From Selaginella tamariscina (lineage: Eukaryota > Streptophyta > Lycopodiopsida > Selaginellales > Selaginellaceae), in contig PUQB01000165.1 of the NCBI GenBank assembly GCA_003024785.1, positions 400,102-464,101 of the forward strand: 64,000 nt of DNA. Reading direction: 5' to 3'. Made by a program: the position numbers and the translations under genes. Under the pieces are notes generated by a model. It was not told the DNA's origin. It searched no databases and saw only the letters and a program-made list of their open reading frames with translations. Below, in pieces: positions 1 through 64,000 of this stretch (its first letter is position 1; the number at the start of each line of letters is the position of its first letter).

Positions 1-2600
1 AGATTATACGTATATTTAATATGTATAACACATACACGCACTACATGCATTACAAATACAGCTCAGATAACTTCTATCTCAGCTTTTCAAGAACACAACT
101 TTTTTAATTTTTATAACAACAAAATTCATTTTAAATATTAAAAATGTAAATAGAAATTAAATATTATTTAGATCATGAATATTATAAATATATTTGAAAT
201 AATAATGTAAACTTAATTATAATAGATATGTTAAAGTTAATTATAAAAATAATAAATGTAAATATTAAGTGTATCAAAATGTATTCGAACCCATTGTAAG
301 GGTTGACTAGTGCAAATTAATTGCCTTTAATAGAATTCCTTAATTTGTATAATCTAAAACTTTTAACTTTTCTTTTTAAGGGAGAGTTAATTGTGAATCA
401 AATGCACCTTTAATCCTTATTTAACTTATGCGTGTTAAGTTAAGTTAAGGGCTGGTGCAAAACGACCCCAATCTTACTTAGTATTCCCTTAACTTCATTT
501 ATTACATATTCCGGCTGTATTAATTAACTCGCTTTGATCACTAAGTTAAGGGTTAGTGCGACCCTGCCCTAAATACTTATATAAAAAATGAGAATCCCTT
601 AAGTTTTTTTTATAAAAAGTTATTTTTCCCTTAAGTTAAGTGTAGAGGGTTGGTGTGAATTCATTACCCTTAATAATCAAACCCTAAGAAAATTTAAGTG
701 AGTGGTACTTAAGTTAAGAATGAGTGTGAATCCAATGTTCTTAGTGGTCAAACCCTGCAAAGAGTTAAGTAGTTACTTAATTTAAAAGTGTGTGGGACCA
801 CATTTTCCCTCACTTAAGTTAAGTTAAGGGCTAGTGCAACCCTAACTTTTACAAAGGAAATTTAAGGGAGGGGGGGGAACCCTTTAACTCATGCAGGCCT
901 CTTTCTGATGACAGATTCTTGTTGTTGACATCCACCCACATTTTTTATTTATTATTTTTAAAAAAAAATAATTATATAATTTTTATCTATATATATTTAA
1001 AATTATTCCAAGATCGTTCTTATGTTATGAGTCGTGGGTGGAGAGAGAGAAACACTCAGTCAATGCTTTTATTTTATTTTATTATATGATTACAAATAAA
1101 TAACAATAACTTCATTTTTATATAACTATTTATTTAAGTATATTCTCATTTTTTTATATAAGTATTTAAGTATATTTAAGTTATATTTAAGTTTATTTAA
1201 GTTTTTATTTAAGTATATTCATTATAAGTATTTATGTGAACCCATTGCCCTTGATATAATCCCTTAATTTAAGTGAAAAATTGAGCGAATCAATTGCCAT
1301 TAACACAATCTCTTAAATTAAGTTAAGGTGGTACAAATTTTAAAACCCTTAATTTTTATTTTGAAAGAAGATCACTCTTAACTTTTATTTAACTTAATGG
1401 TGCTAAGTTAAGTTAAAGCCAGCCCCTATTATCCTTGTTTTCGATCGAAAAAAAGAAAATGTGTATTCATTATTACATGTTCATGTATGTATGTATGTAC
1501 TGTTCATTTCAGTGGTTTTTATCATAAATTTTTATTAATTAAATTTTAAATGTTTAATAAGACTAATTTAATTTAAAAATTTTAATTTTATATATTTATC
1601 ACTAATATAAACATTTGTATGTAAGAATTTATATTTTAATAAGTTATAATTGAAATATTTATCAAAAATATTTTATAAATATATGTTTGATATATATTTA
1701 ATTTTTTAATATTATTAATAACATATTAATAGTTGTTACATTTATAAATTGTCCCTTACCTACAACAAGTTAGGTTCTCTTTCTTTTTTTCTGTACATTA
1801 TTGACTTTATATGAAGAAAAAATAAAACATCAAACTTCAATATAAAATTGTACAAGTTAATATTACCTTATATTTATTTTAAATATTTCCTTTTTTTCAA
1901 ACTATAAGAAAATCATTGAGAAACCTTAATTATTGGTATAAGTGAGGATGACTGACTAGGATGTTATCAAAAAAAAAAATATATTTTAACACTTTGTTAC
2001 AGCACCATGGGCTTGTTTAACTGGCTCATTCAGGATGGTTTTCTTTGCATTTTATGTAGAAACTGGAGAGCGCTCACTAGTCAAGACCCAAAGCTCACTA
2101 GTCAGGAACAAAAGCTGTGAGGATTACCGAACTAATAGCTTCAAGACATGAACACGAACATGAACACGAACATGAATAATGCATTTAATTCTTTGATACG
2201 AACACGAAACACTAAAATGAACACGGAATGAAAACACAAATATTCTTTAAAGTACTATATTCATCACTCATCTTGTTTATAACTCCTAGTTAATATCACA
2301 ATAATCTTCGTCTTTTTTAATAGCCTCAATATCATGTCACCAATCTGAGGAATACTTCTTCCTTCCTCCCCAACAAAGAACACGGTCAAACCAATATGTA
2401 ATAACACAGTGTATGACCGTGTATTATGTGCATTGACCCGGTCAATGCTCCAAAACATGGTTTGAACCGTGTTAACACAGCTCTCAGCCGTGTTTGCGGG
2501 ATTCACCGCGAGACCTTGCAACCTGATTAGGTACTACCTACTGTACGTAACACCTACGCTCCAAAATGTATCCACGTGTGAGAATCCGAATAGCTTACGG
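1..2600. other. AT-rich gene-free spacer
   Basis: No convincing gene is visible. The stretch is strongly AT-rich, with A/T homopolymers and short tandem motifs. One example is the run of near-identical GAACACGAACAT units at about 2150-2230, just upstream of the receptor-kinase gene. The short open frames near 2264-2521 show no recognisable domain and are probably chance. The last few hundred bases should include the promoter and 5' leader of the downstream kinase gene, but no specific site could be assigned. Confidence 0.6.
280..1420. repeat. degenerate CTTAACTTAAG-type dispersed repeat
   Basis: The motif TTAAGTTAAGGGCTAGTGCAA and close variants recur at about 300, 430, 540, 630, 700, 820, 1260, 1320 and 1390, on both strands. 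Phrases such as CCCTTAA and GTGYGAATYCAATTGCC lie between them. Spacing is irregular (about 60-120 bases, with a gap around 900-1240). This looks like an old, diverged tandem or fold-back repeat with a palindromic CTTAACTTAAG core. No coding capacity is seen. Confidence 0.55.
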
Positions 2601-2630
2601 CATTGGGGATCCGATCTCCGTAGTTGAGGG

Positions 2631-5155
2631 ATGAAGCTCAGATGGGTAATGACGAGTGCTATACTTGCAATTCTTGGTTTGGTAGTGTGTTTAGGAACAG
2701 CACAAACAATACAAATAGATTCTTGTTGCAGATATACATCAGACATCCAAGTTGAGAACTCAGGGGTCAATACACTAAGCAATGGAAGAAGAGCGACCTT
2801 CTTTTGCACACTGGATGCAGCTGATGTTCCCAATTTTGATTTTGGCTTCATTGAGCAAGGAGCGGGTAGATTCACTCTGTCAGTGTATCTCAGGTCGCCA
2901 ACAACACAAGTCTTTGAAGAACTATGGAATGCCAACAGGGATCACCTGGTAGGCGTTAATTCTACATTTATTTTTCAAGTTGGCAAGGGACTTCCTGTTA
3001 GATGAAGCTGGGAAGAGTGTTTGGGGCGTGGATATGCCTGCAGCTGCCGGCTTCATGTTGGACTGCACAGTGGGAAACCTCATAATGTTTGACTCCGTCA
3101 ACAAGACAATATGGGAGAGCTTTGATCATCCTACTGACACCTTACTTCAGACTGAAACCTTGGAGTACAGAATGAATCTTGTCAGTAGAAAGTCAGCAAA
3201 CGATTCATCCACTGGGTCGTATTCGCTTGTTATGGAAGCAGGAGGCTTAGTGTTATACGATGGAGCTAAGCAGCCTTACTGGGTACTTTCCGTGACAGGT
3301 GAGAATAACACTCTTGGTGTTACAACACAGAGATGTCCAAGCTCTGAGACGAACAGACATCTGCCAAAATCTTTGATGGTTTATGCTGTTATCAAACTGC
3401 TTGAACACAACTAAGGTCACGTTCCGGTCGTATACGTCCTTTAACAAGACAAGGTTCATGAAGCTGAGTGAGAGAGGTAGTCTTCAAGTTTATGACTGGA
3501 ACTTGGGAACAAAGGCACTGGACTACGAGTTTGTTGGTTCTGGTTGTGCTTTGCCAGGTTACTGTGGCAAGTTTGGAGTTTGTCAAAACAATGGGCAATG
3601 TTCCTGCCTAGAGAGGTTTTCCCAACAAAACCATCGGATACAACTGAGGTGTGTGCTCCCGAGGAACCAACCTGCAGCGCCAACGGTGCCGCCGTGGAAA
3701 TGATCACGTCTGACGTGAGCTCTCTTGCAAGTGAGTATGGGTATGCCAATCGAACATTTCCATCAGAAGCATGTAACTCTGAGTGTCTAAACAACTGTTC
3801 TTGCCGGGTTGCACTTTACAACCGGAACTCGAGCCAGTGTTCTTCTACGGTGACAGTTTCCAGACCTTTCTCGCAAGTGGGAGTGGAAGTAAGCTGGGAT
3901 ATGTTAAAGTCCTGAAAGCAAGCAAATCTTCTAGCAAGACAGGAACGATTCTAGGTATTACCATTCCGATAGTGCTGGTGAGTTTAGTTGGAGCGGTAAC
4001 ATTCATCATTTGCAGGAGAAGGAGAATGAAAGCCTTCCTAACCAGGAAGATACAGAGGAAGACGAGGAAGCATTTCTGGACTCTTTACCAGGACTTCCAC
4101 CCGGTTTACCTTGAAAGCACTGGAAGAGGCAACAGATGGGTTCACTAAGAAGCTTGGACAGGGAGGATTTGGAGAAGTGTATCTTGGTACGCTGAGCAAC
4201 GGCTTGCAAGTTGCTGTGAAAAGACTGGCCAGTGCACACCAGGGAAAGAAAGAGTTCCGTGCTGAGGTGGCAACCATTGGGAACATACACCATGTGAACC
4301 TTGTTCGACTCCGAGGCTTTTGTGCAAGGGGCTCCAACAAGTTGCTTGTGTATGACTACATGGTGAATGGATCACTAGATAAGTGGCTGTTTAATACAGA
4401 TAATGATATTAAGCTTGATTGGAAGACCAGGTTTAACATTGCTCTTGGCACTGCAAGAGGCCTGGCTTACTTACACGAGTCGTGTAAGGAGAGGATTCTT
4501 CACTTGGATATCAAACCACAGAACATTCTTGTGGATGATAAGTTTGTTCCCAAGGTTGCAGATTTTGGCCTTGCAAAGTTGCTAGGTGGAGAAGAAACGC
4601 ATGTGTTTACAACTATGAGGGGTACGCCTGGTTATCTTGCTCCTGAGTGGCTCACATCCGGTATAAGTGAGAAGAGCGACGTCTACAGCTATGGTATTGT
4701 ACTTCTGGAGCTCGTAAGTGGGAGACATAACTACCAAAGATCAGCTAATGAACCTTTGCTTTCATTCTTGGCTTCAACCAAGGTGCAAGAAGGTACTTGC
4801 TAAAGCCACACACACACATGCCACACAGTTACACACACATAGTTACACATCTTGTTGTGAACAGGGAGGAGTGTGGAGGTCGTGGAGGCGAGTTTAAGAG
4901 AACAGATGGATGAAACAGTAAAGAAGCAAGCAGGAGACTTGTGAATACAGCAGTCTGGTGTGTACAAACGGATCCTGAGGTAAGGCCTTCAATGAGCAAT
5001 GTGGTGCTTGTACTCGAGGGGCTTGTGGAATCTCAGAAGCCACCACACTAAGGAAGGATTTTGATGAGAATATCTCGAAAGGACTTGTAAGTATTATCAC
5101 TACCTCTTCGAGTTCATCCGGGTTCAATTGTCAACTAGCCAACTCACTTCCAGGT
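2631..5155 (+). pseudogene. G-type lectin S-receptor-like Ser/Thr kinase (SD2-5-like), frameshifted
   Basis: This would be a plasma-membrane receptor kinase. In order it has a hydrophobic signal peptide (2631-2705), a B-lectin-like domain (WESFDHPTDTLL at about 3113-3148), an EGF-like cysteine cluster (CALPGYCGKFGVC, ~3546), a PAN-like piece (CLNNCSC, ~3786), a transmembrane helix (~3940-4015) and a kinase domain. Kinase landmarks are GQGGFGEVY, AVKRL, HLDIKPQN (Asp in place of the usual Arg-Asp context, typical of this non-RD family), DFGLAK and APEWL. An apparent 70-80 nt intron (about 4792-4865, GT..AG) lies in the C-lobe. Coding then resumes to VWCVQTDPEVRPSMS (~4952-4998) and a Ser-rich tail. 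The reading frame changes at about 2990, 3400, 3640, 3850, 4130 and 4940, so no continuous protein is made as written. Whether this is real decay or assembly indels is open. Confidence 0.85.
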
Positions 5156-5430
5156 AGATATCACTTCGAAGTTCGCACGACTCTCTCTCTCTCCCCATTT
5201 GATATCAACATCCTTTTGTTTTAATTGAATTTTAATTATCACTTAAACTCAATTATCTCTAAAGATGATCCGCATCTTTAACTTGAAGTATCAAGTCTGT
5301 CATCTAAAGAAAACACCATGGTTTGTTTTTTTAATTAATAAAAGATGCTCCTTACATGCCACAAAACAAAGCTTCAAATACATGTAAGCATACACAATGG
5401 ACTCCTAATATGCTTGTTCAATGACACCAA

Positions 5431-6018
5431 ATGAAGAACATCATTTCCAGCACAATAAGAAGTCAAAAGAAGAAATGGCTAGTATGTTGTGGGATCACAT
5501 GTGCAGTGCTCTTGTTACTGGTAATCATTCTAATCATTCTTGCATTAACTGTGTTTAAACCAAAGGATCCCAGCATCTCCATTGACAATATTCATCTTGA
5601 TTCATTTAATATCTCACTAAATCTAGGCTTTTCACTTATTCTTACAACCTCGGTCTCTGTTTACAATCCCAATAGAGCAAGCTTCACATACTCCAACTCT
5701 ACAAGTCATATTTTCTACCATGGCGAGGAGATTGCCCAGGCTAGTATACCTGCAGGGAAGATAACCCCACGCTCTACAGAAAAGTTCTCCTCTCAAGTAA
5801 CTGTAGAGGTTTTGCGAGTGATTGGCAATCCAAACCTTGTGCCAGATTTCTTCAAGGGACTCATTCCACTCTCTGCCAGCACGGTAGTATCCGGACGTGT
5901 GAATGTTTTGAATGTTTTCAAGCACCATGCAACTACAAGCTCACGGTGTGACATCACGGTCTCGGTGTTTAACGGGACTATCGAGGAGCCAAATTGCAAG
6001 GAAAAGACCAAACTCTGA
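5431..6018 (+). CDS. LEA_2 / NHL-family membrane protein
   Basis: Intact 195-residue single-exon frame. A short basic N-terminus (SQKKKW) is followed by one strongly hydrophobic helix (residues ~18-42). The extracytoplasmic part resembles the LEA_2 (NDR1/HIN1-like) immunoglobulin-like fold, with the signature VSVYNPNRASFTYSNS and repeated Asn glycosylation sequons. Length and architecture match the family, whose members are usually plasma-membrane proteins linked to stress or defence. It starts at an ATG after an AT-rich leader and lies about 275 bases after the kinase gene on the same strand. The specific role is unknown. Confidence 0.85.
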   Translation: MKNIISSTIRSQKKKWLVCCGITCAVLLLLVIILIILALTVFKPKDPSISIDNIHLDSFNISLNLGFSLILTTSVSVYNPNRASFTYSNSTSHIFYHGEEIAQASIPAGKITPRSTEKFSSQVTVEVLRVIGNPNLVPDFFKGLIPLSASTVVSGRVNVLNVFKHHATTSSRCDITVSVFNGTIEEPNCKEKTKL

Positions 6019-6334
6019 GTCTCGGTTTTGTGGTGTAAGATGTACATGTATGTACACATACATGTTTGTATACATCAGTATGTGTATGACTATAGAACAT
6101 TTGTGTATATAATCACAATCTTATGTTTATGGACTTTAAGAAAATAGATTGATCATGGTTAAATCTACTTAAAAAGTGATATCTCACTTTAAGTATACGT
6201 CCAAGTTGTATTGTGCAGATTCCATAAGTTGGAATTAAGCGAACGTGTGGAATCTTTTGCCTTTTAAATACGTTAAGAGAATAAACTCAAGGGTTTAAGG
6301 ATTAGGGCTTGAGGACATGTTGAAGTAGATTTTA

Positions 6335-7039
6335 TTGGTATGCAAGGAGATGGTACCAAGAAGATGAATATACGGTAATCCCAGACTTAGATAGCAAAGG
6401 CACATCCTTCCTGGACAGACACACGACCGCAAAAGCTTCCCAGTTTTGTCCAAACAACATGCATACGGAGCGCTGCGTGCAAATCTTCCCCTGTTCTATT
6501 CTCTTGGAGACCTCCAGAGCTCATTTCTTCAGGTAGACAAAGATTACCTCTCCACCATCAATCCCAATCCGGATTCTTTCATCAATCCCAATCCGAGCCG
6601 GGGGATGCACCTGGAGATTGCCGTTGTGTAATGTCACGGAAAGATGGTGAACCGGAGCTTGCTGAAGAGAAGCAGAGAATTGAAGCAGCTGGAGGACGTT
6701 GGTCCTTTTGGTCGTCTTGGGAACTTAAAACATATCCAGAGGTATAGAAGACTACACTCGCAAGGTGCCAACAGAGTTCCCCCCTGAGAAGCAACAGTCG
6801 ACGGCATCCACCGAAGTAAAGGAAGCCGTTGTGTTCCCGGGGAAGACCGGTTCTTAATTGTAACTTCCGACGGCATATGGGAATGCCTTTCGAACAAGCA
6901 AGTAGTGGACTTCGTCCAGGAAAGGCTGGAAGTTGTCAAGTATATGTGAGGAGCTCATGGACTTTTATGAAAAAAGCACGAGGACTCTACAGGGACTAAA
7001 GAGAACATGGCCGTCGTACTTGTCACATTCAAAGTGTAG
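6335..7039 (+). pseudogene. PP2C-type Ser/Thr phosphatase pseudogene
   Basis: PP2C landmarks appear in the correct order but in different frames. The N-terminal WYQEDEYTVIPDLDSKG is at ~6350-6400, GDLQSSFLQVDKDYL at ~6505-6550, AGDCRCVMSRKDGEPEL at ~6610-6660, EEKQRIEAAGG at ~6663-6697, SDGIWECLSNKQVVDFVQ at ~6868-6921 and the C-terminal KENMAVVLVTFKV with its stop at 7037-7039. The metal-binding DGHGG block expected after the first motif is absent. Several frameshifts and in-frame stops separate the pieces. No intron separates the motifs, so this may be a decayed retrocopy. It cannot encode a working phosphatase. Confidence 0.8.
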
Positions 7040-7860
7040 AGTTAATGCATGATTGATGAAATTTGGGTTATGGGTTGCAAAATCAACACACACACGCATT
7101 GCCTTGGATGGGCAAGGCATGTGATAACTATAAACTGTTGAAGTCATAACACACACAGTCATGAACCAGGAACCCTCACTCCTACATACTCTACCTTATT
7201 TATGTGACAGAGCCCTGTTTACATAATAGGGCTGGCACGAAATCTCATTCCCAGAGAGAATATACTTGATGAGTTATCTATCGACCCCTAAACCCTAACT
7301 TGTCAAACTTAAGGGTATTTCTAAACATATTCAACATACCGAACTCACTGGAACTAACCATTAACCCAATCGGGACATGGAAAACTAAGGTAAGAGTTTT
7401 CTATATGGAAGTGCTAGCTTTGCCTAGAGTTTTTTGTAAATACCTAATGACACCCAGCCGGACCATCACTAGATATCCAAGTGCACTAAGCAGGCATGTT
7501 TTTTCTACACTTAGGACTTATCAACATAGTACAGTAAGTAACAACAGTCAACGTCTAAAGTAAAAGGGGAGTCATAGTAAAAACTATGATACACTTCCCG
7601 TCTTTGAAAATGTCAACGTCCTTGTGATGTCTAACTCCAAGATTAAATAATGTTAAAGAAAACTAACCAAAACTACCATATCACTCTATGCGGAGTTAGC
7701 CAAAAGTTCACATAATTTATTACCCCTTGCATTATGCGAAGCCAAGTACTTCAAAATTATTGTAAACCCAGCTGCAAGAGGCACCACCTACAACATGAAG
7801 TCACTTGGAGACCTTTTGCACGTCTTTAAAGTCTGTCACCCGACACACACACACACAGTG
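7040..7860. other. intergenic/transposon-derived spacer, no gene recognised
   Basis: Moderately AT-rich with no ORF showing a recognisable domain on either strand. It lies between the PP2C pseudogene and the protease end of retroelement C, so it may contain unrecognisable pol remnants of that element. The reverse-strand translation is broken by many stops. Confidence 0.4.
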
Positions 7861-7869
7861 GTTAATTTC

Positions 7870-10371
7870 TTTACTTAACTAGAATTTATATTGGAGACCT
7901 TTAGTTAGTGAGTCGGTTTTCTTTTTTAACATACTTTTTAGTATATTGATATCACCAGTTTTCCTTCTTCTCCCATCGTCATCTTTTCTGTTCCCAATCC
8001 TGTATAACTTTGGCAGTTTTCAACCAAGATTTACCAATAACATAGTATATACAGCATCTATTCCTTCCATTTATAAGGGACACCTTATATTAAAGACCCT
8101 TTATATAATAGTCACTCCTCTCACTATACCTGTAGGCTTGACACTTCTCTGGTCTGCCATTTTTAAATTAAAAAGAGTAGGCTAAATGGGTCCTAAACCC
8201 ATTTTCTTATAAGTATGTTCCTCAATAAAGTTAACTCATGATCCTTCATATATAAGGACTTCTTTTATCTTGTTTTTACCAATATATACAGTAATGTTAG
8301 GCACATACCCATCATAACACCTTCTTTTTCATAATGTTTTCTACTTGGTGAATTTCATGTCCTGTATATATAAGTAAAGATTTGGAACAATGTTCAACAT
8401 TCTAGGATTTATTTTTTATATATGGGCAATATGTATTAATTGTCCCAACATGATTGTAATTTCTTAGCTCAATACACTTTGAGCCATTGATTTCTGCCAC
8501 ATCATCCTGAATCTGTTTCACACATGAATGCTTTGTTTTCTAGGTTACTTTATTTTAGAGGAATATTCTTTTTCTCTTGAATATTCCTCCGATTCAGTTA
8601 CTTTTAGATCTTTAGGTATATCCGTCGGTTTGTGTCATCATATGAGATATATTCGGGGAGACTCATTCTGGAAACGAATGTTCATCTCTCCCATTGTTTG
8701 CGTACTATCCTGCAATGGATACACATAATTTCCTTCTTTTGCTGGAAGGTATTCATGTTTCTGATGTAATTTCTTTTATACAGATTATTGTTCTCACAGC
8801 AGGATGGTTTCTATCTCATTCTGTCCACATCAATGAACCGAGCTCCAAAGCTCTCTCTTGGGAGCATTGTTTGAGGTGGAAGGTTGATTCTTAGGACAAT
8901 TTGGAGAAATATGTCCTTTATCTTCACATATATAATAAGTAAGATTAAAAAATCCTTCCTTGTACTTGTCTTTGATATAGTTATTTTGATCTTCATAACT
9001 TTTTTTCTTGGATATAATCTTTTTTGGTCCTGTATAGGACGTCTCCTTCCTTCCCATATTAGGCTTGTATGGTAGAGCATATCTAGTTTGATTCCCTTCA
9101 TAATCATCTCCTCCTATATAAGAAACATTCCTTCTATTATCAAAAGGATTCATGTTTCTTCCTTCTTCCCAACTCCTAGGTTGTTCCTCATAATAGAGCT
9201 TCCTATTCCGAGATGGGAATGTGGTAACAAGTGGTTGTCTCACAGGAAATGGCCTATTATACCGGCCTTCATTTCTTCTTTCCTTTCTCCTTTCTCTTTC
9301 CACACTACCACATTTTGATTAATAAAATACTTACAGTCTTTTGCCGAATGTCCTTCTTTATCACATATTTGACATTTTGGCAATTGTAATCTACACTCAT
9401 CCTTAGTATGTCTAGGTTTTTTACAACTTGGCACACCATACTTTGGCATCTAATTCCTTATACACAAGATACCTTTCAAGGACTTAATTAGCTGTAATAA
9501 CATTCTCTCATCATCCTTATAATCCCGAACCTTAATAGGTTCATCCTCATCATCCGAATTATCTTCCTTTTTCCTTGAGGATTTATCTTTTCTTCTGTTA
9601 TATTTTCTATTTCTCATCTTCTTCTCATAATTTTTAAGATGCTTTACAAGATTTTTCCTATCTACTTCCTTAATTGTCATTGCATAATGCCTATATGGAT
9701 TCTGCAATCCTTGCTTATACCATTAAAGCAAAGCTTCTCCTTAATATATAGTGAGCATTTCTTTTCATGCTTTTAAAACGGTGTGTATATTTCTTTATAG
9801 TTTCAGTTTTCCTTACAGGATATTCTTGAGCTTCTTTAAGTGCTTTTCAGGCAACTCTTTCTTTTTAAAGTATTCTTTAAAAGTTTCTGTAACTTTCTTA
9901 TAATCTTCTCTCACATCCTTCTCCAACTCATAATACCAATCAGATGCATTTCCTTTAATGTGTGAGGAAATATAAACTACATTACTTACTTTATACAACT
10001 TCACAACTTCCTCAAATTACAATAAATGTCTTTTAGGATTTTCCTTCTTTCTTGCAGAAAATATTGGGTACATCAATGTGCCTCCAACATTCCGAAAAAA
10101 AGTGTCATATTAAACATTCTTGGTGTGTTTTCTCTACCACCTTCCTCCTCACTAAGAGGGGAATTTCCAGGAGATCCTCCTCCTAGTTTAATAGGAAATC
10201 CTGTTCTTTGAGGAGTTCCTTCCAACTCCTCTTCTCCTGCAGTTTGATAGTCATCGTATTGTATATCCTTTACACCTTTAGTAGCACTTTCTCTTATTTG
10301 ATCAATGAGTCTTATAAGAGCTTCTTGTTTATTAGCAAGTTCTATTTGCCCAGCTCAGGCAATTTCTCTGA
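7870..10371 (-). mobile_element. LTR-retrotransposon C fragment: gag with two zinc knuckles plus protease
   Basis: Read on minus. The gag part runs from ~10360 to ~8820 in several frames. It has a retrotransposon-gag-like block (HIKGNASDWYYELEKD, ~9900-9965), a Lys/Arg/Glu-rich region, and two CCHC knuckles (CQICDKEGHSAKDC at ~9330-9375; CEDKGHISPNC with a Tyr-Tyr-Ile before it at ~8880-8930). Further on, at ~8300-7950, comes an aspartic-protease-like region (VNFIEEHTYKKMGL, KMADQRSVKPTGIVRG) of the type found in plant Ty3 elements; the D-S/T-G position is degraded. No reverse transcriptase or LTR was found. The upstream end is cut at 10371, exactly where the terminus of the large DNA transposon begins. 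Confidence 0.7.
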
Positions 10372-12530
10372 TGCATGTTGTAACTAAAATGGGCATGTCT
10401 ATAGTCCCATTTTATAATAATTAGCAATTTTAGTTATTTAATTAGCATTTTTTATTATTAAAGAAATATTTTTTAGAATATATGTTTGAAGACAAAATAT
10501 TCTTTAGAATATTCTATTTTATAATCAACCCAATAAATTATAGCATTTATGGACCAAAAATTAATAACATTATAAAAGTAGAAGGTATTAAATTATATAA
10601 TATATTATATTTAAGATTGTATGGGCCTAATATAAAAATTAAGGAAGAGCATAAGAGGTACATTATATAAATATTGATGGTTTTATTAAAAATATTAATA
10701 TTTAAATATAACATTAATTAAAAATTTGTAATAGTAATAATATATATATAATATCAAAATCTTATAATAATATAGTTAATCTTCCATATCGTTTTATAAA
10801 TTTATATAGTTAAGTAAACAATTTGGTACTATTATAAAGGTATTATAATTATAAATATTAAATATACGATATTTTAATAATTGTAATTGCTTTAAGCTTT
10901 AGAAAACATACATTCTCTTGCAGTTTTGTTAATCGTGACTTTATCAACTCTTCTTGACATCCACCCATATCAAATGCATTTAACATTTATAAAAACTAAG
11001 CTGGAAAAGGATTACCCAACTTCTCCACCAATGAGAGAGGTGTGAATACCAAATACGATTTGATTAGGTCTGACTGATACAAGGTATTTATACTAAGTGT
11101 ATGTGCTAGGATTAGCACTCTCAGTACCAAGTAAATCATGGTGTTCAAATTAGCTAGCCCCAAATTAGTGTAGAGTACGTAGCGTATATACGTAGTATAT
11201 ACCATGGAACCTTATATCTAAAACATGCTGGGTCTTTTTGATTGGGAGACCATGTTTTCTCTAGGCATCCATTTATTTTTACTCTCCTTTTCATGTCGCC
11301 TTTTTTGTGGTTTGAACCATGCAACCTTAACTATATTATTTTTATGATACTTCAGGTGTGTCGATAATTTGACCCATTCATTATGACACATCTAGAGTAA
11401 TGAGGACCATCATTAGTTTTTGAAGATCTTTGTAGTAATCAAAATATGTTTTAAGTTTTTGGTTCCTTTGTTCAACAAAGTGTGGGGTTTGCACACTACT
11501 GGCTTCTATTTCGTCTGCTTAGTGAGTCATTTCAATCTCCTCTTGTCACCTTGTTTTATGCCAAAAAGGGTGTTGCAATTTTATACTTGTGACAATAGCC
11601 CTTTTAACTTTTGAACCATAGTCTCCCAATAATTTGAGTAACCAATTGCCTTATCAAAATTCTTTAGCAACGATTTTTGAACCCATGCCACATATTTTTT
11701 GATGCCATCAATAATAACCTTTTGTTCCTTGAATTGGGCACTCAATGGAATAGGGTCTAGTTGTTCTTTGGAAGAAGTGGCTTTCATCCTCTCCATTTTT
11801 GAAGAGCATTAAGCCCTCTTTGGTAACCACTCCTACCTAATGGCCGTAACTTATACTACATAATAGATATACCATCTCTTATGGAGAAAAAGAATTAGTG
11901 GCATAAGGTGACCAACTAAAGAATTGCTCCCCTTTTGTATATACTCATTGAGAAACTTTTTGAAGTCTGACACCTTAGTCACAAGCAAAGCACAACTTTT
12001 TTTGGAGATGCAATTTTCAAAAAGATCCATCATATGTAGTAAGGTGTCCTTTTTAGAGTTGGAGATCTTGCTGAAGAAATGAGCTTGAGAAATCCTTGAC
12101 TAAAATGATTTGAGATTTCCTTGACCCTTGCATTTTGAGAAATCCTTAACTAAAATGATTTTGAGATTTGAGATTTTGAGACCTTGAGATTTTCCTTGAC
12201 CCTTGCATTTGTGGTTTGGCATTTGTGAGGCATCCTCTGCATTTGCTTCCACAAAAGCCTTGAGTATTTCTAGGCTGCTATAATGTGAGAGCGGGTTTTG
12301 ACCAGGCGAGTGTTTCATGTACTGAGGTTCGCACTCCATCTAGCCACTCATCCCTCCGACGATAGAACGTGGTCTTGGGATCCTGTTACCAAGCTTTGAA
12401 GCAGATGACCACCTTATTAAATACCATGGATGTACTTTGATAACCTATGTCCAAGGCCATTCTATCAATACACCCAGTTAGTGTAGCATATACAAACTCA
12501 TGCCTTTACTTTTGGTGAGAGTACGAAAGA
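10372..12530 (-). mobile_element. Giant transposon copy 2, left part (3' half of a decayed transposase gene)
   Basis: This is the inverted homologue of 24190-27051. It begins at the terminal motif TGCATGTTGTAACTAAAATG (10372-10391). It then runs through AT-rich DNA and, on minus, through the tail of the DUF7869-type gene (KEQKVIIDGIKKYVAWVQKS at ~11660-11720). It ends with the block matching copy 1 at ~24190-24545. Relative to copy 1, roughly 24545-25500 is missing, and that interval encodes the catalytic-like core motifs. Internal short repeats (TTGAGAAATCCTTGACTAAAATG, partial) occupy 12080-12200. The segment stops at 12530, where copy 1 is inserted. Confidence 0.8.
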
Positions 12531-12556
12531 TGCACGTAACTAAAGTGGGCATGATA
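12531..12556 (+). repeat. left terminal inverted repeat of copy 1
   Basis: TGCACGTAACTAAAGTGGGC followed by ATGATA. It matches the inverted right end at 27026-27051 and the termini of copy 2 at 10372 and ~33675. Four occurrences of the same terminus at the predicted element boundaries support this call. Confidence 0.7.
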
Positions 12557-12833
12557 CGTGAAAATGGGAATATAAAATAAATTACTAATTAATACTTAAG
12601 TTTTAATTATTAATTAATCATTTAATTAATATGTAATTAAGCCTTAAATATTAATTAATTAATTAATTAATCCTTCAATAACCTTACTTAGTAAGGAATA
12701 TTCCTAAAATATCTTAGAATATTCATATTATTCTAAAAATAGTTTACAATAATGAAGAAATACTATCAAACATAATTACAAATGAAATCATTTTCTTATC
12801 AACATGTTAATTTTTTATAAATACTTTCTTCTA

Positions 12834-13974
12834 TCATACAAAGAAATCTTTTATTTTGTCTAAATCATCACTCTCCGGATTAATCAAATCATTTTGGTCA
12901 ATATCTTGATGTTGTTGCCACCACTTAACACTCTCACGAATGCAATTGGGAGTTGCCATCCTTGTTAATACATAAGATGTGATAAGAGAAGGTCTGCATA
13001 AAGGCTCATCTAAAAACTGACGTTCCTTAAGAATAATATTATAAAGCGCCCGGTTGCTATCCTTCATTTTATAAAATTCAATATCACGAGAAAGAAAAGC
13101 TTCAGGAAATGTATGATACGGTGGATACTGCTCACAAAAATTTTCGAGATTCTTCTTTCTGAGGCACGTATCCAAGTAGTTCACTAGCTCATCCATGATA
13201 TCGGTATCAGAATATGGATCGAAAGTGATTGGATGAATACAAGCAATGTTTTGGTTGAGCATAGCCTTCTGAGGAGAGTCGTCTACTACTAAGATGTGCA
13301 TTCTTCATTATCCTTAAGCGACTGATCTCCCCATGAGTCCCAATTATTCTTTCATTCTTGAAGAAGTATGGCTTGCTTTCCTTTCTTATATTGTGAAATT
13401 CGAGAGGTTTATAACATATTCGCTGGTCAAAAATCCAATCTTTACGAATCACCTCTTCTGCAACACTACAATGTTTCTTAAGTAAATTCAACAGCGGTGT
13501 TAAGTTATGAATCTGCATGCATGACCAAATCCCCACAAGCGCACCCATCTCCTTAAGCTTTTGAAAGAGACGATCCAACCCTGGACGAAAAATAATATCA
13601 TATCGAAATTTACCATGACAAGGAATGAAATCTCCTTGTTTGATTTCTTTTTTCTATCCTGGGCCTTTGTCGATGAAGCAGAACACCATTGACATCCAAC
13701 AACACAATATGGCCATGAGTAACATGAGATAGCGTTGCCTCTTGAATACTTTGCAAATCACTTGTTTGCTCCCTTTCACATTTATCCGTTGCCACTATCT
13801 CGTTGCCTATCCCTTCATCATTTAATTGTACATCATCCTTACAAGATTCAGATATTGCATGCGCTGAAGAAATTGATTTCGGAATGAAGCCAATAAAAAT
13901 GATGATGAAGTGGCCCCCATGGTAACGATGTTTTGAGCTGCATTATTATCCATTTCCTGCATGAACTCTGTCAT
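12834..13974 (-). CDS. FCP1/NIF-like HAD phosphatase-domain protein, transposon-borne, frameshifted
   Basis: Read on minus from an ATG at 13974 (MTEFMQEMDNNAAQ). The FCP1-homology domain begins with HIVLLDVNGVLL (~13700), the HAD motif I position. The acid/base Asp is replaced by Asn here, as I recall for a plant-specific LDxNGLL subgroup. The domain continues with FRPGLDRLFQKLKEMGALVGIWS (split: ~13590-13510), IFDQRICYKPLEF (~13400-13440) and the C-terminal motif HILVVDDSPQKA (~13300-13265). Frame changes occur near 13850, 13650 and 13300. The stop is at 12834-12836, about 300 bases inside the left terminus. Members of this fold usually dephosphorylate phosphoserine/threonine; activity here is doubtful given the frameshifts. 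The 3' end is duplicated at 33183-33260 in copy 2. Confidence 0.7.
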
Positions 13975-14237
13975 TCTGACATGTGGCACAAGAAATTGTC
14001 GCCAAACCCCTCTCTTACCTCATGCAATGCTGAAAATCCATGTTCTCAATTATTTCATTACATCTGCAAAATGATAATTAGCTGACCTTAAAATTATCAA
14101 GGTATATTATTTACCTTGTTAATGTGTGACCCATGTTTGAACTAAAAGCTTCATTAATCCTTGAGAATTTATTTTCTGTACAAATATAAAAGAAATATAC
14201 AAAAATGCCTTATGTTACACTCATTTACAACTATTCA

Positions 14238-17200
14238 TCACTCTAAATTCATTATCAATTCTTCTTCGCTATTACCTTCTGAGTGAGGCGAAGAAGGTCT
14301 AAGCCGCTTGTGAGATGGTTCAAGATCTTCTGCATCTTCTATTGATGTTTCCATGGGTCCTGGAGTGTGCGAATGTTCTGTACTCCTCGAGATAACTTCC
14401 GGTCTAATATCTGATTGAAGTTCGTTCTCAGACTCCGAGATTGAACCAGATTCACCTTCAGAGCTATCGCACTTATCTGGAGGGAACTTTCTCAAATACG
14501 CCTTTATGGATTCGTTGGGGTACTCAGTTGAGACCCAATCTATCCACTTGTTCAGGTCCTCAACCATGGTCTTATCCTTTTCAACGGCAAACACACATGT
14601 ATGCCGAAGGTAACACTCCTTCAAGACGGACCCCCTAGTGCAGTAGTCAAAAACCCACGCATCACTGTGAGGACCCCTGATCAAGTTGACGATGCTCCGT
14701 GCCGCTTGACTTGTAATGTTTGGATAACGTACATTGCCGAATACGTCACTCATACCTATCGGTGTATCGGATGGAGGTTCAGGGCCGTTGGAGTGCAAAC
14801 AGATGCCTGGCCAGTCATTTGGAAGCTTGAAATTGTTTGGCGCATTCCTAACAACCAAGTGAACAACGTATCAATGCACTTGGGATTAGCATCGTTCATA
14901 TAAAATCCTGTCCAACGATGTCTATTCTTCTTGGCGAAGGCGAAGGCAAAAGTATCGGTGACATGAGCAAGAATCAAGAAATAAATACCTGAAAAAGTAG
15001 GTATCAGTGAAGAGCGCAAGCATGAATTCAATAATAAATACCTTCTATGTATATGCTTGCACGGCTAAGTTTCTCCACCAGATCCTCTAGTGCCCTATCT
15101 GTCGAAAGATTTTTTGACACCCGCCGATCCATCACGAACAATTGAAACGGTTTCCTACAAGCAGTGATGTTACCCCATAAAGTCTCCGAATCTAACAACA
15201 AACATCTGTAGGGCTTGTCGTGATTCGTAGCATCCTCCTTTATAAGGTTCAATTCGGTTCTCCGCTGCTGAAGGACTGCCATAAGAGAAGGCGTCATCCC
15301 AATGTTCTCCTTTTTGGCGTTGGCGTGCAATAGATTCTTGCCTAGATCTTCCGATTGGTTCACCCATTCGACAAGCATATCATCGTTCGTCACATGCAAA
15401 TATTTGCTGACCTCTTCATATGTTGAAGTCGAGGTCCAACCCAGTTTGTGGCAGTGTATTCCCAACCACTCCTTGAAATGCCTGACCGTCTTCAACTCCA
15501 TTGCCTTGAGATGAAAAGGAGAGGTTGGGCTGCTGTTATTAATTTGTAGTTTGCCATCGATCACCAAATCAGCCAAGACTTCCATCTCCTCCATCGTTGT
15601 TCCATTTAAAGGCTTCAACCATGTGAGCTTGAAATCGTTGTCTACATCCTTTGTAGATTGAACAGACTTAGCCTTCGGCGTCTTACTGGGTTTCTTTGCA
15701 GACTTTTCTGAGGGCTCCCCTTCACTTGTCTGCTTCTTCTTCAGTGTTCCTTTTGAAAAGGATTCCATAATCCCCAACCATTTGGCAAAGATCCTATCTT
15801 CGGGGCAAGAAATCAACATCATCAGAAAGGATGTTTCCTTCCCGCCCACCTGGGCAAAATCAACTGCTGCAATTTCTTCAACTCTCTGAGGAAAAAGACA
15901 GATTAATATACCGGCGAGATAAATCCCGCCCAAACAATTTGCTTACCCGGTATTCCGCAGATTGTGTATTCCCTGCGGTAGCTCTTTGTGGTCGCTGAAG
16001 AGATTCCCACACGGCTCGCGTGTGTTTAAACTTCTCCCATATTTTGCTGTTGTAGTGGTTGGTGTCGGCAGCGTCCCATTCCGCCGATAACTTATGGTAC
16101 TGCTCGATTGTGAGATTCGGCTTAGCTAAAAACGCCGATCTTTTTGTCAGCTTCTCACGGGTATGCTCGGAAAGTTTTGTTGCCATCGTTCCTTTGTTGT
16201 GTTCATCGAGAAGTCGTTGGGCTGCCGTTATTGTGTGCTGGCCACTAATGATGTAGTACTTGATAGATTTTTATTCTCCGTCTGAATCTTCATGAGTTGT
16301 TCTGGTGTTGTGATCCAGACTTTGTCAGCGCCTTCCTTCTTTCATAGTATGGACACAAAACAGCATTATGTGGAACGGTATAAGAATTGTCGTCCTTCAT
16401 CTTCTCCATGAGCTCAGCTACACGTTCCTGGTTGAGTGGCCTGTAATTGAAGTTTGGGTTGACGCTGCAATATTTAACCCTACAAGGATAAATCTTATCA
16501 TCCAACATCATTTCCTTGTGACTTATTGCAGCATGAGATGCCACAGGTGCAGCTGACAAAACGATTGATGATTTTCTTTTGCGATCCGAATCAACATGTG
16601 TGATCCCCGACTGCAGCTGTTCTAGTGTTCTCGGCACACTCTTCCAGCTCCCGAAGCTTCCTAAGCAAATTGAACGTGATCTGTAGAGAACCTGAGACCG
16701 AGCCACCCTCTCAATCTCCCTTATGATGTCGCTGTGTTCTTCTTCAATGTGAAGAGGGAAGATTGCTCCACTTGCTGATTTTCTGTATTGTGAAGCAATA
16801 TCTCCTGACAATACACCTACTCGATGAGTCTGAAGATCTTCGAAGTAGACATCCAGATGGATCCCCTCCATAGATGGGCTTTCGTTGAGTTGAAGAAGAA
16901 CTCCAAGGTCAACATCATTAGTGAACACGTGAACGTCATTATCCACAAGTCGACAAAACCACCCGAAATTAATGTTGTAACTGACGACCTCTGGATCCGA
17001 GAACGTGACATTGGATGGAACAAGGCATATCTGTCGAATCAGTCCAATCTGGGTTCGCAGCCTGCTTTCGGGTGCTTGACTAGCGAATCTACTTTCCATT
17101 GTTTTGCTTGTCCATGAGATGTGACAGAGGTTAATTTGACAGCACCATGGTTGCTCCAATGCGCTTCCCATTTATCTTAAAATATGGCCAAGTTGATTCC

Positions 17201-17532
17201 AGAATCCCCCTGCCCATCTCTTCTCCTGCTCTTGTCTTTAATGTCACCTCAATTCCACATCTGAATACAAAAATGATTAGTTCAAGTATCCGAGTATAAC
17301 AGATTTTATTTTAATTCTTACCCAGAATTTGACGACGACTCCATACTAATGACTCGATCTCCTTGTTTGATCAAATCGTCCTTCTGCAAAATAATACACT
17401 ATGAATAAAATCATATAAAAACGCACACACACTTGTATAAACCCGAATATACAAAAATAATACACAGAGAGAAGTAGACGTAATTAACTGTCCGAAGCTC
17501 ACATTTGTGTTAGTGCAAAAGAAAGATAACAT
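14238..17532 (-). CDS. ParB-like nuclease-fold + DNA-methyltransferase-like fusion protein, transposon-borne, frameshifted
   Basis: Spliced model on minus: possible first exon 17503-17532, then 17322-17383, 15947-17260, 15042-15885 and 14238-14988. Intervening introns are 61, 61 and 53 nt, all GT-AG. The N-terminal region contains KQGDRVISME and a ~250-residue unrecognised part. A ParB-like domain follows: NFNYRPLNQERVAELMEKMK (~16460-16395) and YYIISGQHTITAAQRLL (~16250-16200), matching the ParB RPL-like start and the GxHR-type motif. The middle is Lys-rich (~15770-15650). The C-terminal region has LLLDSETLWGN (~15205-15170), where the DPPW/Y motif would be expected, and SDAWVFDYCTRGSVLKECYL (~14665-14605), resembling the SAM-binding D-x-F-x-G-S/T-G motif of DNA methylases. 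It ends in an acidic Ser/Glu-rich tail. Frameshifts lie near 17160, 16310, 16260 and 14860. The fusion call is by motif only, and the missing DPPY motif leaves activity uncertain. Confidence 0.6.
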
Positions 17533-17575
17533 TTCGTTTTAGAACCACCACAAATGTGAGCTCTGGACAGTTTTA
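17487..17575. repeat. short inverted repeat at the 5' end of the ParB/methyltransferase gene
   Basis: AACTGTCCGAAGCTCACATT (starting ~17488) is repeated as its near-perfect reverse complement, AATGTGAGCTCTGGACAGTT (ending ~17573), with a loop of roughly 35-40 bases. The hairpin straddles the presumed first exon of the minus-strand gene. It could be an upstream regulatory hairpin or the end of an older insertion. Confidence 0.5.
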
Positions 17576-17669
17576 CATAGATTCCTAGCTTTTACTCGAA
17601 ATATTATGATAAGATGATAAAAGTAAATAAAATGAGATATGCAACTTATATATACTAATACACATATAT

Positions 17670-19110
17670 ATTCACATGGAAGGTGCGGCGGGATTAATCT
17701 CGCCACCCCTTCAATGCCTCCTGAAAGAGTGGGCGGGATTAATCTCGCCACCTTTCTGGAGGCCTTGAACGGGAGTGCGGAATTAATCTTGCCACCCTTC
17801 TCGGTCTCAGAGAGAACTGGGCAGGATTTATTTCTCACACCCCTTCAGTGACTCCAGAAAGGAGGCGGGATTAATCTCGCCCACCATGTAAGGATGGTTA
17901 AATGAATTTCCCCACCCTTCCCAATTCTCTCCATTGGTATGTTGAAAACCTTCTACGTCTCAGACAGAAACGTTTGGGATTGGTCCGACTCACCAATGGA
18001 GAAAAAGGAAGGGTGGCGGGATTCATTCCTCCAACAGGCATTGAAGACTCGGCGGGATTAATCCCGCCGCCCAGGGCCTTCACTCGGTCCCTATGCGGCG
18101 GGATTAATCCCGCCGGACGCCAATTCCCTGCGCGGAATCGGGCGGGATTAATCCCGCCGCCTAGGCACTTCAGGCAGGCCAATGGCGGCGGGATAAATCC
18201 CGCCCGATTCCGCGCAGGGCATGCGTCCGGCGGATTAATCCGCCTCCCAGGCCCTTCACTCGGGCCTTAGTCGGCGGGATTAATCCCGCCGAACGCCAAT
18301 GCCCTGTGCGAAATCTTGCGGGATTAATCCCGCCGCCTAGGCCCTTCAGGCAGGCCAATGGCGGCGGGATAAATCCCGCCCGATTCCGCGCAGGGCATGC
18401 GTACGCGGCGGGATTAATCCCGCCCACCATGTAAGGGATGGTGAAATTAATCCCACCACCCTTCTCAGTTCCCTCCATTGGTATTTTGTAAACCTTCTCC
18501 GTCTCAGACAGAGTTAGTCGGGATTGATTCAACATACCAATGGAGGAAAAAAGGGTGGCGGGATTAATCCGCCACCGGGCAATGAAGGTTCGGAGAGACT
18601 AATCCCGCCGCCCTCTCGTAAATCATGCGCTCACACATATATATTGGCTGCGGCATTTTGAACAGGGATGGGTGGGGGCGGGATTAATCCCGCCGCTTAT
18701 ATCCTGCGGAAGTGCCTGAGCGGCGGGATTAATCCCGCCGCCTGCGAAGGGCATGAGCGGGCGGATTAATCCCGCCGTTCATGTCCTGCGTGAATTCCCT
18801 GGGCGGCGGGATTAATCCCGCCGCCTTACGCAGGACATGTCATGCAGGCTCTTCGGTTAGCCTTCCGTGCAGGATCTTTCATGCAGGCTCTTCGGTTAGC
18901 CTCATGAGCGGCGGGATTAATCCCGCCGCCCATCCCCTGTAAATGCCCTGCGCGGAATCCGGCGGGATTAATCCCGCCCATTAGGGCCTTCACACAGGCC
19001 ATTGCCGGCGAGATAAATCCCGCCGCATTCCGCGCAGGGCATGGGTGAGTGGCGGGATTAATCCGCCGCCATGGCCCCAACCATATAGCGGCGGGATTAA
19101 TCCCGCCGCT
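17670..19110. repeat. Palindrome array 1: about 26 copies of GGCGGGATTAATCCCGCC
   Basis: The 18-bp perfect palindrome GGCGGGATTAATCCCGCC and one- to three-base variants recur about 26 times, for example near 18050, 18095, 18140, 18272, 18405, 18721, 18802, 18909, 18959 and 19089. Centre-to-centre spacing is mostly 40-50 bp. Spacers carry a second repeated vocabulary (GCGCAGGGCATG, GGCCTTCACTCGG, CTTCAGGCAGGCCAATGGCG), often itself in inverted orientation. The GC-rich block stands out sharply from AT-rich surroundings. Open frames rich in GGINPA or AGLIPP are read-through of the repeat and are not genes. Confidence 0.9.
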
Positions 19111-19119
19111 CGAGGGCTT

Positions 19120-19190
19120 AGCGTGTGTGCGAGAGAAAAATTAATAAATAAAAAATTATACAGATAAAAACACACACATATATATGTGTG

Positions 19191-19273
<83 letters not shown>

Positions 19274-19642
19274 GTATATATGTATAGGAGTGTACGTGTG
19301 TGTGCAAGAGATAGATAAATAAATAAAATTATACAGTACTGGTACACATAATATATGTGTGTACATAGGTATATATATGTGTGTATATGTATATCGTGTG
19401 TATGCGTGTGAGCGAAACAAATAAAATCATACAGATAAACAAACACACACACACACATATATATACACAGGACTGCGTATGTGTGCGAAAAATAAAACTA
19501 ATAAATAAATAAAATTATACAGATAAACACACACATATATATGTGTGTATATAGATATATAACCCATAGAGAAAGAGAGAGAGTCTGTGAATATATAAGC
19601 ATATATAAACTAGTATTGTATACTATTTGTTAATATGCATTG

Positions 19643-19673
<31 letters not shown>

Positions 19674-20031
19674 AAAGCAGTGTGCGTGTGTGTGGGAGAG
19701 ATAGATCAATAAAAAAAATTATATAGATACTGGTACACATAATATATGTATGTATTATGTATATGTATATAGGTATATATATATGTGTATATGTATATTG
19801 TGTGTATGCGTGTTTGAGCGAAACAAATAAAATCATACAGATAAACAAACACACACACACATATATATACACAGGAGTGTGCGTGTGTGTGCGAGAGATA
19901 AAACTAATAAATAAATAAAATTATACAGATAAACACACACATATATATATGTGTGTATATAGATATATAACCCATATGAATATATAAGCATATATATAAA
20001 CTAGTGTTGTATACTATTTGTTAATATGCAT

Positions 20032-20080
<49 letters not shown>

Positions 20081-20160
20081 AAGCAGTGTGCGTGTGTGTG
20101 GGAGAGATAGATCGATAAAATTTTTTTATAGATACTGGTACACATTAAAATTATACGCAC
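19120..20160. repeat. tandem ~400-bp microsatellite-rich repeat
   Basis: Blocks such as TGTAAAGCAGTGTGCGTGTG (19671 and 20076), GAGCGAAACAAATAAAATCA (~19410 and ~19815) and GAGATAAAACTAATAAATAA recur at about 402-405 bp offsets, giving two to three diverged units. Each unit contains a long (TA)n tract (19198-19262, 19645-19671, 20035-20076) and CA/TG runs. No coding sequence. Confidence 0.75.
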
Positions 20161-20399
20161 ACTCCTATACATACATATATACATACATACACACCACACA
20201 CACAGATCTCACCTGTGTGCACAGCCTCCGCCACCGATTTCACAGCCGCCGCCTCTTGAAACCTAAGAATATACCTAAACCCTAATGAATAATTATATAT
20301 ATTAACCCTAATAGAATATTCCTTATGAGAATATACTTAACCCTAAAAAGAATAAAATATAGATTCGCCCTAAACGAATATTCTTTCATTATATTTATT

Positions 20400-21240
20400 A
20401 GCGCGTGCGTGTGCGTGGGTGTATCACATACACCCCAAAAATATAAATCATGCAGGGATTTAACATGTGTGTGTTCATGAGAGTGTTAAAGTTTCATGTG
20501 TATCAATACATATATACACATTGCATATATTAATACACATAATATATACATACACACGTGTATACACACAGACATACATACATATTACATGGGTTTAGGG
20601 TTTAGGGTTTTGGATTTAGGATGGATCATGCATGGTGTGTATGTATGAGAGAAGAGAGAGTGTTGAAAATTATTTTTGTACACATTGCATATATTAGTAC
20701 ACATTTATACTTACACATATTATACACAGATATACATACATAGTATATGAGAAGAGAGACAGTACATATTATGGATCATGCATGGTGTGTATTATACACA
20801 CAGACATACATACATATTATTACATAATATTAGAGAGACCGAGTACATATTACATGGTGTGTATGTTTGAGAGAAGACAGAAAGTACACATATATACATA
20901 CAGAGTACACATATATACATACACACGTGTATACACACAGACATACATACATATTACATGAGTAAATTCATTGTGTTACATATTAGGGTTTAGGGTTTAG
21001 GGTTTAGGATGGATCATGCATGGTGTGAAGAGAGAGTGTTGAAAAATTATTTTGTACACACATGTATACACAGGGTTTAGGGTTTAGGTTTAGGGTTTGC
21101 TCCCAACAAGCTTAATATAAATATTACACATGTAAATTCAATGTGTTACATACACACAGATTGAGTACATATATCATACATGCGTTGAACATGATGTTTT
21201 CAATAAAGAAGCAACATATTTCTTCAGTTTGGTTTAGGGT
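20400..21240. repeat. interstitial plant telomere repeats with a repeated spacer
   Basis: Short runs of the plant telomere unit TTTAGGG occur at ~20586-20612, ~20985-21008 and ~21069-21098. Between them a spacer phrase (GGATCATGCATGGTGTGTATG, followed by AGAGAAGAGAGAGTGTTGAAA) is repeated near 20620, 20765, 20850 and 21010. The segment sits inside copy 1. It may be captured subtelomeric DNA or a structural part of the transposon. Confidence 0.7.
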
Positions 21241-22670
21241 TGTGCATGTGTGTGCATATGTTTTTGTAAGTTCTTGTAATGCGTGTGTAAATTTATGATT
21301 GTGTTTATATATGTGTGCAAAACAAACATCGAATAATTAAGAAAATAATATTAATAAACACACTATGAACATATTTTAAATTATACATAATAATATATGA
21401 TTTTATTAATATATAGCCATATATAGTTTTAATAATATATATTAATTTAATATTGATAAAAAGGTTTAACATTGAAATATTCTTGAAATAATAAGAAATT
21501 AATTGAGAAAATCCCATTAATAATATACAAATGTAAATTAAGTACTCAAATAATTAACTAAATTAATTATCATAATCATGTTTAATATTGGAATATCTTG
21601 GAATAATAAGAAAATAATAAAGAATATCCCATTAATATAAAGAAGATTAATTACTCAAGTAATTAAGGAAATGATATTAATATACACACTATGAACATTT
21701 TAAATTATACATAATAATACAATTTTATCTAATATATAGTCATATATAGTTTAATAATATATATTAATTTAATATTGATAATAAGGTTTAACACATGAAT
21801 ATTCTTGAAATAATAACAAATTAATTGAGAAAATCCCATTAATATATACAAATGTAGAATAATTACTGCAATAATTAAGAACAAGACTAATTTAATTATG
21901 ATAATCAGGTTTAATATTAGAATATTCTTTAAATATTAATAAAATAATAAAGAATATCCCATTGATACTAGGAAATGAAAACTAAATACTCGAGTAATTA
22001 AGAAAATAATAATAATAAATAGACTATGAATATATTTTAAATGATACATAATAATATATCAATTTATTTATTGTATAAGTATATATTTATATATATATAT
22101 AATATAAATATACTTGAATACTAAGAATGTAGAATATAATCTAAAATTTCGTAATATTAAACAGCTTGAATCACTTGAATAACATTAAATGCAATTTTAA
22201 AATACTCATTGGAACTGAAGAGTATATATGTCAGAGTGTCGAATATTTGTGTCAACTCATCTTAAATTTTATTTTCTGTTCTTTTTAAAAAATTTGAATT
22301 TTTGACATATGTATTGTCGGTCTGACATGTAAATTTAAAAATGCATTTAATTTCCCACTCAAATTCAGATCTGGTTCTTTCTCCGGCAAGGGTTTCTTCA
22401 TTTCTGTATTTTCACTCTTTAGATCTTCTTTTTTCTTCATAGTGATCATCTTAGGAGCGAGATTAAATTGGGTGCTATTCTTTATAGGAAAGCACGGCGC
22501 CTTCAGTGCTGTTTACAAGTATTATAAACAAATTTAAAAATACTTATAAAGATTCACTCTCTTACATTCTCTCTTAAAATTACAATTTAGGGGTTTAGAA
22601 ATGCATTAGGATTATAATATTCCGTTAGGGATTTATCTCGTTTAAATATCCTTTTAACTTAATATTCTAG
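21240..22670. other. AT-rich non-coding arm of copy 1, duplicated in copy 2
   Basis: No gene seen. The stretch has three diverged internal repeats (AATAATTAAGAAAATAATATTAATA and AATCCCATTAATA units at ~21340, ~21670 and ~21990). It reappears in inverted orientation at about 28090-29075, with many substitutions, and supplies much of the evidence for copy 2. Confidence 0.7.
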
Positions 22671-22674
22671 GTTA

Positions 22675-23282
22675 ACCGGGGCGCGGGATTAATCCGGCCA
22701 TTTCTTTTTCGCCTCTTCGAAGAGGTGGCGGGATTAATCCCGCCACCATCTCTCGGGCAATGCTTCTCCGCCACTGAAAAAGAGTGGCGGGATTAATCCC
22801 GCCGATAACCTTCTCAACTGATGAAGAGTTACCAGAATTTATTAGAAAGAGTTGTCGGCGGGATTAATCCCGCCAACCATTTTAGGAGGCAGGGAAGGGG
22901 TGGCGGGATTAATCTCGCCACCACATCCCTGTTTTAAGGATTTGGAGACATGATTTATCCCGAGATCTCTTTGAAATCATAGTTTTGGAGAGAGTTATGT
23001 GCAGGTTTAATCCCGCCACCCATTCCCCGTCATAAGAATTGTGGCGGGATTAATCCCGCCATCTCTCTCCGACGAGGAAGAGAGTCGGCGGGATTAATCC
23101 CGCCGGACTCCCCCGAGGAGGAAGAGCGGCGGATTAATCCCGTCGGCTCTTCCTTGTCGGAGGGAGTCCAAGGCGGGATTAATCCCGCCGACTCTCTCCG
23201 AAGGGGTTGAGTCGGCAGCGGGATTAATCCCGCCGACCATTCCTCGTCGGAGGGATTCGTGAGCGGGATTAATCCCACCCAT
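22675..23282. repeat. Palindrome array 2: about 12 copies of GGCGGGATTAATCCCGCC
   Basis: Perfect or near-perfect copies lie near 22726, 22783, 22857, 22903, 23041, 23087, 23127, 23173, 23217 and 23262. The last six are spaced 42-46 bp. Spacers such as CTCTCCGACGAGGAAGAGTC are dyad-symmetric, so each unit has two centres of symmetry. The array ends about 150 bases before the transposase gene start, so it occupies that gene's upstream region. Confidence 0.9.
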
Positions 23283-23433
23283 CAGTTGTATTAATCAAAC
23301 ATGAGATATTATCTCTAAACATAATTATGTATTATTGCATATGCATATTATTAAGTAACCGTAATTCAGATTTCTTAGAAATATTGCATAAACAGATATC
23401 ATAAATAATACAATTATTTATGTGCAGGACAAT

Positions 23434-26400
23434 ATGTTTAATACTGGAGATAAAGTATGTCTTCTTCGGAACAACGAGATAGTTGGCACTAGAACTGTGG
23501 AAGTTCGAGATAATAATGCATCATGTCACAATATTGCCCAAGGATCTTGTGTGTACGTATGGGTGAACACCATTTACAAGCATGTTGAGGTTCTGGGAAT
23601 GGAATTTGAGGAGGGTTCTCCTGTATTGTGGAATTTGGATGAAGTCAAGGTGACACAGAATATGCAGAGTCACAAACAAATAGTAGCACGAGTTTACCAA
23701 ATGATGGCTTGCCTGCTGTGATGGATGAGGTGATTCTCTTTCTTCGTGAGATTGAAGTCGGAAGAGGCATCATCACAGCTATAAATCCAATGGAAGCAGT
23801 GTCAGAAGAGAAACTAGGGTCCGACTTCGTGGGTGTAGTTGTGACAGAGGTTTCACCTAATGGCAAATTGTATCCTGGATCCCTCGTGAGGTGGCGAACA
23901 TCTGAATTAAGACGGCAAGATGGTTCAACATATTCTGGGTTGGATTTCAATAATAACAACCCGGAAGAACAACTCATATTTGAAGAGGTTCCTTGCATTG
24001 GTCCTATTGTAAGAAAAAGGCGATTCATGGGTTGTAGATCTTCCCCTGCAAGTTTCAGCAAAAGGGTAAAGATGGATCTTACATCTTCCGAAAGTGTTAC
24101 GAGCATTTCCACGATTGACTGTTGCAAGAAGAAGTGTTGTCAAATGGCAGACCGGAATGAAATTACCCAATGTAGACATGTCTTTCGTATGCTCACCCAA
24201 AAGCAAAGGCATGAGTTTGTATATGCTGCACTAACTGGGTGTATTGATGGAATGGCCTCGGACACAGGTTATCAGAGTACATCCATGGTATTTAATAAGG
24301 TGGCCATCTGCTTCAAAGCTTGGTACAGTATATACGGGATCCCAAAGACCACGTTCTACCGTCGGAGGGATGAGTGGCTAGATGGAGCGCGAACCTCAGT
24401 TCATGGGAACACTCGCTTGGTCAAAACCCGCTCTCACATCATGGCAGCCATAGAGATACTCAAGGCTTTTGTGGAAGCAAATGCAGACAGGATGCCTCAC
24501 AAATGCCGAACCACAAATGCAGGGGTCAGGGAAAATCTCAAGGTTTTGCCTTCAATCTACACTCAATTGAAGCTGTGTGAACATGTGAACAAGTGCCTCA
24601 GTTTGATGGGGCTCCAAGCAATCTGCACTGGTACCTTAACAACATATGGAATACTCATTTTAAGGATGTGGAGATTGCAAAACACTCTAGCTTTTCCAAG
24701 TGTGACACTTGTACATCATTGAAGGCTGCAGAGGCTTGTGCAAAAACCTTGGTGGAGATCACTACCATTCAAAAGAAGATGGAGGCCCACATGATTGCAC
24801 AACAAACTTGCCGGTCTCAGTACTATGCACACCGCATGCTTTCTGTGTCACGCCCATCAGAGTACCTGTGCTTGATCCATGACAAGATGGATCATTCAAA
24901 GACCAGCATTCCAAAGCTCTTTGCAACACCAAAGTGCCTTGGAAATGTCATGAAACTTCCGATTTCATTGACAGGTGTGCTAACACATGGACACGGTTGT
25001 GAGTCATATGGACACTTTTCACTTCCACATTGGTCTAGCGACTCCAATTTCACTATTGGGTCGTTGGCCATGTGTTTCAGAAACCTTGAAGCCCACTCAC
25101 AGACAAGTCCTATCAGTGATCTTAAAGTGAAGAAACAACACCTTCAACCTTTACATAATGCTCTCATGAACACGTCTGCACTTGAGGCTACTTGGGAATA
25201 TGAGAGGTATTGTCAACAGCCTGCACAGAAAACGATGGCCCTGTTGAGAGTTCTGGTTCAGTGGAGGAATCTAGCTCAAAATAGTGTACATGTGTCCTCA
25301 ACATCAAATAAGCTTCCTCGTCATTTGCTTTTACAGATGGATAATTGTGCAGGCGAGAACAAAAATAGGTAAATCATTTTACTTAAGGGTTTCTCAAGCT
25401 CATACTTACTTTTATTTTCTAGATATGTGCTAGCATACTTGTCAATGCTTGTTGCCAAAGGTGTGTTTGAAACAATCACGCTCAGTTTCCTTATGGTTGG
25501 TCACACTCATGAGATATTGATGCGTTCTTCAGCAAGGTCTCCAACTCTACAAAAGGACAAGTGCACTTACCTTACCGCATATGATGAATCTTTTTTGAAA
25601 ATTGCATCTCCAAAAAAAGTTGTGCTTTGCTTGTGACTGAGGTGCCAGACTTCAAAAAATTTCTCAAGGAGTATATAAAAGAGGGAGTGATTCTTTAGTT
25701 GGTCACCTTGTGCCGCTACAATTCTTTTTCTCCATACGAGATGGTATACCTATTATGCAGTACAAGTTACGGCCATCAGAGCAGGAGTGGTTACCGAAAG
25801 AGGGCTTAATGCTCTTCAAAAGTGGAGAGGATGGAAAGCCACTTCTCCCAGAAGGACAACCAGACCCTATTCCTATTGAGTGCCCAGCTCAAGGAACAAG
25901 AGGTTATTATTGATGGCATCAAAAAATATGTGGCATGGGTTCAAAAATCAATGCCAAAGAATTCTGATAAGGCAACTGGTTACTCAGAACTATATAAGCA
26001 TGTGGTCGATTATTGGGAGACTGTTGTTCGAGAGTTGGAAGGGCCTACTGTCACAAGTACAGAATTGCAACACCCTTTCTGGCCTAAAACAAGGTGGCGA
26101 GAGGAGATTGAAATGACATCACTGAGCATAGACGACATAGAAGCCAGTAGTGATGTGGAAGTGCAAACACCACACTTTGTTAAACAAAGGAACCAAAAAC
26201 CTAAAGCATATTTTGATTATTACCAGGATCTTCAAAAACTAATGATGGTTCTCATTACTCCAGATGCGTCATATAATCAGCCTATTTGGATGGGTCAAAT
26301 TATCGACACACCTGAAGTAATCACAAAAAATAGTATTCTTAAGGTTGCATGGTTCAAACCACAAAAAAGGCGACACGAGAAGGAGAGCGAAAGATATAAT

Positions 26401-26541
26401 GGATGCCTAGAGAAAACATGGTCTCCCAATCAAAAAGACCCAGCATGTTTTATAAATGTTAAATCCATTCGATATAGGTGGATGTCAAGAAGCGTTATAA
26501 AGTCACGATTAACAAAACTGCAAGAGAATGTATGTTTTTGA
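23434..26541 (+). CDS. DUF7869-type transposase-like protein of copy 1, frameshifted
   Basis: Starts at ATG 23434 (MFNTGDKVCLLRNN), just after a possible splice acceptor. The N-terminal ~100 residues resemble the domain found at the start of plant En/Spm-type transposon proteins. A central region is rich in Cys/His and basic residues (CCKKKCC; YGIPKTTFYRRRDEWL). The core carries CLIHDKMDHSKT (~24870-24905), LLLQMDNCAGENKNR (~25328-25370) and FLMVGHTHE (~25490-25515). Conserved acidic residues in these suggest an RNase H-fold (DDE-like) active site, which is inference. One 54-nt GT-AG intron, 25369-25422, splits NKN-RYVLAYLS. The C-terminus (25822-26541) includes IWMGQIIDTPEVI and LKVAWFKP, a BAH/Tudor-like look. 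Frameshifts lie near 23705, 24590, 25515, 25600 and 25820; the one after GHTHE removes the expected DID motif. Probably the element's transposase, now broken as assembled. Confidence 0.75.
25369..25422 (+). other. 54-nt spliceosomal intron in the transposase-like gene
   Basis: GTAAATC at the 5' side and TTTTCTAG at the 3' side. Removal joins the codons for Asn-Lys-Asn-Arg to Tyr-Val-Leu in frame, restoring a continuous conserved motif. The length is like that of several introns in the host transporter gene in this window. Confidence 0.8.
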
Positions 26542-27025
26542 AGCTTAAAGCAATTACAAAATTATAAATATCATATATTTAATATTCATAATTATTATAA
26601 ACTCTTTAATAATAGTACCAAATTGTATACTTAACTATATAAATTTAAAAAATGATATGGAAGATTGACTATATTATTATAGGATTTTATATATATATTA
26701 TTACTACTACAAATTTTTAATTAATAATGTTGTATTTAAATATTAATATTTTTAACAACATCAATATTTATATAATGTACCTCTTATGCTCTTCCTTAAT
26801 TGTTATATTAGGCAATATATTATATAATTTAATACCTTCTACTTTTATAATGTTATTAATTTTTTTCAATGAATGCTATAATTTATTAAAGGGTAGAATA
26901 CAAAATAGAATATTCTAAAGAATATTCTATTTTCAAACATATATTCTAAAGAATATTCCTTTAATATTAGAAAATGCTAATTAAATAGCTAAAATTGTTA
27001 ATTATTAAGGAAATGGGACTATAGC

Positions 27026-27051
27026 CATGCCCATTTTAGTTACAACTTGCA
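27026..27051 (-). repeat. right terminal inverted repeat of copy 1
   Basis: The reverse complement reads TGCAAGTTGTAACTAAAATG followed by GGCATG. It pairs with 12531-12556. The following bases, TATAAGACATGTCTAC, resume the interrupted transposase sequence of copy 2. Confidence 0.7.
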
Positions 27052-29090
27052 TATAAGACATGTCTACATTGGGTAATTTCATTCCGGTCTGCCATCTGAC
27101 AACACTTCTTCTTTATAACAGTCAATCATGGAAATGTTAATAACACTTGTAGAAGATGTAGGATCCATCTTGACCCTCTTGCCAAAACTTGCAGGGGAAG
27201 ATCTAACCCATGAATCACCTTTTTCATACTATAGGACCCAATCTCGCCACCAAACTCCCCTCCGACGGAAAGAGTCGGTAGGATAATCTCGCTGCCACTC
27301 TTTCCGACGAGGAAGAGTCAGTAGGATTAATCCTACCACTGGCTCTTCCTCTTCGGAGAGAGGCGGCAGGATTAATCCCGCCGTCGACTCCCTCCGACGA
27401 GGAAGAGTTAGTGGGATTAATCCTACTATCGACTCTTCCCCTTTGGAGAGAGGCGGCGGGATTAATCCCACCGCTAACTCCCTCTGATGAGGAAGAGGCG
27501 ACGAGATTAATCTCGCCGCAACTCCTCGACGAGGAAGAGGCAGCGGGGTTAATCTCACCATAACCCCTCTGACGAGGAAGAGGCGGCGAGATTAATCTCG
27601 CCGCAACACCTTTTGACAAGGAAGAGTCAGCGGGATTAATCCGCCCACAACTCTCACCGACGGGGAATAGGTGGCGGAATTAATCCCACCCACAACTCCC
27701 TCCAAAGCTATGATTTCAGAGAGATCCAAGGAGGTGTGGATTAATACCGCCAATGCTTTTCTGCATCTTAAATTGAATCGGGATAAATCATGCCCGCAAA
27801 TATCTAAAACTGGAAGTGGTGGCGAGATTAATCCTGCCACCCCTTCTCTGCCTCCTAAAATGGTCGGGGATTAATCCTGTCGACAACTCTTTTTAATAAT
27901 TCTGTTAACTCTTCATCAATTGAGAGAGTTATTGGCGAGATTAATCCCAATGTTTTTTTCAGAGCAGAGAAGCATTACCCAGACGGCTTTTCAAAGAGCT
28001 GGTGGCGGGATTAATCCTACCACCTTTCTAAGAGTGAAAAAAAAATGGCCGGATTAATCCCGCTACCTGGCTAATCGAGAATATTAAGTATAAAGATGTT
28101 TTAAACGGGATAAATCCCTAACGGAGTATAATGTAATCCTAATGCATTCTTAAACCCCTAAATTCTAATTTAAGAGAGAATGTAAGAGAGTGAATCTTTA
28201 TATGTATTTTTAAATTTATTTATAATACTTACTTGTAAACAACACTGAAAGCGCCGTGCTTTTCTATAAACAATAACACCCAATTTAATTCACTCCTGTT
28301 GATCATTATTAAGAAAAGAAGATCTGAAAAGTGAAAAATATAAAAATGAAGAAGAAACCAGATCTGAATTTGAGTGAGAAATTAAATGCATTTTCAAATT
28401 TACATGTCAGACCAGACTTTGTCAGAAATTTAAAATTTTGAAAAGAAAATAAAATAAAATTTAAGATGAATTGACACAAATAACTGACACTCTGACATAT
28501 ATACTTTCCAATTCCAATGAGTTTTATAAAATTGTATTTAATGTGATTCAAGTGATTCAAGCTGTTTAATATTATAAATTTTAGTAATTATTTTACATTC
28601 TTAATATTCCAATATATTATATATATATACTACAATAAATAAATTGATATTATTATGTATCATTTAAAATAATTCATAGTTGTTATTATATTATTTTCTT
28701 AATTACTTGAGTAATATTAAACCTGATTATCATAATTAAATTAGTCTTTATTCTTAATTATTTTAGTAATTATTCTACATTTGTATATTAATGGATTTTC
28801 TCAATTAATTTCTTATTATTTCAAGAATTTTCAATGTTAAACCTTATTAAATTAATATATATTATTAAAACTATATGTGACTATATATTAAATAAAATGA
28901 TAATTATTTATGTATAAATTTAAAATATGTTCATAATGTGTTATTAATATTATTTTCTTAATTATTCGATGTTTCTTTGCACACATATATAAACACAATC
29001 AAAAATTATATATACATGTGCACACGCATTAGAAGCACTTATAAAGACACATATGCACACAATGCACAAGCCGATGAGTGGATCACGATA
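27052..29090 (-). mobile_element. Giant transposon copy 2, right part
   Basis: 27052-27223 is the inverted homologue of 24005-24190 of the copy 1 transposase gene. 27240-28110 matches palindrome array 2 and 28120-29075 matches 21240-22650. About 720 bases (copy 1 positions 23281-24004, the gene start) are missing at the 27223 junction. Homology ends near 29075-29095, where the truncated integrase region of gypsy element A begins. With 10372-12530 on the other side of copy 1, this reconstitutes one interrupted, reverse-oriented element. Confidence 0.8.
27240..28110. repeat. Palindrome array 3: about 17 decayed copies (copy 2)
   Basis: Same palindrome family as array 2 in inverted context, but most copies carry G-to-A or C-to-T changes (for example GGTAGGATTAATCCTACC-like, GGCGAGATTAATCTCGCC and GTGGGATTAATCCTAC versions). 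Spacing stays about 40-48 bp. The central ATTAAT core is better preserved than the GC arms. Confidence 0.85.
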
Positions 29091-29097
29091 TAAATAA

Positions 29098-32000
29098 AGC
29101 ATCTAGCTTTGTTTTACCTATAACCATCTTGTATAGGGTAAGAAATGAGCCTGTTTGGTGAAACAGTTAATCACCACAGAACTGCTCAAATCCATGAGAA
29201 GGAGAAAGATCTGTGAGGAAATCCATAAAAATGAATCTCCAAGGAGCAAAGGGACAGGAAGAAGACAAAGAAGACCAGAGGGCATGTGATGAGGCATCTT
29301 CGCATGTTGCAAGTGTCACAACTCCGTACAAACTTTTCCCAACACCTCGCAACTCAGGCCACCAATAGTTGTGAGTCATCAACTCAAATGTCTTGGTCAC
29401 ACCAAATGTCATGTAGCCAGGGTATCATGACAATCCTGTACCACACGAGTCCTATAAACACCAACAAAAATGTACAGAAGACTTTCCTGATATAGGAGTC
29501 CGTCCTGTATGGCACAATTTGTAATCTATACGAGAACTGGAGGAAGAGGAGATTGCAATGTCAAGACTAATGTGTGAGAACACATTCTTTGCTAAGTCGT
29601 CTGTAGCCAATTGCAAACGGATGCCCTATAGAAGTGTAAATTTGTTGAAGTCTAATGAACTTGTAGTGCCGCAAGCCGAAATCGATTAGGCCCAACAACA
29701 TTTGCTTTGACAGTCATATGTAGGATCGCCTGGGGTCAGTGCAATGTAAGAACACCTAAACAATGCATCCGCTTTGCCATTCCGAAAACTAAGCCTGTAG
29801 ACGATGACAAAATCAAAACGTAATAAGATTCTGCCCACCCAACCTGTTGTCGACTAAGAACTTGAGCCGTTTGAAAAAACTCCATGTTCTTATGATCCAT
29901 AAGAACTTATACAGGATGCGCAACCTTTCATGAAGTGCTGCCACTCCTCAAACGAATCACAATGGCCTTGAGTTCCTTGTCATAAATCTCATAATTGATC
30001 TTCGCCAAAAGGACTTATGAGAGTGAAAGGCTACAGGATGGAGTAACTTGTCTTCTCCAACTTGTGATAAGATAGAACTTTACTATAAGTTCAAGCATCT
30101 GCTTCAATAAAAAAGGAAGCTATCGTGAAGGTGTCCTTAAGTGTTGTGAATGCATGTTCCACCTTGTCGGACCAAAGAAATCCTTTCGCTTGGTGATTCT
30201 GTGAGTGGAAATACGTGCTTGGAGAAGTCCTGTATGAATTGCCTATAGAAATTTGTGAAGCCAAGAAAACATTGTACGTCTCGTATAGACTTAGGCTCTC
30301 CCAATCCATGACAGTCTTCACCTTGTGCAGTCCATTGAGACACGGTAGGAGAAACGATGTAGCCCAAAGAAATTCCACAGTATCCCTATCGAAAAACACT
30401 TCTCCAACTTTGCATACAAGCCATGCTCGTGAAGCTTCTGTAGAACTAGTCGTACATGCTTGTCATGTGCCGCCTGGTCCTTGGAGAAAATCAAGATGTC
30501 ATCGAGGTAGATCACCACAAAGAAGTCACGAAAGATGTTGTTCACCATGTGTTGGAACACGGTTGGGCATTTGTAAGTCGAAAGACATCACCGTGTATTC
30601 AAAGTGTCCATACCTTGTACAAAAGGCAGTCTTCCACTCATCGCCTGGCAAATCCATACAAGATTGTAGGCCCCTCGTAAGTCGATCTTCGTGAACACTT
30701 TTGCTCATTGTAGCCGATCGAGAAGTTCCGGGATTAATGACAAACGGGTATCGATTCCGGATGGTGACTTGATTTAAACCCTTGGTAGTCCACAACCAAA
30801 TGCAAACTCCCATCTTTCTTTTTGACAAAGAAGATAGGTGCTCCTGCAGGGGACTTTGAGTGACGAATGAAGCCGATGCCAAGTTGTCCTCGATGTACTG
30901 GCGAAGAACCTCTAATTCTATAGGTGACAGGGCATAAATCGGTCTGAACGGTAGAGTCTTTCCTTCCGCAAGATTGATAAGATAGTTATAAGACATGTGA
31001 ATAGAAAAACTACAGCCTGTGCTTATCAAAAACGTCCTGAAAAAGTGATACTTGGATGGCAGGGAAAAATGAGAAAGAGAAGGAGACTGAAAAACAAGGA
31101 GTCAGATACATGAGAGGTAGAAAGTTACTTGAAAATCAAAAAAGATGAAAAGAAGCAAGATCAATGGCAAGTTCATGCATAGTAGTGGTAAGAACGCGAA
31201 GAGGAGAAGGAAGGAGCTGTGAATAAAAAGAGGAAGGATCTTGGGGGATGGTACAAAGCAAAGTAATGAAAAGAGACAAGATTAGGAAAACCTATGCTAA
31301 TGTTGACGAGTGTACAGATTGGAAGAATCTGTACAGAAGTCCGTGAATGCATAGGAGTGAGAAGAGCCTGCGATGTGCTAATGAACTGATAAGAGGTGGA
31401 TCCTGTTGAAGAGGAACCTTCGACACTCATACAGGAATAGGCATAGTCCAATTCTATAGCTTGTACTACCTCAGACATTAAGGTCATATCCTACACGCTG
31501 GAAGGTACAAAATTAATCCTGGTTGCCATAGAGAAAAACGTGAGCATTCTAGACCTCCAATTGATCTAAGGATTGCAACCATGAACCATGGCATGCCCAA
31601 ACAATGGAATCGTCCGAGTCTTGATTAAGTTGAAGAAAATTGAACAATTGAATTTGTCATGGGTGTAAAAGAGAGGTGTGATAGCATGGGTAACTGCCGC
31701 AGAAGTAATCAACGACCATCTACGACCTTTATAGGAATTGCACGCTTCAACTTTACCACCGAATGCCATGTTGAGTGAATGTTACAGGAAAATTTAGTGA
31801 TGGAATGGTGTGAGCAGCACCAATGGAGCCCGTGCCTACATCCAACTTCACGGCTCTTAGAAGAAGTGGACATTGAAGTTTCTGACTGAACTTTAGCTTC
31901 TTCTTCACGCATCTTGAACTTCCTTGCCACCTTGTGTTCTGCTTCATCACAATACAAGCATAAGTTCTCACCACGACAAGGTTGCTTCTTAATCACTTGT

Positions 32001-33182
32001 ATTGGTGACCTCCATTGGAACTACTCTAGAAGATGTGTAGAAACATGTGCTACAGCTATATGATTGGCTTGCAGGAACTGCTTGAGATTTTTCCTGACGA
32101 CATTCGAACAAACGGTTGTCACGTGAATGGCATGCTGCATGATCTCTGCTAAGGTTTTGGCATCCGGTAACGTAAGGAAGTCCTTCACGTCATCCCTCAA
32201 TCCAAAACGGAAGTGTTCAATCAATGCAGTCTTGTCCTATGAAATGTTCATGCAATGTTGCTGAAATTCGTGTGCATAGACGGAAACTGGTTGGGATCCT
32301 TGTGTGAGCTTCCTTAACTTTGTGCATGCAAAACGGTATTTATCAGAATTTCCAAAGCAGGCTTTAAAGGCAGTTACGAATCCTTCAAAGTCTTTCTCAA
32401 TGGGTCATCAGGCTCCAGCAAAGGGGCAACCCAGCCCATGGGGATCCAATTAGTAAGAATGCCAAAAGGCCAACCTTTTGTGCATTAGTCCAGTATCGGC
32501 ATGGTTGCATGCAGATTAATGGCTCTGAAGAAGAGTTCGATGGAGAGGGAACCATGGATGCTTGAGAGAGAGCTTGCATAGCAGCCTTGGAAGATGCATC
32601 AGCAGCTGCATGCGTCGCTCTGATGGAACCTTGTAGATCTGTGACCACTTGGCCAGCTCATGAAGTAACATTTGGTGCTCGCGTTGAAATTGCTCAAAAT
32701 TTGCCATGATCTGTGAAAAAAAAAAAAAGGAGAAAAATAAGGGAAGAACCAAGAAAAAAAAGTAACTGAAAATTAAAGAGCTATGAAAGTAGTTATTATT
32801 AAACTGTCAAGCCACGACTCAAGAGCATGATAAGAACAAAAAGGCTTGACTTCAAAGCAAGGCAAAAGCAAGGAATAAAACAAGAACAAAAATGATCGTA
32901 GATGACTAGTGTTAATAATAACTAATTGTATAACAATTAAGTCAGAACTTTTTATTACTCACAACTCCAAAAAGCTAATCTAGGCATAAACTAAAAATAA
33001 TACTCTAGGAGCTAATCCAGGCATGAGCTAAAAATAATTTCCTTATCTTTAGTTATATCCTGTAAGCATATCCTATAGGTATATCCTATTGGTATATCCT
33101 GTAGGTATATCTTATATATACAATATACACGATACGAGATATATGTGTAGGTGTATCCTGTATTCTATATTGGGTTGTGACA
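29098..33182 (-). mobile_element. Ty3/gypsy element A, 3'-truncated
   Basis: Minus strand. The 5' LTR is at 32805-33182, then gag from about 32706 (MANFEQFQREHQ) to ~31850 with a degraded CCHC knuckle (LCLYCDEAEHK, ~31940). A protease remnant follows at ~31700-31800. Reverse transcriptase is at ~31029-30100 ([64 protein letters not shown]). RNase H-like sequence is at ~30090-29700, and the start of integrase at ~29412-29100 (THNYWWPELRG; TKQAHFLP). Many frameshifts and stops are present. The 5' LTR boundary abuts the FCP1-like 3' end of copy 2 at 33183. The integrase C-terminus and 3' LTR are absent, and the break joins copy 2 arm sequence. Confidence 0.85.
32805..33182 (-). repeat. 5' LTR of gypsy element A
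   Basis: On minus it begins TGTCACAACCC and ends GTGGCTTGACA (TG...CA termini). It contains repeated GGATAYACC/TATCCTGTAGG units near its start. It matches the LTRs of element B at 39990-40301 and 45207-45549. Confidence 0.8.
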
Positions 33183-33675
33183 AATATATTGATTAGAATG
33201 ATTTCATCAAAGAGTGATGACTTAAACAAATTAAAGAAATTCCTCTGTACGATTGAGTTGATAAGAAATGCTTTCATTTTTTATTATGTTTGATAATTTT
33301 TTTAATTATTGTAAAATATTTTTACACTTAAGAATAATATGAGTATTCCAAAATATTTTAGGAATATTCTTACTTTATGAATACTTGCTAGAATATAATA
33401 ATATTTATTATATAAATATTCTTTATATGTATTTCAGGTTGTAATGTTTATTAAATATATATTGACATGAAGATTATATTTTATTCATTTCTCTGTGTAA
33501 AAAGAATAAAGATATATCTTTTAGTAATGATAAAATTGATTTTATTAACACTAAATAAGGTTAATTAAGTATAATTAATTAATAATTAAGACATATATAT
33601 ATTTATTAAATAATTAATAATAATTAAAACTTTTTATATTTTTATTTTCATGTATCGACCCAATTTAGTTACAAT
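33183..33675 (-). mobile_element. Giant transposon copy 2, far end (FCP1-like gene tail and terminus)
   Basis: 33183-33260 on + repeats the last codons of the FCP1-like gene (copy 1 12834-12905, opposite strand). 33260-33640 matches 12560-12800. The terminus, read on minus, is ATTGTAACTAAATTGGGTCG, ending about 33675. This gives copy 2 both outer ends (10372 and ~33675). Confidence 0.75.
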
Positions 33676-33679
33676 ATTT

Positions 33680-35100
33680 AACCTTTACAATAATCAACAT
33701 ATTTATCTCATAATCCTTCTAATTATGACATATAATCCTCCTTTTTGAAGACTAAACATTATTAAAAATTGAAGAAACTATACTATAACAAGTGAATCTG
33801 CTACATCTGGTAGTGGAGTTTGGATAACCATAAGGTGTTGTTTAACTAGCTATTGGTGTGTGTACAACTGTAGGTTTTGTGTGTAAAAAACACTGCCCTC
33901 TAAATGTGTCTTACAATAAATTTGAATTTCTTATTCATTATTTTTTATTGGAGTACTCTTGAATTTATTTATGAATCATTATTTTTGACTAATTAAGTTA
34001 TTATCATGAATTACTAAAATATTTCATAAAGATGCTAGTTTTAACATTAGAATATATTTAAAACATAAATTTAATTTATTTTATACACGTTCAGCAAGCC
34101 ATACAAGCATTACATAAATGCATGTAAGTATCCACATCAATATAAAATATGCTAACACACGCATGTAGTGGTTTAGATTGCACTTTTCATATCACAAATC
34201 GTATGGAAGAAATCAGATTATACCATGTGTGATTTAAGTGGTTTTAAGAGAAATTTTTTAATTTATAACTAAATAATATAAAGAGAGCTAGGAGTAAATA
34301 AGTTATAAGCCATTTTCTTATATAATAAAGTTTTTAATTCATATTTTTTTTGTTTCTTTTTTCTTTATTTTATTAAGAATTGCATTCATATTTTGTTCTT
34401 GATCATGACCCTGACAATTATAAATACCTACATGTAAATAATATATAATTAAGTATTAACTTATTATGCAATCCATTTATTCTCTCCAATCCACTATCCA
34501 CCTTGTATGCAAAACCCTTAGATTTATTTTATTAGTATTCAATTAATTTAAAGATTAATTAGGAACACCTAAATTTTATATTGATTCATAAACATAATTA
34601 ATTTGGTGAAAGAATAAAATTTAACAAAACAAATAAAGGATAATTTTATTAACCCCAGTAGTGAAAGGGGACTCCATATTGCATTTCAAATAACAGATGT
34701 TTATATCAAAAATCAATTGAATTGTATTAAAAAATAATATAATGAAGAGCAATATGTTTTTAATTTCATTTTTTAATTCATGTCAAAATTATTTTACTAG
34801 AGTTGTAACATTTAAAAAATATCATAATAGAAAGTTAAAACTTTAATATATGCATTGAGAGTCAAACCAAGCAATGGTAGATAGAAGAAATAGGTGTATA
34901 TTGCTTCTTAAAAGTGTTCGGAACAAGACACACAAAAAAAGATGAATTAGGACTCCTATTCATTGTTTATCTTCTTGATTATACAGTGAGTTGGGTGGTA
35001 CTAATACGTAGCATGTATTGAAAAGGTCCTCCATGTTTGTTGATAGAAGGAGCAAGAATCTCAACATGGGTTGTAATCGATCGCTCTAACAATCGTGATA
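33680..35100. other. AT-rich spacer, no gene seen
   Basis: No ORF with recognisable content on either strand. Sequence is dominated by A/T runs. It may contain old unrecognisable insertions. Confidence 0.5.
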
Positions 35101-35109
35101 CTTCAAGTC

Positions 35110-35520
35110 TCAACAATGTCACTACGAACTATGCTCTAAAGTTAGTGTCTTGATGTGTTGATATATAATGTCACCATCTACAATGTCATAAATCATTTCG
35201 AATGTCCAAGGGACATTCGAAGGTTCTTCATCCAACAGTAAGTCATCGTGGAAATGTCCCACTATGCAACACTTCGTGGTTTCCCTTACGCCTCTTCCAC
35301 TTCCCCGTTCTTCCTGGAACCTGATCACCATCATTGTTGAACTCTTCTTCATTAGTGGCAAGGATAGAGAAGCAGTTGGCAGTCCCACCTGCCAGTCTGG
35401 GCCTATCACAAGCCATCCAACCATAGACCATGGCAGGTAGGGACTACCACAAGCCATCCAACCATAGACCATAGGTATCCAAGTAGTGACACCATCTCTC
35501 TCAACCATATTAGAAAAACG
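35110..35520 (-). other. unrecognised ORF region with an internal ~33-bp duplication
   Basis: An open frame of 128 codons on minus (35508-35122) has no recognised domain. The phrase CAAGCCATCCAACCATAGAC appears twice, at ~35409 and ~35452, so the ORF repeats its own MVYGWMAC-like segment. It is flanked by the tRNA-like sequence at ~35525-35600. It could be a degraded transposon protein or chance; no function is proposed. Confidence 0.25.
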
Positions 35521-35526
35521 GATCTG

Positions 35527-35600
35527 GACAGGCCGGGGATTGAGAACCCAAGACCTCCTACACCGATGTCAGGTACTCTACCACTGAGCTACCTGCCCGG
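35527..35600 (-). other. tRNA-like sequence (degenerate tRNA or tRNA-derived SINE head)
   Basis: The reverse complement begins GGGCAGGTAGCTCAGTGGTA and ends CCCCGGCCTGTCCA. The 7-bp acceptor stem (GGGCAGG with CCTGTCC, one wobble), the A-box-like TAGCTCAGTGG and a B-box-like GGTTCTCAATCC are visible. The T-loop has one or two extra bases and the anticodon loop (CATCGGT) lacks U33, so this is probably not a functional tRNA. A tRNA pseudogene or a SINE promoter region fits better. Confidence 0.45.
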
Positions 35601-36089
35601 CTGTGTGCGTGATTCAGCTTAGTTCCAACAGTTGCAACTGGAGATGCCTTCCTTGGAGATCCATTGTTTGTTTGGAGAACCCATGTCTAAGTAAGCTGCA
35701 TATCAGGGTGTCATAAAACTCCGATCACCCTGGAAAAAAACTAAATTAGATTTCTAGCACAAAAACAGTATGTAAATTTTAATCGATAAAGAAGAGCCAT
35801 ATAAAGTTTGAGCAACTGTACAAAATTTGATTTAGACATTCTATTACCCATCTAAGTCATTACACAACCGCACACACACACACACATCTACAGAATATAT
35901 GTGTGTGTTTATATAAAACGCATAATATGCAGTTTTATATCTCTTTTATTTTTATAATTTGATTACTTTTACTTTAATTAAATTAAGATATCAGTATAAA
36001 TTTAAATTTTATTAATTAAATTATAATTAGGGGGGGGATGCAGGTGACCTTATATAGTTCTGTGTGTACATTATATACATGTAGTTTTT

Positions 36090-36960
36090 TACAGAAGAAA
36101 CCCCTGATAAATATGCTGCAACTGAGGAAGGCCATTCTTATCAAGAATTAAAACCTCTTGCATTCGGAACTGTGAAAAGACAAGAAGCTTACAAGAGTGA
36201 GTGTGCGTGTGTGGCGTGTATGCTTATGTTTATTCTTTTAAGTATTTTACGTTCAGATAATTGACTGGCTGGAGGGAAAGTAAAAAAAATATTGCAGACT
36301 TTTCATTCTTGGATTAAGTGGTAGGCAATAAGGTGTCTCTGTGTATCTGTAGACGTCTGTATAGATGTGTGTGTGTGTGCGTGTGTGCCGGCATTACACA
36401 CACACACACACGAGTGCTTGTTCAGGTTCTTTATGTATAAATGGCATATCATGAGGAAAGAAGGTACTAGGATCCTGGTCACCTTTGATAACTTTGAAGT
36501 GACAAATAACAAGATAAGAGTTATGAGGATGTACCCAAAGGGTGAGAAATATATGTTGTCTCCGCGCGTGCACGTGTGTGCGTGCGTGTTTAACTTGAAT
36601 GATCGAACTTGGATGAAGAAATGAGAGGTGGTTTGGTGATAAAGGATCAATTTTTGTAGCTGTGGAGACCAACTCGAGTCATGATGTTTACTCTTTTATT
36701 AGGCTTGTCTGCGTGTGTGTGTGTGTGTGGTTTTACATATATACATAGACATAAGCATGTATCTCATATTTATAGTGTGCGTGCGTGTGCGTGCTCATGT
36801 GTGCGCATGAGTTTCATGTGTATTTGACTAAAGGTGTAATAAAAAGTTTGACATGTAATTTGTATTTACAGATCTCTCTAAAAGAATGAAGTTCGTCTTT
36901 ATCACACTCTATCGCTCTTTTCAAGCACATACTTGTTATTCTTCCTCTCAATAGTAATTC
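36090..36960 (+). other. exon-like islands of an unidentified gene
   Basis: Three segments show splice-like borders and open frames. 36096-36190 encodes EETPDKYAATEEGHSYQELK and onward, between TTACAG and GTGAGT. ~36427-36540 encodes MRKEGTRILVTFDNFEVTNN and onward, ending at GGTGAGA. ~36872-36952 encodes DLSKRMKFVFITLYRSF to a stop. GT/TG microsatellites fill the gaps. Phases do not join cleanly, so a complete gene could not be built. Possibly an orphan or decayed gene. Confidence 0.25.
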
Positions 36961-37298
36961 TTTTCTGGTCAATCAAATCCTCTGTATCATAAACAAAGGA
37001 GGAATAGTAGGCTCGACCTTACTGTCGTCTCCATCGTCCACCATAACAAGAACTGCCATTCTGTAATAAGTCCCTGCATCCTTCAAGTTTACCTCTACTC
37101 TCTCTGTGTTGGCTTGGTTTCACTTGTGCCGCAGAATTCCATAAACCTCTCTCTCCCTGTCCCTCAGCCCCACTGTTTCTCTGTGTTGTTCACGATTTCA
37201 CACTGGGGAGCTTCTGCTTCTGAAAACGTGGAATTGCGGAAGAGACTTGCTAGAAATACAGCCCATCTGTGAAAGGAGAGAATAAAAAACTGCAATTG

Positions 37299-37790
37299 TC
37301 TTTGTAATTGCAGTCATATATAGTCGTATACACGCGGAGTTTGCCACGTCAGCATGCAGTTTCTCCGCAAATGTCATAAGACATACCAAGTCGTGGTTGG
37401 CGGCATTCCAAGAATTTCGGGCTTCACTATGATATTTTAATGAGACATTTTAATATGAGTTAAGATATATACTTAATATTGTAAATTATTTAAACCAAAG
37501 CCACGTCACATATAGGTATTCTATACATTATAAAAGTATCTACTTGTAATTGCAGTCATTATAGTCATATACACGCGGAGTTTGCCACGTCAGCATGCAT
37601 TTTTTCCGCAATGTCACAAGTCGCCACGTTTAAAATGTGGTTGGGGCATTCCAAGAATTTTCGGGCTCACTATGATATTTTAATGGGACATTTTAATATT
37701 ACTTAAATTATTTATATCACATATAGATATATAGTTACGCATGATCTAATTCTATACATTATAAAAGTATTTACTTGTTAGGATTATAAG
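37299..37790. repeat. tandem duplication of a ~245-bp unit
   Basis: CGCGGAGTTTGCCACGTCAG occurs at ~37332 and ~37573. The surrounding sequence, from TTGTAATTGCAGTCAT through CTATGATATTTTAATG to TCTATACATTATAAAAGTAT, is repeated with few differences at an offset of about 243-245 bases. No coding content is recognised. Confidence 0.8.
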
Positions 37791-37799
37791 CTTAATTAA

Positions 37800-38515
37800 A
37801 GTATTTCGATTTGTTCACATGCTCTATTTAATCATGTGTATTGAGCTGCTTGTAACATATAATTACTACGCTATATTACATATGTTTTGTTAATTTGTTG
37901 CATTTATATAGGCCAATAAGATTCACACTTAAATTGGTATTTTCTTATAAAATATATATTTAACTGTTGACATAACGAAATTGATGAAACATGCATATAC
38001 GTGACTTAATATTTGTTAATTGATTGCAATTATAATATTAAGTGTGTAACATCTTGTGTATTGGTCAGTAAGTAAACACAATCTTAACGATATTAAATCC
38101 ACCTTATGATGATTATTTATAGCACATAAGATTTAAATTGTGAATAATTTATTTATTAATAGTTATTGTTATAAACACTCGCATATAGATACTTAAATTA
38201 ACATAAACACATACACATGATACTTGGAAAATATATATCATAAAATTGCATTTGCTTATAAGTTGTGTTCAGCACTTGCACAAATACACACACACATACA
38301 CATACGTTTCTATCCTTCACATATTATTTTATTGTTTTCTTTTTCTGATGCATACACAGCATGAGTTTACATAGTCAAGTATAAAGTGTTATATTTGTTT
38401 CATTTATTTCATGTAATTAAAAATATATTCATTGTGCAGATTTATTTATTTATCTTATTATGAGATATACGATAAACTTCATATTTATAAATAATATATA
38501 TAGACAATACAGAGG
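37800..38515. other. AT-rich spacer, no gene seen
   Basis: No supported feature. AT-rich with short CA repeats. Confidence 0.5.
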
Positions 38516-38517
38516 TA

Positions 38518-38607
38518 AAGAATAAATTACATATATACCCTCAAGTTTAGCATATTTATATATATAACCTTAACATTTTAAAATTTACATATATACTCTG
38601 TAAAAGT

Positions 38608-38650
<43 letters not shown>

Positions 38651-39184
38651 GGGAAGTTTTAAATTATATATACCCTTGTGAAAGTTTTAAATTTACATAT
38701 ACTTAAGTTATTATATTTAAATTTTCAATATTAAAATAATTTTATTGTTATAAAAACTGAAATGAAATCATATTAAATGGACATTAGTAAATTATAATAA
38801 ATATTATAATAAGCAATGCTACTAAATGTTATATTTTTAAAGTACTTATTTCATATTATATTGTGATACATATGTTTAATTGCTTGCATTTTGGAGTTAA
38901 ACATTAGATATATTCAATTAATTATAAATTTTTAAAGGCATACTTATATATATATTTAAAGTAAATCTAAAAAATATATAATGAAGTTTAAATAAGCATT
39001 ATTAAATTCATAAATATATAAATAAACAAAGACTATTAATTTGAAATAGTTATATTATATTACAATATATAGGTAATGCATGAAGTTTAATTGAATTTTA
39101 AAGATATATATGTAAATTTAAATTTCTAAAGATATATATGTAAACATAACAAATTTAAAGGGTACAAATGTAATTTTCTCAAAA
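38518..39184. mobile_element. MITE-like non-autonomous element with long inverted ends
   Basis: The left end (AATTACATATATACCCTCAA and the following ~60 bases) is repeated in inverted orientation at the right end (reverse complement AATTACATTTGTACCCTTTA...). Internal sub-repeats of AATTTACATATATAC occur near both ends, and a (TA)n tract lies at 38615-38646. Total ~665 bp, no ORF. The flanking target duplication is not clear. Confidence 0.55.
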
Positions 39185-39985
39185 TTAATAATGTTATCTT
39201 TCATAAGATATCTTAACATATTATAAACTTAGTGCATGATTTTAATACTTGTGTTTAGTTCAATAACTTTTTTTGAAAGACAACTTCAAATTCAATCACA
39301 TACTTAATTGACCTTGAAATCTTAAAGATCTATCATGTTTTTTCAAGAAAAGAATGTGAGATACACTCATAATGAAAGACTTGTTCTTAAACACATTTAA
39401 CCCACATAATATAATATTAATCATTCACATAAGTTTTAGAGGAATTACACGTATAAAAAGATCATGCGCCTGACTCATAAAAGGAGTTTCAAGATACAAA
39501 CCCATTAAATTCATTCAAATAGGTTTACCATTCATTAATAAACTTAAAGTTAAAGACAAACCAATATCATGTAGTAGACAACTTACAACATAAAGACAAA
39601 AAAAATTTAAAAACATTACATAGCATTATCTTGGATAAATATAACTAAATGAACTACATATTAACTAAGAAGATGGTCACATGTGTAAAATCATATTAAG
39701 TATAACCAAGTGACTAATTAATTAAATGATCACATATATAACACCATCTTAAATAAGAAGAACTAAGTAAATTCATGTGTATGAACCTAACTTGCTAGAG
39801 AGTGACCTGAGTGTGACATCACTTAAGGAGGAAGAACCAATTAAATTATGTTGGATAAGTCTCATTCAAAGATGAGTATAAACATACTAGAATGTTAAGT
39901 ATAATGCGTGAGCAAACACATTTTGGAAACTTAAACAATATTTGACATGTAGAACACTTAAAACATGATTATGGAGTTACTCTTG
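39185..39985. other. spacer without recognisable genes
   Basis: No ORF or repeat supported on either strand. Confidence 0.5.
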
Positions 39986-39989
39986 ATAA

Positions 39990-40301
39990 TGTCACGACCC
40001 GATACAGGATATAGGATACGGGATACAGGATATGCCTATAAGATATATCTACATGATATATCTATATGATCTTACAGGATATACTTACAGGATAAGGAAC
40101 ATTATTTTTAGATTGGCTCTTAGAGTTGTGAACATAAAAGCTCCAACCTAATTATTGTACAATCAATTACTATCAACACCAGTCATTCTACGATTATTCT
40201 TGTTTGTTTTGTCTTGTTCCTTACCTCTTATTCTCGTCTTGTTCATAATTCTTGTCCTGATCTTGAGTCAAGTCTCTTTGCTCTTGGATCATGGCTTAGT
40301 A
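39990..40301 (+). repeat. left LTR of gypsy element B
   Basis: Begins TGTCACGACCCGATACAGGA and ends at the ATGGCTTAG region. It contains tandem GGATAYAGGATAYGGGATAC units. About 30 bp shorter than the right LTR because of an internal deletion. Confidence 0.8.
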
Positions 40302-43300
40302 ATTGATTTATAACTCCTTGATTTTCAATTACTTTTTTTTTTTAGCTTTTTTCCCTTGTTTCCTTCTTCTTTCTTTCATGGATCATGCCAAATTTTGAGC
40401 AATTTCAACACGAGCATCAAATGTTCATGAGCTAGCCACTTTGCACCAAGTGGTCACAGATCTGCAAGGTTCCACCAAGTGGCGCATGCAGTTGCTGATG
40501 CATCTTTCAAGACTATTGCATAGGCTCTCTCTCAAGCATTCGTGGTTTTCTCTCAATTGAACTACCAAAGATCAACATGCCAAAAAGTTCATTGCAATCG
40601 CACGAATTTTCAAGGTTTTTTGAATCAGATCAAGCTTTTGATTTGTATGCAACCACGCGCTACTCGATTGATGCACAAAAGGTTGGCCTTTTGGCATCCT
40701 TACTAGTTGGATCCCCACGGGCTTGGGTTGCCCTTTGCTGGCCTGACGATCCATTGATGGAAGGCTTTGAAGGATTTATGGCTGCCTTTGAAGCCTGCTT
40801 CCCGATAAGTACCGTTTCGCATGCACGAAGTTATTAAGGAAGCTCACACAAGGATTCCGACTAGCTTCCATCTATGCATTCGAATTTCAGCACTTTGCAC
40901 AAACATTCTATGGGATGAAACTGCATTGATCGAACACTTTCGTTCGGGTTGAGGGAGACGTGAAGGACCTTCTCCTTACGTTACCGGATGCTCAAACCTT
41001 AGCAAAGATCATGCAACATGCCATTCGCTACGACAACCGTTGTTCGAGCATTGTTAGGAAAAATCCCGTCACAGTTCCTGCAAGCCAATCTTGTACTTGT
41101 AGCACATATTCCTATGACACTTTCTGGAGTAGTTCTTATGGAGGTTGACAAGTACAAGCGTGGCCCACTTTCAGCTACTGAGAAACAAGATTGTCGCGGT
41201 GAGAACTTATGCTTGTATGTGGTAAAGCAGGACACAATGTGGCAAAATGTCCTATTAAAGCCAGGAAGTTGAAGATGCATAAAGTTGAAGCTGAAGTTAA
41301 GTTGAAAAACTTCAATGTCCACTTCGTTTAGGAGCCGCGAAGTTGGATGTAGGTGCAGGCTCCATTAGTGTTGCTCACACCATTCCATCACTCAAATTCC
41401 TGTACAAATTCACCTCAATAATCGAGAGCTCAAGGAGTTTGCCCTGTTGAACACTGGTGCAAATGCATGCTTCATGGATGACACTTTTACAACTTAGCAT
41501 GGCATTCCGATGGTGAAGTTGAAGCGTGCAGTTCCTGTAAAGGTTATAGATGGTCGTCTGATTACTTCTGCGCAATTACCTATGTTATCACACCTCTCTC
41601 TTGCACTCATGCCGCATTCAATTATTCAATTTTCTTCAACTTAATCAAGACTCGGACGACTTCCATCATTTGGGCATGCCATGGTTCGTGGTTACAAACC
41701 TCAGATCAACTAGAGGTCTAGGACGCTCACGTTTTCCTCTCCGGCAGCCAGGATTAATCATGTACCTTCTCACGTGCAAGATATGACCTTAGTGTCTGAG
41801 GCAGTACAAGCTAGATTGACTGTGCATGTTCCTTGTATCAGTGTTGAAGAATCCTCCTTGACAGGATTCACCACATGTCAGTTCATCAACACATCTGCAG
41901 ACTCTCTCCACTCCTGTAAGTTCACGAATTCCTGTACAGGTTTTTCCAAAATCTTGTATTAGTGTCGAAGGTTCCTTCTCAACAGGATCCACCTCTTGTT
42001 AGTTTGTCAGCACATTCGCATACCTCTTCACTCCTGTGCATTCACAGACTTCTGTACAGGAATCTTCTAATTTTGTACACTTGTCAACATCAACATAAGT
42101 TTCCTCAATCCTGCCTCTTTTTATTACTCTCCTTCTATTCCATCTTCCAAGATCCTTTCTTCATCACAGCTCCCCCTTCTCCTCTCTACGTTCTTACCAT
42201 TACTATGCATGAACTTGCCACTGATTTTGCTCCTTTTCATCTTTTCACTTTCAAGTAATTCCTATGTCCTCTTCTACCTCTCCTGTATCTGACTCTCCTG
42301 TTTTTCAATCTCCTTTTCCTTCTCCTACTTCTTCCCTACCATCTAAGTATCACTCCTTTCATGACGTTTTTGATAAACACAAGGTTGCAATTCTTCCTAT
42401 TCATAGGTCTTACGATTGTTCTATGATCTTGCGGAAGGAAAGACTCCACCGTTCGGACCGATTTATTCACTTCACTTACAGAATTGGAGATTCTTCACCA
42501 GTACATCGAGGATAATTTGGCATTCGGCTTTATTCGTCACTCAAAGTCCTCTGCAGCACATATCTTCTTTGTCAAGAAGAAAATGGAGTTTGCATTCGGT
42601 TGTGGAGTACAGGGGTTTAAATCAAGTCACCATCTGGAACCAGTACCCATGCCATGATTCCGGAACTTCTTAATCGTTACGAGGAACAAAGGTGTCACGA
42701 AGATTGACTTACGAGGGGCCTATAATCTTGTACAAATTCGTCTATGCAATGAGTGGAAGACTGCCTTTATACAAAGTAACATTCGAGTCACGGTGATGCC
42801 TTTCGGACTTACAAATGCCCTAGTCATGTTCCACACACATGAAAACGACATCTTTTCGCAACTTCTTGGACCAGTTTGTGGTGATATTTTCTCCAAGACC
42901 AGGCGACACATGACAAGCATGTACGACTAGTTCTACAGAAGTTTCACGAGCATGGCTTGTAGCAAAGTTGGAAAAGTGTTTTTTCGATAGGGATACTGTG
43001 AAGTTCTTGGGCTACATCGTCTCTCCTGTTGGCTTTCCATGGACATGCATAAGGTGAAAAATATTATGGAGTGGAAGAGGCCAAGTTTACAAGACGTATA
43101 ATGTTTCCTTGGCTTTGCAAACTTCTACAGGCGATTCATACAGGACTCTCCAAGCGTGTACTTCTACTCATGGAACTCACCAAGCGCACATGGGATTTCT
43201 CTTGGTCCAATAAGGCGGAACATGCATTCTTAACACTGAAGAACGCCTTCATGACAGCTCTAATTTAGCACATTCTAATCATTTTTTTCTTCTTCGTTGA

Positions 43301-45206
43301 AGCAAATGCTTCGGACTTTGTATTAAGTTCTATCTTATCACAAGTTGGAGAAGACAAATTACTCCATCCTGTAGCCTTTCACTCTCGTAATTCCTTTTAA
43401 CAAAAATTAATTACGAGATTCATGACAAGGAACTTAAGGGCATTATGGATTTGTTCGAGGAGTGCGGCACTTCTTGGAAGGTGTTGCACATCCTATACAA
43501 GTTCTTACGGATCATAAGAACCTGGAGTTTTTTCAAATGGCTTGAGTTCTCAGTCGGTGACAGGCTAGGTGGCAGAATTTTTATCAAGTTTTATTTTATC
43601 ATTGTTTATGGGCCTGGTTTTTAGAATGGCAAAGCGGATGCAACCGATCTTGCATATGACTGTCAAAAGCAAGTGTTATTGGGTCTTGAATGATTTCGGC
43701 TTGTGGCACTACAAGTTCATTAGGCTCCAACAAATTTAACACTTTTACAAGACATCCATTTGCAGTTGGCTACATACGACTTGGTAAAGAATGTGTTTTC
43801 ACACATTAGTCCTGACATCATAAGCCCCTTCCTCCAGTTTCTTACAAACTACAAGTTGTTTGTCATATAGGACGGACTCTATACCAGGAAGGTCTCATGT
43901 ACATTCATGTTGGTATTTACAGGACTCGTGTGTACATGATTGTCATGATACCCAGCTACATGACATTTTGGTGTGGCGAAGATAGTTGAGTTGGTGACCC
44001 ACAACTATTGGTGGCCTGGGTTGCGAGGTTTTGTAAAAAGTTTGTATGGAGTTGTGACACCTACAACAGGTCGAAGATGCCTCATCACGCACCCTCTAGT
44101 CTTCTTCGTTCTCTTCCTATTCCCTCTGCTCCTTGAGATTCATTTCTATGGATTTTCTCACAAATCTTCCTCCTTTTCGTGGATTTGATGCAGTTCTTGT
44201 GGGGTTGACTGTTTCACCAAACAGGCTCATTTCCTATTATGTAACAAGACGGCTACAGGCCAGACAACTGCTAAGTTAGTAATCCGCGAAGTGTTCCAAC
44301 ATCATGGTCTTCCTGAGAGCATTGTTTTTAATTAAGGCCCACAATTTATGTCCAGATTGTAACGAGACTTCTCCGGAGTCTACGAATCTTTCTTCAAGAT
44401 ATCATCCGCAAACTGATGGCCAGTCAAAACGCACGATTCAGATCTTAGAGCAGTATCTTTGCTGCTTCATCAATTATCAACAGAACAATTGGTTGGACCT
44501 TCTTCCTATAGCGGAGTTTGCTTACAACAACTCCGTTCACATTACAGGCTAGACACCTTTCTTCGCTCTTACAAGCTACCATCCACGTTTGACTTTGTTC
44601 CTCATGCTTCTCCTCTTCCACTCCTGCAGTACATGATCATTTCAGCATCTTCGTTAGGTACAAGATGATCTCCGAGTTCATCTTCAATAGGCACAAGAAC
44701 GGTACAAACGCATGCTGATATTCATCGTCAGCTGGCACCTGGATACAAGATTGGTGATCTCATGTGGCTTCTTTGTCAGCATATTTGCACCAACAGCCTT
44801 CTTCTAAGTTGGATTTTCAATGATTAGGCCCTTACAGAATTGCGGCTGAAGTCAATCCTATAGCTTTCCGACTAGAGTTACCATTTATTATGAAACTTCA
44901 TCTATGTTTCACACCTCTTTGTTGGAACCGTATCATCCTTCTTCTCTTCCTAGTTGTGCTTCTTCTCCTCCCCCTCCTGTGGTCATTGATGATGAACCTG
45001 AGTACGAAGTTGCAGCCATCCTTGATTCTCGTCTTCATCGCTGCCAACTTCAATACTTGGTGATTGAAAAGGTTATTTGCCTACTAATCACTTAGGAACC
45101 TACATCCAATTTACTCCATGTTCTTCCAAGGTTGTTGCCTTCCATCGATGTATCTTACTAAACCAAGTCTTAGGACTCGTGGAACTCGTTTTTAGGGAGG
45201 AGGTAC

Positions 45207-45549
45207 TGTCACGACACGATACAGGATACAGGATACGGGATACATGATATGCTTACAAGAATACCTACAGGATATGCATGCCTACATGATATGCTTACAG
45301 GATAAGGGACATTATTTTAGTTCATGACTAGATTAGCTCTTGGAGTATATTTTTAACTTATGCCTAGATTAATTTTTGGAGTTGTGAACATAAAAGCTCC
45401 AACCTAATTGTTGTACAATCATTAATACCAATCATTCTACGATCATTCTTGTCTTGTTTTGTTTTGTTCTTGCCTTTTATTATCGTTTTGTTCCTAATTC
45501 TTGTTTTGCTTTTGAGTCAAGCCTCCTTGCTCTTGAATTGTGGCTTGAT
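45207..45549 (+). repeat. right LTR of gypsy element B
   Basis: Begins TGTCACGACACGATACAGGA and ends near GTGGCTTGATA. It is clearly diverged from the left LTR by substitutions and indels, implying an old insertion. Confidence 0.8.
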
Positions 45550-48500
45550 AAATAAAAAAAAACTTTGCCTTACATTTGACTTAATTTAACAACCTTTTTT
45601 ATAATAAATCTCTTTATATTACTTTATTTTTAAATGAAGCTCCCCTCAAAATTTACATCAATTTATTTATTTACTCATGAGCAAGTTTATTCCTAAGCCC
45701 TAATTCACTTGATAACAAAAGATAAAATTAAAAATCGAGAAAGATGAAAAAGAGATTAATCTATTAATTGATATTAATAAAAACTAATCGTATAATGGTA
45801 ATGCCTAACTTTATATATTCTCAACCTAAAATAATTTTGGCTTGTGTCAACTTTAGAATTTTTAAATTAATTTTAATTTATGCTTAACTTAAAACTATTT
45901 TTCTTATAAATTTGCTTATCTATTAGATTTAAATGTTGTATTATGATAATACCCCCTCCCCTTTTAATAACAAATTTTACAAATTAGTGAATCCGAGTTG
46001 TTGCAATAGAATCAATAAAAATTAACATTTTTCTTAACCATATAACAAAATTACAACTAAGTTCCCATGTAAATTTTATAGAAAAATAATTTTCTTAAAG
46101 AAGTAGAAGACATACACGATTATTAATGTATATAATAACCTTGTACATGATGTTTTAAATATAATAAGAGAAATTTTAATCAATTAGGTATTGAAATTAC
46201 TATTGATAAAAACATGGATTTAATTTATACTTGGGATTATTTTACAATGATAAAAGAAGAAACTAAAACACAACTTAGGATGAAGAATGTATGTTATGAC
46301 TTGAACAAAAAAGTATAAAATATTAAATGAAACTTGAAAAAAAAATGGCAAATTCAACTTATAGATGATAAGATTAATTTTTGAGAATTTTGTAGGGCCT
46401 AAGATACTAGAAAATAATTCAAAAGAACTAATTTAATTATGTCATTATTGAAATTAAACTTGATTACCAACTTAATAAATAAGAGAAGTTTAATGAGAAT
46501 CAGCATATTGTTTAACCTATGGAAGATAAACATAAAAGTCGTTATATAATTGTTAAATATATTAAATTAATCATAAGCTATATAAATATAAAGAGGGAAG
46601 TTAAACTGTGGGCATTGTTCTATAAACACAAAGAAAAGTATTCCGCCTTATAAATAAATGTTTAGAATTGTTATAGATAAACTCAATTTTGTATTAATAA
46701 TTAATGAAGCATTTTAAGTAATGTTTTAAATTGATATGGTATCCATAGTTTCATATTATTAAGTTAATAATTTAATTCAACCCACATTAAAGCTAGTTAG
46801 TATATTTATTAACTTTATAATAATGATGTAAGATTTAATATATTAATTATATTATCATATATATTATTATATATTTAAGTAATTATTGATTTAAAAAAAA
46901 TATAAGGAGTAATTAATAAATACTAATGAAGTCTCATTTTCAAGGAATGAATATAGTGTTAAGATTTTTTTTTTTTCAAAATTAAAATATTAAGTATGAT
47001 CTTTAATTGAAATAATATTATTTGGAAAACTATGATGTTAAAAACCTCCACATTCAAGTACAAGATTGATAATATCTTTTTTTTTATTAGTACAAAGAAA
47101 GAACTAAACATGTTTGATATATTTGTTTATCACCATAAAAACATTATAACAAGTTGTGTTACATAGGTTTATGTAGTCACATGGTTTTATGGTTTTAAAA
47201 ATGATTTTTAAGTGGTTTTTTTGTATTTATGGTTAGTCATTATGACTATTTATTTTATTTTATTTTATTTTTATCAATATGGTTTAAAAGCTAGTTTGGT
47301 ATAATAAATATGATTTTAATAATGGTTTCCAAATTTTTTTATGGTTTTCTAAAATGGTTTTGCAAGTGTGTGTTTTTTGTTTGTATGGTTTAAAAATTGG
47401 TTTGGTATAGTAAATATAATGGTTTTAAATTTATTTTTTTGAAAATGGTTTCTTGAGATGGTTTCCATAAGATAAAATTTGATTTTTAACGCATACATGA
47501 TTTTAATATGTATATATCCATAGTATGGTTTTAAAAATAGTTCAAGGAGATGGTTTATTACTTAAAAGAATCTTATATCATGCTGTTTCTATAATATATA
47601 CTTTAAATGTTTATTTTTATATATCATTATGAGGGATGCTTAATTCAAAATGTTTTCATTTATGAAAAGAAAGCTTTATTTTACTTGACAAAGTACTCAG
47701 CCCTTGCTTCTCACTCTAGAGATGAATCTTCAATGCTTTCCTTTGTCTTTGTTAATGAACAATTATGACATACTATATTGTTATATACATGCTTTAAATG
47801 TATAACATTTTCATCCTGTAAGTAAGCCACACTAAGTTTTGAATGGGGTTTTTGTAACATCTTCCAATAATGAGAATCTAAATCTGTTATTACAAGCCTT
47901 AGAAATGAAAAAAGTATGGATGGCTATAATCTCATTAACTAATTCACATAAGTAATTTTACATATTTATATTACAATTATGTAAAGCTTTCCATGAACCT
48001 CTATATAATCCCTCACACTATAATGTTTAAAAAGCTATTTACATCATTAAAATGTGGTACAACACATACCTTTTTTATTATTTTTTTGTACTTTTAAAAT
48101 GCATAGTAATATTGAATGGCACATATTCATTAGCAAGTATATGTGCTCTTGTGTGTGGTTCAGTTGTAACCGCGAAGCTTTGTGTTTCACAATGATACTT
48201 ATAATAATTATATTATATAAGAAATAGCATTAAAACTCATAAAGTATAGTAATATTGGATTATCAATGAAATTACCAAAGAAGAAAATAATGAATGACTA
48301 GAAAAGTGTAGTGCAACAGTTTTAAAAGCAGAAGTAAGAAGAATTAAATTTTGCTCGATTGAGAAGGATTTAGTGGGACACATGTTTCAAGGCAAAACTT
48401 GCCTCTCTCATCTAAGTGACTATTTGGGTCAGCATATGTATATATAACACATGCATTTCTTCATTTGAAAAACATGTTATTTGTAGTTTGATGTTTTGTA

Positions 48501-49970
48501 CCAATTTATATTTCTGTTATGCCTACTGTGGCATTAAATGCTTATAAAAAGATTAATAAAAGTACTTTCAAAGTAATCTCAGAGAATGTGAGTTTAAGTG
48601 ATTAAATAGCTCTTATAAAATGTAAGACATGAAGAATGTTAACTACAAGAGTGTCATATTATCCTTTTAAGTGGTTAGGCTATTTACAAATCAATGAGCA
48701 ATAGGTTTATGCACAATGGTACCAATTGTATGTGCTTGTAAGATTGTTAAATAACTTAGAAATGACAAAGTGCAAGTTGCTGAAGAATATCACTCAAATT
48801 ATATATAATTATACAAGATCATATAAATGAACTGAGGATGAATTGGATAGTATTAAAGAGTTGTGTAATAAGCTAGAAATTTGTTCAAGTACATACGTGG
48901 TGATTTTAAAATATGTTATAAGATATGTACCCACCAATAACCATCAAATGGAATAAACTTGGTCTACACATCATATACAGTATGTTTTATCACATGATTT
49001 GGATGCTTTTTAACATGATTTTTTTAATTTCAAGAGTTTATATCTACTATAAACTCGTGATTCTGATGGTTTATTTTTTTTTTCAATATTTAGAAAAAGA
49101 CTTAACTACATGTTTTGTGAGGCCAAAAAATGCACCAATGAGAATATCCATTGTTACATGCATTTTTATGACAAGTTTAGAGGCAAATGGAAAAGATTTA
49201 TGAAAGAGAGGAATAGATCTTACCACTAATAGTTGGGTGCAATGATTAAAACCAGTTGGTATCTTGTGGGACTGAAGAAAGCAAATGTTTTAGGCATTCA
49301 TGAGTAAAGAGCTATTAAAACAAATAAATTTAATTAAACATTGTGCCTTGGATCATGTGTTGTGTTTATGACCCAAACTCATGTTATAAAACATTTTTAT
49401 ATTTAACCGTATTATAAGTCTATACTTACAGGTAAGATTTCAAAGATCTTTGCAGTCAAAGTTGAGGGCTATTAAAAAGTATTTTTTTCCTTACTTTATG
49501 GCACTCACAATGTCTACATGGGTTTTATTTTCTTATAAATATAATCAATAAGCATGAATATAAATAAAAATGGGCTAATTATTACCTTGTAACAGTTTAA
49601 CAATTCTCATTGTGTCGTGTGGTTTGCAACTACAACAATATACAAAACCCCCATGTTAAACCACATAATTAGCGTACATGTATACTTTTTGGTGGTAAAA
49701 GGATTTAAAATTTTCACATTTAAATTGCCACTTTTCCTTTGTATTATCTGTGTGGAATTGAAACCATCCCAACAAGAAGAACTACTAAATTTCTATAATT
49801 TTCAGTAACTTCCTCAGAAGTAACTGTGTATTTTTCTCCACAATGGGAATAATCCAATATATATGAGTTATCTTCATTAGTCATATTACCAGTTATGTAG
49901 CTATCTTATGTAGGCCACATATGTACCATACCAGAGCATTGCAGACGAATTAAAGGAAGATTAAACTTCT
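45550..49970. other. long AT-rich region with no gene seen
   Basis: Very AT-rich on both strands with only short random ORFs. The one notable texture is at ~47150-47580, where the phrase ATGGTTTTAAAA and relatives (TGGTTTT) recur irregularly. Probably decayed intergenic or transposon DNA. Confidence 0.5.
47150..47580. repeat. TGGTTTTAAAA-rich degenerate simple repeat
   Basis: About fifteen occurrences of TGGTTTT or ATGGTTTTAAAA lie in 430 bases, irregularly spaced, all on the same strand. Low-complexity; no coding meaning inferred. Confidence 0.55.
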
Positions 49971-49979
49971 GATCTAAAT

Positions 49980-51195
49980 TCAAGAACTCTCAGTATTTCC
50001 TTTATAATGCTCCATCCTAGATTTCTCTGGTCCTATTTGGGCACTTATAAAAAGTCTTCCAACCCAATTGCGCTTGTGACACCAAGGCCTTAAATCTTCC
50101 CAACAAATGCTTCTACATGCAACTCTCATTTGCAGCTTGGTCTTTAAGGATATATAATGCACCTGCAAAGCTTTCTTAATGAATTCTCCACATTCAGCAC
50201 ATGTTTGTCGGCAAGTGTTGCAATTCTTCCATAGTGATACCTTGCCTCTACTCTTAAACAGCAAATTAGAGATTTATATCAAAGCTATTCATATGAAACG
50301 ACTTACTAGGTCTCACAGACAAGGTTAAGTCAACACAAACGTTGGGGAATCTTCATGCAAACATACAAAGTGGTAATGAACGATGGGCATCCCAAGCCGT
50401 TAAAAATTTGGTCAAGTGTCGATTGTTCTTTAGAACTTTAAAGCCATTGACATCACCTGACCAACCCGGTATCAAAACTTCTAGCCCTATCAAACTCTCT
50501 TATCAGGTCAAAAAGAACCCTGCACACCTTATCTTCTAAAGGATGTTGAACCACTCCATGTACAACTTGACCTTTAATAAAATCCTGGTTGGGTGCTTCT
50601 TGCTCTTTGTTAACATCCTTGATTATGCCTTCTTCTTCTTCAAGTTCTACATCCGAGTTCTCCTCCTCATTCCAAACTCCTGCTAACATCTCCTCCAATA
50701 AAGGCTGATCGTAATCATAAAATTTCTTCAATTGTTGTTTCCATAACCTTTTCAACTATTTGCTTCTGATTGAAAACCATATCCCATATGGTTTGTACAT
50801 GATAGTAGAATCTGTTCCTATTGTAATACTCATTGTCATATTTCTCTCTTAGACAATTTCTACAGCGACATATGAAGCTGCCTTGCTACATGACACAGCC
50901 ATAAGGCGATTCCCGCATTCTGTGATATCTATACACGCCTGTAGTGATAACAGCTCCATTAGATGTGTGGAAACTAGCAACTCGGGAATTGCTACTTAAA
51001 GGAAAAGGAAATAGATTTCACCTAATGTTGCTATGCTTCCGTTATTTGTTCTTCTTCCTCTGACGTCTCTGCCTCTCTCTTAATATGTGTCGATGGCATC
51101 ACTTCCATTGCCACCCTCAAATCCGCTGGCATCCATTCGAATACGCGCAAGGAAATTAAAGAATTGGGAAGAACGAGAATGAAATGAGGGGATAG
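49980..51195 (-). other. fragments of an unrecognised minus-strand gene, possibly transposon-derived
   Basis: Minus-strand open pieces run from ~51140 (MDASGFEGGNGSDAIDTY or an overlapping frame) through ~50890-50740. That segment includes SFICRCRNCLREKYDNEYYN and YYHVQTIWDMVFNQKQIVEK, a CxC-type cluster reminiscent of transposase-associated domains. 50740-50453 is acidic (NEEENSDVELEEEEGIIKDV) and 50264-49980 has a Cys pair cluster (CNTCRQTCAECG). Frames change between pieces and no confident family was recognised. A decayed CACTA-like transposon protein is one possibility; an orphan host gene is another. Confidence 0.3.
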
Positions 51196-51199
51196 TGAA

Positions 51200-52600
51200 A
51201 CCCTAGGGTTCTTCAGCAGCAGTCAAGCCGTGTCATAAATGCTAGCTCACATATTTCGTCAACCAACACTACTTTAGTTTAATGCAGATTCTAAAACAAT
51301 ATTTTCGGTATTTGCCAGCGTGTCAATTAAGGGCGACGTCAGCTTTTAAGTATATTCACTCTAATGATGCTCACATTCTGTTAAAGGCATTTAATTACGG
51401 GGTCATGTGCATGGTTTGTTAGGTTACCAAGGCAGAAACACAAAACAACACTTCAAATACATCGTAGATGAACTATCAAGGATATGTTACACTTTAATGT
51501 ATGAATACAATAAGGAAGTAAACTGACCGAAGCTAAGTCAAGAGCCGTCAGATGGACTTATTATTCCGGTGGACATTAATAAACACATTATATTATAAAC
51601 CTTGATGTAAGTACACAGATAAATGTTCACTGTGTAACACTTGACTATGTTAGAATATGAGACTTTTTGTGTTATACACGGATAAATCATTACGTGCGAC
51701 CTTCTGAAGATCAACGGCTATCCCAATTCTGTACATTAGTTTTTGTTAATGAAAATGTCTTGACATACTACAATCTGTCGTCACACAAGTGCCTTTATAA
51801 GAAGCATTAGATCATACCACCATGCAAGATCTCCATCGTTGGTTCACAATGCCAGCGCGGACACGTGTGCACGAAGCCTACAAAAGTAGACGAACACAAA
51901 GATTGACCTTTTGAAAATATAATAGACTTGTGGAGCCACTCCGCACATGCAACGATTTGGATGTAATATACAAGCACCTTGGCAACAATCTGCTAAGAAC
52001 TCTCTTGACAGTGACAAGAGAGTTGTTATGTATCACCAGAGAAATGAGCAAGGTTATTGACGTAAATAAATGTTTAAGTATTTATAAAATACATTGCTAG
52101 TTAATGATGTGATTAACAAATAGATTACTGTTACATACAGATCACAATGTCTGTGAGTCGTACGATGACTACTTGCATATACAGATGTGCTTCAATGAGT
52201 GATATATGGTTAGTTCTTCCTGAGAATTCTAGAAATTTAGATATGTAGATGCTCAATAGATTTGAATTAGAAACTATGAATATGTCTTTACAGAATTTGG
52301 AGGACCATGATGATCATTTATCGAGCTCATTCACAGTGAGTACAATATATTGTGTACAATATAAGTTCTATTAGTATACATATAACACACACTAGTGCTT
52401 ATTTTCCGGTGCAAAATTTGCATTTTTAAATGCCTATTTTATGTAAAATCTTAGAAATTATGCATTTAAAACAGCGGAATGAGATGGAAGCATTATTAAT
52501 TGTAAATAGTGATTTGCTGTCAAATTTGTTTATATAAATTATATGCTAATGAATTTAATTAACAATTTAACGTAAAACTGTTAGCATTACCATTTAATTA
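51200..52600. other. intergenic region upstream of the transporter gene
   Basis: No gene recognised. It should contain the promoter and perhaps an upstream non-coding or short coding exon of the LHT-type gene, but none could be assigned. Confidence 0.5.
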
Positions 52601-52737
52601 AATTAGTCTTAATTAATCATGATAAATGTTAATTTTAAGTTGTCAGTCAAAATGATTGCGCCTCGTTACACTGATTTAAAATGTAGATTTCACACCAAAA
52701 ATAACAAAGCTTTTTGTTTAGGGATTTGTAAAAAGAA

Positions 52738-54634
52738 GATGGAGTTTGGGCTCACTCTCAATTCTTCTTGGTCAAGTCGATGGTGGTATGCAACTGTGCA
52801 TATAGTCACAGCAACAATAGGAGCCGGTGTACTGAATCTCCAAAGTCCAATGTCTGCCCTGAGCTGGTAAATCATGCGTTTAATAAGTAACCACATATAT
52901 TAAAATACACTATTTGGCGTATACCATGCACATCACACATGCAGGTTAAAACACACAACTGTAATAGGTCCCAACACCCACATCCGCATGAGCACGTACA
53001 CACATACAGACAACACATTCACTCTGACACTACTAATGGTTAACATATAACTAACACACGCGCGCGCGCATTATGACATCAATGCTACACACATTTTACT
53101 TATGTTGGCAGGGAACTAGGAATCATTGCCTTGTTATGGTTTATAGTGTTTAGCTTGATTTGCTACTCACAAATGGTGGAGCTGCATGAGATAAGAGGCA
53201 GAAGATTTGACAGATATCGGGACCTGGGGAGACATTTATTGGGAGAAAGACTTGGTTTCTGGCTAGTTGTTCCATTTCAGTTTATCATTATATTCATTGT
53301 GGACATCGTCTACATTATTACAGCTGCATCTTCACTAAAGAAGATATTCGCAAGACACGCGCATCCTACATGGCCTTGGGCTCTTGGTTTTGGATCCTTT
53401 CAACTCTTACTTTCGCAGTTTCCAGACTTTACTTCACTCACGTTTGTGTCACTTATTGGTGCAGTAACTGCCATTGGGTAATCTCTTAAATATGCATACA
53501 TATGATATGCTTTTGATACATATATTATATATATGCAGGTATTCTACAATTGTATGGATTACTATTGTTGCTTTCAATAGGAACGAGCAACCCCCTTTTG
53601 CTCCTGAACCAGTTCGGCATGATTACCCTCACGACAACGATCTGGTATTCAGAATATTTGCAGCACTTGGGCAGCTAGTCTTTGCATGCTCCGCAGGGCA
53701 AAACATAGCAGTTGAAATCCAAGCAACAATTCCAAGCACGCAACAAAGGCCTTCAAAAAGTTGCAATGGGCAAGGAACACTTGTTGCTTATGTGATAATT
53801 GCCTTCTGTTATATCCCAGTTGCAGTTGCAGGTTATTGGCTTTATGGGGATCAAACACCTAAGCAGTGTCTCTATCACTTCAGAAACTGCAATGTGCTCA
53901 TTGCACTTGAAAAGCCGAGAGCTTTGATTGTGGCTGCAAATGTCATGTTAGTCCTCCATCTCTGTGGTACTTATCAGGTATCGCATCCATTTTAGGGTTC
54001 GGGAGTAGTGCTTAACGAGATAATTTGCAGATTTATGCAATGCCACTCTTCAACTCACTGGAAGATTATACAGAGAATGCTTGGAAAATGTCAACCAGCT
54101 TTCAAGTTCGCCTAATTATCAGAGTTTCATATGTTGGTAAGTTAACTAGTCTATTGTGATAACTTTTAGCTTAGTAAGTGTGTTGTTTTGCCTATTCAAG
54201 CTATAACAACAGCTATAGCAATGTTAACGTCACCTTACTTCATATCTTGGGAAGCCGCTGTTGGGGGACTTGCAAACATACCCACGTCTTACTTGGTAAA
54301 GAAAGTGCACAGTTAACAATTTATAATTATTAACTAATACATGTATTTACATCCTCTTTTAGATACCATGTATATTGTGGAAGAATATCGTAAACCTCGG
54401 AGATTAAGCCTATTATGGCTTGGAAATATGGTGAGAGCTTCTTTAACGTGTGTGTGTGTGATTACCATGTAGACATACAGTGTAAGTTAGTATAGACATA
54501 CATATAATATTTGATAAGCTTACAACACCTTTATGCAGTTTTGCATTGTATTTGCGGTGTTGGTGGCAATAACATCGACCATTGGCAGTGCACACAATCT
54601 GTCTAAAGACCAGTACAAATATGTTTTACCTTGA
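52738..54634 (+). CDS. LHT-type (lysine/histidine transporter-like) amino-acid permease
   Basis: An AAAP-family plasma-membrane proton/amino-acid symporter. Exons: 52738-52866, 53112-53477, 53539-53977, 54031-54136, 54201-54295, 54363-54430 and 54539-54634, all with GT-AG introns of 245, 61, 53, 64, 67 and 108 nt. Family signatures are WWYATVHIVTATIGAGVLNL in exon 1, MVELHEIRGRRFDRYRDLG (~53175-53230), the YSTIVW block after intron 2, GYWLYGD (~53830) and a C-terminal helix ending SKDQYKYVLP. Roughly ten hydrophobic segments fit the family. Exon 6 reads IPCILWKN then a stop in the spliced frame, while the +1 frame gives EEYRKPRRLSLLWLGNM, which matches the family. One base is therefore missing near 54380, by mutation or assembly error. 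The N-terminus is short, and an upstream exon may be missing. Confidence 0.85.
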
Positions 54635-54639
54635 TGATT

Positions 54640-55505
54640 GTATTTAACCATTTTGAGTATGTCCTATACATTTCAACACTGGCTGTTAACCATTTAAAAA
54701 AGTATTAATTTAATGATGTGTGTGTGTGTGGATAACCATCTCCATTTCTCCTCATAGTTTCTTCGTCCACCAAAGTATAACTGCAGCAGGCTGTGGGGTC
54801 TCGGTGAAAAGGAGGCTCCGGCTCAGGAGGCTTCGTATTATTCTAGTATATTCACAGATATTCCAGATATTTCTAGCATATTCTAGAATATTCATAAGAA
54901 TATTCTAGAATATATAAGTTTTTTAAATATGCCGACTGGCTTAATATTTGCCGACCATTATACACACAATAAACTGTTAATATAAGATTAGATACAGTCA
55001 ATTTTCAACTTGTTTAAATCAATTTACTATGTAGTGTGACTAATGCCTACGGGTCCATATGCAACTGTACAGAATCCTCGAGAAACCGATCACAATACGT
55101 TAATGTAATAACCATTAATTTTTATCAAAGAAAATTAAACGATAACAACTCAAAGTGAAATTGTATACATTTAACCTATATTCTTGATATATTTTAAATA
55201 ATAATTTATATAGGTACATAAGATATATTATTTCTAAAAAAAATTTAAATTTATATATTATGTAAAGTTTCATACTGCAAGAATATACTCGCATATTCTA
55301 GTATGTAGTGTTTATACAGTTCTCTTTAAAATAAAGAATATATTATATAATTATATACAAAATATAATTCCGTATATATGTGTATATATAAACAGTCCAC
55401 GTGTGCAAACAGTAAACGAAGTTATAATAGTACATGTATATATATGTATATATGCACGCACGCACGCACACGCAGAAGAGACGTACCATCAAGAGTTTAG
55501 CTCCT
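54640..55505. other. intergenic region between convergent genes
   Basis: The transporter (+) and the TACO1-like gene (-) converge here. AT-rich with a TTCTAGAATATTC-like palindromic cluster at ~54835-54915. No gene seen. Confidence 0.6.
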
Positions 55506-55511
55506 TGATGT

Positions 55512-58500
55512 TCAAGGACGCTGTGTAGAATAAACAGCATCCACATCTTCTAACTCAAGTAGTTTATCAATTAATGTCTTGTTTAGCTCCATGGCTTCAT
55601 CATCTGCCTGAAAATAAATAAATAAATAAACCGTTTCAATATTACACACGTGCACACAAGCACCCAAAGTACGTATCAACGGCATATGCAACTCGTTATT
55701 GCAATATCATTTTGTACGATTTCGCACACACACAATTGTTGTATGTGTATGTGTGTGTGCAATACGTACGTCAACAAAAGAATTGGGAATGAGCTCAAGT
55801 CCTGAGTTATCCGCGTCTATAGGGAAGCCACCTTCTCGAAGAGCAGAATTCACACGCCCGAAATTCTCAACCGCTGTCAAAACTTTAAAATACCTGCGAA
55901 TCAAAAATCACTTAAGATATAAAAATTACCGTATGTCATTGTATATACATGTGCGTATGTATTTATGTATATCAGGCCTTACTTGTCCTCAGCTGCAGTT
56001 TCTTCCTCTAAAGATTCAGGCTCTACCACGTCATTAGCACCTTTAATGGATCACCACTTACAGAGTTAAGAACTATACATAAGATATATGTATGCACGTA
56101 ACTCCTATGCACATATATATATGATACAATATATACACACACGTGTGCGTACGTGCTTCCCTGTGTGTAGTTAAAGAATTTTATAGTATTTCTATAATAC
56201 CGTAGAAAATCTGAGAGAAACAAATACTAACCTGCCTCTGTAGCAGCAAGCAAAAATCCTCTACATTTACACCAGCATGTTTAACTGCAACTACTCCAGC
56301 CCGCTTAAAGTTGAACAATACAGAGCCTAGGCATTAAACATAAAAACATTAACTTGTGTGTGTGTTGTTTTAGTTATAAATGTACCTGAAGCAGCCATCT
56401 TAGCGTTACTCTTCTTTACAGCGTCACGTACAAATGAGGCAGCCCGTTTAGGATTATCCGTAAGGACCTCCACTACGATGCCGACACCTCCAAAACCGTA
56501 GGCCTGAATACACAACCGAAGGATGAGTATATATGTATGTGCCGGGTGTGTATGTACAAATCGTACAATATACATATAGTAGGTAATAGAACACAGACAC
56601 ATACATACGTATGTTTGTAGTTCAAACAAGTAGCCCTGAACAGACCATACATCAATGCATACATATATATCCGTCGTTCAATGTGACATATATTAAACAG
56701 AAAGTATACAGATGTATATCCATACAAATGTACAAATGTAGTCCAACGTATGTATGTACATATATATCCAATATATATCTCGGGATATGTGTTTATAATG
56801 GACTCTTAAAGCGCCTGTGCTATTTTATTGAATTCACAAACACATATGTACAACGTACATGTGAAAATATATTTACAGTATATGTATTGCCTTTGCCCAT
56901 ACATTCATATTAAATATGGAAATCAAAGGGGACACACACACACACACACATAATATATTATATATATAGAAAGAGAGGTGTATACGAACTCATATATACA
57001 CATCATATGTGTGTGTACATGAGTAATACCTCGTAAGTGATTTCGGTGAAGTCCTGCTGCTCCTTATCTTTTGCCTTCTTGATATTCCTCTCAATAACTT
57101 CTTTAGAAACATTTAAGTCTTTTGCTTTCTGTACCAATGCTGCCAACACCAGATTTGAAGATGTATTCGGTCCACCTTCTCGAGCACTACATTAACAAAA
57201 TATATTAGTAGAAAATCGAGAGAGAGAGAGAGATTACTTAAATGTTACCATTTTATAATGTAGTACTTCGTAGTATACAGAATAAAGTGAGGATTAGTTT
57301 AATTACATTAATATAAATTAGTTTTTATTATGAATTAATGTTTATTAAATTGTGAATTAAACGATAGTAACGACAATAAGTTAAGTACTGAGAATTAGTT
57401 ATTATAAGTTTCTCTTGTATTATTTTAGTCTAATTTTAATTTAAATGCATTAAAGAAACAAATACTAAGCGAATTTGAAGAAAAACTAAGACGGAATTCG
57501 TACATACGCTTTAGCTATTTCTTTGCCAAGTTTGGCATTTACTTTGTTCCTTCTCAAGCCTTGAGCTGCCTGCAGAATCAAATACATTATCCATATGCAT
57601 GAATATCACATACATTTATGCATTGATGCAAACATATACACAACGTGTATGCAGATATATACATATATATATATCTGTGTGTGTGCGTGTGTAGTGTGTG
57701 TGTGTGTTGGGGAGGGTGGTAGGGTATATGCATGCATTTAAACCTCTGTATACATAATGATATGTGCATAGTGGTTTGTGTATGTGTGGTGTGTGTTTAC
57801 GTGTACCGTGTATATACAAAGTATATTGAATTATAATATATATATAGAGAGAGAGCTCGCCTTTCTATCTGCGATCTTGCAAGCACGCCTTCCCATCCCC
57901 AAAGGGATGTAGTCCATATCTGACGGAATTCATGCTTAATTAGCTGATTTCCTGCACAACTAGTAGTGAATACTACATGGGTTTTGCCTAAAACACAAGT
58001 AATTACCATCTTTGCTTCGACGCGCTCGCAATGCAGCAGCTACAATTGACTTCATTCCCCCTATCCCCTGTTTTTTATTAAACCCTATTTATACTCGGAT
58101 TCATGCAATATGTATACATGTACGCATTACTTATGTACATTGTGAATACACATAAATTTACACACACATCTCCACGTAGATGAGGCATACATACATACAT
58201 ATGTGTGTAGGCTTTTTTGTGTAAAATCTCTCTCTGCATACCTGAATATATATTATACTATTATGTTATAGTATATTTAAATTCAACATTTTTTAAAAGA
58301 ATTAGAGAAGAAAAAATTCACACAATGTTATATGAGAGAGAGAGAGTACTTACCTGAGGTAAGTTTAAGTGCTGATCAATGGAATCTTTAACTCTCTAAT
58401 GTATGTATATTTTGTATAGTGTACAAAACCCTGTTGGAACAATAATTGATATTAATATAAAGATAGAAAAAGAAAACACGTGTATCACTCACATATACGT

Positions 58501-58549
58501 TATGGGAAACGTTGTTAATCAAAATGCCCCCGTTCACAAAAGTGAGCAT
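55512..58549 (-). CDS. YebC/TACO1-family protein, probably organellar
   Basis: Minus-strand exons (high to low): 58499-58549 (tentative start, MLTFVNGG), ~58354-58398, 58007-58067, 57861-57919, 57508-57569, 57030-57186, 56386-56503, 56232-56326, 55983-56040, 55770-55893 and 55512-55607. All introns are GT-AG except a GC donor after the exon 57861-57919 (AAAG/GCGAGC). The spliced protein shows MGRRACKIADRKAAQGLRRN, AREGGPNTSSNLVLAALVQK, FGGVGIVVEVLTDNPKRAAS and the C-terminal ELNKTLIDKLLELEDVDAVY, all diagnostic for YebC/TACO1. TACO1 homologues act in mitochondrial translation of proline-rich proteins. The Arg/Ala-rich N-terminus (MKSIVAAALRARRS) could be a targeting peptide. No frameshift was found. 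Confidence 0.85.
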
Positions 58550-58615
58550 CCTGCAGTTAAAAACAACACCTTGAACATTAACCCCACGCACACACTTACA
58601 GTCTTTTAAAATAAA

Positions 58616-60861
58616 TTATAACATGGTTGCAAGACCAATAGGACCAGGAACGTCTGTCTGAGGTTTATGTTTCTCTCTTCCTTCAGCCCTTTAAAAACGT
58701 AATACTAGTCATGTATACACACACACACACACACAGAACGTACTTGTAACATTAGTAATGACGTTGGTGTTCTTCTGGGGTTTGAGGGCTTTGAGCTGGT
58801 CACCTCCGGCAACAAGGAGTAGACTCTTTATGTGCTGTCTTTGCTCCTTTGCACTAGTAGTCTTTTTAAATGCCGTCTCAAATGTCGCAAATTCTTGCGG
58901 CGAGATACCCGGCAGAGACATCAAAACCTGTTAAGCATTGTAACTATATGTTATATACACACATATATGCACGCACGCAACGTGTAACGAGCCAACCGTA
59001 TTATCAACAATCAACTTGTAACTATTACAGCTATCAGGAGCTTCTATACAAAATACTAAACGCTTATAACTTGTTGTCGCGTTTCATATATAATTATATA
59101 AAAGTTCAAACTCGTAGTTCCATGTGTATGTGTGCGATGCATCAAAATAGTATATAGCATTCCTATATGCATGTACATTATACGATAAAGTGACTGTAAG
59201 CATTCATTAGCCATACACTATGTGTAGAAAAGATGTTTACCGACGTTACTAAACAAATGTAGGCTCACAAATATACTCAACAAGCTAATATGTATGTACC
59301 ATAGGACTCTATAAAACGTACGGATATGCATACGTTTGTTTGTATGTATGCACGCAGATCTATATGTATGTCAAAGTTGAAAACAATTAACTAGGCATGC
59401 TATTTTGAGAGAGAGAGAGAGAGAAGAGAGCCACACACACACGGACACACAGCTTACCTGTTTTGGTGTGGGTGTGTATGGAGATAGTTTGACAACAATG
59501 TCCCTGAGCAAGCCAACCAGCTCCGAATGGGTGCTTATATTTGACTCTAGCGTTAAGCTGTGAAGAATCGCATTGAACATGTCTTTACCAACAATCTCCC
59601 GAAGCTGGGCATCGTTCATCACCTCCGCCATGTTGATTATTGCCCCACAGAACGCTGCACCTCTGTGTGCTGCCTCCGTATCTGGCCATTGTAGAGAGAG
59701 TATGCCCATATGAAGTGCTGCTAATGCCGACTCTGGATACTGGATTATAAAACTGCAATGACGTAAGTATGCTACACACATATTATGTCTCAGCGCAAAT
59801 ATCGTATAGTATATTATGTAGTAAGAGGGGTATACAGTTAAGTAAATGATAAACATACATATACATAATACCGTGTGTATGTACATAGATCTATACGCAA
59901 TCGATTGTGGTAAAGAAGAATAACTAAAATACTCTTAGGAAAAACGAAAGTGTCTCATACATATTCAGAAATTTACTTATCTAACCTCTCTATCCATACA
60001 TGTACATCATATTCTACTTTTATACATACATATACATTGTCGTGTTTCGTAGTTACATAAACATTACGTTACGTATATATGTAGTGGTTACACACTTCCC
60101 TCCTACATTAAATAAACCACATACATATATACTACCAGTACTGTATCATGTTATGTGCGTACGCGTGTACCACCATAAGTGTGTCTGTACATGTGCACCT
60201 CCTGTATGCAACAAGCAAGATACACTCAGCACACGTACACACTTACAAGAGCATTCCGTGTTGGAGAGTCTGACTGGGATTGAGTTCTGGAGAAGCAAGA
60301 GTGGCAAGCAGGGTGCATACTTCGCGTGTAAGATCCCTTAGAATCTTCTCTTCAACGACCTCGGTCTTCAGACCAGTCAAACCAGCATTGTCCATGTCAA
60401 TCAAAGTCAACGTCTTCGGAGACCCTTCCTTAATTAGGTTCTCCCACGCTAAACCCAGCTTAGCATGGCAGTGTATCTGATCATATATATTAGAAGTTGC
60501 GTACCTCTAGAGAGAGAGAGAGAGAGATTCATGTGTATCTTACATAAACCGAAAGTACAATATACTGGTACTAAGTAGTTAGAAGTGTTACCAATAAAGG
60601 AGGCAGCAGCTGACCGAGCCATGGTGCACGAAGTGAGTGTGGACAGGACTTTATGAGGGGCTGTACAACAAGGTGAATGAAAAGGCGGATGTGCCGAAAC
60701 TCCATAAAAGGCAGGCTCTCGATAAGACCAGTAGAAATTATGCCGGTCATTCCCGCCATGCTCGTGAAAAAACTATCACCCAACCGAGTGCTTGCGAATC
60801 CCAGTACATTATACCTGCATGAATGTGTGCGTCCCTATGTGTGGGTCTCTGTACACGTATA

Positions 60862-60898
<37 letters not shown>

Positions 60899-63800
60899 GA
60901 CACACACACACACACACAAACATAAATACATAAATACCCGCTATCGCGAATGCCTCTGAGCCAATTGCGTGTCTCGTCCTCTTTTCTCTCTGCTTTATTG
61001 CCCATGGTTTCTCCCAGCAGACAGGATTGCTCCCAAACACTTAAATGCATTGCTTGCTGAAGAGCAGGTGGTAGCGTAGGCATAAATGACGGTGACCAAA
61101 ACATATGCAGGCACCTCAACAGCTGCCAAAAGAAAAAATATAGTTAATACAGTGAATATAGACATGACATAACTCGCATAGTAATAATTATGACTAGTAA
61201 ATGCAGTATCTTTTCATTCTACAGCCTTTCAACACCAATGTACGTATATTAAGATAAATATGTACCATATGTATACTTAACATGTAATATCATAGTGTAC
61301 TACTTCATATATATACTATATTCAACACGTACTTGGATGAGAGGGGGTAGTATCCAGGACATGTGAGCAGCCATCGGATGCATGTCGGATTGTGTTGAAC
61401 CTCTATCTTCTGCATCATACTTAGTATAAACCTTAAAATCTAAACTATCCTTAAAATACATTTATATAGATTGTGCCAAAACCACAATAAGTGAAAGAAT
61501 TTAAATACAGAACAAATGTACGTACCTTTTACACATCTTTTAAGAGCTTTCTCGAAGAAGGTAATGCTATGATAAATGTACCACATCCCTTGGTTAGCAG
61601 AGAGTTTTTCAATGACGTCCTCCACCTGATGAGATAAGATATGAGAAACTCATATAATGTGAGAGTGTATATATATGTTGCGTACACATAAAACATATAT
61701 ACACAATATAACGTACAGTGTTCACAGGTACATTGTTCACTTCTGAGAGAAGCTCAACTAACCCAGCTGGGCTGGATAAATATTTCTGCTGCCACTCTGG
61801 TTGAATCCATCGCTCTCTGAATGGTCCGAGAAGCCATTCCAAGACTTGTGCTTGTTGCTCCATGCTAGTAAATAGGAAATGAGTACTAAACAAGCTCAGA
61901 CATGCAAACGTGTTATAGATGTGATGCATAAAACCCGTATGCATATACACGTGTATAACGAAAGGTGCAGATGCACAATCCGACATCCATAGTACTCGTA
62001 TATAAGTACATAAATAAACGTACGTATATGTAGAGAGATTGCCAATGGATAGTTTAAACTCTTGATATTAAATAAACACGATTATATGCATGTGTGTATG
62101 AGAGAGAGAGATCCTGTATACTAGCAAAATATAGAACTGCATTAGGACTACTAGTTGGACTAGATGATAGATAATCACTTACCCGGCAGTAGAGCCAGCA
62201 ACCAGCAAAGATTCACCAAGCAAAATGTGTTCCGCACGAAGGAGATGGTGCTCCTGCTGCAGTCTCGTCATGGTCTCCGCAATGAGCTGTTTTTGTATAT
62301 CACAACGTTATATACACGTTGATAATATAGTTTAATTTTAATAACTATATTACTTCATATTGTTTACGTATATTATACCTGCATATGGGGTAAGAAGGCT
62401 GGGCCGGCCGCTTTTGCTATACGAAGGAACGACGTACACACTTGCGTCCTTGCCTTCCTGCTAACAGGATCTTCGTCCTATATGTATATCATAGGATAGT
62501 TAAGATCACTATTCATATGTATGTCCGGATAGGTATACCTACTAGATAGATATAGATGTGCAGGATATTAAATACGCACTTCTAGACAGTATATATTATA
62601 CTTATAGCACAATATAGTTCACTATGGTAATAATATACAGATTACAGTATTACATATATTCTCACCTTTAGGATTATAGGAACTGATGCGAGAAGCTGGA
62701 AAAGTTTTTGTACGACAAGTGGTACCGCACTTGGTACATGCTTAAAATATGGACCAAAAGAATCAAAAAACTTTGCGTGCAGCTCCACGAGGGCGTATTC
62801 CGACCATTGAACAGACAGTAGACGCTTCAACATATCTGCATGACGATATACATAAATACTATACACGCACGCACGCACGCACTCATATATGACTGGGATA
62901 CCTTCAATAATATTGCCAAGTTCATTTCCAGGCGATGTTGGACTCGCAACAATTCCAGAAACCACTGCATCCAGCATACTTTGAGTGCTTTCCAAAGTCG
63001 ACACATCCTGCAAAAGAGTACAAAACACTTAGAGACGCATATATGTGGCACATTTATATAGATGAATGTATATACAGGTATATAAAAACTTATAGCATGC
63101 ATGTTTTATACACACACATACCTGAGAAGAGATTGTATTCTTCTCCAGGAAAACATTAAGCCGCTGTAACACTTTCGTGATACCCAAGGTTGGATATAGA
63201 CTTGACGTTTGCCGTATTACCTCCATCTGCAATATATGGTTATATATACACATGTACAAGTGTGTACACACACACACGTTTTACAAACAGGAAATATATG
63301 CGTCTGGGTGTGTGTATGTTACAAATGCACATATGTACAAGAGTATTTAGATGTAGTATATATGCAGTCTACGTATAAATACTCTTGTACAAGAGTGAAT
63401 TTGTAACATACACACACCCAGACGCATATATTTCATGTATGTACAAACGTAGAGTAGGTCAACATTTCTGTGTGTATGTTCATAAGTGTTCAACGGACTA
63501 AAATGAACACTTTAAATATACTGCATGCAACACACAGAAGCATCAAGTTGAGTGCGTACATGTATAAAATGAATAGACTAACTATGTATATAAAGGTGTA
63601 AAGTCCAGATGTAAATATTAATAAGCAATATAATATTATAAATTATATTTTAATTTTATAAAACTGCTTATTAAGATATAGACAAACTATCTACAATATG
63701 TAGTCAATATCTGTTATATATGTATTGTTTAGGCATACATATATATACACACAGACACACACAACGTAAATGTGACTATGCATGCGTGTGCCAGTGTGTC

Positions 63801-64000
63801 TGTTGTGCAACTTACCAATTGACCACGGTATTTGCTATACTCGCTAGCTGAACAAAATTCGCCTTCAAGCTCGCTGCTGTCCTTCTGTTTCAGGAGTCTT
63901 TGAAATGTGACATCCATTACTGAAGCTGCAGTCTCCTCCGGAACGGTTCTACCAACCGGTTTCTTTTCAATCAAAGGTACTAGAGCATCCCGAATTAGTC
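58616..64000 (-). CDS. HST: HASTY (exportin-5-type karyopherin), 3' part
   Basis: Minus strand, 5' end beyond the window. Exons by homology: 63816-64000, 63122-63226, 62902-63007, 62666-62835, 62379-62477, 62183-62286, 61717-61864, 61526-61625, 61333-~61409, 60938-61122, 60592-60814, 60247-60476, 59458-59752, 58744-58927 (edge uncertain) and 58616-58688. HASTY landmarks are VLEWLLGPFRERWIQPEWQQ, the segment with YHSITFFEKALKR, EEKILRDLTREVC, FEFRHIRLFIH-type helical repeats, and SAKEQRQHIKSLLLVAGGDQ with KNTNVITNV, ending IGLATML. HASTY is the plant exportin-5 orthologue, needed for miRNA accumulation and trafficking. Reading frames are clean through all visible exons, so the gene looks functional. 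Introns are rich in CA, GA and TA microsatellites. Its stop codon lies only about 66 bases from the proposed TACO1-like start. Confidence 0.9.
63291..63434. repeat. long near-perfect hairpin in a HASTY intron
   Basis: The arm at 63291-63326 (36 bases, starting GAAATATATGCGTCTGGGTG) is repeated as an exact reverse complement at 63399-63434. A second 16-bp arm (63334-63349, TGTACAAGAGTATTTA) pairs exactly with 63376-63391, leaving a ~26-base loop. It lies within the intron between the exons 63816-64000 and 63122-63226. It could be a small MITE or a miRNA-precursor-like fold-back. Confidence 0.85.

Follow-up and report, generated by a model that had tools for sequence, protein, structure and literature searches.

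What kind of element carries arrays of a short palindrome between inverted termini, together with a transposase gene and two further genes, and what would the arrays and genes do for it? The question arises from a unit of 14.5 kb in a 64-kb window, the whole stretch of Selaginella tamariscina DNA that was analysed. A first-pass annotation had described this unit as a DNA transposon at 12531..27051 that is bounded by inverted termini, contains three genes and two palindrome arrays and lies between the remnants of one target site. ORFs, Pfam and a palindrome scan bore out the gene and array content and located a third array in an outer copy, and the limits of the unit were refined to 12531–27054 (Table 1). 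The terminus TTGTAACTAAARTGGG, with up to two mismatches, was found at four sites in the window, where 0.14 were expected, and four sites were reached in none of 100 shuffles. Two of these sites, at 12534 (+, two mismatches) and 27045 (−), bound the unit, and a second copy is bounded by the remaining pair, 10378 (+) and 33674 (−). In an alignment of the ends, the right ends of both copies shared TGCAWGTTGTAACTAAAATGGGCATG and the left ends were variable. Terminal inverted repeats are thus present, as in DDE/D cut-and-paste transposons.

Comparison of the window with itself revealed that pieces of 10371–12530 and 27055–29069 correspond to the reversed right part of the inner unit. Bases 12181–12530 are 90% identical to the reverse complement of 24181–24544, inside the inner transposase gene, and bases 27055–27242 are 88% identical to the reverse complement of 23997–24184, the adjoining stretch of the same gene. 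The target was therefore the transposase gene of another copy, so that the remnants of one target site claimed earlier are two parts of that gene, and the inner unit jumped into an older member of its family. The structure is very probably a decayed 14.5-kb DNA transposon that is nested within an older relative of the same family. A target duplication of 7–9 bp, which the first-pass annotation proposed as a check, was looked for at the flanks of the inner copy and is absent; the longest exact duplication there is AAGA (4 bp), which is present in the uninterrupted gene too. No target duplication of the outer copy was recognised in the flank alignment.

Table 1. Positions of the transposon copies and their parts in the 64-kb window
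Feature	Position	Strand	Basis
Inner transposon copy, complete between its ends	12531..27054		Ends are those of the second copy; flanks are two halves of the second copy's transposase gene
Left terminus of inner copy, TGCACGTAACTAAAGTGGGCATG...	12531..12560	+	Aligned with the other three ends
Right terminus of inner copy, (ATA)TGCAAGTTGTAACTAAAATGGGCATG...	27020..27054	-	Aligned with right end of outer copy
AAGA, left copy of candidate 4-bp target duplication	12527..12530	+	Flanks compared with uninterrupted gene
AAGA, right copy of candidate 4-bp target duplication	27055..27058	+	Flanks compared with uninterrupted gene
FCP1/NIF-type HAD phosphatase-like gene, two frame disruptions	12834..13942	-	ORFs; Pfam NIF
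Accessory gene: N-terminal Tudor-like module, ParB-like box, C-terminal part	14238..17385	-	ORFs; hhalign
Single palindrome within accessory-gene intron	15911..15930		Palindrome scan; GT..AG splice sites by eye
Array A, 25 units, upstream of accessory gene	17685..19107		Palindrome scan
Array B, 12 units, upstream of transposase gene	22680..23281		Palindrome scan
DUF7869 gene, predicted DDE transposase	23432..26541	+	Pfam DUF7869 2.8e-37 on read-through protein
Outer, older copy of same family, opposite orientation, split by inner copy	10371..33674		Shared ends and self-comparison
Outer transposase gene, 3' part	10897..12530	-	Self-comparison
Outer transposase gene, continuation toward 5' side of insertion point	27055..27242	-	Self-comparison
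Array C, 12 units, outer copy	27260..28070		Palindrome scan
Dispersed repeat replacing middle of outer copy, accessory gene included	29070..33183 (end about)		Inner-copy homology stops at 29069
Remnant (about 70 bases) of phosphatase-like gene 3' end, outer copy	33184..33255	+	Alignment
Left terminus of outer copy	33645..33674	-	Terminus pattern and end alignment

Both copies in the window are broken. Both kinds of end, the transposase and a palindrome array are common to them, as is the phosphatase-like gene at its 3' end. Across five aligned blocks outside the arrays their identity is 0.87–0.94, and in the array it is 0.79. In the outer transposase gene, most of the stretch matching inner bases 24545–25524 is absent. 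The repeat that occupies the middle of the outer copy has an inverted counterpart at 40307–45476, to which pieces of 29142–33082 align at 78–85% identity; by eye both are LTR retroelements, and ORF 30526–31101 of the first gave no match in Pfam. Since its 3' end survives in the outer copy, the phosphatase-like gene was part of both copies. The accessory gene was seen only in the inner copy, with the retroelement-like repeat in the corresponding place of the outer one. The expectation that other copies would have the same content thus held for the ends, transposase, array and phosphatase 3' end, while the ParB-like gene is known from the inner copy only.

Elsewhere in the window, ORFs for a protein kinase (4042–4803) and a LEA_2 domain (5425–6018) point to a plant host, and those for an amino-acid transporter (Aa_trans, 53077–53481) and an Exportin-5 family protein (62642–63028) are probably host genes with introns; from these neighbours a land plant host was inferred. 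At 37302–37706 a sequence of about 163 bases is directly repeated at 86% identity, and 175 bases at 63276–63450 match their own reverse complement at 85% and are foldback-like or MITE-like. Between the halves of the inner element there is a large stretch rich in AT and TG/CA microsatellites (19160–20150) with internal repeats of 82–84%, and an AT-rich tandem repeat block at 21240–22111 (units about 84% identical) is common to the outer copy at 28612–29069.

The inner transposase gene has one short intron (about 25373–25423) and, by eye, several frame disruptions, one of them between GHTHE and DID. A search for DUF7869 (PF25273) homologues yielded 66, from bryophytes and marine animals, Physcomitrium, oyster and mussel among them, with identities of 23–47% for matches covering over half of the query region. 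AlphaFold models of two homologues (P0004 and P0040) have the RNase-H strand order with invariant acidic residues, so that a DDE fold is predicted in both a plant-side protein and an oyster protein; the acidic residues lie at strand 1, strand 4 and the last helix. Among the structural matches listed for one model, 49 of 50 were DDE transposase or integrase entries. The transposase in the window retains the first two acidic sites, and a frameshift cuts the third. Judged by these models, DUF7869 is almost certainly a DDE-type transposase, in agreement with the earlier description of a DDE-like enzyme. The family also carries SH3-barrel (Tudor/PWWP-like) and BAH-like modules and two N-terminal repeats; the four animal proteins in alignment A1 are without these repeats. 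In viral contigs, a search for DUF7869 gave 13 pattern matches and no relatives. Literature searches on the name DUF7869, and on DNA transposon, BAH domain, Tudor and transposase together, found no paper. A domain that is widespread and "unknown" in Pfam would thereby gain an identity, that of a DDE transposase to which SH3-barrel and BAH-like modules are joined.

The transposon family is probably Sola1-like. Bao et al. 2009 are said to have described a 4-bp target duplication for the Sola1 superfamily. In the present family a candidate 4-bp duplication, AAGA, was seen in one copy. Sola1 has been named in Physcomitrella (PMC9033089) and in bivalves (PMC10294476), and DUF7869 occurs in Physcomitrium, oyster and mussel; equating DUF7869 with Sola1 is therefore a fair guess, drawn from taxon overlap.

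The accessory gene lies opposite and divergent to the transposase gene inside the same termini, and has short introns and, by eye, at least three frame disruptions. Over its first 99 residues, its protein aligns with both N-terminal repeats of the transposase (hhalign E 0.0013 and 0.00091, at probabilities of 19% and 23%, with 0 of 40 shuffles reaching either score). Neither the other tiles of the accessory protein nor any of the 53 decoy tiles per profile came near that score. A limited literature search found no paper on a Tudor-like module common to an accessory protein and a transposase. What suggests ParB is a box like YYIISGQHTITAAQRLL. The sole PHROG match of the protein was a weak one to a ParB-like family (PHROG 1033, E 0.18), and the best hhalign alignment with 35 phage ParB-methylases fell on this box (probability 1.3%, P 0.039), with a score that none of 120 shuffles reached and the best shuffle came close to. 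When the same 35 proteins were used as a search profile, the accessory protein was absent among the matches listed, which were shuffles. Elsewhere, the best weak matches of the ParB-like piece were not ParB (NCBIfam PRK05926, 0.013; Pfam DUF658, 0.051), and the only match of this part in a PDB sequence search was a chitin-binding protein (E 1.3). No homologue of the accessory protein was found at E 0.001 among the 7999 candidates sharing most words that were scored, and none of the ParB-like part at E 0.01 among 168 candidates. Viral contigs yielded one pattern match and no relatives, and phages and plasmids no relatives. A ParB fold is weakly indicated by these comparisons.

The 18-bp palindrome GGCGGGATTAATCCCGCC, with up to four mismatches, occurs at 50 sites in the window, all inside the two copies: 25 in 17.6–19.2 kb, 12 in 22.6–23.3 kb, 12 in 27.2–28.1 kb and one at 15.9 kb. 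The spacing is often about 45 bases, 18 of the 50 are perfect palindromes, and the pattern was found in none of 10 first-order random sequences. No exact palindrome pairs were found in viral and prokaryote contigs, no 109-base array piece in plasmids, no exact terminus in viral contigs and no Rfam match over 10000–34000 at gathering scores. The observed/expected ratio of CpG is 0.93–1.07 in the arrays, compared with 0.43 in the transposase gene, 0.77 in the accessory gene, 0.68 in the phosphatase-like gene and 0.65 overall. When the two copies were compared, CpG outside the arrays had been lost faster than GpC (25/42 against 28/87 discordant, p 0.004), whereas inside the arrays there was no such difference (29/55 against 25/42, p 0.54); the odds ratios differ (p 0.013) in this comparison, which covers one pair of copies and, for the array part, an alignment of repeats. 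At 18 of the 29 discordant array CpGs the other copy has TG, CA or TA. The arrays seem to resist CpG decay, a pattern that weakly fits arrays kept unmethylated.

As a whole, the locus is best explained by a giant cut-and-paste DNA transposon family with a VANC-like anti-silencing accessory protein, to which we give roughly even chances. The DUF7869 enzyme would carry out cut-and-paste transposition. The accessory protein would bind the palindromes through its ParB-like part and, once bound, would keep both divergent promoters free of silencing methylation, allowing the transposase to be made; this anti-silencing step, proposed by analogy, is tentative and stands at less than even chances. The Tudor-like module would take the accessory protein and the transposase to the same chromatin. 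More speculatively, and in our estimate doubtfully, such a system may have evolved independently of VANDAL/VANC, with a ParB-like binder and the transposase's Tudor-like module keeping palindrome arrays at two promoters and in an intron unmethylated, the methylase having been lost and the binder kept; this would link the algal ParB/methyltransferase giant transposons to anti-silencing in plants. If the arrays act like VANC targets, transposon anti-silencing would have arisen more than once, and the palindrome with its binder could serve as a locus-specific demethylation tool.

Alternatively, a host transcription factor may use the arrays as promoter or enhancer sites, the accessory protein having another role. 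The arrays stand before both divergent genes, no element-encoded binder would be needed, and the palindrome halves resemble E2F-like GGCGGGA or homeodomain-like TTAATCC sites. Yet 50 near-identical 18-bp palindromes, often in steps of about 45 bp, are, in our judgement, more than a promoter usually needs, and one of them sits in the accessory-gene intron. We regard this alternative as possible, at well short of even chances.

The accessory and phosphatase-like genes could also have been captured as Pack-type cargo, passengers that do nothing for the element. The identification of the latter as an FCP1-like HAD gene was confirmed by Pfam NIF, which matched ORF 13207–13653 at 4.3e-05 and the read-through protein at 3.7e-12 (46.6 bits, cut-off 21.8). 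Motif I of FCP1/NIF HAD phosphatases is DxDx(T/V); the inner copy has DVNGV, in which the second aspartate is absent. A PDB sequence search with this protein gave 11 sequences up to E 1, with p27 chains and McbD at 0.29–0.58 and small CTD phosphatases at 0.59–0.94. Cellular genes belong to the NIF family too, and both candidate passengers are broken in the inner copy. Against this, the phosphatase 3' end is found in both copies, the accessory protein has a module in common with the transposase, and a ParB/methyltransferase gene opposite the transposase is known from an algal giant transposon (PMC12477816), which makes capture without function unlikely. Under the anti-silencing reading, RNA polymerase II or a host factor would be a possible target of the phosphatase-like protein, with the reservation that motif I is without its second aspartate here.

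Still less probably, the accessory protein would act as a sequence-specific DNA methyltransferase that marks the DNA of its own element, a role proposed for the Ectocarpus protein and stated for Sola1-1_Ec32 and its algal relatives (PMC12477816). The gene had been annotated as ParB-fold plus methyltransferase-like; the first half survives as the weak indication above, and the second found no support here. By eye, DYCTRGS...VEKD resembles motif I of N4/N6 methylases. However, DRRV stands where DPPY/W is expected (in one decayed copy), and with the phage ParB-methylases 70 of 120 shuffles scored at or above the observed hhalign score for this domain. Pfam, NCBIfam and PHROG gave no methyltransferase family match, and a PDB sequence search with the putative methylase part gave two designed repeat proteins (E 6.7e-07 and 0.007), with no single stretch significant. 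ParB proteins bind palindromic parS sites, and a ParB-like box and palindrome arrays do occur together here, but a ParB/parS-like system pairing, tethering or segregating copies is very improbable, given the weak ParB evidence, the lack of a ParA-like partner noticed among the window ORFs and a chromosomal transposon with no evident need for partition.

The anti-silencing reading can be set beside three known systems. KDZ transposons of fungi carry TET/JBP genes and are, like the present element, DNA transposons with a DNA-modification-type gene; their transposase family and modification chemistry are other ones. VANDAL21 is a MULE-type transposon. VANDAL21/VANC of Arabidopsis likewise combines an element-encoded accessory gene with tandem arrays of a short motif, with VANC targets situated within introns of VANC and also ahead of the transposase gene (PMC5735166), a likeness of layout. 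VANC holds DUF1985 and DUF287, and its motif YAGTATTAY is not palindromic, unlike the 18-bp palindrome described here (PMC5735166).

In Ectocarpus, the giant transposon Sola1-1_Ec32 has a ParB and DNA-methyltransferase gene opposite its transposase, and nested insertions are common in the giant families of that study, which cites Iyer 2011 and Petroll 2025 (PMC12477816). Because this transposon is in print, the first-pass claim that the present one is not a described plant element class was too strong, and we therefore regard it as a variant and not as a new kind. In both, an accessory gene lies opposite the transposase and between the same pair of ends (PMC12477816). They differ in that Sola1-1_Ec32 comes from a brown alga and has a predicted methyltransferase domain, whereas the Selaginella element has no such signal (PMC12477816). 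Palindrome arrays, a phosphatase gene and a module shared with the transposase are unmentioned for Sola1-1_Ec32 in section 5 of that study, and the comparison is one of descriptions (PMC12477816). On this comparison, the ParB-type accessory gene known from algal giant transposons would extend to a plant, with the palindrome as its candidate binding site.
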